The notes below the pieces were generated by a model, which saw nothing but the letters and a program-made list of their open reading frames with translations, was not told the origin of the DNA and made no database searches. A stretch of 64,000 bases of DNA, from the NCBI RefSeq assembly GCF_900142135.1, contig NZ_FQZU01000012.1, positions 62,001 through 126,000 of the forward strand, read 5' to 3'. The DNA is from Desulfatibacillum alkenivorans DSM 16219. Its GTDB lineage: Bacteria; Desulfobacterota; Desulfobacteria; Desulfobacterales; Desulfatibacillaceae. Position numbers and translations under genes: made by a program. Of this stretch, positions 1-64,000 are shown piece after piece (the stretch's first letter is position 1; each line of letters begins with the position of its first letter).

Positions 1-1
1 G

Positions 2-805
2 GTTGCAGAGATGGAGATAGACCATCGCAACCTGGCGGTCACCTACGTTTCGTCCTTCGGGTGGAACGAAAGCATGACCAACAGGGCCTACAGCCTGAAC
101 TACGACGTGGCCGTTTTGAAGATCAACGCCCGAGTGGCCATGCAGGACGTTGAAGGCGACCGCATCGCCGCCCTTAACTACACGGGGTTTTGGGGGGTTT
201 CCGACGGATGGGATTTCTATGTCGACGCACATACCTTCGGCGATACCACGGGGGTCGGCGATGACGGCATAATGATCATGAACGGAATTCGGGTGGAACT
301 GGCTTACGACGATATAGACAGCGTGGACCGGCGCTTTTTGTTTTTCCGATTCGGCACCGACGATCAAACCGGCCGCTTTAACGTACAAAATCACATGAGG
401 TATATCAGCTTTGACGGCATCCTGGACAACAACCTGGAAGAAACGCTAAGCTGGCCGGATAACGATACGGAGCCTTACATGCGGATGAACTATCACCGCC
501 AGACCCTGGCCGCCAGTCTGCCCTTTGAGACGGGACTTGGGAAGCAGGCGCTTTCTGCGGTCAACTACATGGATTTCGGCGTTGAGTACGATAGCAACGG
601 CAATCCCGCCAGTTCCGGCCCCACGGACTTTTATATTTCCATCGCTGATACAATTACTGCAAAAAGAGGCACAGCGGTCATTACCAATGACGGCCGGGCT
701 TTGGGGCCGTGGAACATGGCCAGGAACTCCATTCCCGGAAGAGGGCTCTGGATGCACTTTCAGAGAGGCTTTGTCAGTGCGGAAGTTGATACGGGCAATT
801 GGTAG
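2..805 (+). CDS. Secreted-type hypothetical protein, C-terminal part (cut by window edge)
   Basis: The reading frame is open back to base 2, and the first ATG (base 11) lies inside an already open frame with no ribosome binding site, so this is the C-terminal part of a longer gene. The visible 265 residues are rich in Asp, Gly, Asn and aromatic residues, with alternating polar and hydrophobic residues as in secreted beta-strand proteins. It ends in a Trp-rich tail (GLWMHFQRGF ... DTGNW). No enzyme motif is visible. It sits 41 bp before the next plus-strand gene, whose product has a similar composition and a DUF6160-like N-terminus, so the two probably form one transcription unit. Its function is unknown; a role as a large substrate or surface component of the neighbouring C39-peptidase cluster is inferred from position. 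Confidence 0.6.
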   Translation, partial: VAEMEIDHRNLAVTYVSSFGWNESMTNRAYSLNYDVAVLKINARVAMQDVEGDRIAALNYTGFWGVSDGWDFYVDAHTFGDTTGVGDDGIMIMNGIRVELAYDDIDSVDRRFLFFRFGTDDQTGRFNVQNHMRYISFDGILDNNLEETLSWPDNDTEPYMRMNYHRQTLAASLPFETGLGKQALSAVNYMDFGVEYDSNGNPASSGPTDFYISIADTITAKRGTAVITNDGRALGPWNMARNSIPGRGLWMHFQRGFVSAEVDTGNW

Positions 806-846
806 CAATCTTCCAAAAAAGCAAAACCTGCAAAGGGTGACCACAG

Positions 847-1998
847 ATGATCAAATGGCTGGGCGCAAGCATCGTTGCAATGCTCATGATAATCGTCCTG
901 ATCAGCCAGGAACCGGCTGGCGCGGGCATGGCGCCCGTGGGGGATGAGGATCTTGCCGAAATCACTGCGCAAACGGGCATCAATCTGTACGGCTCCCTAA
1001 AAGCCACCGCCGGCAACCTCATCATCGCCAGTACGGCGGGCGGGCTGAAACTGGGCGGCTGGCGCCTTAATAACGCCACCACCTCCACGGCGGACCCCGC
1101 CAGCACCACCGACGGAACCATTTCCTTCAGCCAATGGGGGCCTTTTTCCATCAATGTGGGCTATAGGAATGCTCCCGCAGGAAAAAGAGCCGTGCTGCGC
1201 ATCGGCCTGGACGCCCGCGTGAATGATGACGCTCCCACCTGGGTCTTTAAAAATATCCAGATGTGGCAGGATGAAGACTGGAGCAGCTACAGCGGCGCGC
1301 CCTACTATAACGGTGCGGACTGCTTAAGAGACGATCCTTCGGGAAATTTCTGGAACTATGACTGGTCTGCAGCCAATCCTTTGACCGACTTGGAAGAGGG
1401 AACCTACGCAGGCGCGCCAAATACCTACACCGCGGGAAACCACACGGAAGCCGGCTGGATAGACATTGGCGGCCTGTATCTCACCACCATCCATTTGTGG
1501 CAATCCTACATTGATATTTTCAACGACGGACAGACCTCAACCTCCCAGATTCAGGGTTACGGCCGGTTTTTCGGGACGGTGGAGAGGACGACCATCCAGT
1601 GGGGACAGACCTATTTGGACGGCGCCGCGGTCATAGACAACCTGACTTTCAGCCGGCTGCCCGTTTCCACGGGCGGAACCACCGACAACTACATGATCCT
1701 GGGAAACGAAACCGGCGGCGACCCCCTGGTGTGGGATCAAACCTCCAACTTCCGAGACTCCACCGGAACCATCCGCATGAACAACATGCGCATCTGGTTT
1801 CCTTTTGAAGGCTCCCTGACCTGGGATAATTTTGCCATCAGAGACACCAGCTACACCCGCAGCGACGGCCCGGTCGACGCTAATGGATACCTGAACCTGG
1901 GCGCCTTGGAAGTAAATCATCTGCGCGGCACCATCACCATTGACTTTCCCCAACAGGAAAACCCCGACGCCTACGACGGCGGATGGTGGAATTACTAA
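847..1998 (+). CDS. Secreted DUF6160-like protein (large paralog)
   Basis: The 383-residue product starts with a signal peptide (hydrophobic residues about 5-22, likely cut near AGA-GM). Directly after it comes GDEDLAEITAQTGI, the same motif that opens the six small minus-strand paralogs (VTGQxGI), here with AQ in place of GQ. The rest is Gly/Asp/Thr/Trp-rich beta-type sequence ending in a Trp-rich tail (GGWWNY), with no catalytic motif. The ATG has an AAGGGTGA site upstream. It lies 41 bp after the partial gene and converges on the FadL gene. I read it as a long member of the same exported family as the small paralogs; the family match is by eye from the N-terminus only. Confidence 0.6.
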   Translation: MIKWLGASIVAMLMIIVLISQEPAGAGMAPVGDEDLAEITAQTGINLYGSLKATAGNLIIASTAGGLKLGGWRLNNATTSTADPASTTDGTISFSQWGPFSINVGYRNAPAGKRAVLRIGLDARVNDDAPTWVFKNIQMWQDEDWSSYSGAPYYNGADCLRDDPSGNFWNYDWSAANPLTDLEEGTYAGAPNTYTAGNHTEAGWIDIGGLYLTTIHLWQSYIDIFNDGQTSTSQIQGYGRFFGTVERTTIQWGQTYLDGAAVIDNLTFSRLPVSTGGTTDNYMILGNETGGDPLVWDQTSNFRDSTGTIRMNNMRIWFPFEGSLTWDNFAIRDTSYTRSDGPVDANGYLNLGALEVNHLRGTITIDFPQQENPDAYDGGWWNY

Positions 1999-2168
1999 GT
2001 TCCTTCCCTTTTCAGACCATTCCAATATGATTTTAAGCCATAAGCCAAGCCGTTTCGCCGGCCCCATGCTTTTTCACGAAATACATCCACCTCGGACCTT
2101 TGAACCGGTGTGAAGCTGCTTTTATGGATAGATGCCTGGTTGCCGTCATTCACGCAATTTACTCATTC

Positions 2169-2196
2169 TTTTAGTCCACACCCTGCATATATTCCA
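2169..2196 (+). repeat. Short dispersed repeat, copy 1
   Basis: This 28-bp stretch around TCCACACCCTGCA matches 46348-46375 at 25 of 28 positions. Both copies lie downstream of plus-strand genes in non-coding DNA. Function unknown. Confidence 0.5.
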
Positions 2197-2412
2197 CAAC
2201 CTCCCTGGGCCCCATTTTCCGGGAATGCACAGATAGGAGGGACGCGAGCCTTATCTCAACCGTTTTGCTTCGTGAGACATGGGACTGCCGGGAAAATAAG
2301 TTCCTGTCCCGGGAAATCTCCCCCGCCCCTGGCGCCGCGGCTCATCCCACTGCCCGTTATCCCGGCAAGGGACAGCATGCCCCAAACAAACTGTTGGGGA
2401 AGATGGAACAAA

Positions 2413-2443
2413 ACAGGCCCTTTGTCCGTGACAAAGGGCCTGT
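2413..2443 (-). terminator. Rho-independent terminator of the FadL gene
   Basis: A perfect 13-bp stem (ACAGGCCCTTTGT and its complement) with a 5-nt loop is followed on the minus strand by TTTTGTTCC. It lies 33 bp beyond the FadL stop codon and probably ends the long minus-strand cluster. Confidence 0.85.
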
Positions 2444-2476
2444 GTATTTCCGGCCGACGATTTTCGCTGCAGCGGA

Positions 2477-4123
2477 TTACCAGTTATAGCGCAATCCCAT
2501 GGAGATGAACATACCCGTGGTTTGCTGGTAGTAATTCAAGTGCGCGTAGGGGTTGTAAATCAACGCGGTCAACTCGCGGGTGTTCAGGTTTCGGCTCCTG
2601 CCCCCGTTGTCGTAGTCCATTTCAATGTCTTCCGCCATAATAAGGCCTACGCCCATATCGAGAGTGGCGTTTCTGGTGAGCTTTAGGCCAAATCCGCCGG
2701 ATAGAATTTTCATGTCGGGAAGCACCATCATGGCGTCCCTGTATTCCTCCCTGACGGAGGTGGGACGATCCTCGTAGCCCAGGCGAAGGTCCAGCCACGG
2801 AGTGGCGGCGAATTCCAGGCCGAAGCAGGCGTGGAGGGTGTCTATCATGTGGCGTTCGAACACAATGGTGCGGGTTCCGTACTGGTAGCCTAAAAGCTCC
2901 GCCAGCTTTAATACTTGGAGATCATAGTCAAACTCAAAGATGTTGCTTTCCATGGTGGACCACTGGGTCCACTGGAGATCGGCGGTGAGCTTGAGCCTTT
3001 TGAAAGGCCTGATCATGATGCCGCCCTGAATATGGCGGGGCTGGATCATTTCCACCGAACCGCGGCCCGACTGATAAGCCAGTCCGCCTTCCGTGGGCAG
3101 TCCCAGCGACTCGGTGAAGATGCGGATCAAATCGTTGGCAACCAGCCAGTCCATCATGTTTTGAAATTTCTGGGAGTATTCCAGGGTGAAATGTCCGGAA
3201 AGCTCCTGCTTGACTTCGCTTTGGTAGCACAAGCCCACCGAAAACCAGTCTCTAGGCTCCCACAGCATGCCTACATTAAATCCAGGGGAGAAGTTGTCTT
3301 CCAGGCGTTCGGCGTGCATGGTTCCCATGTCGTCAAAGGCGTACATGCCGCCGCCGAAGAGCGGAAGCGGTATCAGGCCCAAAAACAGGGACTCGTCTAT
3401 GTCTTCCGTAAGCTCGCCCAGGGTGCCTGTCAGGGCTACCATGTCATTGGGGGCGCGCATTTGCATCCTGACCCCCATGGAAGAAAACCCAAGGCCGATG
3501 GATGCGCCTAAAGAAAGCGTGTCATTGACCTGGTAAGCAATGCCCGGACCCACAACCACCCGGGATAAATGCATCATTTGGGCGCCGTAAGTTGCAGGGC
3601 CGGCCGGGTTTTCCATACCAACGGCCATGGGCGCATACATGGCCAACCCCACCGCCCATTTCTTGCCTACCGGGTGATAGCCCATTCCCGTGTAAGGGGC
3701 GAAGCTGACGTTGGACACAGGCCCGTTAAAGGGAAGACTGATGACCATGCCTTCCGAGGTGCTGCTGCTTCCGGCCACCGGGTCGTCGCCTTGCCCGAAA
3801 AATGCGGTGTAAGAGTCGGGCTTGCTCCATTGCTGTGAAACATTGAAGTTGGGAAGCAGGGCCCCCAACTCAAGCTCCTTTCCCCGAAGTTTTATCAACC
3901 CCGCAGGATTGTAATGAATGGAAAACACTCCCGGAGGGCTGGCTGTCACGGCGTTTCCCAAGGAAATGCCCCTGGTGCAGATGGCGAATTGCTCAGCCAC
4001 GGACGCAAAAGCCGGCGGAGCTGATAAAACAAGCAAAAGCCATCCCGTCATGATAGCCAATAAAGCCTGGAGCTTTATTAATTTGCAGGATTTAATGGAT
4101 TCAGGCCGCAAAAATATTGTCAT
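2477..4123 (-). CDS. FadL/OmpP1/TodX-family outer-membrane channel
   Basis: This 548-residue outer-membrane beta-barrel family takes up long-chain fatty acids and other hydrophobic compounds. A signal sequence ending PPAFAS is followed by the FadL-type start of the mature protein (AICTRGISLGNAVTA) and the family NPAG box (HYNPAGLIKL, about residues 70-80). Amphipathic strands follow (for example GYEDRPTSVREEY), and the protein ends in an aromatic-rich strand with C-terminal Trp (GLRYNW), as expected for barrel insertion. Length is slightly above the usual 430-480. It is the last gene of the minus-strand cluster, 65 bp after the next barrel protein. Its substrate is not predictable; it could serve hydrocarbon or fatty acid uptake rather than the C39 module. 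The start is uncertain by some 20 residues because the upstream GAGGAA lies very close to the ATG. Confidence 0.88.
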   Translation of the reverse strand: MTIFLRPESIKSCKLIKLQALLAIMTGWLLLVLSAPPAFASVAEQFAICTRGISLGNAVTASPPGVFSIHYNPAGLIKLRGKELELGALLPNFNVSQQWSKPDSYTAFFGQGDDPVAGSSSTSEGMVISLPFNGPVSNVSFAPYTGMGYHPVGKKWAVGLAMYAPMAVGMENPAGPATYGAQMMHLSRVVVGPGIAYQVNDTLSLGASIGLGFSSMGVRMQMRAPNDMVALTGTLGELTEDIDESLFLGLIPLPLFGGGMYAFDDMGTMHAERLEDNFSPGFNVGMLWEPRDWFSVGLCYQSEVKQELSGHFTLEYSQKFQNMMDWLVANDLIRIFTESLGLPTEGGLAYQSGRGSVEMIQPRHIQGGIMIRPFKRLKLTADLQWTQWSTMESNIFEFDYDLQVLKLAELLGYQYGTRTIVFERHMIDTLHACFGLEFAATPWLDLRLGYEDRPTSVREEYRDAMMVLPDMKILSGGFGLKLTRNATLDMGVGLIMAEDIEMDYDNGGRSRNLNTRELTALIYNPYAHLNYYQQTTGMFISMGLRYNW

Positions 4124-4188
4124 TTCCTCACCGGATCAAACAAATTGACTTTAGCAGACAATTTTTAAATAAAGCGTCTTTTAAAAGT

Positions 4189-5325
4189 CTACAGTGAAAA
4201 TTCAAATGGTATACTTGCGTTGATGGAGTAGCTTTCTATGCCGATCAACCCGTAGCCAAGGCCCACGGACAGAGTCGTCTTGGGAGACAATCTCCAGCCG
4301 GTGGAAATGCTGAATGAAGCAGTGCTGGAGTCGTCACCCTCGTAGACTCTGGCATTATAGCCGTACAAAGGCCGCAGCCGGAACTCGGCGCTGGATGTAT
4401 GGCTTGCGTTAAACCTGAATGTAAGCGACGTCGTGTAGGACAAGGAAAAGCCGAGCCCGAATGCATAGCTGATGGTATGGCCGGGCCTGACTTCCTCCAG
4501 AACCATGACCTGGGAATAGCCGTCCGAGCGCTTCTGATCCAGTCCCGTAACCCGGGCGGAATAGCCCCCGGTGACGGCGCCGAAAACAATGACAGGGTCC
4601 AGAAGTTTGCTGAAGCTGGCGCCCACGCTGAACGAATGAGCCCCGTCCCCTGTGGACATTTCGTTGTCAGGATCAATTTTATAGGGGCTTCTGCCAGTGG
4701 GCGCCACATACCCGAAAGACATCAAAATGGCGGGCCACTTGGCCGTCTCTTGCTTGGCCTGGTATGAAAGCCCAAAAGACATGTCCCCCAAATCGGAAAT
4801 GCTTTGATCTTCCCCGGACACCTGATACTTGTAAATGAAAGGAATGGACGCGCTCAGGGAAACCTTATCCATGAGGCCGTAGCCCACGCCGATGGAGTTG
4901 ATCAGGCTGTAATAGCTTTCCCGTTCAATATCCACGTATTGATAGGCCAGGCCGTCCGCAGTCTCCGTGGCGACGCGGTCGTAGGATGAATGGCTGTAGG
5001 CCAGGCTGTACCGCATTTCAATGGTGCGGCTTTTCAAAAGCACAAATTCGGCCGTGTCCTCTTCCGTCGCTCTCAAAACCTCTTCGGTTTTTCGGCGTTC
5101 CGAGGCCTCCTCCCTGGTGGGCATCAGCGCTTTTCTGGCGTTGGCTTCCCGTTTATAGAGGTCCAGTTCATCTTCCAGACTGTCAAGACGCTCCTGCAAG
5201 GTCCTGAAAGCTTCCACCTGCGAACCCGCGGCTTGGCCTTCTGAGTCAGCCGCCAATAAAGGAAGGGCGCCAAGGCTCAGAACCATTCCCAAAATCACCG
5301 TGATTAAAATAAGATGGCGTGGCAA
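4189..5325 (-). CDS. Outer-membrane beta-barrel protein with N-terminal coiled coil
   Basis: A signal peptide (LILITVILGMVLSLGALPLLA) is followed by a charged coiled-coil stretch of about 60 residues (EAFRTLQERLDSLEDELDLY ...). The remaining 270 residues alternate polar and apolar residues with Gly/Ser-Tyr turns and end in a Phe-containing strand (IPFEFSL), typical of a transporter-like barrel (the 'phenol MetA-like' type). The frame is open to a TTG at 5343, but AAAGGAG lies just downstream of that codon and 7 nt before a second TTG at 5325, which I take as the start. It follows the C39-peptidase gene and precedes FadL on the same strand. An outer-membrane exit channel for the small secreted paralogs is a reasonable inference; no homology to a secretion pore is visible. 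Confidence 0.7.
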   Translation of the reverse strand: MPRHLILITVILGMVLSLGALPLLAADSEGQAAGSQVEAFRTLQERLDSLEDELDLYKREANARKALMPTREEASERRKTEEVLRATEEDTAEFVLLKSRTIEMRYSLAYSHSSYDRVATETADGLAYQYVDIERESYYSLINSIGVGYGLMDKVSLSASIPFIYKYQVSGEDQSISDLGDMSFGLSYQAKQETAKWPAILMSFGYVAPTGRSPYKIDPDNEMSTGDGAHSFSVGASFSKLLDPVIVFGAVTGGYSARVTGLDQKRSDGYSQVMVLEEVRPGHTISYAFGLGFSLSYTTSLTFRFNASHTSSAEFRLRPLYGYNARVYEGDDSSTASFSISTGWRLSPKTTLSVGLGYGLIGIESYSINASIPFEFSL

Positions 5326-5411
5326 GAAAAATCTCCTTTCCAAATGATATAAGGCGCACTACCGCCCTGGAGGGGCCGCCACTAATTCGGTTGCAACAAG
5401 CCGGAAGTCAG

Positions 5412-6935
5412 CTAGTTGGTCACCACTGTCGCCGTGCCGCTGTCTGAATCCGAACTGTCGTTGGAAACCCGTATTTCAAAACGCGTACTTGCGGAGGAGC
5501 TGGCGGTCGCATCCGGGGCGGTGAACAACACATGGCCGGGAGCAACCCGGTAATTGATCTTGTTGATCGCCATGCCTGTCACGTAATCCGCCTCGAATTG
5601 CGAAGCAAGAATGGAGGGCTGTGGGGTAGTAAACGCCATAATATGGCGAGCCATCTCATTGTCTATAAAACGGAGGTCGTTTTCGGTTAATTCCAATGCA
5701 TGGAAGCGGCGATTGCCGGCGTTTCCAACGCCGTCTACATAAAGACCGCCGTTGGCGCCGTCTTCTCCATTGCCGTAGCCGTTTCCATTGCCATAGCCGT
5801 TTCCGTTGCCATAGCCATTGCCGTTTCCAAAGCCGTTTCCGTTTCCGAACCCATCCCCGTTACCAAACCCCTCACTGTTGCTGTACCCGTTTTTATTCCC
5901 TAATGGGTCGCTGTTTCCGAAACCGTTTCCGTTTCCAAATCCGTCGCCGTTTCCAAAGCCGTTTCCATTACCATGGGCATTGGGCTCCAAGGCTCCGTCC
6001 AGACTGTTTCCCTGAATGCCTCCATAGTAAAGGCCTAATGCGTTGATTTCCTCCGGCGAGGATGGAATTTTTGACCGGTTGTTTGCGGGGCCGGAACCCG
6101 CCCCGTTGCCGTATCCGTTTCCGTATCCGTTGCCATAGCCGTTGCCGTATCCGTTGCCATAGCCGTTTCCGTATCCGTTTCCGTTGCCATAGCCGTTCCC
6201 GTTGCCATAGCCGTTCCCGTTGCCATAGCCGTTTCCGTTGCCGTATCCGTTGCCGTTTCCATAACCGTTTCCGTTTCCGTATCCATTGCCTGAACCTGGC
6301 GCAGCCGCGTATACGGCGGCCTTTCTTCCGGCTGGCGTTCGATAGGAATTGGAGGTCTTGGGCAATACGACAAAGATGACGTTCTTATACCATAATCGTT
6401 CAAAGGTAGCCAGAGGGAAACTGATGTTGCCCATGGACGGATCCGCAATCATAACGTGTCCGTTATAAATGCCTTTGACAACCACGAAATGCAGATATCC
6501 GAATAGGTCGATGGATACGATGTATGGAATTTTGAGTTTTTTAGCGTCGTCTATTTCCGCTTTATATCCATGGGCTTCATACCCAAGGACTTCCACCAGG
6601 CTCTTCATGTCCAACAAGGAAAAAGCCCGGCTTTGGGATATGCGCTCCACGTCTCCGTAAGTCAGCAATCCGTTGATGATGTGGGGTTCGGTGAGATTTT
6701 CCCCCAGGTAGTAGTTGAGCAGGGTGGTCAGGGCTGCGGAGCCGCAGCTGTAGTCGTACATCTGGCGCACGATATTGTGGTATCGGTGTTCCGACAAGGC
6801 GGGCAAAGACGTCCGGGGAGCAACAGGCTGCTGCAAGCCGGTCTGAACCATATAAGTCCCCTGAGGAAGAGGCTGAGGTTCATAAAATCCGGTCAGCATA
6901 GCCACGCCGATTAAAAAGCCTGCCAGAACGTGCAT
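5412..6935 (-). CDS. Exported C39-family cysteine peptidase with Gly/Asn/Tyr repeats (FilB-like)
   Basis: Residues 1-17 form a signal or anchor helix. Residues 50-190 are a C39 peptidase domain: oxyanion Gln58 and nucleophile Cys64 in QMYDYSCGSAAL, His149 in GYLHFVVVKG and Asp165 in VMIADPSMGN. C39 domains of ABC exporters remove double-glycine leaders; stand-alone exported C39 proteins also occur, for example in Acinetobacter Fil loci. The ABC transporter parts are absent here. Two low-complexity blocks follow (residues 203-270 and 311-382), built from GNGYGN and GNGFGNGD units, then a 125-residue C-terminal domain of unknown type. The gene follows six small secreted paralogs that are candidate substrates. 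The start has only a weak, distant GGGGAT site. All four active-site residues are present, so an active enzyme is likely; the cleavage site is not known. Confidence 0.82.
   Translation of the reverse strand: MHVLAGFLIGVAMLTGFYEPQPLPQGTYMVQTGLQQPVAPRTSLPALSEHRYHNIVRQMYDYSCGSAALTTLLNYYLGENLTEPHIINGLLTYGDVERISQSRAFSLLDMKSLVEVLGYEAHGYKAEIDDAKKLKIPYIVSIDLFGYLHFVVVKGIYNGHVMIADPSMGNISFPLATFERLWYKNVIFVVLPKTSNSYRTPAGRKAAVYAAAPGSGNGYGNGNGYGNGNGYGNGNGYGNGNGYGNGNGYGNGNGYGNGYGNGYGNGYGNGYGNGYGNGAGSGPANNRSKIPSSPEEINALGLYYGGIQGNSLDGALEPNAHGNGNGFGNGDGFGNGNGFGNSDPLGNKNGYSNSEGFGNGDGFGNGNGFGNGNGYGNGNGYGNGNGYGNGEDGANGGLYVDGVGNAGNRRFHALELTENDLRFIDNEMARHIMAFTTPQPSILASQFEADYVTGMAINKINYRVAPGHVLFTAPDATASSSASTRFEIRVSNDSSDSDSGTATVVTN
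5790..6005 (-). repeat. In-frame GNGFGNGD / GNGYGN repeat block 2
   Basis: This DNA encodes residues about 311-382 of the C39 peptidase, a less regular block in which Phe and Asp units replace some Tyr/Asn units. It is degenerate 12- and 18-bp repetition inside one gene. Confidence 0.8.
6126..6329 (-). repeat. In-frame GNGYGN repeat block 1
   Basis: This DNA encodes residues about 203-270 of the C39 peptidase as near-perfect GNGYGN and GNGY units. Such tracts change length by slippage, so copy number may vary between strains. Confidence 0.85.
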
Positions 6936-6956
6936 AATTTAATCGCATCCCCGGCT

Positions 6957-6973
6957 GATTCCTTAAAGGAATC
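6957..6973. promoter_or_regulatory. Palindrome upstream of the C39-peptidase gene
   Basis: GATTCCTT-A-AAGGAATC is a perfect 8+8 inverted repeat located 22 bp upstream of the peptidase start in the 198-bp gap after the small paralogs. It could be an operator or a short RNA hairpin; nothing else supports a function. Confidence 0.35.
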
Positions 6974-7133
6974 CGCCGCTTGATTATTGTTGGAGCCCTG
7001 GCCCTTCCGATTCCCGCCAATTCGCTAATTCGCCGGACTCGCTGATTGTGTGTATATTTCCAAGGCCGGAAATGCAGTCGCCAAAATGGATTTGCCTGTT
7101 AAAGCGCTCAATAGAACCGGCGCGGACGGCGTC

Positions 7134-7700
7134 TCACCGGGTCCGGATAAAAAAACTGCTGTGTTCTATGTACATGTCTCCGAAAACCCAACCGCCAAGC
7201 GAATCCCCCATGTCCTGCCCGTCGCCCAGTTTGATGGCGTCAAACGAAACCCTGCCGATGATGTCAGGCAGGCTGATGGCCATGTAGCTGAACTCGTTGC
7301 CGTAGCCTGTGTCAATCACCAGATTGTTGATGATCATCGGCCCGGTGGGGTCATTGCCGTCATTCATTTTCATTCCGGATAAAGTCAGGTATCCGGGCGC
7401 CCCGGCCACGCCGTCTTCTGCGTAGCCGTCTTTGTCCTTCCAACAGAGATAGCCGTCCGTGACTTCCAGGCTGACGTCTATTCTTATGCCTATTTGCCCT
7501 GTGTGAGAGGCAAGGTCGGACCGATCCATTTCCTCCAGATCATTTTCCAATGCAAAAAAGCTCTCAAGGCCGGGGTCGCGCATGGGGACTTCAACCGCGT
7601 CAGGATAGTCGCCGCGGATGTCCTGCTCCGGGCTTTGGGCCATGGCGCCGGGCAAAGCCAGGAGAATTGCGCAACAAGCTGTGAGGATGCTTTTTTTCAT
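7134..7700 (-). CDS. Small secreted DUF6160-like paralog 6 (long leader)
   Basis: A signal peptide (ends PGAMA) is followed by a 40-residue acidic spacer absent from the other paralogs, then SHTGQIGIRID, the family motif. The family core follows: GYLCWKDKDG, LTLSGMKMN, NLVIDTG, AISLPDIIGRVSFDAIKLGDG, SLGGWVFGDMYIE. It ends FIRTR rather than the PH seen in sister proteins. AGGAG lies 8-9 nt before the ATG. It is the last of six paralogs before the C39-peptidase gene. The product is predicted to be periplasmic or surface-exposed with no enzyme motif; it may be a structural or pilus-like subunit and a protease substrate. Confidence 0.72.
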   Translation of the reverse strand: MKKSILTACCAILLALPGAMAQSPEQDIRGDYPDAVEVPMRDPGLESFFALENDLEEMDRSDLASHTGQIGIRIDVSLEVTDGYLCWKDKDGYAEDGVAGAPGYLTLSGMKMNDGNDPTGPMIINNLVIDTGYGNEFSYMAISLPDIIGRVSFDAIKLGDGQDMGDSLGGWVFGDMYIEHSSFFIRTR

Positions 7701-7727
7701 GAGTGCGTCTCCTAAAAACGCCGCAAC

Positions 7728-8222
7728 TTAGGGAATCGGCTCAATGCGTATGGTGCTTCCGCCCATTTGAATGCCTGTCATGGCGATCCGTCCGATGTTA
7801 AATCCAACATCCGGATCCTTGCCGATTTTAAAGGAGTCAAATCCCCATCCGGAGTCATCGTCCTCCGTAAGCGTGCCGATGCCGATGATCAGATAAGAGC
7901 TTGATCCGTCGCTTCCAACGTCAATGGTCCAGTCTTCTCCGGTGACCGGCGTTCCCGCCGAACCGCCGTTAGCCCAAAAATCGCCTAAGGTGATGCACGC
8001 ACGGTCACTGTAACCCCCGGTGTCGTCCGGGAAGCCGTCATAGTCCATAAGAGACAGGTAGCCGGAAGTCGCTTCAAAAGCTACGTCAATGGTGATTCCC
8101 ACTTGCCCGGTGACCTCGGATAGATCCTCATCCTCAAGGGCGGACATGCCGCAATAACCAAACGGCGAAAAAAACGCCATACAGGCAAAGGCTATTATGA
8201 ATGCATATATTTTTTTTGCCAT
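7728..8222 (-). CDS. Small secreted DUF6160-like paralog 5
   Basis: The start is placed at the ATG at 8222 because GGGAGG lies 5 nt upstream of it; the longer frame from 8252 has no such site. The 164-residue product has a signal peptide ending FGYC-G (also a possible lipoprotein cysteine, although the LxxC box is poor). Then comes LEDEDLSEVTGQVGITIDV, the clearest copy of the family motif. The core shows GYLSLMDYDG, WTIDVG, YLIIGIGTL and NIGRIAMTGIQMGGSTIRIEPIP. It is 27 bp from the next paralog. Its function is unknown; it belongs to the same exported family. Confidence 0.72.
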   Translation of the reverse strand: MAKKIYAFIIAFACMAFFSPFGYCGMSALEDEDLSEVTGQVGITIDVAFEATSGYLSLMDYDGFPDDTGGYSDRACITLGDFWANGGSAGTPVTGEDWTIDVGSDGSSSYLIIGIGTLTEDDDSGWGFDSFKIGKDPDVGFNIGRIAMTGIQMGGSTIRIEPIP

Positions 8223-8318
8223 GGAAGCCTCCCTGGCTGTTTTGTCAGGCATTTACGGTTATGGGCTCCGATCCGTAACAAATAGCTAAAACAATGTTCT
8301 CGAATTTCAATTAAAAAA

Positions 8319-8804
8319 TCAATGGGGCGATAGCAATATTGTGTCCTTGGATAAATCAATGTCCCTGATTGTTATACTCCCCAGGCTGTTTTCCCTGGCG
8401 CCCTCGATGTCTTTTCCTAAAGAAATGTTTCCTACGGTGAACTCGCCCGATACTTTGGGAAGATTGATTATTAACACGGTTTTTCCGGCGGCGTTGGCGT
8501 CTGCATCAATGGTCAGCCCCTGAATCATTAAAGGGCCGTGTCCTCCACCCGCATTAAGCCTCAGATCGTCAAAAAGAAGGACGCCCTGATTGTTTTCATC
8601 CCCGTCGAGTCCGTCCTGGTCGATCCAGGCCGTGTAGCCGTCCACCAACTTGATGGACCCGTCTATGGCTATGCCCACCTGGCCGGAAAGCCCGCCCAGT
8701 TCCTCGTCAAGCTCCACCATGTTGTCAAACGCAGAATGCCCGGCGAAAGCCAGGGCTGGAAATAGCAGGGCGCAAAGGGCGATGATGAAAAAACGGCGTC
8801 TCAT
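8319..8804 (-). CDS. Small secreted DUF6160-like paralog 4
   Basis: This 161-residue protein has a signal peptide ending ALAFA-G, then VELDEELGGLSGQVGIAID, the family motif with SGQ in place of TGQ. The core has GYTAWIDQDG, LLFDDLRLN, GLTIDAD, LIINLPKVSGEFTVGNISLG and SLGSITIRDIDL, and it ends LLSPH. The pattern of short beta strands with repeated Ile/Leu-Asp units suggests a repetitive beta fold. It lies after the hairpin at 8873-8903, so its expression may be lower than that of the three genes before it. Confidence 0.72.
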   Translation of the reverse strand: MRRRFFIIALCALLFPALAFAGHSAFDNMVELDEELGGLSGQVGIAIDGSIKLVDGYTAWIDQDGLDGDENNQGVLLFDDLRLNAGGGHGPLMIQGLTIDADANAAGKTVLIINLPKVSGEFTVGNISLGKDIEGARENSLGSITIRDIDLSKDTILLSPH

Positions 8805-8872
8805 GGTTTTGGTTTCCCTCTTGCTCTCCTCCTCAAAGACTGCGGCTCTGCAAAAACGGCCTCCGAAAATGG

Positions 8873-8903
8873 CTGTGGGGGAGGGCCTAAGCCCTCCCCA
8901 CAG
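8873..8903. terminator. Strong intergenic hairpin, bidirectional or attenuating
   Basis: A 13-bp GC-rich stem (CTGTGGGG-AGGGC with one bulged G) closes a CTAA loop between paralogs 3 and 4. On the plus strand it is followed by TTTGTTTTTT; on the minus strand, where the genes lie, by the weaker CCATTTT. It could partly terminate transcription within the paralog array or stabilise the 3' end of the first three genes. Confidence 0.65.
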
Positions 8904-8928
8904 TTTGTTTTTTCCGGAGAACGCGTTG

Positions 8929-9387
8929 TCAGTGAGCCGTGACTCGAATCGTACTGTTCTCCATATTCAGGTCCCCGATGAAAACCCGGCCCAAGGACCC
9001 GCCGGAGGCAATCTGGGAGCCTATGTAGATCTCCTGAACGCCCAGTTGGCCCTCGATGGACGGCAGCCCCATCAAAAGATAGGTTTCTCCGCTTAAGTTG
9101 GTTCCCACATCCAGGGTTATGCCCGAGATGGTGATGGGCGCGCCGCTGTCGTCTATGGTCAACCCGTACAGGGTCAGGGAACCTTCATTTTGGGAAACCG
9201 TCGTGCCGAAACCGTCATCATCGGTCCATGCCAGATAGGAGTTGTTCAGCTGCCATGTCAAGTCCATAGTGATGCCGGTCTGGCCTGTCACCTCGCCCAT
9301 GTCATCCTCCGTAAGGGAGTCCATGCGGGCGAAAACGGTCATCGGCAAAGTCAGCAACATCATGACTATGACAGCGAATCGAGTCAT
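8929..9387 (-). CDS. Small secreted DUF6160-like paralog 3
   Basis: This 152-residue protein has a signal peptide ending MTVFA-R, then LTEDDMGEVTGQTGITMDL. The core shows YLAWTDDDG, LTLYGLTIDD, ISGITLDVGTN, LLMGLPSIEGQLGVQEIYIG and SLGRVFIGDLNMENSTIRV, ending TAH. Position for position it matches paralogs 1 and 2, so these three are recent duplicates. The leader-like segment (Leu-x-x-Asp-Asp-Met-x-x-Val-x-Gly-Gln) fits the spacing of double-glycine leaders (LSxxELxxIxGG) except for the last Gly. It has no catalytic residues and is a candidate substrate of the C39 peptidase. Confidence 0.75.
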   Translation of the reverse strand: MTRFAVIVMMLLTLPMTVFARMDSLTEDDMGEVTGQTGITMDLTWQLNNSYLAWTDDDGFGTTVSQNEGSLTLYGLTIDDSGAPITISGITLDVGTNLSGETYLLMGLPSIEGQLGVQEIYIGSQIASGGSLGRVFIGDLNMENSTIRVTAH

Positions 9388-9435
9388 TCACTCCACTTCC
9401 TGCAATGCAAAGTCAAACAGCGTGCACGGCGCCGC

Positions 9436-9897
9436 TTAGTGCGGGTAAACCGTACAGGTGGTGGGGGCGTAGTCGATGTTGCCCCAGGTGATGGCGCCAA
9501 GGGAGTTTCCGGCCGTGGCCGAGCCTCCTATGCGCACCTCGTCTATCTGCACATGGCCCGTGATCTGCGGAAGCCCGATGCACAAGGCCGGGTTTCCGCC
9601 GCTGTCGGTTCCCACGTCCAGAGTCAATCCGGTCACCACCATGTTGTCGTTGGCCCCTGTCTTGGTTATGTCCAGACCGTATATGGTCAGGGCGCCCTGG
9701 TTGGGGTACGAGCCGTCGTCGCCGTCTGAGTCTGTGATTGCAACGTAGCTGCCGCTAAGGTGGGTTTCAAAATTAATGGTGATTCCCACCTGCCCGTGGA
9801 TGACTCCCATGGAGTCCTCCGACATGCTTTCCATGCGGGCCTGGGCGGCAATGGGCGCCATTAATAAAACCACCATTATAATCGCCAGCGTTTTCAT
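9436..9897 (-). CDS. Small secreted DUF6160-like paralog 2
   Basis: The start is set at the ATG at 9897, where GGAGG lies 6 nt upstream; the frame is open eight codons further. The 153-residue product has a signal peptide ending AAQA-R, then MSEDSMGVIHGQVGITIN, the motif with HGQ in place of TGQ. The core follows (YVAITDSDG, LTIYGLDIT, VTGLTLDVGTD, LCIGLPQITGHVQIDEVRIG, SLGAITWGNI), ending VYPH. It sits between paralogs 1 and 3 with short gaps and is probably co-transcribed. Confidence 0.75.
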   Translation of the reverse strand: MKTLAIIMVVLLMAPIAAQARMESMSEDSMGVIHGQVGITINFETHLSGSYVAITDSDGDDGSYPNQGALTIYGLDITKTGANDNMVVTGLTLDVGTDSGGNPALCIGLPQITGHVQIDEVRIGGSATAGNSLGAITWGNIDYAPTTCTVYPH

Positions 9898-9927
9898 GCA
9901 AATCCTCCGTTCAGGCTGCAATGCATC

Positions 9928-10386
9928 CTAGTGAGGCATAACAACGACCTTGCTTCCGCTCATGTTCAGGTCGGAAATGGTCAGGGAGCCCAGGCTGCTG
10001 CTCGTGGTGGCGGCCGTGGATCCGTCGGTGAGATAGATGTTGCCAACGGAGATGTCGCCCGTCATGGCGGGCAGGCCGATGACCAGAGAGGCGTCATCAG
10101 CGTCAATCGTCAGGCCGGTCATGGAGATAGCGTTGCCGCCGTTGTCAATAGTGATGACGCTCAGTTCCAGTGCGCCAGTGTTTCCGCCGCCGGGCGTGGT
10201 GGTTTCGAAGCCGTCGGCGTCCGTCCATTCCACGGCCCCGATGGTTGCCTTCAGGCTTTGGTCGATGGTGATGCCGACCTGACCGGTGACGTCGTTCAGG
10301 GAGCTTTCGTTCAACAGACCCATGTCCGCCAGAGCCATTCCGGGAACGAGCATCAGGATTGCCGCCAAAATAACTAATTTCTTCAT
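9928..10386 (-). CDS. Small secreted DUF6160-like paralog 1
   Basis: This is the first gene of the minus-strand cluster, with the best ribosome binding site of the set (AAGGAGGT, 6 nt before the ATG). The 152-residue protein has a signal peptide ending GMALA-D, then LLNESSLNDVTGQVGITID. The core has AVEWTDADG, LELSVITID, MTGLTIDAD, LVIGLPAMTGDISVGNIYL and SLGSLTISDLNMSGSKVVV, ending MPH. The N-terminal motif resembles that of DUF6160 proteins found in Acinetobacter Fil loci; this family assignment is from memory of the motif. It is predicted to be exported by Sec. Function unknown. Confidence 0.76.
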   Translation of the reverse strand: MKKLVILAAILMLVPGMALADMGLLNESSLNDVTGQVGITIDQSLKATIGAVEWTDADGFETTTPGGGNTGALELSVITIDNGGNAISMTGLTIDADDASLVIGLPAMTGDISVGNIYLTDGSTAATTSSSLGSLTISDLNMSGSKVVVMPH

Positions 10387-11288
10387 GCCATACCTCCTTG
10401 GTAAAATAAAGTGTTGTGGTTTAAGGGTAAAAGGTTATCAAGAATCAGGCCCTATGCCTGTTTTCAGCAAATGCGGATTTTCACTTATAACATCGTTCTA
10501 TCCCGTGCGTAGAAAAATACGCCCGGAGTAAATTCCGGCTTGGTCGGAAAAACCTTGAACATCGGCTGGAGCCAGCCGTTTACGCCCAAATGGAGTTTTT
10601 AACCAAGATTAATGTTTAAAAAACCGTTTCCTATTGTGAAAACTGAATAATGAGGCTTTGTTTAGCCAAAGATTGCGGTGGGGCGGGTGCTGATCAGGGC
10701 CGTTTTTTGCCGGGAAGCCCTTCCCCCTGGTTGCGTCACTTCCATGTGTGTGATAGACTACTCGCCGAACTGATAAATCCCCCTTGCCGGCGAATACGCC
10801 CCCCCTTTAGTTAGGCATTCTTCACCCTTAGAGACGTTTATATCCCGGTTTTTTCTCAAAGTCAAGATCTTATCGTATTTTTTTCTTCATGTGTACAGAA
10901 TTGTTCCGGGAAGCATGGCGTCTGCGAAGTAAATTGGCATCTGCTTGTGGTTTTTGTGTATATATTAGTTTTAAAAATCAATTCTTTATTTTTTTGCATG
11001 CAGGTTTATGCGGTCCATCGCCCCCTCCAGGGAGGGGCAAACAGGTCCGGCTGACTGAACATGGGCGGGGGTTTAATGAATAATTGCCTAAATGCCGGAG
11101 TATGGGGAAAAAATTCCCATACCTTAATCTATGGAAAATGGCGCTGGGGAGTCTAAATAGTTTTCCAAATTCTTAACCCCAACAAAGGACTGTCCCAATC
11201 CCGCCGGATGTGCTAAGTTTGGAGCCTTCAAACGAAGCGCCTTGATTCGTTCACCGCACCGCTATCCACACATCTTTTGGAGGGGAAA
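10387..11288. other. Long divergent intergenic region
   Basis: About 900 bp separates the minus-strand paralog array from the plus-strand TMTC genes. It is AT-rich (especially 10600-10680 and 10930-11000) and should hold promoters for both directions, but I cannot assign a convincing -35/-10 pair. It contains a weak GCCCC/GGGGC hairpin near 11020-11040 and the inverted repeat at 11100-11122. The 64-codon frame at 10889-11083 has no ribosome binding site and is not called. Confidence 0.5.
11100..11122. promoter_or_regulatory. Inverted repeat upstream of the first TMTC gene
   Basis: GTATGGG ... CCCATAC with a 9-nt A-rich centre forms a 7+7 palindrome about 170 bp upstream of the TMTC operon. 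The size and position suit a dimeric regulator; no regulator is identified. Confidence 0.35.
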
Positions 11289-13190
11289 ATGAAAACTAAA
11301 CCCGTCCCTGACGCAGCGCCCGGAGGCGAGGCTTCCAAGGCCGGTCCCGGAGGCAAGGGCGTTTACTGGGGGATTGCAGCCTTCGTTCTATTTCCGCTGC
11401 TGACCCTGGCGCTTTACCATGGCGTATTGCACGGCCCCATGATCTTCGATGACCTGGCCCAGATTAAGAACAACTTCCCCTTGCAGCAACAGAATCTTGA
11501 TCTGAAAAACATCCTGGAAGGCTTGAAGGAATCCCGCCTGGCGGGCCGTTTTGCAGCCAACTTCACCTTGATGATTAACTATCGGTTTGGCTTGCTGGAT
11601 CCCTATGGCTACCATCTGGTGAATCTTGGCATCCACGCCGTCACGGGCATTTTGGTTTTTTTCCTGCTCCGGATCACCTTGCTGCTGTCGGGGAAGGGCG
11701 AAAACTTCCAGGAAGACAGGGCGAACCTGATAGCTTTTTTAGCGGCGCTTTTGTGGCTGGTCCATCCTTTGGGAACCCAGACCACCTCCTACATCGTCCA
11801 GAGGATGAACGGGCTTTCCACCCTGTTTTTCGCCGCAGCCTTGCTATCGTACATCCGCGGCCGCATGCAAGACCGCAGAAGATATTTTCTTTTGTGCGGG
11901 CTGTTTTTCGCCCTGTCCCTCGGCTCCAAGGAAATCGGCCTGGTTTTGCCCGTGATAATCGTAATCTATGAATGGTATTTTTTTCAGGACCTGGATTTCG
12001 CATGGCTGAAGCGCGGGCTTCCCTGGTTGGGCGGGGCCGTCCTGTTAGGCGCCCTGGCGGGGGTTATCTATTTTGACTTCCATCCTGTTCAAGGCGTGAT
12101 GAACTATTACGGAATTCGGGATTTCACCCCCATGGAGCGAATTCTCACCCAATTCCGGGTGGTCCTGATGTATCTGACCCTGATTATCCTCCCTTTTCCC
12201 GGCCGAATGAACCTGGAGCATGACTTCCCCCTGTCCCACTCCCTGTTTGACCCAATGAGCACATTCCTTTCTTTGCTGATCATCCTGGCGCTGCTGGGCG
12301 CCGCAGCCGCCCTGGCAAAAAAGCACAGAATCGTGAGCTTCGCCATCCTGTGGTATTTTGCAACCCTTGCTTTGGAGTCCTCGTTCATCCCCATCGAACT
12401 GGTCTTTGAACACAGGACTTACCTGCCGTCCATGATGGTCATCCTCGCCTTGACCTTGCTTCTCTTCCAGGCCATGTCCAGCCCCAGGAAGGCCGCCGCG
12501 GCGTGCGTCTGTGCGGCTCTCTTGCTTTCCATCGGAACGGTTTACAGAAACCGGGTCTGGGCCGACAACCTGGTCCTCATGGCCGACTGCTTGAAGAAGA
12601 GCCCCAACAAGACCAGGGTGCTGCAAAATTACGCCGCGGAGTTGAGCGACGATAAAGTGGGCAGATACGGGGAGGCGGTGGTTTATTACCAGCGGGCTTT
12701 GAAGCAAGACCCGGACAATGTCAAATGCAACATATTTTTAGGGGCCTTGATGGCGCGCCTGGGCATGCTGCATCAGGGCGCTAAACATATTCAACATGGC
12801 CTGGCGCTGGAGCCCGATAATTACAAGGGCCTCTATCAAATGGGAATGTTGCTCATGCGGGCGAACAAGCCGGAGGAGGCCCTCGCCTACTTTAACAAGT
12901 CCGTGGAGTTGGAGCCCAGGTACGCCCCTGCGGTCCACAACCTGGGCCTGGCCTATCAAGTGCTGGGGGATCAGCAAAAAGCGCTGCAATGCATCAAACG
13001 TTCCATTGAACTGGCGCCCGCCGATCCTCGCGGGCATCATAATTACGCCATGCTGCTGAAGAAAATGGGGGACTACAAAGGGGCCAAACGCCATCTTTGG
13101 CTGGCTTTGGAATTTGCGCAAAAGCTGGGGATGGATAACAATGTCTCACAGGCCCGCGCTGAACTAAAAGCATTGGAGGGCCGCACATGA
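11289..13190 (+). CDS. TMTC-like GT-C membrane protein with TPRs (1)
   Basis: The start is set at the ATG at 11289, since GGAGGGG lies 5-9 nt upstream; the TTG at 11277 overlaps that site. The 633-residue product has about 10 membrane segments, with an acidic pair just after the first (MIFDDLAQIKNN, Asp54-Asp55), the position of the catalytic Asp in GT-C glycosyltransferases. Further landmarks are YGYHLVNLGIH, HPLGTQTTSYIVQRMNG, GSKEIGLVLP and FEHRTYLPSM. Residues from about 445 form four or five TPRs. Vertebrate TMTC1-4 share this layout and are O-mannosyltransferases of cadherins; bacterial members are mostly uncharacterised. A polyprenyl-phosphate-sugar-dependent glycosyltransferase is the likely role, acceptor unknown. 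The stop overlaps the next start (ATGA). Confidence 0.78.
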   Translation: MKTKPVPDAAPGGEASKAGPGGKGVYWGIAAFVLFPLLTLALYHGVLHGPMIFDDLAQIKNNFPLQQQNLDLKNILEGLKESRLAGRFAANFTLMINYRFGLLDPYGYHLVNLGIHAVTGILVFFLLRITLLLSGKGENFQEDRANLIAFLAALLWLVHPLGTQTTSYIVQRMNGLSTLFFAAALLSYIRGRMQDRRRYFLLCGLFFALSLGSKEIGLVLPVIIVIYEWYFFQDLDFAWLKRGLPWLGGAVLLGALAGVIYFDFHPVQGVMNYYGIRDFTPMERILTQFRVVLMYLTLIILPFPGRMNLEHDFPLSHSLFDPMSTFLSLLIILALLGAAAALAKKHRIVSFAILWYFATLALESSFIPIELVFEHRTYLPSMMVILALTLLLFQAMSSPRKAAAACVCAALLLSIGTVYRNRVWADNLVLMADCLKKSPNKTRVLQNYAAELSDDKVGRYGEAVVYYQRALKQDPDNVKCNIFLGALMARLGMLHQGAKHIQHGLALEPDNYKGLYQMGMLLMRANKPEEALAYFNKSVELEPRYAPAVHNLGLAYQVLGDQQKALQCIKRSIELAPADPRGHHNYAMLLKKMGDYKGAKRHLWLALEFAQKLGMDNNVSQARAELKALEGRT

Positions 13191-15583
13191 ATACAATGAA
13201 TGAACCCAACACCTCCGGCTCCGCGGAAGACGCCGGCTTAAGCAAAGACCTTTTCGGCGCGCACGAGATGATTTGGCTGGCCGTATTGCTATCCGTCTGC
13301 TTTTGGTTGTATTGGCCCACCCTTACAGGGCCTTTTATTTTCGATGATATGCACAATATCCTATATAATCAGGACGTGCAAATCAACTCCGTTAGTTCAG
13401 ACGGCCTGATGCAGGCCGCCTTTTCCAACCCCGATTTTTTCCGCCCGCTGCCTATGGCGTCCTTTGGCTTGAATTATTATTTTCATGGGCTCAACACAAA
13501 AGGCTACCACCTGGTCAATATTTGCATCCACTTCCTTACCGGGGCCTTTTTATTCTTGTTTTTCCGGCAAATGTTCATGCTGCCTTTTTCCGGCGTTAAA
13601 ATGAAACATGCGACCCTCCCTGCGGCCCTGGCCGCGTTGCTGTGGATGGCGCACCCGGTCCAGACCCAAAGCGTTGCATACATCGTCCAGCGCATGAACG
13701 CCATGGCCGGCATGTTCTTTGTCCTTACCCTGCTGCTTTACCTGTACGCCAGGACAAGCCCGGATAAACGGCGGGCGCATATCTTGTTCGGGTTGGGCGT
13801 TCTCTCCGCATTTTGTGCGTTAGCCTCCAAAGAAAACACCTTGGTTCTGCCGGTGATCATTCTGCTCATGGAATGGTTTTTCTTTCGGGATTTATCCAAA
13901 AGCTGGCTGACGGGAAACTGGTGGAAGATCATCCTGGGCCTGGCGGCCTTCGGAGCCCTGGCGTGGTTGGCCGTGGGCGAAGACGCCGTGGGCATGTTGA
14001 GCGAAACCTACGCCCGCCGGGAGTTTTCCATGTGGGAAAGGGTGATGACCGAATGGCGGGTGGTGGTGTGGTATCTAAGCCTGCTGGCGGCGCCTTTGCC
14101 TTCCCGCATGACTTTGCTGCACGATTTTCCCGTCTCCCATTCCTTGTTTTCCAATTGGCAGACATTGCCCGCATTGGGAATTATAATCGCCCTTGTCGTC
14201 CTGGCTGTTGCCCTGGCGAAAAAGGAGCGCCTGATTTCATTTGCCATTTTGTGGTTTTTCATAACCCTTGCCATCGAATCATCCGTAATCGGGCTTGAAT
14301 TGGTTTTCGAGCACAGGCTCTACGTCCCTTCCATGATGCTGGCGGCGGCATTGGTCGTTCTGGCCTTCCGGGTTATTGCAAAGCCTATGGCTGCGGCCCT
14401 TTTGATCTTGGGCGTAACAGCGGCCTTTGGCTGGTCGGCCTATGAACGAAATACGTTGTGGGGCGACGGCGTGGCTCTTATGCAGGACTGTGCGGCGAAA
14501 TTTCATGACGCCAGACCCTATTATAATCTGGGCCACACCCAGATGATAGCGGGAGATCTGCAAGCCGCCGCCGAAAGCTATAAAAAAGGGTTGCAAATCG
14601 ACGAACTATGGCTGAATTCTCATTCGGACGCAAAGCCTTTGCGGGTAAAACTGGTCCAACACCGGACGGGAGTCTCCTACACGGCTTACTCCGCCATTTT
14701 ATACGAGATGGGAAATACTGAGGAAGCCGTCCAGGGGTACTATAAGGCCCTTACGTTTAAACCGGACTCCGATCTCGCCTTAAACAACCTGGGCCTCATC
14801 ATGGCGAAAAACGGCAAGCTCCGGGAGGCGGTGGATTATTATCAAAAGTCCCTGGCCGCCAACCCCCAAAGCGCGGAAACCCTCGCCAACATGGGGGACG
14901 CCCAGGTCGCTCTGGGAAACCTGGAAAAGGCCAAAGGATTTTACACCCAGGCCTTGTCCATGGCTCCCAACTCCTTCCAGGTGCATGCCAGCATGGGCAA
15001 ACTTCTGGTCAACCTGGGCGAATTTCAGCAAGGCGTGGACCATTTCACCGCCGCCCTGGCTATCGATCACCAGGACCAGGAAACCCAAAACGACCTTTTG
15101 CTGGCTTTGCGAATAATAAATGAAATCGAGCGCCTGGAAGACGCCATACAAATCCGGCCGAACCAGCCTGCAAACTACTTTGCTCTGGCCAAACTGTTGG
15201 GGCGGTACAATAAAGCGGACCGGGCCGAACAATTATGCCTGCAGGGCCTGGAAAAGGCGCCTTCCGACCCCAACGGCCTTAATCAATTAGCTAAAATCAG
15301 GATGGATCAGGGGCGGTACGGCGAGGCGGAAAAGCTGCTTTTGGAGACGGCCCGGGTTTTGGAGGAAAACATTCCCTCCCTATACAACCTGGCTTGCATG
15401 TACGCACGGCAGAACAAAAAGCAGGAGGCCGTCAAATACCTGAAAGCGGCGATTGACAAGGGCTTTGGTTCGTGGGAATTACTGCAGACCGATCCGGACA
15501 TGGCTAATATTCGGGACACCGAATTCTTTAGGGACTTGATGCGTCAACAGGCAGGCGGGACCAGCGCAACGGACATGGGTTAA
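13187..15583 (+). CDS. TMTC-like GT-C membrane protein with TPRs (2)
   Basis: This 798-residue paralog is in the same subgroup as the preceding gene: FIFDDMHNILYN after the first membrane segment (Asp53-Asp54), HLVNICIHFLTG, HPVQTQSVAYIVQRMNAM, ASKENTLVLPVI, ERVMTEWRVVVWYLSLL and FEHRLYVPSM. The C-terminal half (from about residue 435) holds at least eight TPRs, more than any of the other three copies. The start overlaps the previous stop by 4 bp (ATGA) and its own stop overlaps the next start, so translation is coupled. TPRs probably bind the acceptor protein or partner enzymes; they lie on the side opposite the catalytic loop or in the periplasm, which the sequence does not decide. Confidence 0.78.
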   Translation: MNTMNEPNTSGSAEDAGLSKDLFGAHEMIWLAVLLSVCFWLYWPTLTGPFIFDDMHNILYNQDVQINSVSSDGLMQAAFSNPDFFRPLPMASFGLNYYFHGLNTKGYHLVNICIHFLTGAFLFLFFRQMFMLPFSGVKMKHATLPAALAALLWMAHPVQTQSVAYIVQRMNAMAGMFFVLTLLLYLYARTSPDKRRAHILFGLGVLSAFCALASKENTLVLPVIILLMEWFFFRDLSKSWLTGNWWKIILGLAAFGALAWLAVGEDAVGMLSETYARREFSMWERVMTEWRVVVWYLSLLAAPLPSRMTLLHDFPVSHSLFSNWQTLPALGIIIALVVLAVALAKKERLISFAILWFFITLAIESSVIGLELVFEHRLYVPSMMLAAALVVLAFRVIAKPMAAALLILGVTAAFGWSAYERNTLWGDGVALMQDCAAKFHDARPYYNLGHTQMIAGDLQAAAESYKKGLQIDELWLNSHSDAKPLRVKLVQHRTGVSYTAYSAILYEMGNTEEAVQGYYKALTFKPDSDLALNNLGLIMAKNGKLREAVDYYQKSLAANPQSAETLANMGDAQVALGNLEKAKGFYTQALSMAPNSFQVHASMGKLLVNLGEFQQGVDHFTAALAIDHQDQETQNDLLLALRIINEIERLEDAIQIRPNQPANYFALAKLLGRYNKADRAEQLCLQGLEKAPSDPNGLNQLAKIRMDQGRYGEAEKLLLETARVLEENIPSLYNLACMYARQNKKQEAVKYLKAAIDKGFGSWELLQTDPDMANIRDTEFFRDLMRQQAGGTSATDMG

Positions 15584-17502
15584 TGATTCCACCAAAGGCC
15601 TTTTTGGACAGCCCCTGGAATAACGACGCCGCTCTGAACACAGGGAGGCTCCTTTATCCCTTGGCGCTGTGCGCCTTGGCCGCGGCCATGTATTGGCAAT
15701 GCATTTTTTTCGACTTCGCCAATTACGACGACCTTGCGTTAACGGCCAACAATCCCCTGATCAAAGACTTGAGCCTGGAAAGCCTCAAACGCATTTTCAC
15801 CTTTTTCTCCCTGGAAAGCTACTATCCCATCCGCCTGCTTTCCATCGCCGTTGACCGGGCCGTTTGGGGCGCAAACCCCATGGGCTACCACCTGACCAAT
15901 GTGCTGGTCCATATGGCGAACATCCTCATGGCTTTCGGCCTGGCCAAGACCATCGCCGGGCAAAGGGGGTGGGACGGGCGGTCTTCCCGCTTTCTGGGCG
16001 TTTTTACGGCCATGCTATTCGGACTGCACGCTGCTGCGGCCGACACCGTGGCGTGGATTCCCGGCAGAGAGGAACTGCTCATGTTCTTTTTCTGCCTGCT
16101 TTGCCTGCGTTTGCACATCCATGCGGATCACTCCCAACGCCCCTTTTTAATCCGCGTCCTGACAGCCTACGCCTGCGCCTTTTCCTGTCTGTCCAACGTG
16201 GTGGGGGCCGTGACTCCCGCCCTGGTCGCCCTGTACATCCTGACCCTGGACCGGAGCGGCGGTTGGAAAAAGGTTTTAAAAACAACCTGGTTTTTGTGGA
16301 TCATCGGGGGAGGGGCGATTTTTATCAAGGCTCTGTCCCTGCTGGCCTGGGACGAATCCAGCCGAACCATGCTTCTGCCGCATCTGCCCTCGGCCTTAAG
16401 ATATTTTCACGAAATCCTGGCCGCGCCGCAAATCACCTACAAAGACCCCGTCTCCCTGGCTGAAAAAATCCGGGCCGTCCTGTCCGTGTACGGCGGCAAC
16501 CTGGGACATGTCTTTCTGCCCCTGAAGATGCCCTGCCTGTACCCGGACGACATCCCCAAGAGCTTTTTCAGCCGACATGTATCAGGCGGTCTGGCCGCCG
16601 CGACGGCCACTGGCGCGGCCATGTTCCTTTTGCGGAAAAACAGGATGTTCCTGTTCGGCGCCGGATGGTTTTTGATCGCCCTGGCGCCCAGCTCACAAAT
16701 CCTGCAGCACCACATCCCAAGGGCGGATCGGTTTTTATACCTGCCCTTGTTCGGATTCGCCCTGGCCTTGTCTTACCTGGCCATGGCCTGGGACAATAAG
16801 CGCAACGTCAAACTGGCCAGGATGGCCCTGATGGTGTTTGTGCTGTTTTTGGCTGTGAGGGGCGGGCTGCATCTTCCCGTGTGGGAGGACGGCATGGCCT
16901 TGTATCAACACGCCGTGAAATCCTATCCCAACAATTTTCAGGCCCACTTCTTTTACGCACAGGAATTGAAGAGAAAAGGCTTTTACGAAGAGGCCCTGCT
17001 GCATCACGCCATAGCCATTAATTTAAGGCCCAGGGAGAAATACATCTGGCATCCTTATTATGAAGTGCTGATAGACATGGGCCGGCTGGACGAGGCAGAG
17101 GCCATCGCCCAAAAAGCCGTCAAGGACTTCCCCCGGGACGCCCAGGCCCATAACAACCTGGCTATCATCCTTTCGGCCCGTGACAAAGCTGAACAATCCC
17201 TGGCGGAATTTGAAAAAGCCGTGGCTTTGAATCCTAACAGCACCATTATGCGGGAAAACGCGGCGGACGAATACGCCCGGAGAAACCAGCCCGAAAGAGC
17301 CGTCCATCATCTGCGGGAAGCCCTGAAAATCAGCCCGCGCACCGCCATACTGCATGTAAGGCTGGCTATTGAACTGGAAAAATTGGGAGACGTTTCCGGG
17401 GCGATTCATCACTACAAAGAAGCAAAGCGGTACAACCCCACCTTTGTGGGCGTGGACTTTCAAGTTAAACGCCTGCTCGACAAAACCAGCCGTTCAAATT
17501 GA
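15583..17502 (+). CDS. TMTC-like GT-C membrane protein with TPRs (3, GREELL subgroup)
   Basis: This 639-residue protein has the same architecture but belongs to a second subgroup: FDFANYDDLALTANN (Asp49-Asp50), SYYPIRLLSIAVD, GYHLTNVLVHM, AWIPGREELLMFFF in place of VQRMN, SCLSNVVGA and RADRFLYLPLFG in place of FEHRxYxPSM. Four TPRs follow from about residue 450. Start and stop overlap the preceding gene as TAATG. It closes the three-gene operon; no terminator is evident, but a palindromic repeat lies at 17621-17666. The subgroup split suggests different acceptors or sugar donors within one locus. Confidence 0.76.
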   Translation: MIPPKAFLDSPWNNDAALNTGRLLYPLALCALAAAMYWQCIFFDFANYDDLALTANNPLIKDLSLESLKRIFTFFSLESYYPIRLLSIAVDRAVWGANPMGYHLTNVLVHMANILMAFGLAKTIAGQRGWDGRSSRFLGVFTAMLFGLHAAAADTVAWIPGREELLMFFFCLLCLRLHIHADHSQRPFLIRVLTAYACAFSCLSNVVGAVTPALVALYILTLDRSGGWKKVLKTTWFLWIIGGGAIFIKALSLLAWDESSRTMLLPHLPSALRYFHEILAAPQITYKDPVSLAEKIRAVLSVYGGNLGHVFLPLKMPCLYPDDIPKSFFSRHVSGGLAAATATGAAMFLLRKNRMFLFGAGWFLIALAPSSQILQHHIPRADRFLYLPLFGFALALSYLAMAWDNKRNVKLARMALMVFVLFLAVRGGLHLPVWEDGMALYQHAVKSYPNNFQAHFFYAQELKRKGFYEEALLHHAIAINLRPREKYIWHPYYEVLIDMGRLDEAEAIAQKAVKDFPRDAQAHNNLAIILSARDKAEQSLAEFEKAVALNPNSTIMRENAADEYARRNQPERAVHHLREALKISPRTAILHVRLAIELEKLGDVSGAIHHYKEAKRYNPTFVGVDFQVKRLLDKTSRSN

Positions 17503-17620
17503 TTCCGGAGCAGACGGAGAGCGGCGGCTTCTGGCGTAAAAAAGCCATAGAGGCCCTTCCGCAGTATCAAAAAGGGCTGCAAACCTCCTTTACTCTTTCG
17601 CTAATTCTAAAAGTTCGTCA

Positions 17621-17666
17621 TCCCGGCAAGGGCGATCCGCTTTCCAGGATCGGCCGCAAGCCGGGA
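17621..17666. repeat. Palindromic extragenic repeat
   Basis: TCCCGGC ... GCCGGGA encloses a second inverted pair (CGATCC ... GGATCG), giving a two-step hairpin between convergent genes. It resembles the widespread TCATCCCGGC-type extragenic palindromes and could act as a bidirectional terminator. Confidence 0.5.
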
Positions 17667-17743
17667 CCCAGTGTCCTTTTGCACTTATCTTGGAGTTTAT
17701 TCGCTTGCTTAATAGCAGCCTGGCGTTTTGAGATGACTCCTCA

Positions 17744-18997
17744 TCAGCGGCCGGCTGGTCGTAAGTAGGCGCCCCAATACCCAAGACCCACAAACACCAC
17801 CCCGCCAATCACATTGCCGATGGTCACCGGAATCAGGTTTTTGAAAACAAAGGCGGCCCAGGTCAGCGTATTCAGGTCAATTCCCTTAGGGGCGACCCCG
17901 TACCAGTCGTTAAGCAGGATGCCTGCTGGAATGAAATACATATTGGCGATGCAGTGCTCAAATCCGATGGCCACGAATCCCATGATGGGAAAGAAGATAG
18001 CGAAAATTTTTCCAATGGTCTGACGCGCGGACAAAGCCATCCAAACGGCCAGGCAAACCAGCCAGTTGCACCCAATGGCCCGGACCATGGCCTCCCCGAA
18101 ATCCAGGCTGACCTTGGCGGCGGCCGTACTCACCGCCGCAGCCCCAAGGGCGCTTCCCCCCGTTTTCCACAGTCCGGAAAAAAGAAACAGCATGACCAGC
18201 AGGATGGAGCCCGCGAAATTGGCCAAATACACTATGCCCCACTTGGCCAGGACCTTGCGCCACGTCACCTTTCCGGTCATGACGCTGGAAACCATCAAAT
18301 TGTTGCCTGTGAACAATTCGCCGCCCGCTATGACCACCAGCATCAGGCCCAGGCTGAAAGCCGAGCCCGTAACCAGTTTTTTCAGGCCGATGCCCATGGA
18401 CGGATTCATGTCAAACGACACAGTGGTGGCTAAAAGCCCTCCAAAACCAATGTAAGCCCCGGCCATCATGCCTAATACAAACAAGGATTTCCAGGCGGAG
18501 GCGGCCTTTGCCACGCCCACGGTATGGGCCACGGTTTCGGCGATGTTCTTCGGCCCCTTGTCGTCCAGCATCTGGGTGGGAAAGTCCTTCAGAATGCTTT
18601 CAAACCGGCCGAGGGCCTTCTTCTCCCGGCCCAGTTTGTTGGCGATGGCTTTGTGCACGGTGGCGGCGATTTCCTCCGGCGTGAAAGGTTTGGCCTGGTA
18701 ATCCATGGCGCCCCGCTTCATGGCTTCCGTGGCCCTGTCAACGGACGGATAGCCGCTGATCATCACCACGGCGGATTCGGGCGCCTCGTTTTCTAGCCGC
18801 GCCACCACGTCCAGGCCGTCCAGTTCCGGCATTTGCCAATCGCAAAGGATCACCGTGTAGGGCTTGGCGGCAGCCAATTCGAGCCCTTCCAGCGGATTGG
18901 TGGTTGTGGTCACCTGGAACCCTTCTTCCGTGAATATGCGCTGACAGGAGGCCAGCACCGCCGGGTCGTCGTCAATGATCAGCATAGTTTGCGCCAT
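17744..18997 (-). CDS. Receiver domain fused to a formate/nitrite transporter (FNT) channel
   Basis: The 417-residue product joins two normally separate modules. Residues 1-120 are a complete CheY-like receiver: acidic Asp9-Asp11, phosphoacceptor Asp53 in LCDWQMPELDG, Ser in MISGY and Lys103 in AKPFTP. After a charged linker, residues about 140-415 form a six-helix FNT protein with its usual landmarks: GAYIGFGG, GGELFTGNNL, GCNWLVCLAVW and GFEHCIANMY. FNT channels (FocA, NirC, HSC) conduct formate, nitrite or hydrosulfide as anions or weak acids. The fusion suggests that phosphorylation of the cytoplasmic receiver gates or recruits the channel. It is the third gene after a Cache kinase and a free receiver, giving a likely signal source. 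AAGGAA lies 8-9 nt upstream. The substrate cannot be told; in a sulfate reducer formate or HS- are both reasonable. Confidence 0.88.
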   Translation of the reverse strand: MAQTMLIIDDDPAVLASCQRIFTEEGFQVTTTTNPLEGLELAAAKPYTVILCDWQMPELDGLDVVARLENEAPESAVVMISGYPSVDRATEAMKRGAMDYQAKPFTPEEIAATVHKAIANKLGREKKALGRFESILKDFPTQMLDDKGPKNIAETVAHTVGVAKAASAWKSLFVLGMMAGAYIGFGGLLATTVSFDMNPSMGIGLKKLVTGSAFSLGLMLVVIAGGELFTGNNLMVSSVMTGKVTWRKVLAKWGIVYLANFAGSILLVMLFLFSGLWKTGGSALGAAAVSTAAAKVSLDFGEAMVRAIGCNWLVCLAVWMALSARQTIGKIFAIFFPIMGFVAIGFEHCIANMYFIPAGILLNDWYGVAPKGIDLNTLTWAAFVFKNLIPVTIGNVIGGVVFVGLGYWGAYLRPAGR

Positions 18998-19044
18998 GTG
19001 TCGTGTTCCTTTTATATGAGGTCTATACCTGTTAAAGTTGTTTT

Positions 19045-19392
19045 TTATACTCCTTCAATGGCCCTCAGCAGCTCATCCGGAGTAAATGGTTTGGCAATAT
19101 AATCGGTTACGCCCAGGCTCGCCCCTTCATCAAGGGTTTCCTGCATCAGGTAGCCCGTCATGACGAGGACAGGCATTTCCGGCCGCGCTTTCCCGGCGCG
19201 CCGGATCATTTCAAAGCCGTCGGCGCCAGGCATTTTGATATCCGTGATCATCAGGTCGAAAGATTCTTCGACGAGAAAGGACTCGCCCTCGTCAACCGTG
19301 TTTGCAACGCGGAGTTCGTGCCCTTCCGCTTCCAAAATTCTGCGGCAGCTCAGGATGATAATGGGGTCGTCATCGACAATCAGTATCTTCAT
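19045..19392 (-). CDS. CheY-like single-domain response regulator
   Basis: This 115-residue protein is a receiver domain only: Asp7-Asp9 in IVDDDP, phosphoacceptor Asp in LMITDIKMPGADG (about residue 52), Thr in VMTGY and Lys in IAKPFTP. It has no output domain, so it must act by protein contact or as a phosphate shuttle. AAAGGA precedes the ATG by 5 nt. It lies 15 bp after the histidine kinase gene and 47 bp before the receiver-FNT gene, consistent with one operon. It is close in sequence to the receiver of the FNT fusion (both have KPFTPxE), so one may have arisen from the other. Confidence 0.9.
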   Translation of the reverse strand: MKILIVDDDPIIILSCRRILEAEGHELRVANTVDEGESFLVEESFDLMITDIKMPGADGFEMIRRAGKARPEMPVLVMTGYLMQETLDEGASLGVTDYIAKPFTPDELLRAIEGV

Positions 19393-19407
19393 AACAGTCC
19401 TTTGGGT

Positions 19408-21354
19408 TTATTCCGGGTTGTCCGCCATGGGCAGCCAGATGGTGAAGACGGTTCCTTCCCCGAGTTTGGAATGGACGGAGATGGAGCCTCCATGCCTCTG
19501 GATGATGCCCGCGGAGACGGCCAGGCCCAGCCCCGTCCCTTTCCCCACCTCTTTGGTGGTGAAAAAGGGATCAAACAACTTGTCCATGTGTTCCGGTGCA
19601 ATTCCCGTTCCAGTATCGGTGATTTTTATCTCCACGCCCTTGGCGTTCTCCAGGCTCGCTTTCCTGGTTTGTATGGAGATCTTTCCTCCCGAGGGCGTGG
19701 CGTCCAGGGCGTTGATGATCATATTGATAAACACGCTCTGGCACTGATTGTGGTCCAGGGTGAACAGGGGAAGATCGTCGGCGCCCCGGAAACTCAGGCT
19801 CACTCCCTTGATAAGCGCCTGGTTTTCAAGGAGCTTGACGCTTTCCTGTATAAGGCTATTGACGTCCAGACTCTCGGGCGTCAGGGCTGACTGGCGCGAA
19901 AAATCCAGAAGGCTTTTCACGATTCTCCTCACGCGCTCCGTCTGGGAGGCCACGGTTTCCAGGTCCGACCGCACTTCGCCGGGCAGATCGGTTCTGCGGA
20001 GAATCATGTGGGTAAAGGTCAGGACCGCGGTCAGCGGATTGTTTATCTCGTGGGCCACCCCGGCGGCCAGCTTTCCGACGCTGGCCTGCTTTTCCGATTG
20101 AATCAGGCGGATTTCGCTTTGGGCCTTCTGGCTTTCCTCCCGTTCCTTCAAAGCCGTGGTCATTTTGAGGAACTTCCTCTGCAACTGACCGATGTCGTCC
20201 CTGGAAATCGGGCCGATATCCGGGGTGAAATTGCCCCGGGAGATCTCCGCGCTCGCCTGAATCAAATGACTCACCGGCGCCATGATTCTTCTGGTGATCA
20301 GCCACCCAAGAATAATGGCGATGGCGGCGCTCGCCAGAATGATTTTGACAAACACGCTGATGGCCCTCGTCCGGATGTCATTGTATTTGGCCTCGAGAAC
20401 CCCCACGTAGAGCATGCCCACCCGGCGCCCCATGATGTCCGTCAGAGGCTCGTACGCGGTGATATACCATTCATCAAGCACCTTGGCCCGATCGGTCCAT
20501 TTTTCCCCTTTGCCCAAAACCCGGCTGTTGACTTCCTCAGAAGCGAATGTTCCAATCGCCCGATTTCCCGACGAATCCTTGACGCTGGTGGCCACCCGGA
20601 GATTTTGATAGAAAATGGTGGCCGTTCCGATGCTCCGTCCCTTGTATTTTTCGTTCTTAAAAACCGTTTCCCCGATTTTATCCACGATCTGCGTGTCTTT
20701 ATTCAAAAGAAATCCGCCGTATATGACGCCGGCAAGGCGGCCGCCGGAAAAGACGGGAGCCGCAGCCCCCACCATGAGCGCCTTGGTCATTTCATGGGGA
20801 TGCGCTTCCGCGTCCTCCGGATTTTCCCTGACCCTGATTGATGCAAAACGGGCCAGTTCCGGGTTTTCCAGGGCCAGTTCCTGATTATCCATGACAAGGG
20901 AGCCCGCCGCGCTTGCCTGGCTCTCCAGGGCTTTTACCACCAGTGGATTGGGCGCCGCATTTAAGGCGTTCCCTTGGATTTCCGCTGTGTGCCGGTAGAT
21001 AATCCTGCCTTGGGAGTCGCATATTCCCAGGATGTCCGGATTGAGTTTCAGGGCGACCGCATTCAACGCCCCGGCCGCCTCCGCCTCATTGCCGGAAGAC
21101 AGTGCGTCGGCAAGGCTGGGCGTGGATGCGGACAACTCCAGAGCCAGACGAACGCATTCGATCTGCCGGTCATAGAGGACGCGGGCCACATTCAAGTCCT
21201 GGCCCACTCTGGCGCCAGCCTCGTTCACCACCGACCGGTACAAAAAGCTCACCCCGATCAGCATGGATATGAAGCCGATGAATAACGAGATGGAAATCAT
21301 GCTGGCAATCAGCTTGAACCGCAAGGAATGAATTTTAAAAAACGGGAGTCCCAT
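19408..21354 (-). CDS. Membrane sensor histidine kinase (Cache-HAMP-HisKA-HATPase)
   Basis: This 648-residue kinase has a first membrane helix (residues 15-37), a periplasmic Cache-type sensor (about 40-325, with GVIYGGFLLN and GMLYVGVLEAKYN), a second helix (335-353), a HAMP domain, and a coiled region leading to HisKA with His435 in AAGVAHEINNPL. The ATPase domain has NMIINALDA, DTGTGIA and GKGTGLGLAV. Cache sensors usually bind small organic acids or similar ligands outside the membrane. The next two genes on the same strand encode its probable phosphorylation targets, a free receiver and a receiver fused to an FNT channel. A model in which the kinase senses an external anion and adjusts its transport is inference. 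Confidence 0.92.
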   Translation of the reverse strand: MGLPFFKIHSLRFKLIASMISISLFIGFISMLIGVSFLYRSVVNEAGARVGQDLNVARVLYDRQIECVRLALELSASTPSLADALSSGNEAEAAGALNAVALKLNPDILGICDSQGRIIYRHTAEIQGNALNAAPNPLVVKALESQASAAGSLVMDNQELALENPELARFASIRVRENPEDAEAHPHEMTKALMVGAAAPVFSGGRLAGVIYGGFLLNKDTQIVDKIGETVFKNEKYKGRSIGTATIFYQNLRVATSVKDSSGNRAIGTFASEEVNSRVLGKGEKWTDRAKVLDEWYITAYEPLTDIMGRRVGMLYVGVLEAKYNDIRTRAISVFVKIILASAAIAIILGWLITRRIMAPVSHLIQASAEISRGNFTPDIGPISRDDIGQLQRKFLKMTTALKEREESQKAQSEIRLIQSEKQASVGKLAAGVAHEINNPLTAVLTFTHMILRRTDLPGEVRSDLETVASQTERVRRIVKSLLDFSRQSALTPESLDVNSLIQESVKLLENQALIKGVSLSFRGADDLPLFTLDHNQCQSVFINMIINALDATPSGGKISIQTRKASLENAKGVEIKITDTGTGIAPEHMDKLFDPFFTTKEVGKGTGLGLAVSAGIIQRHGGSISVHSKLGEGTVFTIWLPMADNPE

Positions 21355-21775
21355 GGACTTGTCGCCTCAAGTGCTTTGTGTGGTTAACCATATTGACTTT
21401 TAAGGCTATTTAACCCGTTAAATGATGTCCAGGCAACCCGAACGAGTAACGCGCCGGCGCAAAAAAGCCTGGAGCGGGTTCAAGGCCCGCCATGCCGATC
21501 ATCCGTCCCTGCCGCATCATGCCGCAGGCCTGAAAGTATATATCCATGCAATTATCAAGCCTTTCCGTTAAGGTTTTCTTGCTTCCTGAGCCTGTATTTG
21601 ATATGGTTCTTTCCGAAGTCTTTCTTATTGATATTATTGCGAATTTATGCCTGCCGCCTGGCGCCGAAGAATATGATTTGCAATGTGTTTCTGTTCTGAT
21701 TTCAAATGGTTATAATCCAAGCTCAAGGCCTGGCTTTCTATCCCGAAAAATGGAGCCGCTAAAGGAAACAGGATC
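21355..21775. other. Divergent promoter region, kinase operon / TMTC 4
   Basis: This 421-bp region separates the minus-strand kinase operon from the fourth TMTC gene. It contains two small palindromes near the kinase start, TGGTTAACCA (21381-21390) and TTTAAC-CC-GTTAAA (21409-21422). A perfect TATAAT at 21711-21716 lies some 60 bp before the TMTC start without a matching -35. Overlapping ORFs lack ribosome binding sites and are not called. Confidence 0.4.
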
Positions 21776-23707
21776 ATGCCGGAAACGCAAACGAACCAAA
21801 CAACCGCACTAGGTGAAAAAACCAGCCGGTTCGACGTCTTCACGGGGCCGAGAAAAGCCCTGATATTCCTCGCCGTTATGGTTTTAGCCGCTTATTGGAC
21901 GACCCTGTCCGCCGATTATGTGAATTACGACGACATAACCCTCCTGAAAAACAACTACATGATTCAAGACCTGTCGCCGGCCGGCGTCAAGACCATGTTC
22001 ACCCACTTCATGCCCAAAAGCTATTACCCGGTGCGTTTGCTTTCCTACGCCATGGATTACAGGATTTGGGGGGATGATCCCTTTGGGCATCATGTCACGA
22101 ACCTTTTGCTTCATTTATTCAATACGGCGCTGGTTTTTTTGCTGTTTCTCAACCTTGCGGGAGAACCGGCCAAAAAAAATATATGGAGCGCCTTTGGCGC
22201 CGGAGCCTTTTTCGGCCTGCATCCCATCGCCGCGGGATCCGTGGCCTGGATACCGGGCCGGGAGGAATTGCTTGTATTCTTTTTCGGCCTTTGGTGTCTG
22301 CTCATGCAGATGGAAGCCGCAAAGGGAAAAAAAACCTCCTTGTATCTTGCCCTGTCCGCAGGGGCTTGTTTACTGGCGTGCCTGTCCAATGTCATGGGCG
22401 CGGCCCTCCCTTTTTTGGCTGCCTGGTATATCTTTTATTCTCAGGAGGATAAGAAGCTCCAAACCATATTCAGCCGTACCTGGCTGTTGTGGATCATAGG
22501 CGCGGGCGCCGTGTTCATGAAGATCGCGGCCGAACTGGCCTGGAACTCGCAAACCATGGCGTCCAAAATACCCCATGTTCCCACGGCTATTCTCCATCTT
22601 GGAGATTTGTGGTCCCAATTTACGCCTTCCGTGGAGGCGGGGCAGGGCCTTGTGCAGCGTATATCCGTCATTCTCAGCGTGTTCGGCGAAAACGTTGTGC
22701 ACGGGCTTTTTCCCTTTTCCCTGCCTATTTTTTTTCCGCCCCGCATTCCTGCATCGCTTATGGACCCGTATGTTCTGATCGGTTTGGGCTTTGTTTTGTG
22801 CCTGGCCGCCGCGTTCTTTTTGACAAGACGTAAAGAAATCTGGCGGCTCGGCCTGGTTTGGTATTTGGCGGTCATTTTTATGACCTCCCAGATATTCCCC
22901 ACCTTTGTGTGGAGAGCGGACCGGTTTTTGTACCTGCCTCTGGGGGGATTGGCCCTGGCCGCCGGCTGGCTTGCCGGCTGGCTGTTCGGCCGCCTGGGCG
23001 AAAATAAAAGCGGCCTCGTGTTTCTAAGCCTCGTAGCGGCTCTGGGCGCCCAGACGGTGGTGTACCTTCCGGCTTTCGCCAACCCCATGGCCTTTCATTA
23101 TTACGCCAAAAGCAACAACCCGGACTACTACCTTGTTTACGAGTACCTGGGGCAGGAGCAAGTCCGGCAGGGCGCCTTCAAGGATGCGCTTAAGCATTAC
23201 GCCAAAGCCCTGGATTTGGCGCCGGACAAAAACTATTTGTGGGATAAGGTGTTCAAGACGGTCATCATGAGCGGAGAGTTAAAGTACGGCGAGAACCTGG
23301 GGAAAACCGCGGTCAGAAAACAGCCGGACAACGCATATCGCCGCAATTATTACGGGGCGATCCTTTCATTCGAGGGCAAAGACCAAAAAGCCGTCCAGCA
23401 ATTTAAAAAGGCCGTGGAACTGGATCCTTCAGCCGAGGCGCCCCGCCACAATCTTGGCCTCCAATATTTGGGAATGGGGGAATTGGAAAAGGCCGAGGAA
23501 CAACTCCGGGAAGCCCATAAACTGAACCCGTTCAATGCTCGATATTCCTATGATCTGGCCCGAGCCCTGGAACGGCTCGAAAAGAACGAGGAGGCTCTGG
23601 AGTATTACTTGATGGCGGCACAGGATCCCAAGAACCTGGAAGCCCGAAGGGCTGCAAAAAGGCTCGCGGGCGAAATCCGCCGGGCAGCCCCCTCAAAAGA
23701 GGATTAA
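21776..23707 (+). CDS. TMTC-like GT-C membrane protein with TPRs (4, GREELL subgroup)
   Basis: This 643-residue protein is the closest relative of TMTC 3: YVNYDDITLLKNNYMI (Asp52-Asp53), SYYPVRLLSYAMDYRIWG, GHHVTNLLLHL, AWIPGREELLVFFFGLW, CLSNVMGAALP and RADRFLYLPLGG. TPRs begin near residue 455. The similarity to gene 3 suggests that one ancestral cluster was duplicated and later split by the kinase/FNT operon, or that the two halves are parts of one regulon. AAGGA lies about 9 nt before the ATG. It overlaps the SGNH gene start (TAATG), tying the two functions together. Confidence 0.76.
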   Translation: MPETQTNQTTALGEKTSRFDVFTGPRKALIFLAVMVLAAYWTTLSADYVNYDDITLLKNNYMIQDLSPAGVKTMFTHFMPKSYYPVRLLSYAMDYRIWGDDPFGHHVTNLLLHLFNTALVFLLFLNLAGEPAKKNIWSAFGAGAFFGLHPIAAGSVAWIPGREELLVFFFGLWCLLMQMEAAKGKKTSLYLALSAGACLLACLSNVMGAALPFLAAWYIFYSQEDKKLQTIFSRTWLLWIIGAGAVFMKIAAELAWNSQTMASKIPHVPTAILHLGDLWSQFTPSVEAGQGLVQRISVILSVFGENVVHGLFPFSLPIFFPPRIPASLMDPYVLIGLGFVLCLAAAFFLTRRKEIWRLGLVWYLAVIFMTSQIFPTFVWRADRFLYLPLGGLALAAGWLAGWLFGRLGENKSGLVFLSLVAALGAQTVVYLPAFANPMAFHYYAKSNNPDYYLVYEYLGQEQVRQGAFKDALKHYAKALDLAPDKNYLWDKVFKTVIMSGELKYGENLGKTAVRKQPDNAYRRNYYGAILSFEGKDQKAVQQFKKAVELDPSAEAPRHNLGLQYLGMGELEKAEEQLREAHKLNPFNARYSYDLARALERLEKNEEALEYYLMAAQDPKNLEARRAAKRLAGEIRRAAPSKED

Positions 23708-24711
23708 TGCCTCACACCCGAAAAATAACATTTCGCCTCCTGGCCGTTCTCCTGGGGCTGGTCCTGGCTTTCATCATTCTGGAAACCGCGGCCAGACTGA
23801 TGGGGCCGGAGTATTATCGGTTCAACAACCGATCCCATGAGTACTACACCAATCCAAGGGGATACCACCATATTGTTCGTATGGACGGAGAAACTCCCGT
23901 TTACGGCCTGGATTACAACTTCGCCCGGGAAAAGTATCGCCTGCCTCCGGGCGCTCCCAAGAATTACCTGGACGGCAAGCGGTTTGACGTCCTGGGCCTG
24001 GGCGACTCCTTCATGACCGGCGCCGGAGTTAAATATGAAGATGTCTGCTTCCGCCGCTTGGAAAAAATGTTCAAGGAGGAAGGCCGCGACCTGAAAATCA
24101 AAAATTGCGCCGTGCCCGGCGTGAACCTGGGCCATATTTCAAGCATATGCGCTCACGAGCTTAGCCTCCAGCCCTATCCCCTGGTCATCTACGGCTTTGT
24201 GTTGAACGACCTGGGCCTGCCCGGGCGGGAATCCATCACAGGCAGCGATTTTATTGACCAGAATAACGGCGAAAACCAGTACAATCCCTGGCGGAAGCGC
24301 CTGGCCTGCGTCAATCTGGCCGCCTCGCTGATTGAAAAAATCCGGCTGAACACGCAAACCACCCGGGCCTATCTGGACGCCTATGAACCGGATTACGCAG
24401 GGCCGCGCCTGGATATCCTGGAAAGCATGGCGAAAGAGGTCGAAGGGCGGGGCGGCCGCATGGTTTTGGTGCTTTTTCCTTTGCTCTACGATTTTGACAA
24501 TTACCGGTTTGAAAAATGCCACGCTCTCCTGCGCGACTTTGCAACGAACAAAGGCATTCCGGTTTTGGATCTGCTTCCCGCGTTTTCCCAACATAAGGCC
24601 CGGGATTTGTGGGTGAATCCCACGGATCACCATCCCAATGAATTGGCCCACGCCATCGCCGCCCGGGAGATTTTCCGTTTTCTAAACCAGGAAAACCTTC
24701 CGCCTATGTAA
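23707..24711 (+). CDS. SGNH/GDSL hydrolase-like membrane-anchored protein
   Basis: This 334-residue protein has one N-terminal membrane helix (about residues 8-28) followed by an extracytoplasmic SGNH domain: block I LGLGDSFMTG with Ser101, a Gly in NCAVPGVNLGH, block III GFVLNDLG with the Asn, and block V PTDHHPNELAH with Asp307 and His309. The DxHPN form is like that of acetyl transfer or removal enzymes acting on surface polysaccharides (AlgJ/AlgX, DltD-like), but SGNH folds also include esterases. Translational overlap with TMTC 4 suggests that it edits or decorates the same glycan or glycoprotein. No terminator is evident downstream. Confidence 0.75.
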   Translation: MPHTRKITFRLLAVLLGLVLAFIILETAARLMGPEYYRFNNRSHEYYTNPRGYHHIVRMDGETPVYGLDYNFAREKYRLPPGAPKNYLDGKRFDVLGLGDSFMTGAGVKYEDVCFRRLEKMFKEEGRDLKIKNCAVPGVNLGHISSICAHELSLQPYPLVIYGFVLNDLGLPGRESITGSDFIDQNNGENQYNPWRKRLACVNLAASLIEKIRLNTQTTRAYLDAYEPDYAGPRLDILESMAKEVEGRGGRMVLVLFPLLYDFDNYRFEKCHALLRDFATNKGIPVLDLLPAFSQHKARDLWVNPTDHHPNELAHAIAAREIFRFLNQENLPPM

Positions 24712-24903
24712 ATATTGCTTTTGATACGCAGTTGCACAGGGCTTTCCTGTTCGCATGCCGCCTGATGCGATCCCGTTTGCCGTGTGTTTGCAGGCCCCCG
24801 CGCCTGCCAAAACGCGCTTTGCGCGTGTTAAAGCGCACCAAGCAGTGCGCCAACAATGTTTCATGAAACCGAATTGCTTGAATTTTGTAGGATGTTCGTG
24901 GGC
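24712..24903. other. Intergenic DNA before repeat copy A
   Basis: This 190-bp stretch downstream of the SGNH gene holds GC-rich short palindromes (for example CGCGCTTTGCGCG near 24815) and no credible gene. It leads directly into the composite repeat. Confidence 0.4.
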
Positions 24904-25133
24904 GGCCCAGGCAAAGCAGCACCTTGCCTGGGCGCGCCAGCGCAGTAGGAGCGACCCATTTGAAAATTGAAGCCAAAAATATCGGGCGGATGAGCGTCCA
25001 ATCCAAAACCATACAAAAAATCGGAACTCAACCAAATCCATCCGCCCGCCGGCCTTGCCCAATTTCTACGCCCTTTCCCGGCCGCACCTTTTGGCCTGCG
25101 GCCCCAGGCATTGCATGCATGGGCCACCCATAA
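24904..25133 (-). repeat. Composite dispersed repeat, copy A
   Basis: On the minus strand this reads GGTGGCCC ... AAAAGGTGCGGCCGGGAAAG ... GGCGGGCGG ... TCCTACTGCGCTGG and ends with a CCCAGGCAA/TTGCCTGGG hairpin (24906-24932). The same blocks in the same order occur at 46485-46690, and parts occur at 49826-50030 and 62451-62612. No transposase or reading frame is associated with it. Confidence 0.65.
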
Positions 25134-25145
25134 CAAATGCTTTTC

Positions 25146-25172
25146 GTGGGAGTGTATGCTAAACTATCCCAC
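25146..25172. promoter_or_regulatory. Inverted repeat before the hypothetical gene at 25214
   Basis: GTGGGA-N15-TCCCAC lies about 45 bp upstream of the start codon and would overlap the promoter. It is a possible operator; no regulator is known. Confidence 0.3.
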
Positions 25173-25213
25173 AGTCATGGGGGGCTCAAGCAGACAAACC
25201 AAAGGAGGGGAGC

Positions 25214-25828
25214 ATGGCGAACAATCCACATCAATCCGAATCTCAACCGAAAGAGAACATCTTCACGTTGTTGGAAAGGGCTGAAAGGCGGCCCATGACA
25301 TTCGTCAGGAACGAGTCCATTTACGAGTTGGAACAATATATCCATGGCTATTACGCCGCGTTGCGCGCCCATGGGATTATAGAAAACGTCCCCTCAATGG
25401 ACACGCATTTTTGGCATTGGCTGATGTACAGGACAGGTTACGGATCCTGCGTCGGATGGGCGTACGATATCGAGCAGTCAGCGGGGGAGGATGAAAAGCC
25501 CCTGGACTTGTTTTTCTTTTTTGTGAACGAGTACAAAAAATTGGTTCCCGTCGTCAAGTCCAGGGTTGAATTAAAAGGGCGCCATAATCCCACGGGAAAA
25601 AAGGTTTTAATCGGAGGGACCGATCTGATGGAAAAGCCTCAATCCATTGAAATCGTGCAATACTCTCCCGCGCCTATTCATTTTTTGAGGTTTTATTATG
25701 AGCACAAAATCGAGAATGACGACTTGTTGCCCAAAGACCTTGATAGTTACGAAACTACGTTTGAAATGGGCAAGTATTGGGTTTGGGAGGAGTTTCAGGT
25801 GGAAATGGATCAATGGACAGACTTATAA
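25214..25828 (+). CDS. Hypothetical cytoplasmic protein
   Basis: I do not recognise this 204-residue protein. It has no signal peptide or membrane helix, is acidic and strongly aromatic (HFWHWLMYRTGYGSCVGW, FFFFVNEY, KYWVWEEF), and has an N-terminal half of the form SIYELEQYIHGYYAAL. AGGAGGGG lies 3-7 nt before the ATG, so it is surely translated. This compact, acidic, Trp/Tyr-rich type is common among immunity proteins of polymorphic toxin systems, but no toxin gene is adjacent and the resemblance is only in style. It converges on the YefM antitoxin gene and follows composite repeat copy A. Confidence 0.6.
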   Translation: MANNPHQSESQPKENIFTLLERAERRPMTFVRNESIYELEQYIHGYYAALRAHGIIENVPSMDTHFWHWLMYRTGYGSCVGWAYDIEQSAGEDEKPLDLFFFFVNEYKKLVPVVKSRVELKGRHNPTGKKVLIGGTDLMEKPQSIEIVQYSPAPIHFLRFYYEHKIENDDLLPKDLDSYETTFEMGKYWVWEEFQVEMDQWTDL

Positions 25829-25849
25829 ATCAAGGTCAATAGGCTGCTT

Positions 25850-26083
25850 TTACATCCCTCCTCCGCTTTCCAGTTGGGCTATGGATTCCATCAATTGCTT
25901 GGCATTATTGGGGGATTGAAGCAGGTACATGGTTTCCTCTAAGGAAGAGTATTCCTCCAGGGATATGAGAACCACCGCTTCGCCTCCGGCTCTGGTAATG
26001 ATGGTGGGCTCATGGTCCTGGCAGACCTCTTCCAATACATTGCTCAGATTCCTTTTGGCATCTAAGAACGTTAGGGCTTTCAT
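25850..26083 (-). CDS. yefM: Phd/YefM-family antitoxin, no adjacent toxin
   Basis: This 77-residue protein matches YefM along its whole length: an N-terminal DNA-binding part (LTFLDAKRNLSNVLEEVCQD), EPTIITRAGGEAVVLISLEEYSSLEET, and a C-terminal toxin-binding tail (YLLQSPNNAKQLMESIAQLESG). YefM normally neutralises the RNase YoeB encoded just downstream. Here the next 21 bp are followed by a convergent gene, and no YoeB-like frame (about 84 codons) fits on either side. The tail that would wrap YoeB is intact, so it may act on a distant toxin or be a remnant of a lost pair. It lies 23 bp after the stop of the radical SAM operon. Confidence 0.88.
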   Translation of the reverse strand: MKALTFLDAKRNLSNVLEEVCQDHEPTIITRAGGEAVVLISLEEYSSLEETMYLLQSPNNAKQLMESIAQLESGGGM

Positions 26084-26106
26084 AAGGCGCCTCCTTAAAA
26101 CCCACT

Positions 26107-27513
26107 TTACCCTTTAATTTCTTTCCCTTTCAACCCCAAAACCTTTTGGGCCTCCTGGACCGCGTAGGCGAACAAGGTCCAGTTGGCGCCGGCGATCATG
26201 CGGCGGGCGAAGGCGGCTGTGTAATAGGGCGTGAAGTAGATGCGTTTGATGGATCGGGTGCACAAGTCGTCCAGGATCTTCTTGTCTTGGGCCCAAGGCA
26301 GGCGCACCCAGGGCATGTCCGGCGCGTGGGGGCTCCACTGGCCCATGAGGTCGCCGGAGGCCTTGGCGATTTCGTAGGCCGGCGTGTTGGGGTAGGGCCT
26401 CAGCACGGCCAGGTTGGCGGTGGCGGGCTTGTTTTTCAGGATAAATCGGACCGTGTCCTCCACATCCTCGGGCGTTTCTCCGGGATACCCGATCACCCAG
26501 CTTGAATGGGCGGCAATGCCGTATTTTTTGGTGAGGCGGCAGGCTTCCGCGCTTTGTTCCAGGGTGATTTTTTTGTTCATGGCGTCCAGGATTCTCTGGG
26601 AGCCCGACTCCATGCCGAAAGCAATTAGATACACCCCGGCCTTTTTTCCGGCCCTGGCCAGTTTTTCCGTAAACACGTCCACCCGGCTTTTGATGCGAAA
26701 AGAGATGTCCAGCCGCTCCTTGACGATCAGGTCGAAAATGGCCAAAGCCCGGTCTTCGTTGACCGTAAAGGTGTCGTCGCAGATTTCCACGTCCCGGATG
26801 CCCCGGTCCCTTATGGCGGCCAGTTCCTGCACCACGTCTTCGGGTGTTCTGGCCCGGTAATGCTTGCGGAAGTTGTAGCAGAACCCGCACGAAAACGGGC
26901 AGCCCCGGCTGGTGAACAGGGTGTCCACCGGGCGTTTGCGCACCAGAAGGGAGTGGTAGCGCTTTTTTTCGTAAGCCAGGGCGGCCAGGTCCTTGGCCGG
27001 CCAGGGAAGGGCGTGGACGTCAGGAAATACGTGCTTCGGCCCCTGGACGATGCCGCCATCCTTTCGGAAGAGCAGTCCGGGAATAGCCTCAAAGCCCTCT
27101 CCGCTTTTCATGGCCCGGCACAGCATGGGCAAAGAATCTTCCGCCTCGCCTGTGAGGATGAAATCCGCCTGGGGAAACTGCTCCAGGCATTCTTGGGGAA
27201 CCGCCGTGGCGTGGGGGCCCCCCAGGATGATTTTGCATTGGGGCGCGGCCTTTTTCGCCAGGTCGGCCAGGGCGTAAACCTGGGGCAGGATTTCGGAATA
27301 CACGGAGATTCCCGCCAAGTCGGGCGCCGCCTTCTTGATTTCCGCAAAAACCGCCTCATCGCTGAGGCCGAAGGCGTTGGCGTCCAGCACGCGGGGCTCA
27401 TGCCCGGCCTGACGCAGGGACGCTGCCAGATATAACAGGCTCACCGGCGGATAGCATTTTTGGGAAATCTCTCCGCAATAGGTGGCCCGGGGATTTATCA
27501 GCAAAACTTTCAT
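26107..27513 (-). CDS. B12-binding-domain radical SAM protein (1)
   Basis: This 468-residue protein has an N-terminal Rossmann-like B12-binding domain (residues 1-145; LGGPHATAVP, LTGEAEDSLP) and then a radical SAM core with the cluster motif SRGCPFSCGFCYN (Cys205, Cys209, Cys212) and GMESGSQRILDAMNK. Members methylate or rearrange unactivated carbons in lipids, antibiotics and hopanoids, using B12 and SAM. It is the last of four overlapping or closely spaced genes; its start overlaps the stop of the flippase-like gene by 4 bp. The substrate cannot be deduced. It may form a methylation or ring-forming pathway with the two sister proteins. Confidence 0.88.
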   Translation of the reverse strand: MKVLLINPRATYCGEISQKCYPPVSLLYLAASLRQAGHEPRVLDANAFGLSDEAVFAEIKKAAPDLAGISVYSEILPQVYALADLAKKAAPQCKIILGGPHATAVPQECLEQFPQADFILTGEAEDSLPMLCRAMKSGEGFEAIPGLLFRKDGGIVQGPKHVFPDVHALPWPAKDLAALAYEKKRYHSLLVRKRPVDTLFTSRGCPFSCGFCYNFRKHYRARTPEDVVQELAAIRDRGIRDVEICDDTFTVNEDRALAIFDLIVKERLDISFRIKSRVDVFTEKLARAGKKAGVYLIAFGMESGSQRILDAMNKKITLEQSAEACRLTKKYGIAAHSSWVIGYPGETPEDVEDTVRFILKNKPATANLAVLRPYPNTPAYEIAKASGDLMGQWSPHAPDMPWVRLPWAQDKKILDDLCTRSIKRIYFTPYYTAAFARRMIAGANWTLFAYAVQEAQKVLGLKGKEIKG

Positions 27514-28493
27514 GGATTTTGTCCGCTTTCAGCGCCCGACAGGCCGCGCAAAAACCAGGGCAGCCAGGGCAGGCCCGCGATCATGGGGATGACGTGGACC
27601 AAAAGGCTCATGGCCGCGCCCACGGCGAAAATCGTCCCGGCCGGGGCCAGGCCTTGAAATAAAACCATCAAAGCCGCCTCCCGGGGGCCGATCCCCGCTG
27701 CCGTGGGGATGTGCCCGGCGAACACGGCCAACGAGGCGAAGGCGATGAATACGTCCAGGGGCGGCTGCACGCCCAGGGCGGCGAACAAAAAATAGCACAC
27801 GATCAAAGGCCGCGCCTGGAATACAATGCCGTAGCCCATCAAGAATAACTTGCTTTCCGCCGGGCAGTCTTTAAACGGCGACAACACTCCTTGCGCGAAC
27901 CGCCCTACCTTGGGATGCAGCTTTATCGCCAGCCCTACGACGGCCCCGTGTATGGGAGTTGCAAATACAAAAACGCAATAGAGCGCTCCGGCGATTGCAA
28001 TACCCAAAGCGTGGGAAGCGGCGACCTGGGTTTCCATGGGCAGCATAACCAGACCGGCTGTCAGCCAGAACGCGGAGCCGCCAAAATTCAACCCCCGGTC
28101 GAAAAGACAAGCGCCCGAGGCGTCGCCCAGGGGGATTTTGCTGTATTGCTTAAAAAAAGCGATGTTCAGCGCCTCGCCCATGTCCACGGGCATTAAGGCC
28201 CGCAACGGCCCTGCGCCCAGCCGGATTTTGAGCACCAAAGTCCAGGGCAGGTCAAACCCCATGGATTTGAGCACCCGCCATAATTTATCCGCCCCAAGAA
28301 CAATATGCACAAACAGGGAAAAAATCAGGACCCCGCAAACCAAAGGCAGATTGGCGTTGCGCCACGCCTTCCATAATCCGGCGAAATCCAGGCCGCTGGT
28401 TCGGAGCAAAACCCAATACAAAAGGGCCGAAGCTAAAACCGCCGCGCCCACGGACATCCATCGCGCTCGGAATGGACGCGCGCCCTTGCTCAT
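27510..28493 (-). CDS. Lysylphosphatidylglycerol synthase TM-like (flippase-type) membrane protein
   Basis: This 327-residue protein has 7-8 membrane helices of the UPF0104/LPG_synthase_TM type (AglD/MprF membrane half): LYWVLLRTSGLDFAGLW at the start, LGAGPLRALMPVDMGEALNIAFF in the centre (the family's conserved polar loop) and AGHIPTAAGIGPREAALMVLF near the end. Such proteins move or modify isoprenoid-linked or phospholipid substrates across the inner membrane, or act with glycosyltransferases. It overlaps the genes on both sides by 4 bp (ATGA), so it is an integral part of the radical SAM operon, which points to a lipid-type product. Confidence 0.82.
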   Translation of the reverse strand: MSKGARPFRARWMSVGAAVLASALLYWVLLRTSGLDFAGLWKAWRNANLPLVCGVLIFSLFVHIVLGADKLWRVLKSMGFDLPWTLVLKIRLGAGPLRALMPVDMGEALNIAFFKQYSKIPLGDASGACLFDRGLNFGGSAFWLTAGLVMLPMETQVAASHALGIAIAGALYCVFVFATPIHGAVVGLAIKLHPKVGRFAQGVLSPFKDCPAESKLFLMGYGIVFQARPLIVCYFLFAALGVQPPLDVFIAFASLAVFAGHIPTAAGIGPREAALMVLFQGLAPAGTIFAVGAAMSLLVHVIPMIAGLPWLPWFLRGLSGAESGQNP

Positions 28494-29995
28494 GATTCGC
28501 CCATCCGTTTCATGGCTTCCCCAAATATTTGGGCCGGATATTTTTTCAAGTACAATGCAAACCGCAAGTCCCGCGTTTGCAAGGCCCTGGCCGCCTGCAC
28601 GCCGGCCATGACCGGTGCGGGAATTTTACCAAGCAAGGGGATTTTATCCCCTTCCAGAACCCGTTCCAGCATGGATTCCGGGATGAACGGCAGCATCTTG
28701 TACAGGGCGCCGAAGCCCGCCGCCAGGTCCTTGTTTCCGGGATCTCCGAATTGCTGGTCGTAAAAATCGCTGCCCACGCCTCGATGCAAGGCCAAAGCGT
28801 CTTCCCGGGTCAGCAGCCCCGCGCCAAGACCAGCGTCCACAATGGGCGCGCCGGGCAGGTACACCAGATAATGCACCTTGATGCGGTTAAGATATTTCAG
28901 CTTTTTATATTCCCGCGCTCCCAGGACGTGGTCGTTTGCGCTTTCTCCGGGCAGGTTGAACATGTGGTCCACGTCGTAGCGAAGCCGCCATGCGTCGCAT
29001 AGCCCAAAAACCTCCCGGGCCTGGGCGTTGGTTTCCTTGCGGTTTAAAACATTTCGCCGGATGGCTTCGTTCCAGGTTTGCAGGCCGAACTCGATGCCGT
29101 AGCATCCTCCCTGCTTCAGCAGCATGGCCGTGTTTTCCGTAAAGCCTGAAATGGTGCAAAAGCATTTGAAGGGCAGCCGGATGCGGCTTTTATGCTCCGC
29201 CATAAGCCGGGCCAGCCAGTCTTCGTCTCCCGAAAGATAGGAGTCCTTGAAGATGACCTCCCGGAACCTGTATTTCTCTTTGGCCGCCGTTAGTTCGGCC
29301 ATGACCGATTCCACGCTTTTTCGGCGGAAATACTTTGGTCCGTATTTTTGCTTGATGCAGGTTTCCTCGCAATAGGTGCACGAAAACGGGCACCCCCGGC
29401 TGACCATGGCGGCGTAACTGTAATCGTGCCTTTCCCGGGGGGCGAACAGATCTTTGTCCGGCAGGGGCAGGGCGTCCAGGTTCACCGGCGGCCCGGGGGG
29501 ATTTTTTATGACAGCCCCGCCTTTTTTCCGCCAAAGACCCGCAACATTTTCAGGACGTTTCCCCTTTTCCAGCGAATCCAGCAAGGCGGGCAGGGATTCC
29601 TCGGCTTCCCCTTCTATTAGGTAATCCACGACGTCCCGCCCGATGACGTACTCAGGCGATAAAGTGGGGTGCAGGCCTAAAAAAATTACAGGCGCCGTTG
29701 ACCGCTGCTTTACCAATCCGGCGGCTTTCAGGCAGAAATCCAGGGTGTTGGGCAGGGCGGAAAAAACAATTGCGTCCGGCTTGGCTTTCAGGATTTTTTG
29801 GGCGATTTTTCCGGGTGATGAAAAGCGCTTGGCCAGGGCGGGAATTTGAAACACGTTGTCCGTGACGCCGAAAGGATCCGGGTCGTGAACCAGACGTACC
29901 CGGCGCCCGCCCGCCTTGAGGACGGCGGCCAGGGTTTCCAGGTCCAGGGCCTGGCGGATCACGTACCTTCCCTTATAAACCAAGACAATATTCAT
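28490..29995 (-). CDS. B12-binding-domain radical SAM protein (2)
   Basis: This 501-residue protein has a B12-binding N-terminal domain (GLHPTLSPEYVIG, EGEAEESLPALL) and a radical SAM core with VSRGCPFSCTYCEE (Cys202, Cys206, Cys209) followed by KYFRRKSVESVMAEL. A DxHxxG cobalamin-ligand motif is not evident, as is common for this subfamily, which may bind B12 base-off or not at all. It shares the operon with two other radical SAM proteins but is clearly distinct in sequence (about the same length, few identical segments), so the three probably catalyse successive steps. It lies 9 bp after the first gene of the operon. Confidence 0.86.
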   Translation of the reverse strand: MNIVLVYKGRYVIRQALDLETLAAVLKAGGRRVRLVHDPDPFGVTDNVFQIPALAKRFSSPGKIAQKILKAKPDAIVFSALPNTLDFCLKAAGLVKQRSTAPVIFLGLHPTLSPEYVIGRDVVDYLIEGEAEESLPALLDSLEKGKRPENVAGLWRKKGGAVIKNPPGPPVNLDALPLPDKDLFAPRERHDYSYAAMVSRGCPFSCTYCEETCIKQKYGPKYFRRKSVESVMAELTAAKEKYRFREVIFKDSYLSGDEDWLARLMAEHKSRIRLPFKCFCTISGFTENTAMLLKQGGCYGIEFGLQTWNEAIRRNVLNRKETNAQAREVFGLCDAWRLRYDVDHMFNLPGESANDHVLGAREYKKLKYLNRIKVHYLVYLPGAPIVDAGLGAGLLTREDALALHRGVGSDFYDQQFGDPGNKDLAAGFGALYKMLPFIPESMLERVLEGDKIPLLGKIPAPVMAGVQAARALQTRDLRFALYLKKYPAQIFGEAMKRMGES

Positions 29996-30004
29996 GGCCG
30001 CCCG

Positions 30005-31486
30005 TCAGGATTTTTTTCGAAGTTTTTTCCGTTTGCGCCGGCTTTCCTCGTAGGCGACAAAATGCTCGTCCGGCCTTGAGACCGCCTCCTGCCGGAACTG
30101 CATCTCCAGCCATGCCAGGAATTTCCGCTTGAACTCGTCAAAGGAGCGCACGGCCAGGGCGTGCTTGAGCAGGAAAAAGGGCCGGGAATGAAACTTTTGG
30201 TACGCCTTTTTGGTCAGGCGGTCGATCTCGTCGTTGGAAAGCTCGGTCCAGGGCCTTGGCAAAGGGGCCTCCTCCGCATTGCCCAAAATGTACTCCCGCC
30301 AGTAGTCGTAGCCCGATTCCTTGACCATGTCATGCCACATGCTGGTCAAAGGCTTGGCAGTGGTTTTGGAAAACTGCACGTAATCCAGGCCCAGGCTGGT
30401 GGCGAATTTGAGCGTTTCCTTGACGGTCTGTTTGGTCTCGCCGGGCAGGCCGGTCATGAAAAATCCCAGGGTCTTGATGCCGTGGGCCTTGGTCATGTCC
30501 ACGGCCCGGCGCACCTGCTCGATGGTGATGCCCTTGTTCACCCGGTCCAGCATTTCCTGCAAGCCCGACTCGATGCCCAAATACACCCGGCCGCAGCCCG
30601 ATTCCTTCATGCGGGCCAGCAGATCCTCGTCCAAAGAGTCGATGCGTGCCCGGCAGGCCCACAGGATGTCCAGGTCCCGGCGGATGATCTCCTCGCAAAT
30701 GCCCATGGCCCGTTTGCGGTCCACCAAAAATTCGTAGTCGAAAATGTCGATCTCGCGCACGCCGTGAACGTCATAGCATTCCTGGATTTCATCCACCACG
30801 GTCTGGATGCTCCGGGGATTGTACGGCGTGCTTCTGGCCTCGCAGAACAGGCAGTTCATGGGGCAACCCTTGCTGGTGACCATGACCGTGAAGTTTTTCC
30901 GCTCCGTGGGAAATTCCGCGTACAACTCGTTGGGCAGCAAGTGCCTGGCCGGGTTGGGATAATCGTTAAAATGGGGCTCCGGGCCGTATTCGGTCCGGAT
31001 CACCTTGGTTCCCTGTTTGTAAATCAGGCCGGGAACGTCGGACAGGTCATAGTTATTTTCCAGGGCTTCCAATAGGCCGGGGACCGTATAATAGGCGGAG
31101 TTAAAGCACCCGTAATCGATTTCCGGGGGCATGACCGACTCCTCAGGATACACCCGCAGGTTGTAGCCGCCCACAATGACCCGCACCTTGGGCAGGTTTT
31201 CCTTTACGTGCCGAATCCACTGGAGGGTCTCCCGGAACATGTAGGTGGTCATCATAAACCCCACCATGTCCGGGCGGAACGCTTTTAACCGGGCCACAAC
31301 CTCGTCTGGCCTCAGACGCAGGGTCCGGGCGTCGATAAAGGTCACCTCATGGCCTGCACGCTCGGCAATGCCCGCCACCCACGCCATGGACAAGGGCGGA
31401 AACAGCCCGAAATAACGCTGCACTATGCGAAGATTTTCTTCGTGCAGTTTGTAGGAAAAGGGATTGAAGACAAATGCAAGACGCAT
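30005..31486 (-). CDS. B12-binding-domain radical SAM protein (3)
   Basis: This is the first gene of the four-gene operon. The 493-residue protein has a B12-type N-terminal domain (LSMAWVAGIAERAGHEVTFIDA, VIVGGYNLRVYPEES), a radical SAM core with TSKGCPMNCLFCEA (Cys208, Cys212, Cys215) and GIESGLQEMLDRVNKGI, and a basic C-terminal tail (RRKRKKLRKKS). It is of the type acting on lipid or polyketide-like carbon skeletons. The ATG is taken as start; the 200-bp gap upstream separates it from the Ig-domain lipoprotein terminator. Confidence 0.86.
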   Translation of the reverse strand: MRLAFVFNPFSYKLHEENLRIVQRYFGLFPPLSMAWVAGIAERAGHEVTFIDARTLRLRPDEVVARLKAFRPDMVGFMMTTYMFRETLQWIRHVKENLPKVRVIVGGYNLRVYPEESVMPPEIDYGCFNSAYYTVPGLLEALENNYDLSDVPGLIYKQGTKVIRTEYGPEPHFNDYPNPARHLLPNELYAEFPTERKNFTVMVTSKGCPMNCLFCEARSTPYNPRSIQTVVDEIQECYDVHGVREIDIFDYEFLVDRKRAMGICEEIIRRDLDILWACRARIDSLDEDLLARMKESGCGRVYLGIESGLQEMLDRVNKGITIEQVRRAVDMTKAHGIKTLGFFMTGLPGETKQTVKETLKFATSLGLDYVQFSKTTAKPLTSMWHDMVKESGYDYWREYILGNAEEAPLPRPWTELSNDEIDRLTKKAYQKFHSRPFFLLKHALAVRSFDEFKRKFLAWLEMQFRQEAVSRPDEHFVAYEESRRKRKKLRKKS

Positions 31487-31637
31487 GGATGTCCGTCGTC
31501 GCTTGAAGGTTCAACGGCCCTCCGTCCCCCACGGAAAGGCCAGATTTCCGGCTGCACTCCAACCGGATGCCCGGACATTAGCACAGCCTCGCCGGGTATG
31601 CAATCAAGCTTCCGTTCGCAAGAGGCGGGGATAAAAA

Positions 31638-31665
31638 AAGGGCGCCGGGATTGCCGGGCGCCCTT
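31638..31665 (-). terminator. Terminator of the Ig-domain lipoprotein gene
   Basis: A 9-bp GC-rich stem (AAGGGCGCC/GGCGCCCTT) is followed on the minus strand by CCTTTTTTTATCC, 25 bp after the stop codon of the upstream gene. This separates that gene from the radical SAM operon. Confidence 0.82.
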
Positions 31666-31690
31666 AATAGTTGCCTATAGGGAATCCTTC

Positions 31691-33373
31691 CTAATTTTCC
31701 ACGACAAAATAGCGCTTGCCCGTACTTCCAGCGTTGCCTGCGTCGTCGTAAATGACCCATTCCAGGGAATGGACGCCGTTGCGCAGCGCGGTCAGATCCA
31801 GGGTGCACCCGCCTCCGGCGCCATTATGGTTGTTCAGCGTAGGAAAGGCAATGGCCGGAGTCGAGTTGTACTGGTTGTATTGATCCAAATGCCCTAAATA
31901 CAGCCCGTCCAGATACACGTTGATGGTGGAGCCGTCTGTGGGGATCGTATTGGGCAGGGGAGTGAGCGCCCACCCCTCATGATCGAACGAACCGCCAGTG
32001 TTGGAATCGGGCATGGACGCCATCATGGGAATGGGGGTTTCGATTTCTCCAAAGGGCGCGGTTGCATTGGCGTTGTCCACAGTCAGGGCAAGGGTTCCTA
32101 TGGCCGTCTGATTGTAACTCCAGTCCCAGGCGATCACCTCGAGATTGTATACGCCGTCCGCAAGATCCAGCGTGGACCAGTCAAAGTACCATTTGGCGTA
32201 GCCGGAGCCGGGGTAATCGGGATATTGCTTTTCAATGTCCGGGGTGGGCGATTCCAGCAGAAAACCGTAACCGTAAAAAGTATCGTCGTCCGCATTTCTG
32301 ATCCAAACGCTTTCAATGCCGCCGTCGTCCGCCGCCCAGCCGGAAATGGGAACCACGCCGGACACCGTGGCGCCCGTCGCCGGTTCATCCACCGACCCCG
32401 CCGGAGCCTGCATGGCGGATGCATCGGCCTTTTCCACCGTGTATCTTATCTCTTGGGCTTCACCGGCGTCATCCTGTAAGAATACGCTCACTGTGCTGGT
32501 CCCGTCCGGCATCAGATAGTAATAGAATTTCACCGTAATCTTTCCGGAGCCCGTCCCGCTTGCGGGAGTGACGGTCACCCAATTAGGCAGGCTGTCCGTG
32601 AGAACGGTCCAGGCGGTGTCGGCAGCGTAGGTGTTTATGAAAAAGACCTGAGTGTTAGCTTCCGGATTGCTCCCTTTGATCCGACTGGAATTATTGTTGT
32701 CTGCGCACGGGACGAATATGCGAACCATAGCGCCAATCAAATTGGGGCCTCTCGCAACAAGTTTGGCTAGTTTGCCTTCGCCCTCTGATATCCAGTCCCA
32801 ACTGGGCGCTCCAGGATCCAGAATTTCCCCGTTTTTCAGCTTGTCCAGGTCTCCGTCCTGGCCGTCGGTGAAGGTAAGCGTGGCCACGGCGCCGTTGATG
32901 ACCGCATTGTCGTATTTCACGAATCCGTCTTCGGTCACTTTATAATAATCAGACCCGGCGGGAAATGCCGTGGGAAAGGTGATGACCGCGGTAATGGTCT
33001 CGCCCAGGGCCAGCCCAATGACCTTGAACTTGATAAACCCGTCCGGAAAGGCCAGGCCGGGAGGGTAGGAGCTGACGTTCACCTCCTCAATGCCGAGGAC
33101 GTCTATGGAATCCGGGTCCAGGGTTCCCGAAGCGCCGGTGATGTCAATGACGTACACCTTGTCCCCCTGGGCGACTGTGGCCACTTGCCCGGTTCCGTCC
33201 AGTTCCACAATAACGGGAATTTTGTTGACGCCGGCCTCGTTTTTTTGATCCTGCGGCAAAGGATAATCGTCATCGTCGTCAAAAGGGCATCCCGAAAAAA
33301 TGACGATAAATAATAAAAAAACTATTAATATCAGGTAATTGTGTTGAATTAAGGACTTTCGAATAACGGCCAT
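31691..33373 (-). CDS. Secreted multi-domain lipoprotein (choice-of-anchor U-like and Ig-like domains)
   Basis: This 560-residue protein has an N-terminal helix and lipobox FSGC, followed by an acidic run (PFDDDDDYPLP), as in outer-membrane or surface lipoproteins. Residues about 85-190 match the choice-of-anchor U type (KVTEDGFVKYDN, LTFTDGQDGDLD). Next is a BACON-like Ig region (NWVTVTPASGTGSGKITVKF) and a bacterial Ig domain (SGWAADDGGIESVWI, DGVYNLEVIAWD). A C-terminal Ig-like part closes it (RNGVHSLEWVIYDDAGNAGS). No catalytic motif is seen. It is probably an adhesin or cell-surface binding protein. It is followed by its own terminator and stands alone. Confidence 0.78.
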   Translation of the reverse strand: MAVIRKSLIQHNYLILIVFLLFIVIFSGCPFDDDDDYPLPQDQKNEAGVNKIPVIVELDGTGQVATVAQGDKVYVIDITGASGTLDPDSIDVLGIEEVNVSSYPPGLAFPDGFIKFKVIGLALGETITAVITFPTAFPAGSDYYKVTEDGFVKYDNAVINGAVATLTFTDGQDGDLDKLKNGEILDPGAPSWDWISEGEGKLAKLVARGPNLIGAMVRIFVPCADNNNSSRIKGSNPEANTQVFFINTYAADTAWTVLTDSLPNWVTVTPASGTGSGKITVKFYYYLMPDGTSTVSVFLQDDAGEAQEIRYTVEKADASAMQAPAGSVDEPATGATVSGVVPISGWAADDGGIESVWIRNADDDTFYGYGFLLESPTPDIEKQYPDYPGSGYAKWYFDWSTLDLADGVYNLEVIAWDWSYNQTAIGTLALTVDNANATAPFGEIETPIPMMASMPDSNTGGSFDHEGWALTPLPNTIPTDGSTINVYLDGLYLGHLDQYNQYNSTPAIAFPTLNNHNGAGGGCTLDLTALRNGVHSLEWVIYDDAGNAGSTGKRYFVVEN

Positions 33374-33728
33374 GACTCCTCCTGTCCGGCGCTCTTCGCC
33401 GCCTTTTCAGCGGAAAAGCCGCCCTCTTCCACCAGGGTTAAAAGTTTTTTCTATTAAGAAGATTATAATAAGGATTACCAACCCGCGGTCAATTTGAGAG
33501 AGTACTCATCCTTTGTCAATGAAATACATCACACTTGATCCAATTTTATCATATTTTCATCTGCCGATAGCTCGATATAGATGGAATGGGAGAATCCCTC
33601 CTTGCGGTGGGCGCTCTATGAAAAAAAGTATTTTGATTCCTACCATCCCTATTTGATACAATTTCAAGCTATACCGCCGCCGAGCAGCAGACAATCCACT
33701 AACGCAACTCTTGCCCAGGAGGCTCCCT
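33374..33728. other. Divergent intergenic region
   Basis: This 355-bp AT-rich region (33430-33560 especially) lies between the lipoprotein gene and the Cache-like gene and should hold promoters for both. I see no convincing pair of promoter boxes or repeat. Frames across it lack ribosome binding sites. Confidence 0.4.
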
Positions 33729-34493
33729 GTGAAAAGAATCGTCATTGCATTATTGCTGTCAGTATTTTTTGCCTGCCCCTTTGCCTGGGCTTCCGGGGAC
33801 GGCGCCCAAATCCGACCCCTGGAAGCAAGCCTGTTGAACGCCTTTACAAATTTGCTGGATCTGCACATTTCCAGCATCACGGCTGACCTGGACATGTTGG
33901 CGCAAACCGGTCAGGTTCGGTCCGGCGAGTGGGAGTCCATGCGTCCGCTCATTACTGCCTATCAGGACGCCCACCCCCATCTGGTCGTGGTGTTTATCAA
34001 GCCGGAGGGCGAGTACTGGACTCCCGAAAAAGGCCTTGTGGACGCCAACCTCAAGGATCGGGATTATTTTCGGCCCCTCATGAACGGAGACAAAATATTC
34101 GCCCATCCTCTCGTGAGCAGAAGCACCGGGAAAAAGGCCGTCTTTTGCGCCGCGCCTGTCATGAATGAGGGCCGCGTTGCGGGCGCGGTGGGAGTTTCCA
34201 TTTTTCTGGAGGATCTTTCCGAAATCATCAAAAAGAGCTTTGACCTGCCCAAAGGCATGCATTTTTTCGCCATGACCCCGGAAATGAAAACCGTCATTCA
34301 CTATCTGCCGGAAAAAATCTTTTTGAACCCGGAAAAGCAAAACGAGCCCACCATGACCGCCGCCATGAAAACCCTCCGCAAGGAGGCGAAAGGCCAGGTG
34401 GAATACTCCTGGAAAGGCGTTCCCCGAACCCTTATTTTTCAACAGTCCTCAGTGACCGGCTGGAAATGCTGCATGGTGATCGTCCAGCAATAA
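33729..34493 (+). CDS. Secreted Cache (PDC)-type ligand-binding protein
   Basis: The start is set at GTG 33729, 6 nt after AGGAGG; an upstream TTG at 33711 precedes that site. The 254-residue product has a signal peptide (IVIALLLSVFFACPFAWA) and one Cache domain: helix with LDLHISSITADLDMLAQTG, strands with HLVVVFIKPEGEYW and the ligand-pocket region LKDRDYFRPLMNG, VSRSTGKKAVFCAAPV and VAGAVGVSIFLEDL. It has no membrane segment after the sensor, so it is a free periplasmic binding module rather than a receptor. It stands alone between divergent and convergent neighbours. A partner receptor would have to be encoded elsewhere. Confidence 0.78.
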   Translation: MKRIVIALLLSVFFACPFAWASGDGAQIRPLEASLLNAFTNLLDLHISSITADLDMLAQTGQVRSGEWESMRPLITAYQDAHPHLVVVFIKPEGEYWTPEKGLVDANLKDRDYFRPLMNGDKIFAHPLVSRSTGKKAVFCAAPVMNEGRVAGAVGVSIFLEDLSEIIKKSFDLPKGMHFFAMTPEMKTVIHYLPEKIFLNPEKQNEPTMTAAMKTLRKEAKGQVEYSWKGVPRTLIFQQSSVTGWKCCMVIVQQ

Positions 34494-34628
34494 TTTCAGG
34501 AAATGAGGTCAATAAATTTGTGGGGAGGTCTTGCGGTCCAACAACAGGATCTTCAAAGGAAAGAAAGGCCGGAGCGTTTTCTCCGCGCTCCGGCCATTTG
34601 TGAATCAATGCCTTATGAAATCGCCGTT

Positions 34629-35489
34629 TTACTCCGGCTTGCGGGGAGTCCACCAGGGATAGAAGTAGGGCATGCCGTCGGACACCTTGACCTTGAACTC
34701 CGGCGCCCGTTTTTCCAAAAAGGACATGACCCCTTCCTTGCCGTCAGTCTCGCTGGCGTAATAGATGGACCGGGAGTCCATGTTGTGGGCGTCCATGGGA
34801 TGGGAGGCGCCCATCATTTTGTACATGAGCTGGCGGTTGAGCGCGATGGAGATGGGCGCGGTTTTTTCCGTAAACTTCTTGGCCAGGGCCCTGGCCGCGG
34901 GCAAAAGATCCTCGGGCGCGTGGAGCGAACGAATCAGGCCGCCGTCCTTGCCTTCCTGAGCCGGGAAGACCTCGCCGGAATAGGCCCACTCCAAGGCCTG
35001 GGAAACGCCCACGATCCGGGGCAAAAACCAGCTGGAGCAGGCCTCGATGCAAAGCCCCCTTTGGGAAAACACAAAGCCCAGCTTGGCTTTTTCCGACGCC
35101 AGCCGGAAGTCCATGCCCAGGGTCATGGTGATGCCCACGCCCACGGCCGGCCCGTTGATGGCTGCGATGACCGGCTTTTTGCAATCGTAAATCCGCAGGC
35201 TGACCTCACCGCCCGAGTCCCTGATTTCCTCGATATTATAAGGCTCCTTTTGAGGAATTTCGTACCCGAAAATATTGCCCTCGGCGCCCAGTTCCATGCC
35301 CGCGCAAAAAGCCCGGCCAGCCCCCGTGAATATGATCGCCCGGACGTCATCATCATTGTCGGCCCGATCCAGGGCGTCCACAATTTCGTTTTTCATGGTG
35401 ATGGTAAAGGCGTTCAACCGGTCCGGCCGGTTGAGGGTGATGGTCAATATGCCGTCTTCCACATCATACAGAATGTCCTGGTAACTCAT
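34629..35489 (-). CDS. Enoyl-CoA hydratase/isomerase (crotonase) family protein
   Basis: The start is taken at the ATG at 35489 because AAAGGAGG lies 5 nt upstream; the frame is open 18 codons more. The 286-residue protein has the crotonase start (LTITLNRPDRLNAFT), oxyanion loop 1 (FTGAGRAFCAGMEL) and loop 2 (AAINGPAVGVGITMTLGMD). The usual catalytic-glutamate region is GLCIEACSSWFLPRIVG, keeping one Glu. Family members hydrate, isomerise or cleave CoA thioesters in fatty acid and aromatic acid breakdown. The C-terminus ends in a Trp/Pro-rich tail (PYFYPWWTPRKP). It is divergent from a TetR gene that may control it. Confidence 0.9.
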   Translation of the reverse strand: MSYQDILYDVEDGILTITLNRPDRLNAFTITMKNEIVDALDRADNDDDVRAIIFTGAGRAFCAGMELGAEGNIFGYEIPQKEPYNIEEIRDSGGEVSLRIYDCKKPVIAAINGPAVGVGITMTLGMDFRLASEKAKLGFVFSQRGLCIEACSSWFLPRIVGVSQALEWAYSGEVFPAQEGKDGGLIRSLHAPEDLLPAARALAKKFTEKTAPISIALNRQLMYKMMGASHPMDAHNMDSRSIYYASETDGKEGVMSFLEKRAPEFKVKVSDGMPYFYPWWTPRKPE

Positions 35490-35899
35490 TTTTCCTCCTT
35501 TGGAACTGGCGTGCAGGCTCGATTTTTTTCCGCATTTTGTCACGCGTGAAGGTTAAAGCGTTTGCCGGATGACTTCTAAATTAACTTATCCAGGCCAAGG
35601 CCCCAAAAGGACCAGCGGCCGAAAAATTTCCTTAAAAAGGGAAAAATCCCGGAAAAACCGCTGAAAATTCCAAAAAAAATTCATCTGCCTAATGGTTTGA
35701 CTAGTGGGGCCTGAAACCCGTAGGGTCCCGAATAACAAGGTGTTTCACGGTCGTAAAACTAATGTGGCCCAAAAACACGCCCTCTGTCAAGCCGATTATC
35801 GTCATGACGCAAGTTGACAGACCCAGGTTCCCGGTCTACACTTCCGCTACTGGTTATGGATAGCACTATCAGATCCCAATCCGTCCACAAGGCTAACCT
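35490..35899. other. Divergent control region, crotonase / TetR
   Basis: The 410 bp between the two starts contain an A-rich, purine-rich stretch (35600-35690) and the TetR promoter at 35814-35842. I see no operator palindrome of the TetR type. No gene is called. Confidence 0.4.
35814..35842 (+). promoter_or_regulatory. Sigma70-type promoter of the TetR gene
   Basis: TTGACA (35814-35819), a 17-bp spacer and TACACT (35837-35842) match the consensus in 6 of 6 and 4 of 6 positions. It lies 58 bp before the start codon. Confidence 0.6.
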
Positions 35900-36577
35900 A
35901 TGAGCGCCAAAACAAAAACAACACAGGAGAATAGGGCCGTGTTAAGCCGAGGCCAGGCCACCCGGGAAAGAATTATAGAAGCGGCCAGGACCGTGTTTTC
36001 CAGGCAGCCGTACCACTCCGCCAGCATCCGGATGATAGCGGCGGAGGGCGAGTTTGAACACGGCATCATCCGTTATCATTTTCCCAGCAAAGCCATTTTG
36101 TTTGAGACCATCCTGAAGGACATTTGCCGGGACATTGAAGACGCCAGTGCGGCCTGGCTTTCCCAAGCCGCGGACATGCGGGCCGAGGCCGGCCTGGAGT
36201 TTTACCTGGAAGAGCTTTTCGTTTTTTATGATGAAAGGCCCGAATCTTTGAAGATTATCGCCCTGAATCTCCCCCAGGACAGCGGCGAGGAGCCCATTCC
36301 CGGGTATGAGTACATCATAGGCATGCTGCAGGGAACCCTTGAGAACGTTAAGAAGAATTTCCCCCCTACGACCCCTCCGGAACTGACGTTGCGCTTCCAG
36401 GACGCGTTCAATGCGTTGGTGATGCATTATCTGGGCGCCAGCTATTGCCAGGCCATGGTGTTGGGGTTGCCCCCCAAAAGCAGTGAGTACAAGGACTGGG
36501 TCAAGAAAAGCATGGTCATGATTTTCAGTCCAATGCTAAGAAGCATATACCGGGCCGGGAGGGAAGCGGCCACGTAG
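35900..36577 (+). CDS. TetR-family transcriptional regulator
   Basis: This 225-residue protein has the TetR N-terminal helix-turn-helix: TRERIIEAARTVFSRQPYHSASIRMIAAEGEFEHGIIRYHFPSKAIL-type sequence at residues 21-70, followed by an alpha-helical ligand domain. The third residue block (IIRYHFPSK) is typical of the HTH end. The gene diverges from the crotonase gene and has its own TTGACA promoter. Regulation of CoA-dependent metabolism by this class is common, and control of the adjacent crotonase gene is a fair guess. The ATG at 35900 follows no strong site (AACCT only). Confidence 0.88.
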   Translation: MSAKTKTTQENRAVLSRGQATRERIIEAARTVFSRQPYHSASIRMIAAEGEFEHGIIRYHFPSKAILFETILKDICRDIEDASAAWLSQAADMRAEAGLEFYLEELFVFYDERPESLKIIALNLPQDSGEEPIPGYEYIIGMLQGTLENVKKNFPPTTPPELTLRFQDAFNALVMHYLGASYCQAMVLGLPPKSSEYKDWVKKSMVMIFSPMLRSIYRAGREAAT

Positions 36578-36726
36578 CCCCCTGATCCGGCGTCATGCAA
36601 TTCATTGTCAGTACATAACCCCGCGTCCTGCATCCTGCATCGCGGAGGAGTTTGACGGCCAGGAAGGCTGTTTTTGTAAATGGCTTGGTGGAAGATAGCC
36701 GCTATTATCTTGAATCCGGAGCATTC

Positions 36727-38697
36727 ATGGAAAAAGCGACTTCCCAATGTGGGGAATCGGCCCTGGCCAAGGATCGGCTTGATTCCCTGCTGGACATTAC
36801 CGGCGATTGGATGTGGGAAGTCTGTCCCGAAGGAAACTGTATATTCAGCAGCCCGTCCGTCCGTATTGTGATTGGACGCCCTCCTGAAGAACTGCTCGGC
36901 GAAAATTTGTCTCAAATCATTACCCCCCAAGACAAGGAGGCCTTGCTGCAGCCTTGCATCCGGCGGGTTCTGGATTCGGGCGAGCCATTCAGGGACGTTG
37001 AGATTCCCGTGGTTCATAAAGACGGCAGGGAGGTGATCCTGGCGGTCAGCGGCCTGCCCATCCTGGACGAAGACGGCCGTATAACCGGGGTCAGGGGCGT
37101 TTCCAGAAACCGGACCCACCAGCATTGGGCTGAGCAGGCTTTGCGCAAAAGCGAGGAGCGGTACAGAAATTTCATCGAGTCCGCGCCCATTGGCATGATG
37201 ATCTCCGACACCAACGGATGCATCATCTACGCCAATGAAAAAATGGCGGAAATAACCGGGTATGAACGAAGCGCGTGGCAAGGGCGCAGCTATATAGAGA
37301 TGGTGCACCCGGAGGATTACGGAACAATCCTGGAAAACCGCACCCGGGCCATCGCCACCCTGGAGCCTGTGGACCCTTATGAAGTCCGCATATTCAACGC
37401 CGCAAAAGAAATTGTATGGCTGCGCCTTATCCCCCATTCCATGTATGAATCCGATGAACACGGAAACAAGTCCGTGGCCTATTTTCAAAACTTCATCGAA
37501 GACGTTACAGCCAGTAAAATCGCCCGGGAGGAAAAAATCCGCCTGGAGCAGCAGCTCAGCCAGGCCCATAAAATGGAGGCCCTGGGCGCCTTGGCCGGCG
37601 GCGTGGCCCACGACTTCAACAATATCCTGTATCCCATCATCGGCTATGTGGAGATGACCCTGTCCGAGTTGGGCGACAACCCGTTCGCCGAGGGCAACCT
37701 CAAGGAAGTGCTGTCGGCGGCGGAACGGGCTCAAAAACTGGTGGATCAAATCCTGGCCTTCAGCCGCCGTAAAAAAGAGAAGCTGTTGCCCATGCGCATA
37801 CAGCCGGTGGTGAAGGACGCCCTGAATCTCATCCGGTCCTCATTGCCCCATAATGTGCAGCTTCATACGGATATCAACGAAGGCGGCGGCGTGGTTTTGG
37901 CGGACCAGACCCAGATTCACCAGGTTGTCATGAACCTTTGCACCAACGCCTACCAGTCCATGCGAGACCGCGGCGGCGTGCTGGGCGTATCCCTGGAACA
38001 GTGCTCCATCGGCTGGGAGGATCAGACCCGCCATCCCCGCATAAAGCCCGGAGACTATGTGCGGCTGAGCATCAGCGATTGCGGCGGGGGCATGGACGAC
38101 GCCGTCAAGGACCGCATTTTTGAGCCGTATTTCACCACCAAGGACCCGGAAAAAGGCACCGGCATGGGCCTTGCCGTGGTCCACGGCATTGTGGCCAAAT
38201 ACAACGGCGCCATTACCGTGGAAAGCGAACTTGGCAAAGGCAGCGTTTTTACCATCCTGCTGCCGGCGGCCGCAAAGAATCCCGGAAGCCTCCCGGAAAG
38301 CGCTTCCATCCCGCTGCCAAAAGGATGCGAAAGCCTGCTCCTTGCAGGCGGAGAAAAACAGGTCCGGGATATATCCGCAAAAATGCTCGTTCAATTAGGC
38401 TACTCCGTAGCCTCCGCCGGTTCGGGCAAAGAAGCCTTGGAAATCCTTAATGCAAATCCCTCCGGATTTGATCTGCTCTTGACCGACGAGGCCTTGGATG
38501 ACATGACCGGTCAAAATCTTATCAACGCCGTTCGCCGGACCAAACCGGGCATGCCCGCTTCTCTGGTTGCAAGCCGGACCCAGGGGCGGCTGCAGGGCAT
38601 TCCGGGGGATGAGACAAAAATCGACATCATTGTAAAACCCCTTGACATTAAAAAGATAGCGCAAAGCATTCGGACGCTATTAGACAAAGGCCAATAA
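36727..38697 (+). CDS. PAS-PAS hybrid histidine kinase with a degenerate receiver
   Basis: The start is set at the ATG at 36727 (GGAG 5 nt upstream); the frame is open to a TTG at 36652 that lies too close to its GGAGGAG. The 656-residue cytoplasmic protein has PAS 1 (about residues 18-128) and PAS 2 (145-260). HisKA follows with His295 in GGVAHDFNNIL, then an ATPase domain (NLCTNAYQSM, DCGGGMD, GTGMGLAVVHG). The C-terminal receiver (533-656) keeps Asp587 in LLTDEALDDMTG and Lys637 in IVKPLD, but its acidic pocket reads LLAGGEKQ instead of LVDDE. With the Mg-binding pair lost it is unlikely to be phosphorylated normally. It is a soluble sensor of unknown signal. Confidence 0.9.
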   Translation: MEKATSQCGESALAKDRLDSLLDITGDWMWEVCPEGNCIFSSPSVRIVIGRPPEELLGENLSQIITPQDKEALLQPCIRRVLDSGEPFRDVEIPVVHKDGREVILAVSGLPILDEDGRITGVRGVSRNRTHQHWAEQALRKSEERYRNFIESAPIGMMISDTNGCIIYANEKMAEITGYERSAWQGRSYIEMVHPEDYGTILENRTRAIATLEPVDPYEVRIFNAAKEIVWLRLIPHSMYESDEHGNKSVAYFQNFIEDVTASKIAREEKIRLEQQLSQAHKMEALGALAGGVAHDFNNILYPIIGYVEMTLSELGDNPFAEGNLKEVLSAAERAQKLVDQILAFSRRKKEKLLPMRIQPVVKDALNLIRSSLPHNVQLHTDINEGGGVVLADQTQIHQVVMNLCTNAYQSMRDRGGVLGVSLEQCSIGWEDQTRHPRIKPGDYVRLSISDCGGGMDDAVKDRIFEPYFTTKDPEKGTGMGLAVVHGIVAKYNGAITVESELGKGSVFTILLPAAAKNPGSLPESASIPLPKGCESLLLAGGEKQVRDISAKMLVQLGYSVASAGSGKEALEILNANPSGFDLLLTDEALDDMTGQNLINAVRRTKPGMPASLVASRTQGRLQGIPGDETKIDIIVKPLDIKKIAQSIRTLLDKGQ

Positions 38698-38796
38698 CAA
38701 ATCTCTTGAATATCTCGCACTTTATGTGTAATAAACTAAAGTAAACATACTTAAGAATGCTATGGGCAGGCTGAGTAACTTCACCTGGGGGGAGCC

Positions 38797-41334
38797 ATGG
38801 AGGATTCTAAACGTAGTTCTGTAAAGTCGCAACTGTCTGAAAACACGTCGAACAAAGCAGGGCGGCATCCCATACACAACCCGGCTGACAACGCCCACGG
38901 AACGCCTCCGGCCTTGGAGGAGATGGAATCCGTTTTGGCGGGGTTTTTTCGGGCCACGGGCGTCAGCGTCAGCCTTTTGACCTATCCTGAAGGCCGGACG
39001 GCGGCCCAGGCCGGCTGGCAGTCTTTGTGTAAGGGCTTTCACCTTTCCGACGCCCGGTCCGGGCGGGTTTGCCGCGACAACTGCCTCAGCCTTCTGGCGT
39101 CCATGGATGGAGGGGACGACCCTGCAGCCAGGATTTGCGGCTTTGGGCTCGCCGATGCAGCCCTTCCCATTTTTCATGACGGCAAACAGGTGTTCACCCT
39201 CATTGCGGGCCAGGCGCTCACCCAAGAGGATCCTGATCCCGAGAAAGTCGCGGAAATCTGCCGGGAATACGGCTACAACCGGGAAAGCTATCTGGACGCC
39301 CTGACCCGGATTCCCCGCATGAGCATGCACAAGCTCCTGGACCACCTCCGATTTCTGGCCCAAACCGTGGCCAGGCTGTACAGCCGGGATGAATCCCTGA
39401 AAGAAAAAGACTGCGCCCTCAAAAAGCTGGCGGCGGCCAAGGAAAGCTATCGCTCCCTGGTGCGCAGCCTGCCTGAAATCGTGATGCGCCTGGACTCCGA
39501 AGGGCATATCCTGGCTCTCAACCGCACCCTGGACGGAACTCCCGTGGAAATGGTGTTAGGCTCCAACGTTTTGACGTATATTTCCTCCAAATTCAGATCC
39601 AACCTGGACAAAGCCCTACGCAAGGTGGTGGAGACGGGGCGGACCGGGGAACTGGAAGTCAAGGCGGCGGGACCCAACCAGTCCATCAAGTCGTGGTATG
39701 AAGTGAGGATCATGCCCATTGAAATGGAGGGGAAGCCTCCCGACCTGACCATGATCGCCACGGACATAACCCGGAGGAAGGCCGCCCTCAAAGCTCTGGT
39801 GGAGTCCGAGTTGAAATACCAGACTATGCTGGACAGCCTGCAGGAAGGCTTCTTTGAGCTGGATCTGGAAGGCAATCTGATTTTCGTCAACGACGCCATG
39901 TGCCGCATCTACGGCCTGTCCAGGGAGGAAATGCTGGGCCTGGGCTACCGCCAGTACACTCAGTCCGAAACCGCCGAAGAATTGTTTGAGATGTTCAACC
40001 GCATTTACCGGACCGGAGAGCCCGCCCGGGTGGTGCAGTACCAGGTGGTCAAGCTGGACGGAACGCCGGTGCAGATCCAGATGTCCGCCTCCCTAAAGAC
40101 CGTGGACGGCAAGCCGGCCGGGTTCAGGTGCATCTGCAGGGACATCTCCCACATCCTGGAAGCCCAAAAGGAAAAGGACCGGCTGGAAAAGAAGCTCACG
40201 CAGGCCCAAAAGCTGGAGGCCATCGGCACGTTGGCCGGAGGCGTGGCCCATGACTTCAACAACCTTCTCACGGGGCTGCAGGGCAACGTCAGCCTTATGC
40301 TGCAGGACCTGGAGCCCGCCCATCCCCATTACGACCGCATTCAAGACATGGAGGCGTACATCGCCGCCGCCACCGGCCTGACCCGCCAGCTCCTGGGCTT
40401 CGCCCGGGGAGGAAAGTACGAGGTCAGAACCCTGGACATGAACAGGCTGGTGGACAAGACCCTCCATATGTTCGGCCGGGCCGCCAAGGAGGTCACCATT
40501 CACCGGGATTTCCAGGGCTCCTGGGCCGTGGACGCCGACTCCGGACAGTTGGAGCAGGTGCTCTTGAATTTATTCGTCAACGCCGGGCAGGCCATGCCGG
40601 ACGGGGGCGACCTGTATATCCAGACCCAAAACATCCAGTTGGACGCAGTGTTTGTGAAGCCCTATTCCCTGGAGCCGGGAAAATACATCAAGGTATCCGT
40701 CACCGATACGGGCCACGGCATGGACGAGGCCACCCAACAAAAGGTTTTCGACCCCTTTTTCACCACCAAGGACGTAAGCCGGGGCACAGGCCTGGGGCTT
40801 TCCTCGGCCTACGGAATCATCAAGAACCACCAGGGCATGCTCACCGTATACAGCGCCCCGGGCAAGGGCGCCACCTTCAATATCTACCTGCCGGCTGCGG
40901 CCAAGGCCGAGGTTGCGATGGAGGAAAAAGCCTCCCTGGGAATCCTGTACGGCAGCGAAACCCTGCTGTTGGTGGACGACGAGGACGTCATCATCAAGAC
41001 CGGCGGAGAAATTCTCAAGGCCCTGGGCTATCAGGTTCACCTGGCCGGCAACGCCAAAACCGCCCTGGAAATTTTCAAACAAAGCCACCAGGAAATCGAC
41101 ATGGTCATCCTGGATATGATAATGCCTGATATGACGGGCGAGGAGGTTTACGATCAGTTGAAGCTCATCGACCCCGCAGTCAGAGTTCTCTTATCCAGCG
41201 GCTACAGCCTGAACGGACAGGCTGTGGAAATCATGCAAAAGGGGTGCAACGGGTTCATTCAAAAACCCTTTAACCTGGAGCAGCTTTCCCATAAAATCAG
41301 GGAGGTTCTGGGGAAAACCGATTGCTCGGAATAG
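38797..41334 (+). CDS. PocR-PAS-PAS hybrid histidine kinase with receiver
   Basis: This 845-residue protein has an N-terminal PocR sensory domain (about residues 40-205, with SGRVCRDNCLSLL, AARICGFGLADAALPIF and TLIAGQALTQ), known from the PocR regulator of propanediol use and likely to bind small hydrocarbon derivatives. Two PAS domains follow (215-330 and 335-455). HisKA has His485 in GGVAHDFNNLL, and the ATPase domain has NLFVNAGQAMP, DTGHGMD and GTGLGLSSAYG. The receiver (721-845) is intact, with LVDDEDV, Asp773 in VILDMIMPDM, and IQKPF. It lies 100 bp after another hybrid kinase and just before a BON lipoprotein gene. A strong GGGGGAG precedes the ATG. Confidence 0.92.
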   Translation: MEDSKRSSVKSQLSENTSNKAGRHPIHNPADNAHGTPPALEEMESVLAGFFRATGVSVSLLTYPEGRTAAQAGWQSLCKGFHLSDARSGRVCRDNCLSLLASMDGGDDPAARICGFGLADAALPIFHDGKQVFTLIAGQALTQEDPDPEKVAEICREYGYNRESYLDALTRIPRMSMHKLLDHLRFLAQTVARLYSRDESLKEKDCALKKLAAAKESYRSLVRSLPEIVMRLDSEGHILALNRTLDGTPVEMVLGSNVLTYISSKFRSNLDKALRKVVETGRTGELEVKAAGPNQSIKSWYEVRIMPIEMEGKPPDLTMIATDITRRKAALKALVESELKYQTMLDSLQEGFFELDLEGNLIFVNDAMCRIYGLSREEMLGLGYRQYTQSETAEELFEMFNRIYRTGEPARVVQYQVVKLDGTPVQIQMSASLKTVDGKPAGFRCICRDISHILEAQKEKDRLEKKLTQAQKLEAIGTLAGGVAHDFNNLLTGLQGNVSLMLQDLEPAHPHYDRIQDMEAYIAAATGLTRQLLGFARGGKYEVRTLDMNRLVDKTLHMFGRAAKEVTIHRDFQGSWAVDADSGQLEQVLLNLFVNAGQAMPDGGDLYIQTQNIQLDAVFVKPYSLEPGKYIKVSVTDTGHGMDEATQQKVFDPFFTTKDVSRGTGLGLSSAYGIIKNHQGMLTVYSAPGKGATFNIYLPAAAKAEVAMEEKASLGILYGSETLLLVDDEDVIIKTGGEILKALGYQVHLAGNAKTALEIFKQSHQEIDMVILDMIMPDMTGEEVYDQLKLIDPAVRVLLSSGYSLNGQAVEIMQKGCNGFIQKPFNLEQLSHKIREVLGKTDCSE

Positions 41335-41379
41335 GGCAAAGCCCGGCAAGCCGCTTTTGCGCATCTCAAGGAGGATGTC

Positions 41380-41937
41380 ATGCAGAAGAAATCACGTTGG
41401 CTTGCCTTTGCGGCGCTCTTGCTTTGCGCAGTTATGCTGTCCGGCTGCTATTCCGCCTACAGGGCCGCCAGGGACGAACGCAGCCTGGGAACCCAAATGG
41501 ACGACGCCAAACGGGCGGCGAACATCAAATACGCGCTCCTGGCCGACGACACCGTCAAAGGCCTGGACATCTCCGTGTCCGTGTACAACGGCACGGCCTA
41601 CCTCATCGGCATTGTAAAGCAGGATCTGCAAAGGGAAGTCGCCGTAGCCCACGCCAAAGCGGAAGAGGGCGTCATTTCCGTCAAAACCTACCTGCTGAAC
41701 GTCAACGACAAAACCTTGGGCGAATCCGTGGACGACACGGCCCTGGCCGCCAAAATCCGCACAAAGCTCATCAAGGCCGAAGATTTTGAATCCACCCAGG
41801 TCAAGATTGAAAGCGTGCTGGGCCACGTGGTGCTTTTGGGTATCGTGGACAGCGCCGCGGACAGGGACAGGGCCATCGCCATCGCCAGGTCCGTGGAAGG
41901 CGTCAAAAAGGTTAAATCATTTATTGTAATCCAATAG
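41380..41937 (+). CDS. Lipoprotein with two BON domains
   Basis: This 185-residue protein has a signal peptide and lipobox LSGC (Cys23), then two BON domains (about residues 48-112 and 118-183, with VYNGTAYLIGIV and VLGHVVLLGIVDS as the matching hearts). BON lipoproteins such as DolP (YraP) and OsmY maintain the outer membrane or its lipid contacts under stress. It follows the PocR kinase by 45 bp and may be co-transcribed. AAGGAGG lies 4-8 nt before the ATG. Repeats follow the stop. Confidence 0.88.
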   Translation: MQKKSRWLAFAALLLCAVMLSGCYSAYRAARDERSLGTQMDDAKRAANIKYALLADDTVKGLDISVSVYNGTAYLIGIVKQDLQREVAVAHAKAEEGVISVKTYLLNVNDKTLGESVDDTALAAKIRTKLIKAEDFESTQVKIESVLGHVVLLGIVDSAADRDRAIAIARSVEGVKKVKSFIVIQ

Positions 41938-41955
41938 GCGCGGGGTTCGCCCCGT

Positions 41956-41984
41956 CTGTCCCGTTTTTTTTGCGGGAATCCAGG
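41956..41984. repeat. TCCCG/CGGGAATCCAGG palindromic repeat
   Basis: Hairpin with TCCCG and CGGGA arms around a T8 loop, in front of ATCCAGG. Related to 42096-42125 and 58826-58855; it may terminate the BON gene transcript. Confidence 0.5.
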
Positions 41985-42095
41985 GGCCTTTTTCCCGGCC
42001 AGCCGCAGCATGCAGCAGCAGCGCTTTGTAGAGGCGCCCCCCTGTGGGCCACCGTCTTTAGGGGAGCAATAGGGGCCTTGGGGATGCACAGCCTG

Positions 42096-42125
42096 TCATT
42101 CCCGCATGCTTTTAGCGGGAATCCA
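42096..42125. repeat. TCATTCCCGC/GCGGGAATCCAG palindromic repeat
   Basis: An 8-bp inverted repeat (ATTCCCGC/GCGGGAAT) with a 9-nt loop followed by CCAG, a widespread extragenic palindrome in proteobacterial genomes. Confidence 0.6.
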
Positions 42126-42275
42126 GGAGCCTTGCCCTTCTTTTTTTCGGGTGGCCCTGGCACAGCAGTATCGGCGCCGGGTTGCTTAGCAACAGTAGGT
42201 GCGGCCGCTTAGGACAGTCGGGACCCATCAATTCCGGCGGACGGTATATGCTGGTGGAATACCTGCCTTCTTCAA

Positions 42276-42644
42276 TCATCCCCCCGCCAGCTTGACTTTG
42301 TATCCCTTTTCCTTGATGGCCTCGGCGGCGGCTTCCCGGTGGTCGCCCTGGATGATGATCACGCCGTCCTTGACCGAGCCGCCGGACCCGCATTTTTGCT
42401 TGAGGTGCTTGGCGAAATCCTTCAAGTCCGGGCCTTCCAGGGGCAGGCCGAATATGGCGATGGCCGTCTTGCCTTTGCGGCCTTTGACCTCCCGGCGGAT
42501 GCGCACCACGCCGTCCTGGGGAAAGGGCTGGGGCGCTTCCTTGCCCTTCTTTTTCTTTTTGCAGGAGCATTTTGCTTTGGGCTTGCCGCAGTCAGGACAC
42601 ATGCGGCCCGTCTCCGTGGAGTACACCAATCGGCTGTCGTTCAT
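42276..42644 (-). CDS. SUI1/eIF1-like translation factor (YciH family)
   Basis: The start is set at the ATG at 42644, with GGGG 6 nt upstream; the GTG at 42650 would overlap that site. The 122-residue protein has an N-terminal Cys cluster (CPDCGKPKAKCSC), a Lys-rich linker and the SUI1 domain (IRREVKGRKGKTAIAIFGLP ... CGSGGSVKDGVIIIQGDHR). It lies just after the terminator of the DUF1015 gene and so has its own promoter or depends on read-through. In bacteria YciH is non-essential and influences start-site fidelity in vitro. Confidence 0.9.
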   Translation of the reverse strand: MNDSRLVYSTETGRMCPDCGKPKAKCSCKKKKKGKEAPQPFPQDGVVRIRREVKGRKGKTAIAIFGLPLEGPDLKDFAKHLKQKCGSGGSVKDGVIIIQGDHREAAAEAIKEKGYKVKLAGG

Positions 42645-42663
42645 AATCACCCCCTATAACAAA

Positions 42664-42701
42664 AACGCCGGAAAAAGCCCGCTTGGGCTTTATCCGGCGT
42701 T
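42664..42701 (-). terminator. Terminator after the DUF1015 gene
   Basis: A 17-bp stem with one mismatch (AACGCCGG-A-AAAGCCC) and a 4-nt GCTT loop is followed on the minus strand by GTTTTTGTTATAG. It sits 21 bp beyond the DUF1015 stop. Confidence 0.9.
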
Positions 42702-42721
42702 GGATTTTTCAACAACAAAAA

Positions 42722-44041
42722 CTACTCGTCCGCCTTGAGGCTTTTCATGGCCATGCCGGTGATGACCTTGGGATAAAAATAGGTGGATTTCCGGGGCATG
42801 GTCAGGCCGGCCTTGGCCACGTTCCTCACATGCTGGATTTTGGTGGCGTTCAGGATGAATCCGGCGGCCGCCTCGCCCCTTGCGACCTTGTCCAGCACCT
42901 CCCGGTGCCTGGTGTCGTAGCTGATAAAATCGTGGTCGTCCATGTCCGCTTCGGTAAGCCCCAGGAGCTTGAGGAAGATCAAGTCCCGCAGGACGGTCAC
43001 GTCCAGGTCCCTCAGTTCCGGGGCGATCTCGCCTTCGAACACCTTATCCATGGCGCCGGGCTTGATGACCATGAGCCTCAGGGGCTCGCCGGTCAGGGCG
43101 ACGCCGATGGCCGTTCTTTCGGTCTGGTTTTCCAGGGCCGCCAGAAAATCCTCCCGGCCGGCTTCCGCGTCGAATTCCGTGATGTCGAAATACTCCGGGG
43201 CTTTTTCCAGGAAAGCCGCCTTGGCCGCATCGCTCAGCTTGGCCAGCATACGGTGCGCGGCCAGGATGATCATGCCGGGGTCGGCCATGGAGGCAAGGTA
43301 CATCATGACGTATCGGGCCGGGTGATCCTCGGGCAAGCCGGGATTCTCCGACTCCAAAAATTCCATGAAGGCCAGGCTGGTTTCGTAGCGATGATGGCCG
43401 TCCGCGATGTAGACCGACTCCTCGCCCGCCTTTTTGCCCAAAAACTCCTGGGTTTCGGGATCCGTGATGCGCCACATTCTTTGACGGTGGCCCGCGTAGT
43501 CGATTACGTCCACGTCCGGGGCCTGCTCCAGCACGACCTGGTGCATTTTTTCAAAAGCTCCGCCGTCCGTATCGGGAAACAGGGAGAATATGGACGAAAA
43601 ATTGGCGTGCACCTTTTTAAACAAAGCCAGGCGCTCGGATTTCACCCCGGAATAGGTCTGCTCATGAGGCAGGACCTTGCCTTCGGAAAAGGGCGTCAGC
43701 CGGACCGCCGCCACCAGGCCCAGGCGTTCGTGGGTTTTGCCCAGGGCTTCAAATTCCGTGGCGATGAGGTAAAAGCACAACTCCTTGTCCTTGGCCAGCA
43801 CGCCCTGCTCCTGCCATTCCTTGTAATAGGCGGCGGATCGCGTGTGGGGATTGTTTTCCTCATTGTCTTCGGGGGTTTTTTTGCCAAGGATAAGGCGGAT
43901 GACGCAATTGGGGTGCGCCTGGTAAAAGGCCTCCTGCTCCTCGGGGCTGATGACGTCATACGGAGGCGTCAGGACCTTGGACATGTCCTTGACTTTTTCC
44001 GGGGCGAACAGGATACCCTTAAAAGGGGCTATGAATGCCAT
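42722..44041 (-). CDS. DUF1015 family protein
   Basis: The start is at the ATG at 44041 (MAFIAPFKGILFAPEKV, the family's usual beginning); the longer frame to 44161 has no matching sequence. The 439-residue protein has the DUF1015 landmarks TPPYDVISPEE, LPHEQTYSGVKSERL, VYIADGHHRYETSLAF, FLKLLGL and PRKSTYFYPKV. The HHRYE-type motif looks metal- or phosphate-binding. Members are widespread in sulfate reducers and clostridia; some workers link them to D-2-hydroxyglutarate or serine-type metabolism, but no firm function is known to me. It has its own terminator and diverges from the ABC-F gene. Confidence 0.9.
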   Translation of the reverse strand: MAFIAPFKGILFAPEKVKDMSKVLTPPYDVISPEEQEAFYQAHPNCVIRLILGKKTPEDNEENNPHTRSAAYYKEWQEQGVLAKDKELCFYLIATEFEALGKTHERLGLVAAVRLTPFSEGKVLPHEQTYSGVKSERLALFKKVHANFSSIFSLFPDTDGGAFEKMHQVVLEQAPDVDVIDYAGHRQRMWRITDPETQEFLGKKAGEESVYIADGHHRYETSLAFMEFLESENPGLPEDHPARYVMMYLASMADPGMIILAAHRMLAKLSDAAKAAFLEKAPEYFDITEFDAEAGREDFLAALENQTERTAIGVALTGEPLRLMVIKPGAMDKVFEGEIAPELRDLDVTVLRDLIFLKLLGLTEADMDDHDFISYDTRHREVLDKVARGEAAAGFILNATKIQHVRNVAKAGLTMPRKSTYFYPKVITGMAMKSLKADE

Positions 44042-44211
44042 GATAGCTGTATTTCCTTTGTTTTCCTGATTGCTTGCGGGCGCCCCCGCAAAAAGGTTAT
44101 GCTTTGCAGCCCCCAAACGGCCGCTTTTTAAGATAGTGCAAGAATCACGCCCCTGATACACAATAAAGCCCGGACAAGCAAGTTATTTTAAGGTTTTTAC
44201 AGGCCAAAGGT

Positions 44212-44240
44212 TTGACAAGAGGCTGTGTTTGCCGTAGATT
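44212..44240 (+). promoter_or_regulatory. Sigma70-type promoter of the ABC-F gene
   Basis: TTGACA (44212-44217), 17 bp, TAGATT (44235-44240) match 6 of 6 and 4 of 6 consensus positions. The implied leader of about 85 nt is GC-rich and precedes a start with no clear Shine-Dalgarno site. Confidence 0.6.
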
Positions 44241-44331
44241 TTCGAGCCGCGCAGGATACGCCCTTTCCGGGCCGGACGAGTGCGCTCTTCGCGGGCGCCA
44301 TTAAACATTTTACCTTGGATATTAGTTTATT

Positions 44332-46332
44332 ATGAGCCTTTTGGTCGTCAACAATCTGTCCCTCTCCTTCGGAGGGCGCACCATATTCGAAAACCTCACC
44401 TTTCAAGTGTCGGAAAAAGACCGCATCGGCCTGATAGGCCGGAACGGCACCGGAAAAACCAGCCTCATGCGGATCATGGTGGACGAGGCGGCGGCCACCG
44501 CCGGCGAGGTGCGGGTGACCAAGGGCATGCGGTTGGGCTACCTGGCCCAGGACATTTCCGATCCTTCGGATGAAACCGTGCTCCAGTCCGTTTTGGAGGC
44601 CGTCCCGGGACGGGTGGAGCTGGACCAGCGCATGGAGCGCCTGGAAGAGGCCTTGTCTCAGGCCGAAGACCAGGAGGAGCAGGCGGAAATCGGCCATAAG
44701 ATCGCCAAACTGGCCGAAACCCTGACGGATTTTGAAACCCAATACGCCAAGCACGTGGCGGAGCAGATTCTCACCGGCCTGGGGTTTCTCATGGAGGATA
44801 TGGACCGCCCCCTGGCCGAACTGTCCGGCGGCTGGCGCATGCGCGCCGCCCTGGCCGGCCTGTTGTTCCAAAAGCCCGACATCCTGCTTATGGACGAACC
44901 CACCAACCATCTGGACATGGACTCGGTCCGGTGGCTGGGCCAGTTTTTGGAGCGCTACGAAGGCGCCCTGATCCTGGTTTGCCATGACCGGGACTTTTTG
45001 AATTCCCAGATCAACCGGGTCATCAGCTTTGAGATGGAGGGGGTGCGCCAGTACCGGGGGAATTACGAGTCCTACCTCTCCCAACGGGCCGAAGAGGAGC
45101 ATGTCCTGGAGCGTCAGGCCAAAAAACAGGAACAGCGGGTCAAGGACGCCATGAAGTTTGTGGAGAAGTTCCGGTACAAGGCCACCAAAGCAAGGCAGGC
45201 CCAAAGCAAGCTCAAGCTGGTGGAGAAGATGGAGATGATCAAGACCCACGCACCCCAGAAAAGCATGAGCTTCTCCTTTCCCGAAGTCCCCCGAAGCAGC
45301 CAGAACGTTGTCACGGCCAAAGAACTGACCAAGGCCTTTGGAGATCATGTACTGTACAAAGGCGTGCGCCTGAACGCCCAGCGCGGAGACCGCATCGCCA
45401 TCATCGGCCGCAACGGCGCTGGCAAGACCACCCTGCTCAAGATTTTCGCCGGAGAAATGAAGGCCGGAGAGGGCAAGGTGGATCTGGGCCATGGGGTTTC
45501 GCTGTCCTATTACGCCCAGCATCAGGCCGAACAGCTGGAAGCCTCCCGCAGCATTGTGGAGGAGGTTTTCACCGCCGTGCCCAAGGCCACCCAGACCTTT
45601 GTCCGCGGCGTGTGCGGGGCTTTTCTTTTTTCCGGCGACGAGGTGGACAAGCAGGTCGGCGTGCTTTCCGGCGGCGAGAAAGCCAGGGTGGCTCTGGCCA
45701 AACTCCTGGTCAACCCGGGCAACTGCCTGCTCATGGACGAGCCCACCAACCACCTGGACATCGTGGCCGCCGAAATGCTCACCGACGCTCTGAAAGATTA
45801 CAACGGCACCCTGATCTTCGTCTCCCACAACCAGTCCTTTGTAAAAAGGCTGGCCACCAAAATCTGGGACATCAAAAACCAGACCATCGAGGAATACCCC
45901 GGAACCCTTACGGAATACTTTGACCACCTGGACCGGTTGGAAGAAGAAGAGGAGGCTCAGGCCCGTCAGGAAGCCAAGCCCGCCCAGGCCGATGACGCGC
46001 CTGATCCCGCCGGCGGAACCCGGGCCGAGAAAAAGGCCCGCAAGCAGGCTGAGGCCAGAATTCGCCAGTTAAGGTGGGAGAAGATCGGACCCATCCAAAA
46101 AAGAGTCCAGGAAGCGGAAAAGAAAATTTCCAAATTGGAAGCCAGGGAAGCGGAAATCTCCGAGCTCCTGGCCGACCCGGACGTGTTTTCCGACTCCGAA
46201 AAAAGCCAGCCTCTTTTGGAGGAATACCAAAAGGTTAAAGACGGACTGGATACTCTCATGAACGCCTGGGAGGCCGACCAGGAAGCCATTGAGGAACTGG
46301 AAGCCCAGTTGCAGGCGGAACTGGACGCCTGA
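44332..46332 (+). CDS. ABC-F family ATPase (Uup/EttA type)
   Basis: This 666-residue protein has two ABC domains without membrane segments. Domain 1 has Walker A GRNGTGKTSL, signature LSGGW and Walker B LLMDEPTNHLD; domain 2 has GRNGAGKTTL, LSGGEKARVAL and LLMDEPTNHLD. The linker between them is the charged helical PtIM-type region (EEHVLERQAKKQEQRVKDA). The C-terminus (540-666) is an acidic coiled coil like that of Uup (LEEEEEAQARQEAK ... ISKLEAREAEISELL). ABC-F proteins act on the ribosomal E site; Uup is linked to transposon excision and translation. There is no clear ribosome binding site before the ATG. Confidence 0.93.
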   Translation: MSLLVVNNLSLSFGGRTIFENLTFQVSEKDRIGLIGRNGTGKTSLMRIMVDEAAATAGEVRVTKGMRLGYLAQDISDPSDETVLQSVLEAVPGRVELDQRMERLEEALSQAEDQEEQAEIGHKIAKLAETLTDFETQYAKHVAEQILTGLGFLMEDMDRPLAELSGGWRMRAALAGLLFQKPDILLMDEPTNHLDMDSVRWLGQFLERYEGALILVCHDRDFLNSQINRVISFEMEGVRQYRGNYESYLSQRAEEEHVLERQAKKQEQRVKDAMKFVEKFRYKATKARQAQSKLKLVEKMEMIKTHAPQKSMSFSFPEVPRSSQNVVTAKELTKAFGDHVLYKGVRLNAQRGDRIAIIGRNGAGKTTLLKIFAGEMKAGEGKVDLGHGVSLSYYAQHQAEQLEASRSIVEEVFTAVPKATQTFVRGVCGAFLFSGDEVDKQVGVLSGGEKARVALAKLLVNPGNCLLMDEPTNHLDIVAAEMLTDALKDYNGTLIFVSHNQSFVKRLATKIWDIKNQTIEEYPGTLTEYFDHLDRLEEEEEAQARQEAKPAQADDAPDPAGGTRAEKKARKQAEARIRQLRWEKIGPIQKRVQEAEKKISKLEAREAEISELLADPDVFSDSEKSQPLLEEYQKVKDGLDTLMNAWEADQEAIEELEAQLQAELDA

Positions 46333-46484
46333 TTCCACGTTACAAACTTTTAATCCACACCCTGCAACTATTCCATGAAGACTCTGGGTTCCCGTTTCCG
46401 GGACGGCGTCACGATGATTGCAAAAAACGCTATCATCCCGCCGCCGCCCTCCACGGGGATGACGGAGAGCATCGGCCGTCGTTG
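46333..46484. other. Intergenic DNA before repeat copy B
   Basis: This part of the 469-bp gap holds the second copy of the short repeat (46348-46375) and a stretch containing GTTTCCGGGACGG and ATCATCCCGCC palindromic fragments. No gene or clear terminator is seen. Confidence 0.4.
46348..46375 (+). repeat. Short dispersed repeat, copy 2
   Basis: Matches 2169-2196 at 25 of 28 positions (core TCCACACCCTGCA). It lies 16 bp after the ABC-F stop codon. Confidence 0.5.
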
Positions 46485-46690
46485 TGGGTGGCCCAGGCAA
46501 GGCTTTTTTTGCCTGGGTTCGAAAGAACAAAAGGCGCGGCCGGGAAAGAATGCAGAAATTGGATATGGTTGGCGGGTGCACGAACCTGCTTGAATTCGTG
46601 TTTTTGTTTGGTTTTGGAACGGGCTTTCGTGCGCAGGATATTGATGGTTTCTATCACTCTATAGGCCGCCCCTACTGCGCTGGGGCGCCC
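46485..46690 (+). repeat. Composite dispersed repeat, copy B
   Basis: Starts with GGGTGGCCCAGGCAAGG and a CCCAGGCAA/TTGCCTGGG hairpin (46492-46517), then AAAGGCGCGGCCGGGAAAG, a GGCGGG stretch, TTTGGTTTTGGA and ends near CCTACTGCGCTGGGGCGCC. It is the fullest plus-strand copy. The hairpin with its T7 loop may terminate the ABC-F transcript. Confidence 0.65.
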
Positions 46691-46801
46691 CACACGGCGC
46701 ATTATTAAATCTCATACATAGGGCATGGTACTTGCATACCTTTTAGGCCGACGGATTGCTGTTTCAATTTTTCCCGTATTTTTTAGCCCAAAGGCGCTGC
46801 A

Positions 46802-47953
46802 ATGATTGATATCAATACCATGAAGGTCCTGATTGCCGACGACATGCCCGGCATGTGCAAGTCTATTCGGGGAATCATGAAACTCCTGGGATACGGGCGC
46901 GACTTCGTGTTCGCCAATAACGGCGCCCAGGCATGGAGGAAGCTGGAAACCGAAGAAGTGGACCTGGCCATCATCGACTGGAACATGCCTGTCATGAAGG
47001 GCGTGGACGTGCTCCGGAACATCCGGGACGATAACGGCATGTGGGATATGCCCGTGGTCATGGTGACGGCCGAGGCTGACCCGGAAATCGTGGCCGAAGT
47101 GGCGGAAACGGACATTGACGCCTATCTTCTTAAGCCTCTCACGGTCAAGTCTTTAGGGGACCGGGTGGCCCGGGTCATCCACCATCACAACAACCCCACG
47201 CCGACGGTCCAGTTGTTGCGCCACGCCAGGAATTTCTATAACCAGGGACAATTGCCGGAAGCCATCGCAGCCGCGAGAAAAGCCGTGGAAATAGACCCGG
47301 GGGGCGCCAAGCCCATCCGGCAGTTGGGTTTTTACTACCTGAAAAACAATAGCCTGGACGAGGCGGAAAAATGCTTTTTGGCCGCCATAAAACTCAACAA
47401 GCTGGATGTGTTTTCGTTCAATCAATTGGGCGAGCTTTACATGCAGCGTCAGGATTTTGAAAACGCAGCCAAGTTCCTGGACGAAGCCATGAAAATCAGC
47501 CCCAGGCAGCTGGACCGGGGGATTCGCCTGGGAACTGTATTGCTTCAAACCGGCATGCGTGACAAGGCCCGCCAAACCTTTGACAAAACCATCAGCGTTT
47601 CCCGGGAGCAAAACGAAACCCGGGAGGCAATCGTCGACATCTGCGAAAAAGAAGGGGACATCCGCTACGCTGCAAACCTTTTGATGGAAATCCTCCAAAA
47701 CACTCCGGGCAGGCCGGACCTTCTGGTCAGGCTGGGCCTGTTTCTGGAGGAGCTGGGGGACAACCAGGAGGCCGTCAAACGCCTGACTCTCGCCTCGGAC
47801 CTGGACGCCAAGGATCCGCGGATCAAAATGCATCTGGCGCGCAACTACCTGGCCATGAAACGCCCCATGTGGGCCGAAAAATATTTGAATCAGGTTCTTA
47901 AAGCCGACCCGGAAAATGAAGAAGCCCGGGAAATGTTACAGCAATGCTTGTGA
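46802..47953 (+). CDS. Receiver-TPR response regulator
   Basis: This 383-residue protein has an N-terminal receiver (residues 8-128): IADDMPG, phosphoacceptor Asp59 in AIIDWNMPVM, VTA and LLKPL. The C-terminal part has about six TPRs (LAAIKLNKLDVFSFNQLGEL, NAAKFLDEAMKISPRQ and so on). The output is therefore protein-protein contact, not DNA binding. The ATG may be at 46802 or six codons on (MKVLIADDM). The next gene, 12 bp away, is a GAF histidine kinase that is its likely partner. Confidence 0.9.
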   Translation: MIDINTMKVLIADDMPGMCKSIRGIMKLLGYGRDFVFANNGAQAWRKLETEEVDLAIIDWNMPVMKGVDVLRNIRDDNGMWDMPVVMVTAEADPEIVAEVAETDIDAYLLKPLTVKSLGDRVARVIHHHNNPTPTVQLLRHARNFYNQGQLPEAIAAARKAVEIDPGGAKPIRQLGFYYLKNNSLDEAEKCFLAAIKLNKLDVFSFNQLGELYMQRQDFENAAKFLDEAMKISPRQLDRGIRLGTVLLQTGMRDKARQTFDKTISVSREQNETREAIVDICEKEGDIRYAANLLMEILQNTPGRPDLLVRLGLFLEELGDNQEAVKRLTLASDLDAKDPRIKMHLARNYLAMKRPMWAEKYLNQVLKADPENEEAREMLQQCL

Positions 47954-47965
47954 TGAGAGGTTTTA

Positions 47966-49246
47966 ATGGATAACGCTGCTGACGTGCTTCAAACCTTCCA
48001 CCGCGTCGTGAAAATTTCCAACGACGCAAAAATCGGGTTTGAGGATAAACTTCAAAAAATTCTTGAAGAAATCATGCAATGCTCGGGCATGGCCAAGGGC
48101 TCCATCATGCTCATGAAAGGGAGGAAATCCCTGCAGGTGGCCGCCTCGTCCCGGCCCGAACTGATCGGCGTCTCCCAAAGCCTGGACGACGAAAACAGCC
48201 CGTCCGCCTGGGTGGCCGTGAATAAAAAGCCCCTTTATGTGGATTGCGCGCTGGACTGCCAGTTTCCCCAAAAATTTGACCATTACAAAAAGAACGCTTA
48301 TTTTTCCGTGCCGCTCATGGCCGGGAAAAAGGTCATGGGCGTGCTTAACCTCACCGATAAGGTCGTGCTGGATCTCCTGTCCCCCAAAGAGCAGGAGTTC
48401 GTGCTGAACATCGCCGGGCACTTTATTATGGCCATCGAAAATCAGCGCCTGACCCAATCCCTTAAGAAAAGCAAGGAAAAGCTCCGTAAAAAAAATCAGG
48501 AGCTGCGCAAGGTGGAAAAAGCCAAGGATCAGCTTTTCAACATGCTGGTGCACGACCTTAAAGGCCCTATTTCCGAAATGGTGGCCAACCTGGATCTCCT
48601 CACCTATACTGTCAAAGGCGAAAACCTGGAGTTCATCCAGTCCTCCCGCACCGCCTGCGACAGCCTCTATCGCATGGTGTCGGACATGCTGGAAATCACC
48701 AAAATGGAGGAGGGCCGCCTAAAGCTCTACCTCACTCCGGTCAATCCCCTGGAAATCATCGACGACGCCTTGGCCAGCCTTTCAGGCATGGCCATGATCA
48801 AGGAAATCCGGTTCGCCAAGGAAATCCCCCATGACGGGGAAAACTGCCTGTTCGAGGCCGATAAAATCCTTCTTTCCCGGGTGCTCCAAAACCTGTTGGT
48901 CAACGCCATATCCTATACAGACGCGGGCGGAGGCATTATCCTGGGATACAGCACGCCCCAACCCAACCAGATTGTCTTTTTTGTGGAGGACAGCGGCCCG
49001 GGAATCCCCGAAGGCTTTGAACAGAAAATATTTGACAAATTCGTCCGCGTGAACGAGGCTGACCAGAACAGGGCTTATTCGACCGGCCTGGGCCTGGCCT
49101 TTTGCCAAATGGCCGTCCTGGCCCACAACGGGACTATTCGCGCGGAAAACGCCACACCTGCGGGCGCCCGCTTTTCTTTTACTTTGCCTATGGATAATGG
49201 CGGTGGAACAAAAAAATCTCACGGAACTGAAGAATTTTGCTTGTGA
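47966..49246 (+). CDS. GAF-domain histidine kinase
   Basis: This 426-residue cytoplasmic kinase has a GAF domain (about residues 15-165: GSIMLMKGRKSLQVAAS, AYFSVPLMAGKKVMGVLNL), a coiled linker (SKEKLRKKNQELRKVEKAKDQ), a HisKA with FNMLVHDLKGPISEM and an ATPase domain (NLLVNAISYTDAGG, DSGPGIPEG, STGLGLAFCQ). It pairs with the receiver-TPR gene upstream. Its last 50 bp overlap the DUF2284 gene in another frame, so the final residues (GGGTKKSHGTEEFCL) are probably under little constraint. Confidence 0.92.
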   Translation: MDNAADVLQTFHRVVKISNDAKIGFEDKLQKILEEIMQCSGMAKGSIMLMKGRKSLQVAASSRPELIGVSQSLDDENSPSAWVAVNKKPLYVDCALDCQFPQKFDHYKKNAYFSVPLMAGKKVMGVLNLTDKVVLDLLSPKEQEFVLNIAGHFIMAIENQRLTQSLKKSKEKLRKKNQELRKVEKAKDQLFNMLVHDLKGPISEMVANLDLLTYTVKGENLEFIQSSRTACDSLYRMVSDMLEITKMEEGRLKLYLTPVNPLEIIDDALASLSGMAMIKEIRFAKEIPHDGENCLFEADKILLSRVLQNLLVNAISYTDAGGGIILGYSTPQPNQIVFFVEDSGPGIPEGFEQKIFDKFVRVNEADQNRAYSTGLGLAFCQMAVLAHNGTIRAENATPAGARFSFTLPMDNGGGTKKSHGTEEFCL

Positions 49247-49790
49247 GCTGGGCGCGGACTCGGCCGTACTCCTTGACGCACAAATCATCGAGGCTAAAGA
49301 GAATCTGGCCGCCCTTTGCCAAAAGCCCAGGTGCCCCAATTACGGCGTCGCCGCCAGCTGCCCCCCCCACGTGGGCGGGCCAAAATCCCTGAAAAAGCAA
49401 TTGCCTTCTTATACTAAGGCCCTGTTTTTTCGTCTAATGGCCAAAAAAACCGACGTCTATTCCGCCAAAATCCACGATATTCAAGGCCAGGTTCACACCA
49501 TCGCCGCCAGCCTGGAAAACAGGGCCCTGGAACTGGGCTTTGACAAAGCCCGCGCCTTTGCCGGAGGATCGTGCAAGAACATGTTCTGCGCCGATCAGCC
49601 CGATTGCAACGTCACGGCCCGCAACGGCGCCTGCCGGAATCCCGACTTGGCCCGGCCCTCCATGTCCGGCTACGGCATTGACGTCTCCGCCCTGGCCAAA
49701 GCCGCCGACTGGCCTCCCCTGGTGGTCAATAACAGGGCCGCCGGCAAAGAAGACTTCATCCCCCTGTACGGCTTGCTGATTGTAGGGTAA
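49197..49790 (+). CDS. DUF2284 metal-binding protein
   Basis: This 197-residue protein has the DUF2284 cysteine pattern: CQKPRCPNYGVAASCPPHVG (Cys41, Cys46, Cys55) and GGSCKNMFCADQPDCNVTARNGACRNP, suited to an Fe-S cluster or zinc. Members occur mainly in anaerobes and methanogens and are of unknown function. The start overlaps the kinase gene by 50 bp, unusually long, which implies translational coupling to it. It ends just before a repeat-rich gap. Confidence 0.85.
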   Translation: MAVEQKNLTELKNFACELGADSAVLLDAQIIEAKENLAALCQKPRCPNYGVAASCPPHVGGPKSLKKQLPSYTKALFFRLMAKKTDVYSAKIHDIQGQVHTIAASLENRALELGFDKARAFAGGSCKNMFCADQPDCNVTARNGACRNPDLARPSMSGYGIDVSALAKAADWPPLVVNNRAAGKEDFIPLYGLLIVG

Positions 49791-49825
49791 GTGAGACCAA
49801 TTTTAACCCCGGCGTACAATAATTT

Positions 49826-50030
49826 ATCCCGGCCAGCCGCGGCATGCAATGCCGGGGGCCGAAGGCCAATAAGGGCGGCCAGGAAAGAGCGTGGAGACTT
49901 GGAAGGACCTGCGCCCGGTATACCTTGCTCGAAGCAGCGCTTTTCCGTTAAATTTGATGGAATTCATTGATAAGTCTTCGGTTTCAGATTCTCCTGTATG
50001 CATTCCCACGTAAAACATGGGAACGAGCCG
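49826..50030 (-). repeat. Composite dispersed repeat, copy D (rearranged)
   Basis: Contains GCATGCAATGCCGGGGGCCGAAGG and GGCGGCCAGGAAAGAGCG, matching the outer part of copy A, and at 49995-50027 the GTATGCATTCCCACG ... GGGAACGAG palindrome that also ends copy C at 62576-62612. The small frame across it is not a gene. Confidence 0.55.
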
Positions 50031-50256
50031 TTGGTTAGACTCTCATATACATGAAACCTTTGGTTCATTGTAGTAACTTATTCCCAAAATGACGGTGTTG
50101 CTGATTCTGCTTATGCGCGAAGCGCCATTGTAAAAGGTTTGATCCAACTTTTTCAAAAGTTGGCCGCCGGAGGCACTTTTTTTTCGCAGTTCTTCAGTTA
50201 ATCAGTTCGCGCCTGAGGCGCTTAGTTTATTAGTTTTGCAGTTAATCTTTTGCTTT
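50031..50256. other. Intergenic DNA after the LysR gene
   Basis: Holds a hairpin CCAACTTTT-TC-AAAAGTTGG (50144-50163) followed by GCCGCCGGAGGC, and a GCGCCTGAGGCGC palindrome near 50210. Either could end LysR transcription on the minus strand. No gene. Confidence 0.4.
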
Positions 50257-51219
50257 TCAGGGCTGGGGCCAGAGCTTGAAAAAGTCCTTGTGCATTTCCA
50301 TGGCGGCCATGGATTTGTGGAAATGCCGCAGGAAGACCTTTTCTGTGAGACTGGGGACTTTGTTAGCCAGTTGCACCAGGGAGATCGTATTTGAGATGGG
50401 CGGTTTGTTGGTATGGACGGCCGTGATGTCCCCCCGGCTGATTTGCTCCCAGGCCAGGTGAGAAGCGATCACGCCCAGGCCCATATGCTCGTCGATGGCC
50501 GCGATGACGGCCTGAATGTTGTCCACGGTGAGGGATATGTTCAGGCGCGGCGCCTGGCGCTTGAAATGATGCTTGAACCATCCCCGCAGGATCAACTGGT
50601 CCGGCCGGAAAGCCAGATAATCCAGCGTCAGCAGATGCTTCAACGAATGATCCCCCCGAATGCGCTCCTCATAATATTGGGTGGAGCAGGCCAGGATCAC
50701 CTCCTCCTCGATCACCGGCTCCACCGCAAAATCCCGCAGGCCGGATAAATCCGCCTTTTCCGCAAAAAAGATGTCCGAAAAGGTAAAATCCAGATCCCCG
50801 GCCCGGACCATGTTCAACAGCTTTTCCTGGCCTCCAAGCTCCAGAACAAAGCTGACCTCCGGGTATTTCTCCCGGAAGGACGCAAAGACCCGGAGCATGT
50901 ATATTTTGCCGAACATCCGGGGCGAGCCCACGCGCAAAACCCCCCACGGCTGCTTCTTGGAGGCCGCAAAACTCCGCAGCTCGCGTTCCAACGCCTCCAC
51001 AAAGGGCTTGACCATGCTGAACAGGCTTTCCGCCGCGGGAGTGGGCACGATGCCCTTGTGCACCCGGGTGAAGAGCGGCGTTTCCAGCTCCTCCTCCAGC
51101 TTGGCGAGGCCCTGGCTGACTGCGGATTGGGTCACGTGCAGATCCCTGGCGGCCCCGGCCACGCTTCGGCGGGCGTATACGTGATAGAAGAGTTTGAGGC
51201 GATTGAAGTCCGGAAGCAT
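50257..51219 (-). CDS. LysR-family transcriptional regulator
   Basis: This 320-residue protein has the LysR winged HTH (FNRLKLFYHVYARRSVAGAARDLHVTQSAVSQGLAKLEEELETPLFTR-type region, residues 5-55), a linker helix, and a two-lobe effector domain (LRVGSPRMFGKIYMLRVFASF, DLDFTFSDIFF, IEEEVILACS). The effector is not predictable. It diverges from the small membrane protein gene, which it might control. The short gap (144 bp to the ATG at 51364) would have to hold both promoters. Confidence 0.92.
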   Translation of the reverse strand: MLPDFNRLKLFYHVYARRSVAGAARDLHVTQSAVSQGLAKLEEELETPLFTRVHKGIVPTPAAESLFSMVKPFVEALERELRSFAASKKQPWGVLRVGSPRMFGKIYMLRVFASFREKYPEVSFVLELGGQEKLLNMVRAGDLDFTFSDIFFAEKADLSGLRDFAVEPVIEEEVILACSTQYYEERIRGDHSLKHLLTLDYLAFRPDQLILRGWFKHHFKRQAPRLNISLTVDNIQAVIAAIDEHMGLGVIASHLAWEQISRGDITAVHTNKPPISNTISLVQLANKVPSLTEKVFLRHFHKSMAAMEMHKDFFKLWPQP

Positions 51220-51363
51220 TAGATCTATTTATCCAAAATGAAAATTAATTTAATTTTACTAATATATACCTCCGGGGTTATCATGGCAAGCACAAATGAG
51301 CTTTCAGGGATGTTCACGGAGCAGCGTGCAAATCATAAGGACCCGTATTTTCAGGAGGCGGAC

Positions 51364-51555
51364 ATGGCTATAGGGATTGATAACATTCTGTATTATATTT
51401 ACATTCTTTGCTCTCCCGAGGATTCCACCCGGAGAACCCCGCTGGGAACCGGGTACATGGACCGGACTGGCCTGGGCCGTTGCATGGGATGCATTAAAAC
51501 CCTCTTTTGGGTAGGCGCGGCGGTGGGGCTTGCCATGATGATCGGCAAGTTATAG
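51364..51555 (+). CDS. Small membrane protein
   Basis: The start is set at the ATG at 51364, which has an excellent AGGAGG 5 nt upstream; the frame is open to 51238, but no such site precedes earlier start codons. The 63-residue product has a hydrophobic N-terminal stretch (IDNILYYIYILC), a polar middle with CMGC (GLGRCMGCIKTLFW) and a C-terminal helix (VGAAVGLAMMIGKL). It is not a family that I recognise. It diverges from the LysR gene. The CxxC pair could be redox-active or bind metal. Confidence 0.5.
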   Translation: MAIGIDNILYYIYILCSPEDSTRRTPLGTGYMDRTGLGRCMGCIKTLFWVGAAVGLAMMIGKL

Positions 51556-51790
51556 GGGCTCTTTCTTCCTCCCGCAAAATGCTCCGTTTTGTTTTTCAAG
51601 GGCCTGCGGCGCATTGGGCTTCCTAGTTCGTGGGAAAAGCCGGCGTTGGCGGGCCTTTTCCGTTCAGCCCCCTGGTTTCTTCCTTTTTTGTTTTCCTCCT
51701 TCCTGCATTTTTGGTATCCTTTCATGATGGTTTTGCTAAGGGGCCGGCGCCCTTTATGCTTCAAAACAGCAACAAACCCAGGAGTCCAAG

Positions 51791-52198
51791 ATGAAAAAAG
51801 CACGATTGGCGAGGCTGGCTTTGTCCGCCTGCATGTTCTTTCTTTTATCTCTTGCTTTGGTTTTTGCAGGCGAACCCGTGATGATAGGCCAGGGCAGCCC
51901 CAAGCCGGAGGCGAACAACAAACTGGGCAACGGCTACATTTACATCACGGATGCGGGAAAAAACGCGGCCGCGTTCCGGATCTCCACCCAGGGGGCTTCC
52001 ATCTACGTGGCTAAAGTAAAGGTTTTTTTTGAGGACGGATCAAGCAAGGAAGTGGGGGTAGGGCGCACGTACGCCGTGGAGGAGGACGTGCAAAAGACCC
52101 CGCTCATCACCATAGGACCCCACGATTCGCCCCTGGAAAAAGTCATGGTGCGGTTCCGTTCCAGGCGCAATGCCGCCATAACCCTGTGGCAGGGATGA
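51791..52198 (+). CDS. Small secreted protein (DUF2541-like pattern)
   Basis: This 135-residue protein has a signal peptide (residues 5-26, cut near VFA-G), then a compact beta domain: KLGNGYIYITDAGKNAAAFRIS, ASIYVAKVKVFFEDGSSKEV, and LEKVMVRFRSRRNAAITLWQG. The pattern of a strand with a basic end and VxVxFxDG resembles DUF2541-type periplasmic proteins; this is a weak match by eye. AGGAG precedes the ATG by 6 nt. It stands just upstream of the PerM-type transporter gene but without overlap. Confidence 0.6.
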   Translation: MKKARLARLALSACMFFLLSLALVFAGEPVMIGQGSPKPEANNKLGNGYIYITDAGKNAAAFRISTQGASIYVAKVKVFFEDGSSKEVGVGRTYAVEEDVQKTPLITIGPHDSPLEKVMVRFRSRRNAAITLWQG

Positions 52199-52292
52199 TT
52201 TTTCCGCGCTGAGGGGGGCGGCCTTTAACGGCCGGCGGACCTGCGGCCTGCGTGCGGTGCGGCAAGGCTTATTGCGAGGATTTGCGTAAAAT

Positions 52293-53390
52293 ATGATTTC
52301 CATGATCAAGAATTGGGTGGACCGGTATTTGTCCGACCCCCAGATGGTGGTCCTGGTGCTGATGCTGGTCACCGGGCTGCTTTCCATCCTGTATTTGGGC
52401 GAAATGCTCATGCCGGTGTTCGTCAGCATCGTCATCGCTTATCTGCTGGACGGTCTTGTGGTCCGTTTGCAGCAGTTTAAAATTCCCAGGCTGGCCTGCG
52501 TGATCATCGTGTTCGTCCTTTTTTTGAGCGCCATGGTGATTTTGGTGGTCTGGCTTTTGCCCCAAATCTCCAAGCAGATCATTCAGTTGTTGAGACAGCT
52601 TCCCGACATGCTTTCCACAGGGCAGAAGCAGTTGATGCATCTGCCGGAAAAATATCCCGAGATCATATCCAAGGCCCAGGTGGATCAGATTTTCGAAATG
52701 AGCAATTCCGCAGCCGCGGCCTTTGCAAAGCGGGCGGTTTCCCTGTCCGTGGCCTCGGTGTACACCCTGGTGACTTTGGTGGTGTATCTGGTTTTGGTGC
52801 CTTTTCTGGTCTTTTTCTTCTTAAAGGACAAGGAGATCATCATAGGCTGGATGCTTCGGTTCCGCCCCAGCGACATGGGGCTGACCCGGTCGGTCTGGCA
52901 TGACGTCAACCGGCAGGTTTCCAACTATGTCCGGGGCAAGGGCTGGGAGATCCTCATCATCTGGGGCCTCAGCTTCGCCGTGTTCAAATTTTTGGATCTC
53001 AACTACACGCTGCTGCTATCCCTGTTCACGGGCCTGTCCGTCATCTTTCCCTACATCGGGGTGACGGTCATGTTTTTTCCCGTGGGGCTCATTGCATTTT
53101 TTCAATGGGGCGTGGAACCGAAAGCCCTGTGGGCTGTGGCTTCCTACGGATTCATACAGATTTTCGACGGGCAGATCCTGGCGCCTTTGCTTCTTTCCGA
53201 GGTTGTCAATCTCCATCCCGTGGCTATTATTATAGCAGTACTCTTTTTTGGCGGAATATGGGGGGTCTGGGGCCTGTTTTTCGCCATACCCCTTGCAACG
53301 CTGGTTAATGTGCTCCTGAGAATTTGGCTGGATAAATACGAAGGGTCCGGGCGCACGGGGGACTCCCCCGCCGGTTCCGAAAACCCATAA
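52293..53390 (+). CDS. AI-2E/PerM-family membrane transporter
   Basis: This 365-residue protein has eight predicted membrane helices and the family layout: ILYLGEMLMPVFVSIVIAYLLDG at the start, a soluble loop (residues 95-145), LVYLVLVPFLVFFFLKDKE, SVIFPYIGVTV and the conserved C-terminal DGQILAPLLLSEVVNLHPVAIIIAVLFFGGIWGVWG. Members export autoinducer-2 (TqsA), sodium/protons or other small solutes. The substrate is unknown. It may be co-transcribed with the zinc-ribbon gene 10 bp downstream. Confidence 0.9.
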   Translation: MISMIKNWVDRYLSDPQMVVLVLMLVTGLLSILYLGEMLMPVFVSIVIAYLLDGLVVRLQQFKIPRLACVIIVFVLFLSAMVILVVWLLPQISKQIIQLLRQLPDMLSTGQKQLMHLPEKYPEIISKAQVDQIFEMSNSAAAAFAKRAVSLSVASVYTLVTLVVYLVLVPFLVFFFLKDKEIIIGWMLRFRPSDMGLTRSVWHDVNRQVSNYVRGKGWEILIIWGLSFAVFKFLDLNYTLLLSLFTGLSVIFPYIGVTVMFFPVGLIAFFQWGVEPKALWAVASYGFIQIFDGQILAPLLLSEVVNLHPVAIIIAVLFFGGIWGVWGLFFAIPLATLVNVLLRIWLDKYEGSGRTGDSPAGSENP

Positions 53391-53400
53391 GGAGGGTGTC

Positions 53401-53595
53401 ATGGCTGAGACGACCAAGAAGTTCAAGCAGGTTTGCAAGTGCGAAAAATGCGGGAATGAAGCGGAAATGATCATCACGTGCTCCCTGGTGGAAGTGGAGG
53501 AGCATCCCGAGGAAAAAGAAAAGCAAAAGGGCCACGCCACGTGCTCCCAGTGCGGCAACGAAGCCGACATCTGGGTGGAAATGCCCAAGGATTGA
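53401..53595 (+). CDS. Small zinc-ribbon-like protein
   Basis: This 64-residue protein has two similar halves, CEKCGNEAEM and CSQCGNEADI, each with a CxxC pair (Cys14/Cys17 and Cys48/Cys51), so one zinc ribbon can form from both. The middle is acidic (VEVEEHPEEKEKQ). AAGGAGGG lies 5 nt before the ATG. It is probably cytoplasmic; function unknown. Confidence 0.75.
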   Translation: MAETTKKFKQVCKCEKCGNEAEMIITCSLVEVEEHPEEKEKQKGHATCSQCGNEADIWVEMPKD

Positions 53596-53616
53596 TACTC
53601 GCTTTTTGACCGAAAC

Positions 53617-53688
53617 GGGGACGCAATCCTTGTCTCAATCGTCATGCTTGGCGAATCTATCTTTTCCCGGAGATAAGGTCACGTCCCC
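53617..53688. repeat. GGGGAC...GTCCCC inverted repeat, copy 1
   Basis: Arms GGGGACGCAATCCTTGTCTC (53617-53636) and its imperfect complement ending ACGTCCCC (53670-53688) flank 33 bp. It resembles 58658-58730 and sits between convergent genes. Confidence 0.5.
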
Positions 53689-53706
53689 TGAAATCCCGGC
53701 CCGTTT

Positions 53707-54999
53707 TTAAGCATAGGTGTTGATCACCGTTCCCTGGACCTGATCCAATAGCAGGCTTTGCAGGATGAAGGACGAGGAGTTGTAAACCCCCAAGTCGAAC
53801 AGGTCCGAGGCTGTAACGCTGGCCGCCTCCCGGGCGTAATTCAAGGGCAGGGCGCCGCCAATCTGGTTGGTTAAATTGGCCGCACGCACCGCCAGCCCGT
53901 CCACGCCTGCAAACAAGTCCTGCACCCCTTCCAGGTCTTCCGAAGCCGCCTGGCTCAAGGCCGCCCCATCCACCTGAAGATATCCCTCCTCGCTCAGGGT
54001 TATTCCAATGGCCGCCAGTCCGCTTTTCTGATCCTCAATATACGAGGTCAGGGAGTTCAACACGTCCCCGGTTATGTATTGTTCGTTATCCTGCAAAAAT
54101 TCGATGAACGCATTCAATTCGCCCGCAAAGGCCTGGATCGCGTTCGCCGCGTTTTCCGCATCCGGCGCCACGGTGACGGCCGCCTCGCCGGCTCCGTTCA
54201 GGCTCAATGCCAACTGGCCGCCGTCCAGGTAAATATTGTTGTAGGACGAGGTGTAGTCCTCGCCGTTTATGGAATATACGCTGTCCTGGGCTTCCTGGCT
54301 CACAAGCGCGGCGCCCGTGGCGGCCACGGCGTTTCCGGACACGTCCTCAAGCAGAAACACGCCCGCGTTTCCCGTGGTTTCCGATGTAAGCTGCAAGGCG
54401 CTGGTTCCGTCCGCCTCGCCGTCCACCACCTGCGCCGTAACCCCCGCGCCAGCCTCGTTGATGGCGTCCGCAATCTTGCCCAGGACTATGTAATTGGTCT
54501 CTCCGGTCTCCACCTTCACTTCCAGCAGAAACTCGGTGTCCTCAATGATCATTTTAAAGCGTTCAACGCCCTCTTCCACCACGCTGACTTCCGTGTTGGC
54601 CAGCGCCGTCCCGGTGTTCTCCTGGGCTGTTGCAAGCTGCTCCACCGTGACTGCGTAGCTCCCCGTGGACGCCCCGGATTCCGAGGAAAGGGCGTTCCTG
54701 GCCTGGGCCGTGACCACGCTGGCGTCGGAGGTGGCGGCGGTTCTGTCAAAAAACACGGATCCATAATCCCCCAGGGTCAACACGCCGGCTTTGGCGGCCA
54801 GGTCGGCCGCTCCCACATAGAACTCGGACAAGGCCTGGCTGGACTCCCGGGAAAAGGCAGCTTCATTCAGTTGATCCTGGAGCTTGGTCACCACCGAGGA
54901 GAAGAGGGTGGATATGGTGGATTCCGAACTGGTCGCCCCAAGCGGGGCCAAAAGACTGCTTATGGTGAGGTAATTGCTGTAGGTTCCTGTAATATTCAT
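53707..54999 (-). CDS. FliD (flagellar cap)-like protein, stand-alone
   Basis: This 430-residue protein has FliD landmarks: a beginning of the variable region (FDRTAATSDASVVTAQARN ... GSYAVTVEQLATAQ), a hook-IN-like motif (VLGKIADAINEAGAGVTAQ) and a C-terminal part of the form GITLSEEGYLQVDGAAL, LFAGVDGLAVRAANLTNQI. It lacks the usual N-terminal D0 helix ITGLGSGLDT, has a different N-terminus (MNITGTYSNYLTISSLL) and ends VQGTVINTYA. No flagellar gene is nearby. It may cap a non-standard filament or be an exported paralog. Confidence 0.7.
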   Translation of the reverse strand: MNITGTYSNYLTISSLLAPLGATSSESTISTLFSSVVTKLQDQLNEAAFSRESSQALSEFYVGAADLAAKAGVLTLGDYGSVFFDRTAATSDASVVTAQARNALSSESGASTGSYAVTVEQLATAQENTGTALANTEVSVVEEGVERFKMIIEDTEFLLEVKVETGETNYIVLGKIADAINEAGAGVTAQVVDGEADGTSALQLTSETTGNAGVFLLEDVSGNAVAATGAALVSQEAQDSVYSINGEDYTSSYNNIYLDGGQLALSLNGAGEAAVTVAPDAENAANAIQAFAGELNAFIEFLQDNEQYITGDVLNSLTSYIEDQKSGLAAIGITLSEEGYLQVDGAALSQAASEDLEGVQDLFAGVDGLAVRAANLTNQIGGALPLNYAREAASVTASDLFDLGVYNSSSFILQSLLLDQVQGTVINTYA

Positions 55000-55428
55000 T
55001 CGCCGCCTCCTCTTTGCCGGAGGATGATTGATTCACGAACCAATGGGCCGAATATACACTCCCATTTCCTTATCGGCGCCTTGATCTTAAAACTTTAGAA
55101 AAAAATGCAAAAAAATTAAATTTTTTTTAGTTTCCTGAAATTATGATAAATAAAATCGTTTTTTATCTACCGGACGTCCTTTGCCTCAAAAAAAATCCAC
55201 TCCTTAAAAAAACTTTCCTGCGAAAGGCGGCCTCCGGCTTTCCGGGCGGCCAGCGAAAGACTTCTCCGGATCCGTTCTGCCCCTCCGGTTTCCATTGACA
55301 GATTATGCCGTTTTTTCTATGAGTGATTGATACTCTCATGCAAGGAATTGACAATATCCACAAGCGATTCATGGAAATTTTTCATCGTATAAAACCAGCC
55401 CCGCCGAGGGCCTTGAAAGGTGCATTTT
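55000..55428. other. AT-rich divergent intergenic region
   Basis: A 429-bp region between the FliD-like and lipoprotein genes; 55090-55160 is very AT-rich and should hold promoters. I could not assign boxes. No gene. Confidence 0.4.
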
Positions 55429-56172
55429 ATGAAACGAGTTCTGTTACCCTTGATTTTATCCATCATTCTTGCAGGCTGCGTCGCCGCACCCATGACGACG
55501 GCGGATGTACGCGGCCTTGAGGCCCAAGCCCAATGGGGCGACGAAGTGTTGATGATTCCGGCCCCTGCCAATTTTCATGAAGCCGCCGCCAATTATCCTG
55601 AAATGAAAAGGGTTTTTGAGCGGATGATCCCTCCCGGCAGGCGCCTATTGGCCGGCATGGTTTCCGACGAGGATTATAGGGAAGTGCAGAAGTCGGGAGT
55701 CGTTCGCACGGATCTTTGGATGTTGATGCAGGCTCCAAAAGGCGCCGAAAAACGGCCCATAGCCAAGGCGAACTTTCAGGACGTAGTAAAACTGGTGAGG
55801 AAAGGCGATGTCGCGTCGCCTGCAAAAAGAGTTGAAGAATCGACCCAGGTTTCCAGGGCGATTTCGCGGGATTTGGGGTATCAGGTTAAAATTCGCGATG
55901 TGGAGTTAAAGGTGTTGGAGACCTTCCTTAATCAGGACGACGCCAACGGAATTCTTCAGATTGGAGATTGCCAGGTCCAGATGGAAGGGCAAATAGTAAA
56001 ATTTCAAATTATTATTGGAGACATTCTGATTTGGGTGAAGGACGCCATTGTTTCCGGACAAATAGCGAAGCTAAATCCCTCCCGGGAAGACCTTGAGTGG
56101 GTCAAAGCCAAGTCGTTGGAATGGGCCGACCTCATCCTCAAAGCCAACGGCGAAAAAGGTTTGGAATCCTAA
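55429..56172 (+). CDS. Lipoprotein of the LKANGEKGLE family (1)
   Basis: The start is the ATG at 55429 (lipobox Cys17 in SIILAGC then fits the two sister proteins). The 247-residue protein has one family domain: MIPAPANFHEAAANYPEMKR, RRLLAGMVSDEDYREVQKSG, and a C-terminal end DLEWVKAKSLEWADLILKANGEKGLES. This end is shared by all three genes. No family name is known to me. It is membrane-anchored and predicted to lie in the periplasm or on the outer membrane. It is the first of three tandem genes of one origin. Confidence 0.78.
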   Translation: MKRVLLPLILSIILAGCVAAPMTTADVRGLEAQAQWGDEVLMIPAPANFHEAAANYPEMKRVFERMIPPGRRLLAGMVSDEDYREVQKSGVVRTDLWMLMQAPKGAEKRPIAKANFQDVVKLVRKGDVASPAKRVEESTQVSRAISRDLGYQVKIRDVELKVLETFLNQDDANGILQIGDCQVQMEGQIVKFQIIIGDILIWVKDAIVSGQIAKLNPSREDLEWVKAKSLEWADLILKANGEKGLES

Positions 56173-56250
56173 AAGCCTTTGTTCAAAGAAAGAGGGGCGC
56201 AATCAGCCGTCTCCCTAAAACAGTCTGTAAAAATGCAAAGGAAGAAAAAC

Positions 56251-57705
56251 ATGAAACGAATCCTTTTGGCCCTGATTATATCCATGATTGTAGCCGGTTG
56301 CACCTCCACATCCACAAAACCGGCGTCAAAAGCCGAGGACATAACCATTTACGCTCCTTCGATGGAGGGGTTTGAGGAAGTCACCAAAAAACACCCTGCT
56401 TTGAGGGAGCATTTTGAAATGATGCTGATTGACGGGGATATGGAATTGCTGGGCGGCTATATTTTGAAAAAGGATCTGGATGCATACAAAACAGGCGCTT
56501 CGATCGCTTTGGATCCCTCCATGATGCTTCAGGTTTTTTCCGGACCTGACAAAAATAATATTTCAAGGGAGGCCTTTGCACAGTCCGTCAAACAAGTAAA
56601 AGAGCAATTCCTTGCCACGGAGAAGCTAAACAGGGAGGCGCTGAGTAAACGAATGGAAGCCGTGGACGAAGACATGTCCAATAAGTACGGCGTCCAACTT
56701 TCTTCTGAAGACAGGGGAACAAAATTTTTAGGGATTGCGGTTGATCAATCCAATGCGGTGGGAGTTGTGATTCTGTCCGAAATGAGTGTGGAAATTGATG
56801 ACCGGGTGGAAAATGTGACGATGGTCGTTGGAAGTCTCTTAATGCATATCAAAAATAACGGAGTGATTGGATACATTTCTAAAGAGTTCTCGACCCAAGA
56901 GAATGTTGAATGGGTCAAGTCGGCATGCCGCGAATGGGCCGATTTCATCCTTAAAGCCAACGGCGAAACCGGCCTGGAATCCACAGGTGCAGCCATTGGC
57001 CCGGTCCACTCTGTTCAGGAGGCGCCAGAGTCCCAGCCCCTGACGCCGGTCAAGATTGGAAAGACGACCATCAATATTCCGGCCCCGCAAGGCCTGTATG
57101 AAGTCGTCCAAGATTATCCCCAGGTAAAAAGGCAGTTTTCCGTTATGGTGAGCAAGCGCAACCGGCTTTTGGCGGGCTTCGCGTCTGGGGACGACTTGAG
57201 AGATGCCCAGGCGGGAATGACATGCTATTTGGATCGGTACATGTCCGTGCAGACCCCCAAGAGAGGCCAAGGCAAGTTGCTGTCTTCTTCGGAGTTCTCC
57301 AAAATAAGGAAGGCCTCCAAAGAACTGTTTTCCCAGTTAGCCGCTGATGAGAGCGGCATCATGGAAAAATCCATGAAGGAACTGGAGGACAATATTTCCC
57401 GTGAGTACGGAGCCTCCACGTTTGTCAAACCCGGCCAACCCCTGTATTTAGGGACTATCATTGACGAACCAAATGCATACGGGATCATGATGCTGACAAA
57501 GATCCAGGCGGAAGTGGAGGGAGAAACCATGGAGTACGAAGTGGTTGACGGAATTGTCATGGCCCATGTCAAAGGAAAAATGGTTTCCGGTTATATCTAC
57601 GCCACATATGAATCTTCGACGGATGTCGACTGGGTCAAGGAAAAATCCTTGGAATGGACAGACCTCATCCTCAAGGCCAACGGCGAAAAAGGCTTGGACT
57701 ACTAG
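56251..57705 (+). CDS. Lipoprotein of the LKANGEKGLE family (2), internally duplicated
   Basis: The start is the ATG at 56251 (AAGGAAG 6-7 nt upstream; Cys17 in SMIVAGC). The 484-residue protein holds two copies of the domain: residues about 25-240 (ends EWADFILKANGETGLES) and 265-484 (ends EWTDLILKANGEKGLDY). Each has a PAP/YAP opening (INIPAPQGLYEVVQDYPQVKR in copy 2), an LLAGF/LLGGY segment and a central IIDEPNAYG/AVDQSNAVG segment. The gene arose by duplication inside the array. No catalytic motif is seen. Confidence 0.8.
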   Translation: MKRILLALIISMIVAGCTSTSTKPASKAEDITIYAPSMEGFEEVTKKHPALREHFEMMLIDGDMELLGGYILKKDLDAYKTGASIALDPSMMLQVFSGPDKNNISREAFAQSVKQVKEQFLATEKLNREALSKRMEAVDEDMSNKYGVQLSSEDRGTKFLGIAVDQSNAVGVVILSEMSVEIDDRVENVTMVVGSLLMHIKNNGVIGYISKEFSTQENVEWVKSACREWADFILKANGETGLESTGAAIGPVHSVQEAPESQPLTPVKIGKTTINIPAPQGLYEVVQDYPQVKRQFSVMVSKRNRLLAGFASGDDLRDAQAGMTCYLDRYMSVQTPKRGQGKLLSSSEFSKIRKASKELFSQLAADESGIMEKSMKELEDNISREYGASTFVKPGQPLYLGTIIDEPNAYGIMMLTKIQAEVEGETMEYEVVDGIVMAHVKGKMVSGYIYATYESSTDVDWVKEKSLEWTDLILKANGEKGLDY

Positions 57706-57784
57706 GAAATTGCTGAACCGGGAAGGGGGCGGGTGCGCCGGCGCCTGTCCTAAAGAAATTCAAACGCTATAAACGAGGCTTACC

Positions 57785-58546
57785 ATGAAACGCTTTTTCT
57801 TGATAATACTGGCTTCCTTTATCCTGCTCGGCTGCGCAGTCAAACAAGGTGCAATTATCCTGGGCGATGAAAAGGCTCATGTTTTTCATTGGAATGGGAG
57901 CGAGATCCTTCTCCCCCCGCCTGAGTGGGCTGCAAGCTCCCAGTATATAGACCCACGTCTGAAGAAATATATCAACACCATGACTCCTCCCGGCGGCGCC
58001 CAGTGCGTGTATTGGGGGCAGGATCCCGCCCATGTGGAGAAAGGGCCTGACGGATCTTATAGCTTCCGCCTGGCGATAGGGCTTTGCCTGCCTGCCCCCG
58101 AGGGAAGCGCCCGGAAGGTGTTCTCCCAGATTCAGACCCAGTACCGCAATGAGTGGGATGAATATCTGAAGAAGCATCCGGACGTGTTTAAAGAGATTGA
58201 AAAAGACGTATCAGAGGCTTTGAGAAAATACATACTCACGTCCATAGAGTTGGAAACAGGAAAGCCCGCGATGCTGGGCATGATTATTGATCAGCCCAAC
58301 GCCGTCAGCAATTTGATGAAAATGCCTATAAATCTTTCCATCCAAGGCCGGAACCATCCGGTGGATTGCCTCTTGAGCACCACAAGCATACTGGTGAACG
58401 AAAACATACTGACCGTATATGTGCAAAGCACCAGCAACGAAAAAATCAGTGATGCGGAGTGGGTCATAGCCAAAACCAGGGAATGGGTGGACCAGATCCT
58501 CAAGGCTAACGGCGAAAAAGGCCTGGAGCCGCAAGAAAATTGCTGA
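57785..58546 (+). CDS. Lipoprotein of the LKANGEKGLE family (3)
   Basis: This 253-residue protein has lipobox ILLGC (Cys17) and one family domain, more divergent in the first half (ILLPPPEWAASSQYIDPR, MTPPGGAQCVYWGQ) but matching in the second (GMIIDQPNAVSNL and SDAEWVIAKTREWVDQILKANGEKGLEPQ). It has extra Cys residues (LGLCLP, PVDCLL, ENC). It follows gene 2 by 79 bp and is probably in the same unit. Confidence 0.78.
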   Translation: MKRFFLIILASFILLGCAVKQGAIILGDEKAHVFHWNGSEILLPPPEWAASSQYIDPRLKKYINTMTPPGGAQCVYWGQDPAHVEKGPDGSYSFRLAIGLCLPAPEGSARKVFSQIQTQYRNEWDEYLKKHPDVFKEIEKDVSEALRKYILTSIELETGKPAMLGMIIDQPNAVSNLMKMPINLSIQGRNHPVDCLLSTTSILVNENILTVYVQSTSNEKISDAEWVIAKTREWVDQILKANGEKGLEPQENC

Positions 58547-58657
58547 AGCCGGAATAGTGCTGGCCCTCCGATTGAAGCAAAAAGCCCAGGAGCGCGCGTC
58601 CCGGGCGGTTAAATTCTTGCCGGTCACTCACGTGCAGGAGGCGGCGGGATAGAGTTG

Positions 58658-58730
58658 GGGGACATGACCTTATCTCTACAGAAGCGTGGAATACTCCAAT
58701 TATTGAGGCTGAGATAAAGATCGTGTCCCC
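58658..58730. repeat. GGGGAC...GTCCCC inverted repeat, copy 2
   Basis: Arms GGGGACATGACCTTATCTC (58658-58676) and GAGATAAAGATCGTGTCCCC (58711-58730) face each other over 34 bp, about 110 bp after the lipoprotein array. It is a near match to the element at 53617-53688, with arms in better agreement. Confidence 0.6.
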
Positions 58731-58825
58731 CTGACTCCACGCTTCAAGAAACGGAGACCCTGCATTATTGCGTTATGCGCCGAAGATAGTACTCAAAGCC
58801 GCCGAGCCTATCCCGCCCTCGCCCG

Positions 58826-58855
58826 TCATTCCCGGGGGCTTTTGGCGGGAATCCA
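58826..58855. repeat. TCATTCCCG/CGGGAATCCAG palindromic repeat
   Basis: Same kind as 42096-42125, with arms ATTCCCG and CGGGAAT. It is a REP-like element in the 463-bp gap before the second TetR gene; the frame that crosses it is not a gene. Confidence 0.55.
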
Positions 58856-58963
58856 GCGTCATTGCAGAATATGGCGCGAAAAATATTAAAAGCCTGAAAA
58901 GGTCATCAACACATTCCATTTTTCCAATATCAGCGCTCCCCTATAAAAACCTTCTTGACTTTC

Positions 58964-58989
58964 TATACTGAATAGATCATTTTAGTATA
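58964..58989. promoter_or_regulatory. TetR operator 1: TATACT-N14-AGTATA
   Basis: A 6+6 inverted repeat with a 14-bp spacer lies 20 bp before the TetR start. The left arm also serves as a good -10 box. An almost identical site precedes the downstream operon (59615-59640), so the TetR protein probably represses both. Confidence 0.72.
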
Positions 58990-59009
58990 AAAAGTTTAGG
59001 AAGGCCGCC

Positions 59010-59594
59010 GTGAAAGTCGATAACCAACACGTCCAGCAAAAAGTCTTCGATTCCGCCAAAAAACTCCTCTTCACCCGGGGCGTCAAAGGCTGGAATACGG
59101 ACATGCTCGCCCGGGAAGCCGGGCTGGCCAAAAACACCCTGTACAAAATCATCGGCTCCAAAGAGCAGATCGTGGAAGCCGTGGCCATGGCCCAGGTGCG
59201 GGAAAACGCCGAGTCCGCGGCCGCGTTTCTTCAAACCGGAATCGACTGGGCCGACAAGCAAAAAACCTTGCAGGCCGTCCGGACCGCCCTGGAGCGGTTC
59301 ACTTCCAACATGAGCCGCTTCGAGCCCGTGGTCCTGCCTCAGATTTACCTCCAGTATCCGGGCGTGGAAGTCAAAATCAACGCCCTGGTCAAGGACCTGA
59401 CCCTCCTGGCCCATGATTTTTTCCGGCAGGCCAAGGACCATGGATTCATCCGGCCGGAGGTGGATCCTGAAGTGGTTATGGACATGGCCCGGGCCATGGT
59501 GGCCCATTACATCCGGCAGGGCGCGGACAGGTCTGAGTTCGAGGATCGGGTGAAAAAGGCCTTTGACTACGTATTGCAAGGAATCGCCGCCTGA
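59010..59594 (+). CDS. TetR-family transcriptional regulator (of downstream redox operon)
   Basis: This 194-residue protein has a TetR HTH at residues 9-55 (VFDSAKKLLFTRGVKGWNTDMLAREAGLAKNTLYKIIGSKEQI-type) and an alpha-helical effector domain. The same operator lies upstream of it and of the next gene, so autorepression plus control of the operon at 59665 is likely. AGGAAGG lies about 6-8 nt before the start. The inducer may be an organic acid or acyl-CoA, by analogy only. Confidence 0.9.
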   Translation: MKVDNQHVQQKVFDSAKKLLFTRGVKGWNTDMLAREAGLAKNTLYKIIGSKEQIVEAVAMAQVRENAESAAAFLQTGIDWADKQKTLQAVRTALERFTSNMSRFEPVVLPQIYLQYPGVEVKINALVKDLTLLAHDFFRQAKDHGFIRPEVDPEVVMDMARAMVAHYIRQGADRSEFEDRVKKAFDYVLQGIAA

Positions 59595-59614
59595 AATTTT
59601 TTTTGCCCTAAATT

Positions 59615-59640
59615 TATACTGAAAGTCACTTGGTAGTATA
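59615..59640. promoter_or_regulatory. TetR operator 2: TATACT-N14-AGTATA
   Basis: Same arms and the same 14-bp spacer as operator 1, with related sequence also in the spacer (GAA at its start). It lies 25 bp before the Fe-S gene; CTGAAA at 59591 with an 18-bp spacer to TATACT could be the promoter it blocks. Confidence 0.72.
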
Positions 59641-59664
59641 AAACGTACAGGATTCGGAGGCGCC

Positions 59665-60963
59665 GTGAACCTGGATAAACTCAAGCCCTATGAAGCGGAA
59701 ATGAAAAAATGCTTCCGCTGCTCCTTGTGCAAGATGGTCCCCTTGGCCGTGTATCAAAAGGCCGAATTCTCCAATAATTGCCCCATCAACAATTATCATC
59801 AATTTCATGCGTGGTCCGGGTCAGGCCTTCAGTTCATGGCCCTGTCCCTGCTTCACGGCCGTATTCCCGCGGACGAAAAGCTGGCGGAGATCGTGTTTTC
59901 TTGCCGGTCCTGCGGATATTGCGACGTGGCCTGCAAGTACATCATGGACGCGGAAAGGCATCAGGTGAACACGGCGCTCAAGGAAACCCTGGCCCTGGCC
60001 GGCCTGGCGCCCCCGGAGCTTGCGCAATCTTGCCGGAGCATCCGGGATAGGGGGACGCCTTTCGACTCCCCCGCAAAGCCCTGGGACCAGGGGCTCAGCA
60101 TCAAAAAAGCCCCTCGCCGCAAGGCGAAAGTACTCTTGTGGGCCGGATGTTCGGCCCGTCACGACCCCAGGCAGGCGGCCGCCGTGCGCCTTTTCGCCCA
60201 AATTTTGCAAAGATTGAAGGTGGATTTCGCCGTGCTGCAGGACAAAGAGTCCTGCTGCGGCCTGCCCGCCTATTGGAGCGGCTTTGCGGACTTCTTTACT
60301 GAGGCGGCCCATAAAACCGGAACGGCCCTGGAGCGCTCCGGCGCCAAAACCGTGGTCTGCCTGTGCGGCGCCTGCCTGGGCGCCATGCGAAGCAAGTATC
60401 CGGCTTACGGCGTCAAGGTGGACGCGGAAATTCTCCACGCGACCGAGTTTCTGGATCGCGTCCTGGCAAGGAAGCGCCTCAACCTCCAGGCGCCCGAGCC
60501 CATGCGCGTGACATATCACGACCCCTGCTATCTGGGGCGTCAGGCCGAACCCTATGAGGAATGGAACGGCGCGGAGAAAACCGCCTTCGGCCAGATGACC
60601 TACACGGACCCTCCTAAAAACCTGCGCTACGGGACCGAAGGCGTTTTCGACGCCCCCCGCAGCCTGCTTCATTCAATACGAGGGCTGCAATTCAAAGAAA
60701 TGCACCGAATTCGGGAATACGCCTTGTGCTGCGGCGCCGGAGGCGGCTTGACCGAAGCCGCCAGGCCCATGGCCCGGCAAAGCGCACTCAGCCGCCTTGA
60801 GGAAGCCAAGGACGCCGGGGCTCAATGCCTGGTCACCGCCTGCCCCCATTGCCGGTCCCACCTGGAGGCTTCCGCGCGGGAGGCCGGCCTGGACGTCCGG
60901 GTCGCGGACATCATGGAAATCCTGGCTCAGGCCCTGGGCGTGCACAACTCGGCGGAGGGGTAA
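59665..60963 (+). CDS. CCG-domain Fe-S oxidoreductase (GlpC/HdrD/GlcF-like)
   Basis: This 432-residue protein begins with two Cys clusters for 4Fe-4S binding (CFRCSLCKMVP and CRSCGYCDVACKYI, with Asn/Pro-rich NNCPI between) and then has two CCG domains (DKESCCGLPAY, HDPCYLGRQ, ALCCGAGGG, CPHCRSHL). Such proteins transfer electrons from a FAD partner to quinones or heterodisulfide-like acceptors. It is the first gene of the operon with the FAD oxidase 3 bp downstream, and carries the TetR operator. Confidence 0.88.
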   Translation: MNLDKLKPYEAEMKKCFRCSLCKMVPLAVYQKAEFSNNCPINNYHQFHAWSGSGLQFMALSLLHGRIPADEKLAEIVFSCRSCGYCDVACKYIMDAERHQVNTALKETLALAGLAPPELAQSCRSIRDRGTPFDSPAKPWDQGLSIKKAPRRKAKVLLWAGCSARHDPRQAAAVRLFAQILQRLKVDFAVLQDKESCCGLPAYWSGFADFFTEAAHKTGTALERSGAKTVVCLCGACLGAMRSKYPAYGVKVDAEILHATEFLDRVLARKRLNLQAPEPMRVTYHDPCYLGRQAEPYEEWNGAEKTAFGQMTYTDPPKNLRYGTEGVFDAPRSLLHSIRGLQFKEMHRIREYALCCGAGGGLTEAARPMARQSALSRLEEAKDAGAQCLVTACPHCRSHLEASAREAGLDVRVADIMEILAQALGVHNSAEG

Positions 60964-60965
60964 TC

Positions 60966-62438
60966 ATGGATAAAGAAAGCATTGCAGCCGCCCCCGGGTT
61001 TTCCGGCGGCGTCGAGGACGATCCTGAGATCCTATCAGATTATATCGTACAAAACCCGCTTTTGGAGGAATGCGCTCCTCCCATGGGCGTGGTTCGCCCC
61101 AAGGACGTTTCCGATCTTCAGGCCCTTTTCAAGAGCCGGACAACCCAGATGGTTCCGGTTTCATCCATCGGCCCCCGCATCCGGGGCGGCATCCAACGCA
61201 AGGAACCCCATGTCGCCCTGGATCTTTCTCATTGGAATGAAATTCTTTGGATCAACCGGCGAAACCGGGTGTGCATCGTCCAGCCGGGCGTGACTTACGG
61301 CCAGTTACAGGAGGCGCTTGAGCCCCACGGCATGACCCTGCCCATGCCCCTGGCGCCTCGAAGCGGAAAAAGCGTGCTGTCGGCCGTATTGGATCGCGAG
61401 CCCTCCACTTGGCCCAACAAGCAGTGGGATTACCAGGACCCGGTGGCCAGCACGGAGATCGTGTTCGGAAATGGACGCCTGTTTCGCACGGGCGCCGCCG
61501 GAGGCCCCGGCTCTTTGGAAGCCCAGCGCAAGTCCAAAGGCGCGCAAAAATCCCCTCTCGGGCCGGGCCAGTCTGACTTTCAGCGGGTGGTCATGGGCGG
61601 GCAGGGGCGCTTCGGCGTGGCAACCTGGATCAGCCTGCGCACGGAATTGGCGCCGTCCCTCCAGGAGCCCTGGGTTTTGGGAGGAAATTTGGACGGCCTC
61701 ATCCCCTACGTTTACACAGTGCAGCGGCCCTGGCTGGGAGAGCATTCCTTTCTCCTCAACCGCACGGCCGCCGCCATGCTCATGAGCCATGATGCGCCGG
61801 ATGATTTCGAGCGAATTCGCAAAAGCCTGCCCGAGTTCGCGTGTCTGCAGAACATCGCCGGATTCGAACGCCTTCCAAAAGAAAGACTGGAATACCAGAA
61901 GGCTGACATTAGGGACTTGGCCCGTCTAAACAGCCTGGCCCTGGAAGAAGGCCTGGGCCATATCTCCGCCGCCGATTTTTTCCGGACGGCTACCTCCGTC
62001 TGCGGCGTCCGGGATTGGCGGTGCAGCCTCAAAGGGCATTGCTTGTCAGTCATATTCCTGTCCACCCTGAATTTGGCCTCCAGGCATCTGGAAACTTTTC
62101 ACGAAGCCCTGGACAGGGCGGGCGTAAACAGGGATTTGGGGGGAGTGTACATCCAGCCGGTGGTTCAGAACCACGCCTGTCATTTTGAATTGACGGTCCC
62201 TTTTAACCCGGCGGACGAAAAAGAGGTCTCCGTCATGAAATCCCTGGAGCAGGATCTTTGCCGCAACCTGTTTGAGGCCGGCGCTTATTTTTCGAGACCC
62301 TACGGCGCGGCCCGGGCCTTTGCAACCGGAGTCAATCCCGGCCAGGACAAGCTCATGGGCCTGGCCCAGGACCTCTTCGACCCCGAAGGCCTCCTGGGCT
62401 TCTGGAATAAGGATCACGCCCAACAGCCAAGGGCTTAA
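60966..62438 (+). CDS. FAD-linked oxidase (GlcD/DLD-like), 1
   Basis: The start is the ATG at 60966, two bases after the previous stop; the longer frame to 60825 lies inside the upstream gene. The 490-residue protein has the FAD-binding type 4 landmarks: GVVRPKDVSDLQALFKS, CIVQPGVTYGQLQEALEPHG, QDPVASTEIVFGNG and VVMGGQGRFGVATWISLR. Partners of this class oxidise 2-hydroxy acids such as glycolate or D-lactate. Coupling to the CCG protein gives a GlcD-GlcF-type pair; substrate not known. Confidence 0.88.
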   Translation: MDKESIAAAPGFSGGVEDDPEILSDYIVQNPLLEECAPPMGVVRPKDVSDLQALFKSRTTQMVPVSSIGPRIRGGIQRKEPHVALDLSHWNEILWINRRNRVCIVQPGVTYGQLQEALEPHGMTLPMPLAPRSGKSVLSAVLDREPSTWPNKQWDYQDPVASTEIVFGNGRLFRTGAAGGPGSLEAQRKSKGAQKSPLGPGQSDFQRVVMGGQGRFGVATWISLRTELAPSLQEPWVLGGNLDGLIPYVYTVQRPWLGEHSFLLNRTAAAMLMSHDAPDDFERIRKSLPEFACLQNIAGFERLPKERLEYQKADIRDLARLNSLALEEGLGHISAADFFRTATSVCGVRDWRCSLKGHCLSVIFLSTLNLASRHLETFHEALDRAGVNRDLGGVYIQPVVQNHACHFELTVPFNPADEKEVSVMKSLEQDLCRNLFEAGAYFSRPYGAARAFATGVNPGQDKLMGLAQDLFDPEGLLGFWNKDHAQQPRA

Positions 62439-62450
62439 TGCAGCCCCCCT

Positions 62451-62612
62451 GTGGGCGCCTTCTGCAGGGCGGCCCAGGCAAGGCTTTTTTTGCCTGGGTA
62501 CGTAAGAACAAAAGGTGCGGCCTGAGAAGATTATGGAAACCAGTCAGTTCCGGCGGGCGGCAGGCCTCAGTTAAGAGCTCGTTCCCATGCTTTGTTTGGG
62601 AATGCATACAGA
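62451..62612 (+). repeat. Composite dispersed repeat, copy C
   Basis: Contains GGCGGCCCAGGCAAGG with a CCCAGGCAA/TTGCCTGGG hairpin (62473-62498), AACAAAAGGTGCGGCC, GGCGGGCGG, and ends with the CTCGTTCCCATG ... TGGGAATGCATACAG palindrome (62576-62612). The hairpin with its T-rich loop may terminate the operon's first part. The remaining 150 bp to the next start are AT-rich with no feature seen. Confidence 0.65.
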
Positions 62613-62759
62613 ACTACAAGAAACATAATGATTTTGAATTTTTCAGTATTCGCAGAATATCGAATTCAATCTTTATAGCAATGTAGCTTCAGGGCTTGCC
62701 CTGCGTTCTTTTGGCGTTTTGAGGATTTGCCAGACAAAAAAATAAACAAGGAAACAAAC

Positions 62760-64000
62760 ATGTTGAACCAAGACCAACTCCAGGAACTGCAGGATATTGT
62801 CGGCCCTCAATGGGCGGCTGCGGACGAATGCATCCGGGACGCCTATGCGGTGTGGTACAACTCCTCCTCCCTGAACCCGGAGCGCGAGGTCTGGGCGCCA
62901 AGGCCGGCGGCTGTGGTCATGCCCAAAACCGCCGGGGAGATCGCCAAGGTCACGCAGTTTTGCAATCGCCATGACTTCATGATCAAGTCCTTTTCCACGG
63001 GGTGGATCGCCTCCAGCGCGGCCGGGTCCCGCAAGACCATTCTTCTGGACCTGAAGCGCATGGACAAAATCATCGATATAGACGCGAAAAATCAGATCGC
63101 CGTCATAGAACCTTACGTGCGGGCCATCGACCTCCAGACCGAACTATGGAAGCAGGGCCTGAACGTGCACGTGGTTTCCTGCGGAAGCAACCACTCGGTC
63201 CTGGCCTCCGCCGCCGCAGCCTGGGGGTACGGCCTGTCCGGCGCGTCCATGGGTTATTCGGCCCGGAACCTCATGGGCCTGGAATGGGTGACGCCCACAG
63301 GCGAGATCGTCAAGTTCGGCAGCGCGGGGGAGGGCAAGGGCTGGTATTGCATGGACGGCCCCGGCCCTGGCGTCAGGGGGCTGATTCGCGGCTTTCACGG
63401 AACCTTCGGCAGCCTGGGAACCTTCACCAAATGCGGAGTCAAACTCTACCGCTGGGACGGCCCCGAAAAGGTGGAGCATTCGGGCAAGTCGCCCCGCTAT
63501 TTTCTGGAAACCCCCCTGCCCAAGACGGAATTTTTCGTGCTGACCTTTCCCTCCAAGCAGAATATCTGCGACGCCGGGTATCAATTGGGCGAGGCCGAAT
63601 GCAATTACGCGGACTTCCGGCTGCCCGCCTTTTTCATGTCCATGGGCTTTACGGACGACAACCTCACTCTGAAAAAAATCTGGGAGACCGGCTTGTTTCA
63701 AAAGGTCGTCCAGTTCGCCCTGGTGGTCTGCGTCCACGGCCATTCCCAGCGGGAGTTTGAATGGAAGGTCAAGGCCCTCAAGCAGATTACCAAGGAAAAC
63801 CACGGGCTCAGAATTCCCCTTTTGGACCCGCCGGCCAGCCTGCTTCCCCTCCTGAAACCCCTGGCCCAAGTCCTTGGTAACCCCCTTGCCCTGGCCTCAA
63901 AAATTCCTCTGATCCAGGAAATGCTGGACGCCGTGCCCATCCCAAAGCAAACCCGCAAAAAAATGCAAAGCAGCATGTTCCAGCTCCTGCTGCGCCACGT
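62760..64000 (+). CDS. FAD-linked oxidase 2, N-terminal part (cut by window end)
   Basis: The ATG at 62760 has AAGGAAA upstream and the frame stays open to base 64000. The 413 visible residues include the FAD-binding type 4 domain: APRPAAVVMPKTAGEIAKVTQF, FSTGWIASSAAGSRKTILLDL, IDAKNQIAVIEPYVRAIDLQ, SCGSNHSVLASAAAAWGYGL, SARNLMGLEWVTPTGEIV and GFHGTFGSLGTFTKCGVKLY. It belongs to the same superfamily as the previous gene but is a different member. It is 321 bp away, with the repeat between, so it may have its own promoter. C-terminal substrate domain is missing. Confidence 0.85.
   Translation, partial: MLNQDQLQELQDIVGPQWAAADECIRDAYAVWYNSSSLNPEREVWAPRPAAVVMPKTAGEIAKVTQFCNRHDFMIKSFSTGWIASSAAGSRKTILLDLKRMDKIIDIDAKNQIAVIEPYVRAIDLQTELWKQGLNVHVVSCGSNHSVLASAAAAWGYGLSGASMGYSARNLMGLEWVTPTGEIVKFGSAGEGKGWYCMDGPGPGVRGLIRGFHGTFGSLGTFTKCGVKLYRWDGPEKVEHSGKSPRYFLETPLPKTEFFVLTFPSKQNICDAGYQLGEAECNYADFRLPAFFMSMGFTDDNLTLKKIWETGLFQKVVQFALVVCVHGHSQREFEWKVKALKQITKENHGLRIPLLDPPASLLPLLKPLAQVLGNPLALASKIPLIQEMLDAVPIPKQTRKKMQSSMFQLLLRH

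Follow-up and report, generated by a model that had tools for sequence, protein, structure and literature searches.

A probable fil-type pilus operon of Desulfatibacillum alkenivorans whose subunits carry a double-glycine-type leader behind the Sec signal

The stretch analyzed here (the window: 64,000 nucleotides of D. alkenivorans DSM 16219) contains a nine-gene cluster that is probably a fil-type pilus (fibre) operon, in which a FilB-type peptidase would cut tandem leaders from its FilA-type subunits, a FilC-type barrel would provide the exit, and the fibre would lie outside the cell. What appears to be new is the likely substrate of the peptidase and the cut site. The preliminary description of this DNA had proposed a possible undescribed system for envelope export or display. 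Its route, namely Sec, trimming by a C39 peptidase in the periplasm, and passage through a barrel, fits the evidence. The word "undescribed" was rejected: NCBIfam holds FilA to FilD families as a putative pilus system, with FapD and FapF as fibril amyloid counterparts, and a related pilus-like filament (9xfv) is in the PDB.

Structure of the operon

The nine genes at 2477-10386 are all on the minus strand in the list of open reading frames, and the family models place them, along the operon, as six filA-type genes followed by one filB-type, one filC-type, and one filD-type gene. All nine were matched as homologues by family models: FilA (DUF6160), FilB (C39), FilC, and FilD (OmpP1/FadL). The features are listed below in operon order, followed by the flanking elements; leaders span positions -15 to -1, and a slash marks the predicted cut.

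9928..10386, minus strand: filA-type subunit 1; DUF6160, 57.6 bits; Sec signal and C39-type leader
10279..10323, minus strand: predicted leader of subunit 1; predicted cut after residue 36, VTGQ/VGIT
9436..9921, minus strand: filA-type subunit 2; DUF6160, 45.1 bits
9790..9834, minus strand: predicted leader of subunit 2; predicted cut after residue 44, IHGQ/VGIT
8929..9387, minus strand: filA-type subunit 3; DUF6160, 43 bits; structure modelled
9280..9324, minus strand: predicted leader of subunit 3; predicted cut after residue 36, VTGQ/TGIT
8319..8804, minus strand: filA-type subunit 4; DUF6160, 21.9 bits, under the cut-off
8679..8723, minus strand: predicted leader of subunit 4; predicted cut after residue 42, LSGQ/VGIA
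7728..8252, minus strand: filA-type subunit 5; DUF6160, 36.2 bits
8103..8147, minus strand: predicted leader of subunit 5; predicted cut after residue 50, VTGQ/VGIT
7134..7700, minus strand: filA-type subunit 6; DUF6160, 26.1 bits, barely under the cut-off
7494..7538, minus strand: predicted leader of subunit 6; predicted cut after residue 69, HTGQ/IGIR
5412..6935, minus strand: filB-type C39 cysteine peptidase, 507 aa; FilB E 1.8e-52, FapD E 4e-33
4189..5343, minus strand: filC-type exporter, 384 aa; FilC E 3e-49, FapF E 3.6e-15; model and fold search
2477..4123, minus strand: filD-type OmpP1/FadL barrel, 548 aa; FilD E 1.2e-91, PF03349 E 5e-45
2413..2443, minus strand: terminator-like hairpin 3′ of the last operon gene, from the consensus scan alone
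847..1998, plus strand: 383-aa secreted protein convergent to the operon; leader EITAQ/TGIN
1..805, plus strand: 3′ part of the gene for a secreted protein of 321 aa, the start of which lies 160 bases ahead of the window (L002:13840-14805)

The six small proteins (152–188 aa) are real paralogs: DUF6160 was found in all six with E values from 1.6e-15 to 2.1e-4, and four of them passed the Pfam cut-off, while no match to FapB or FapC was seen at E ≤ 1. The FilB-type protein has the full catalytic set claimed for it (Q58, C64, H149, and D165, invariant in 15 of 15 aligned FilB-type peptidases), and it bears a GNGYGN-type repeat insert. Its nearest solved relative is LahT (6mpz, E 3e-16). Pfam finds a C39 domain in it and no ABC domain at E ≤ 1; nor was an ABC transporter or HlyD-like gene seen in 1-14000 (reading of the list of open reading frames, with family scans of 12 proteins there), as the preliminary description had stated. 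Its N-terminus is hydrophobic but shows neither a clear charged n-region nor a clear AxA site, which makes a poor signal peptide; its presumed export is stated with this reservation, for it rests on that hydrophobic N-terminus. The two barrels described earlier were also recognized: the FilC-type protein was modelled as a barrel that has a helix of coiled-coil type at its N-terminus, the 18 best matches of this model in the fold search all being FapF entries, and the 548-aa protein belongs to OmpP1/FadL. The hairpin at 2443-2413 has 14 pairs and a T-rich tail, and terminator-like sites as a class are not enriched (15 versus 12.0 in shuffles, s.d. 3.8).

The four protein kinds and their order are those of the putative Fil pilus system (NF050077, FilA; NF050078, FilB; NF050079, FilC; NF050080, FilD). 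All scores, however, fall under the NCBI cut-offs: 46.2 against 220 bits for the best subunit with pilus_FilA, 178.4/475 for FilB, 114.6/330 for FapD, 168.3/630 for FilC, 55.7/700 for FapF, and 307.7/970 for FilD. The genes are therefore named fil-type and are not placed in the NCBI families. The Fil system has a single filA, whereas there are six FilA-type genes here; the repeat insert in FilB also sets this operon apart, and the open reading frames at the locus include no FilE/FilF-type gene adjoining FilD.

Recurrence elsewhere, which had been proposed as a check on the cluster, was borne out: FilB, FilC, and FilD are kept together, in this order and on one strand, at 75 of the 80 best loci in named genomes. 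DUF6160 occurs in 17 of 17 genomes with a strong FilB and in 0 of 18 with a weak FilB alone; in four DUF6160 genomes neither FilB nor FilD was detectable.

The leader behind the Sec signal

Judged from its residues, the VTGQxGI motif of the subunits closes a double-glycine-type C39 leader that follows the Sec signal, with hydrophobic residues at -12, -7, and -4 and Gly or Ala at -2; neither this leader nor the link to Fap had been recognized in the preliminary description. Of 126 FilA segments, defined by homology and cleared of duplicates, 102 show the pattern; the set includes internal second-domain matches, which are not leaders. The same positions matter in the leader cut by LahT (PMC6363468). 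Two window subunits deviate: subunit 4 has its hydrophobic residues at -11/-13 instead of -12, and subunit 6 has His at -4 and a longer stretch between signal and leader than the others. A rule for the signal peptidase site placed one in 68 of the 126 segments, 15 residues before the predicted cut in 48 and 12 residues before it in 17.

At -1, the known C39 sites carry Gly, Ala, or Ser. In the FilA-type proteins the residue is Gln in all six window subunits and in 82 of the 126 segments, Gly, Ala, or Ser being found in 14; betaproteobacterial relatives of FilA show Gly-Gly in this register. Behind the cut, +2 is Gly in 105 of 126 and +3 is likewise conserved, which makes part of the conservation structural. 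For the leader alignment, 67 of 77 rows were used, and the 10 omitted mostly lack the usual xGI behind the cut.

The strict motif occurs in 54 of 94 FilA segments, as against 0 of 63 FilC, 0 of 33 FilD, and 0 of 25 FilB segments. When 27 spacings were compared, the C39 spacing was found in 81 of 206 near segments and the others in 6–34; in the far control set the excess was weaker (29 of 170 versus 5–17). The strict motif was found in 62 of 206 near and 12 of 170 far segments, the shuffled near segments giving a mean of 5.3 and a maximum of 11 in 200 shuffles. The enrichment is of uncertain size, because the far set contains true FilA relatives (opposite strand, Duganella-type loci) and the near set contains spurious open reading frames. 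Duplicate contigs (L002, L067, L068, L098, and L111) and near-identical segments had been removed before counting. With the NCBI leader models, 75 near segments gave a small excess (ComC 2, bacteriocin_sig 2, and BLP 2, among 25 of 40 families listed), and the 25 of 119 families listed for 75 far segments included none of them. Some of the loci behind our own leader model come from the genomes in which it was then searched; its matches there are thus circular, and it is informative only by its near absence elsewhere.

Using the FilA profile, 11 matches at E ≤ 1 were found in the organism's own genome: the six cluster genes, the 847-1998 protein, and the proteins C4, C76, C33, and C28. The 847-1998 protein (FilA profile E 4.7e-7; weak DUF6160 match, E 0.0011) is a probable further substrate; a PDB search with it gave no notable match (best E 0.066). 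The leader was read in C4 and C76, which are encoded elsewhere in the genome and match the profile weakly (E 0.008 and 0.014), and none was read in C33. In the 321-aa protein the leader is doubtful (DDELADIRAQ/AVAE, with Ala at -12), and a Pfam search at E ≤ 0.01 found no match.

Relationship to a solved filament and to the Fap system

The entry 9xfv is a "Pilus-like-alpha" filament from a karst cave, released by the PDB on 2026-02-18 with 25 identical chains. The matches of the FilA family profile (E 1.7e-15) and of the Duganella FilA (E 5.8e-25) to its subunit identify the FilA-type subunits, at the level of sequence, as its homologues. The deposited chain (173 aa), from a subunit longer than those of the window, is numbered 38-210 and begins at the predicted +1 residue, with signal and leader absent; this start may merely reflect earlier residues left unmodelled. 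In the subunit 3 model, the first strand begins two residues behind the predicted cut. As a single query subunit 3 found no PDB relative, a Foldseek search with the FilA model returned nothing at E ≤ 0.001, and the structural Z of 7.5 against 9xfv is within the range common for chance arrangements.

The Fap amyloid system of Pseudomonas (FapA-F) is alike in having a stand-alone C39 peptidase and a FapF-type exporter. It differs in its Asn/Gln-repeat subunits FapB and FapC, here replaced by DUF6160 proteins, and the window operon has an extra FadL-type barrel. FapD activity is needed for FapC secretion and depends on its Cys, according to a 2017 paper that termed the target of FapD unclear (PMC5557850); a 2018 paper described this target as "yet to be determined" (PMC6173800), and in a 2025 review processing is thought to affect the N-terminus of FapE and a part of FapF (PMC12822426). 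The leader type of the FilA subunits was found on three Pseudomonas FapE proteins and not on nine neighbouring FapA/B/C-type proteins, whereas here all six subunits bear it. The FapE profile strayed onto repeat proteins of the FapB/FapC type; from its list 12 proteins were picked by eye for an RG(G/K/R)-Y/F stretch, a selection by motif except for the three that NCBI's model confirmed. The distribution of the leader among the Fap proteins points to FapE as the FapD substrate.

The leader stretch might instead be a targeting tag, left uncut, that is read by FilC or docked by a chaperone-like FilB, which would cut another component such as the FilC linker. Inactive C39-like domains do recruit uncut substrates in some type 1 systems (PMC6363468), processing of the FapF linker by FapD has also been proposed (PMC5557850), and Gln at -1 suits this reading; nevertheless, the invariant catalytic residues, the need of FapD for its Cys, and the lack of signal and leader in the 9xfv chain make it unlikely. 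Still less probable is that the stretch does no more than cap a beta domain at its N-terminus, resembling C39 leaders by convergence: the conserved +2 and +3 would agree with a cap, but the fixed C39 spacing, the lack of the motif in FilB, FilC, and FilD, and the presence of the leader on FapE and on C4 and C76 speak against it. We give slightly less credence again to a fibre-free reading with the barrels as uptake channels and the small proteins as periplasmic binding proteins or surface scavengers of hydrophobic compounds, which draws on the FadL/OmpP1 homology of FilD, the likeness of FapF-type barrels in the fold search to the COG4313 channel 4rl8, and the fact that no fibre of this organism is known, and which conflicts with the match of the FilA profile to a filament and with an exporter and peptidase that are counterparts of an amyloid secretion system.

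Proposed route and a class of stand-alone peptidases

For the fil-type pilus operon, we propose the following route. The six subunits would cross the inner membrane by Sec, and the signal peptidase would leave them with a leader of about 15–16 residues in double-glycine geometry. FilB, facing the periplasm, would dock this leader and cut after -1 (VTGQ/xGI), thereby freeing the first beta strand. Once trimmed, the subunits may pass out of the cell by way of FilC, the FapF-like pore, and form the polymer there, with FilD probably assisting at the outer membrane. Cutting of the leader would be the trigger of fibre assembly. The peptidase domains of AMS/PCAT proteins (LahT 6mpz, PCAT1 4ry2, and ComA 3k8u) share with FilB the catalytic residues and, by sequence, the fold, and their leaders have the same -12/-7/-4/-2 geometry. 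They differ in carrying the ABC transporter on the same protein, and the FilB substrate would differ in its prior passage by Sec and in its -1 residue, mostly Gln.

The occurrence of presumed fibre proteins with a second leader, of bacteriocin style, beside a protease suggests what this puzzling protease class acts on. On balance we favour, somewhat less firmly than the assignment of the operon itself, that FilB and FapD exemplify a general class of stand-alone periplasmic C39 peptidases with substrates that bear two leaders in tandem, first the Sec signal and behind it one of the double-glycine type: FapE would be the missing substrate of FapD and the FilA pilins those of FilB, the class would make fibres of the 9xfv kind, and the Fil branch would now cut after Gln. 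The conserved, positioned leader gives an exact, testable residue in both Fil and Fap and allows further substrates outside the operon to be predicted, and a pilus operon that occurs in several proteobacterial lineages and has received little study is tied to a solved filament.

Identity of the operon

The preliminary description had suggested a possible undescribed C39 export and display system in the window. Its gene content, that is, nine same-strand genes encoding six small secreted paralogs, a C39 protein and two barrels, was confirmed by the ORF list and Pfam. The features are as follows.

10386-2477, minus strand: fil-type operon of nine genes (ORF list)
Within 10386-2477, minus strand: six secreted proteins of 152-188 aa (ORF list; Pfam DUF6160)
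Within 10386-2477, minus strand: C39 protein of 507 aa (ORF list)
Within 10386-2477, minus strand: barrel of 384 aa (ORF list)
Within 10386-2477, minus strand: FadL-type barrel of 548 aa (ORF list)
5766-5966 and 6103-6290: DNA repeats of the FilB gene (sequence)
3′ of the last operon gene, minus strand: hairpin of 14 pairs with a T-rich tail (as a class, terminator-like sites show no enrichment there)

Pfam assigns the six small secreted proteins to DUF6160. The best NCBIfam matches of the four protein kinds were FilA, FilB, FilC and FilD, in the same order and all below the cut-offs, with FapD and FapF, from the Fap amyloid system, as further matches of FilB and FilC. Thus, judged from sequence matches, the cluster is a divergent fil-type operon akin to Fap, and the idea of an undescribed system was not upheld. 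In the FilC model (pLDDT 86), two helices (44-73 and 77-96) precede a barrel; the model's 18 best solved fold matches were FapF chains, with COG4313 and autotransporters next.

FilB (5412-6935) carries a long GNGYGN/GNGFGN-type repeat insert C-terminal to the C39 domain, shared among 15 aligned relatives only by that of L063, a locus of the same genus. Large membrane proteins with TPR repeats occur near several fil loci (window 11277-13190 and 13187-15583; L056:1402-3291, L062:15051-16766 and L063:2506-4413). The protein at 11277-13190 and that of L062 match PMT_2 (protein mannosyltransferase), and therefore the fibre might be glycosylated.

Distribution and gene order

With the FilB model at E ≤ 1e-10, 35 of the phylum's 395 genomes gave a hit. 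DUF6160 occurs in all of the 17 genomes with FilB above 170 bits (17/17) and in none of the 18 with weaker FilB. At the weaker-FilB loci, a FilC/FapF-type exporter is present in 15/18 and FilD in 0/18; FapB/FapC matches were found in 2 of the 10 neighbouring proteins scanned, both from one locus. Four further genomes of the phylum (G105, G032, G069 and G367) have DUF6160 proteins and leader hits with FilB and FilD undetectable, a state that may reflect loss, missing sequence or another peptidase.

The co-occurrence anticipated in other genomes was borne out: FilB-FilC-FilD are ordered on a single strand in 75 of the best 80 of at least 582 confirmed loci in named genomes, the remainder having B-C (2) or B alone (3). 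These 80 come from Desulfobacterota, Gammaproteobacteria (e.g. Pseudomonas, Marinobacter) and Duganella-type Betaproteobacteria. FilD lies apart from FilB in G254 and in four genomes from a single genus, either at a distance of about 26 or 183 kb or on another contig.

In several Desulfobacterota, filD is followed by a gene for a secreted protein (about 500 aa) whose TmcD/TolB beta-propeller matches are below cut-off (L051:12653-14164, L055:3257-4738; similarly in L050, L054 and L060); no such gene follows filD in the window. L055 also has a tandem filC-type pair (6554-7699 and 7696-8796).

Double-glycine-type leader and the filament

After the Sec signal, subunit 3 (8929-9387, minus strand) reads VFA-RMDSLTEDDMGEVTGQ-TGIT. 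Known C39 leaders carry Leu-12, Glu-8 and Leu-7, followed by Gly-Gly/Ala/Ser, and the hydrophobic pockets of LahT hold residues -4, -7 and -12 (PMC6363468). Among 126 de-duplicated, homology-defined segments of FilA relatives, we found L/M/I/V at -12 (107), E/D at -8 (67), L/M at -7 (111), V/I at -4 (82) and G/A at -2 (123), while position -1 holds Gln in 82 and Gly/Ala/Ser in 14. All of -12, -7, -4 and -2 conform in 102 of these segments. Betaproteobacterial relatives have Gly-Gly in the matching column (RGG-DGISF, SGG-DGISF), which fixes the register. Among proteins whose signal was found by the rule used here, the strict motif occurs in 54/94 FilA segments versus 0/63 FilC, 0/33 FilD and 0/25 FilB. 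The C39 spacing was the best of 27 spacings (81/206 near segments versus 6-34 for the others); in the far control, which contains true relatives, it was 29/170 versus 5-17.

The leader is also present in the plus-strand gene 847-1998 and in two secreted genes elsewhere in the same genome, LADSDLELITGQ-ASD (C4) and LTDMELAEISAQ-GWG (C76), both weak FilA-profile matches (E 0.008 and 0.014); the leader is portable. A 20-column leader model hit 23/395 genomes at E ≤ 0.01 (the 17 strong-FilB, the four DUF6160-only and two others), a partly circular test.

The subunit 3 model (pLDDT 80, pTM 0.51) places a short helix (27-31) within the leader and the first strand (39-45) just past the predicted cut (36/37). 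Structurally, it comes closest to 9xfv, a karst-cave filament described as pilus-like and released in 2026 (Z 7.5, rmsd 3.0 over 93 residues, 24% identity); taken by itself, this Z would be weak. By sequence, the 9xfv chain matches the FilA profile (E 1.7e-15) and Duganella FilA (E 5.8e-25). This chain starts, with DGVSI, at the residue after the predicted cut and is numbered 38-210, so that 37 residues, approximately signal plus leader, are missing from the deposited chain. Nothing else points as strongly to a fibre lacking the leader, although residues left out of a model need not have been cleaved off.

In the route that we consider probable as a whole, FilA subunits would be exported by Sec, processed by signal peptidase, cut after Gln by FilB, passed through FilC and polymerised. 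A FilB cut before export is unlikely, because the signal would be lost. Certain other pili are protease-activated; by analogy, we would guess that trimming triggers polymerisation.

Relation to Fap and to published work

FapD exceeded the NCBI cut-off in 3 of the 13 genomes searched, all three Pseudomonas, as did their FapE (3/3), which reads ELSDQELSQLRGR-Y, ELKDQELAQLRGK-Y and ELKDAEMAQLRGR-Y after the signal. Of the nine further secreted proteins listed around fapD in these genomes, which by position are FapA/B/C, none has the motif. At Desulfobacterota Fap-type loci, nine motif-selected proteins encoded directly 3′ of the peptidase gene have RGG-Y (8/9) or RGR-Y (1/9). In one Fap-type locus (L037:3991-8885), a GG or AG leader follows the signal in each of four consecutive secreted proteins (138-571 aa); the NCBIfam scan gave no match of note for them.

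Rouse et al. reported FapE as the sole Fap protein without detected N-terminal peptides, stated that canonical C39 sites are missing from Fap proteins and called the FapD target unclear (PMC5557850). Their FapE gap of about 70 residues exceeds signal plus leader. Therefore, either a longer stretch of FapE is removed or peptide coverage is thin. Trypsin cleaves after K/R too. FapD-FapF pairs were noted in five further phyla in 2018 (PMC6173800).

In the literature searched, DUF6160 is mentioned in one paper, and FilB, FilF, C39 and Acinetobacter are treated together in none. Among the matches listed, no such leader was reported for FapE/FapD, as judged from titles, and no paper on the karst filament was present. 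From this literature, the operon already has a name and is in part structurally characterised, and the substrate and its leader appear to be the new part.
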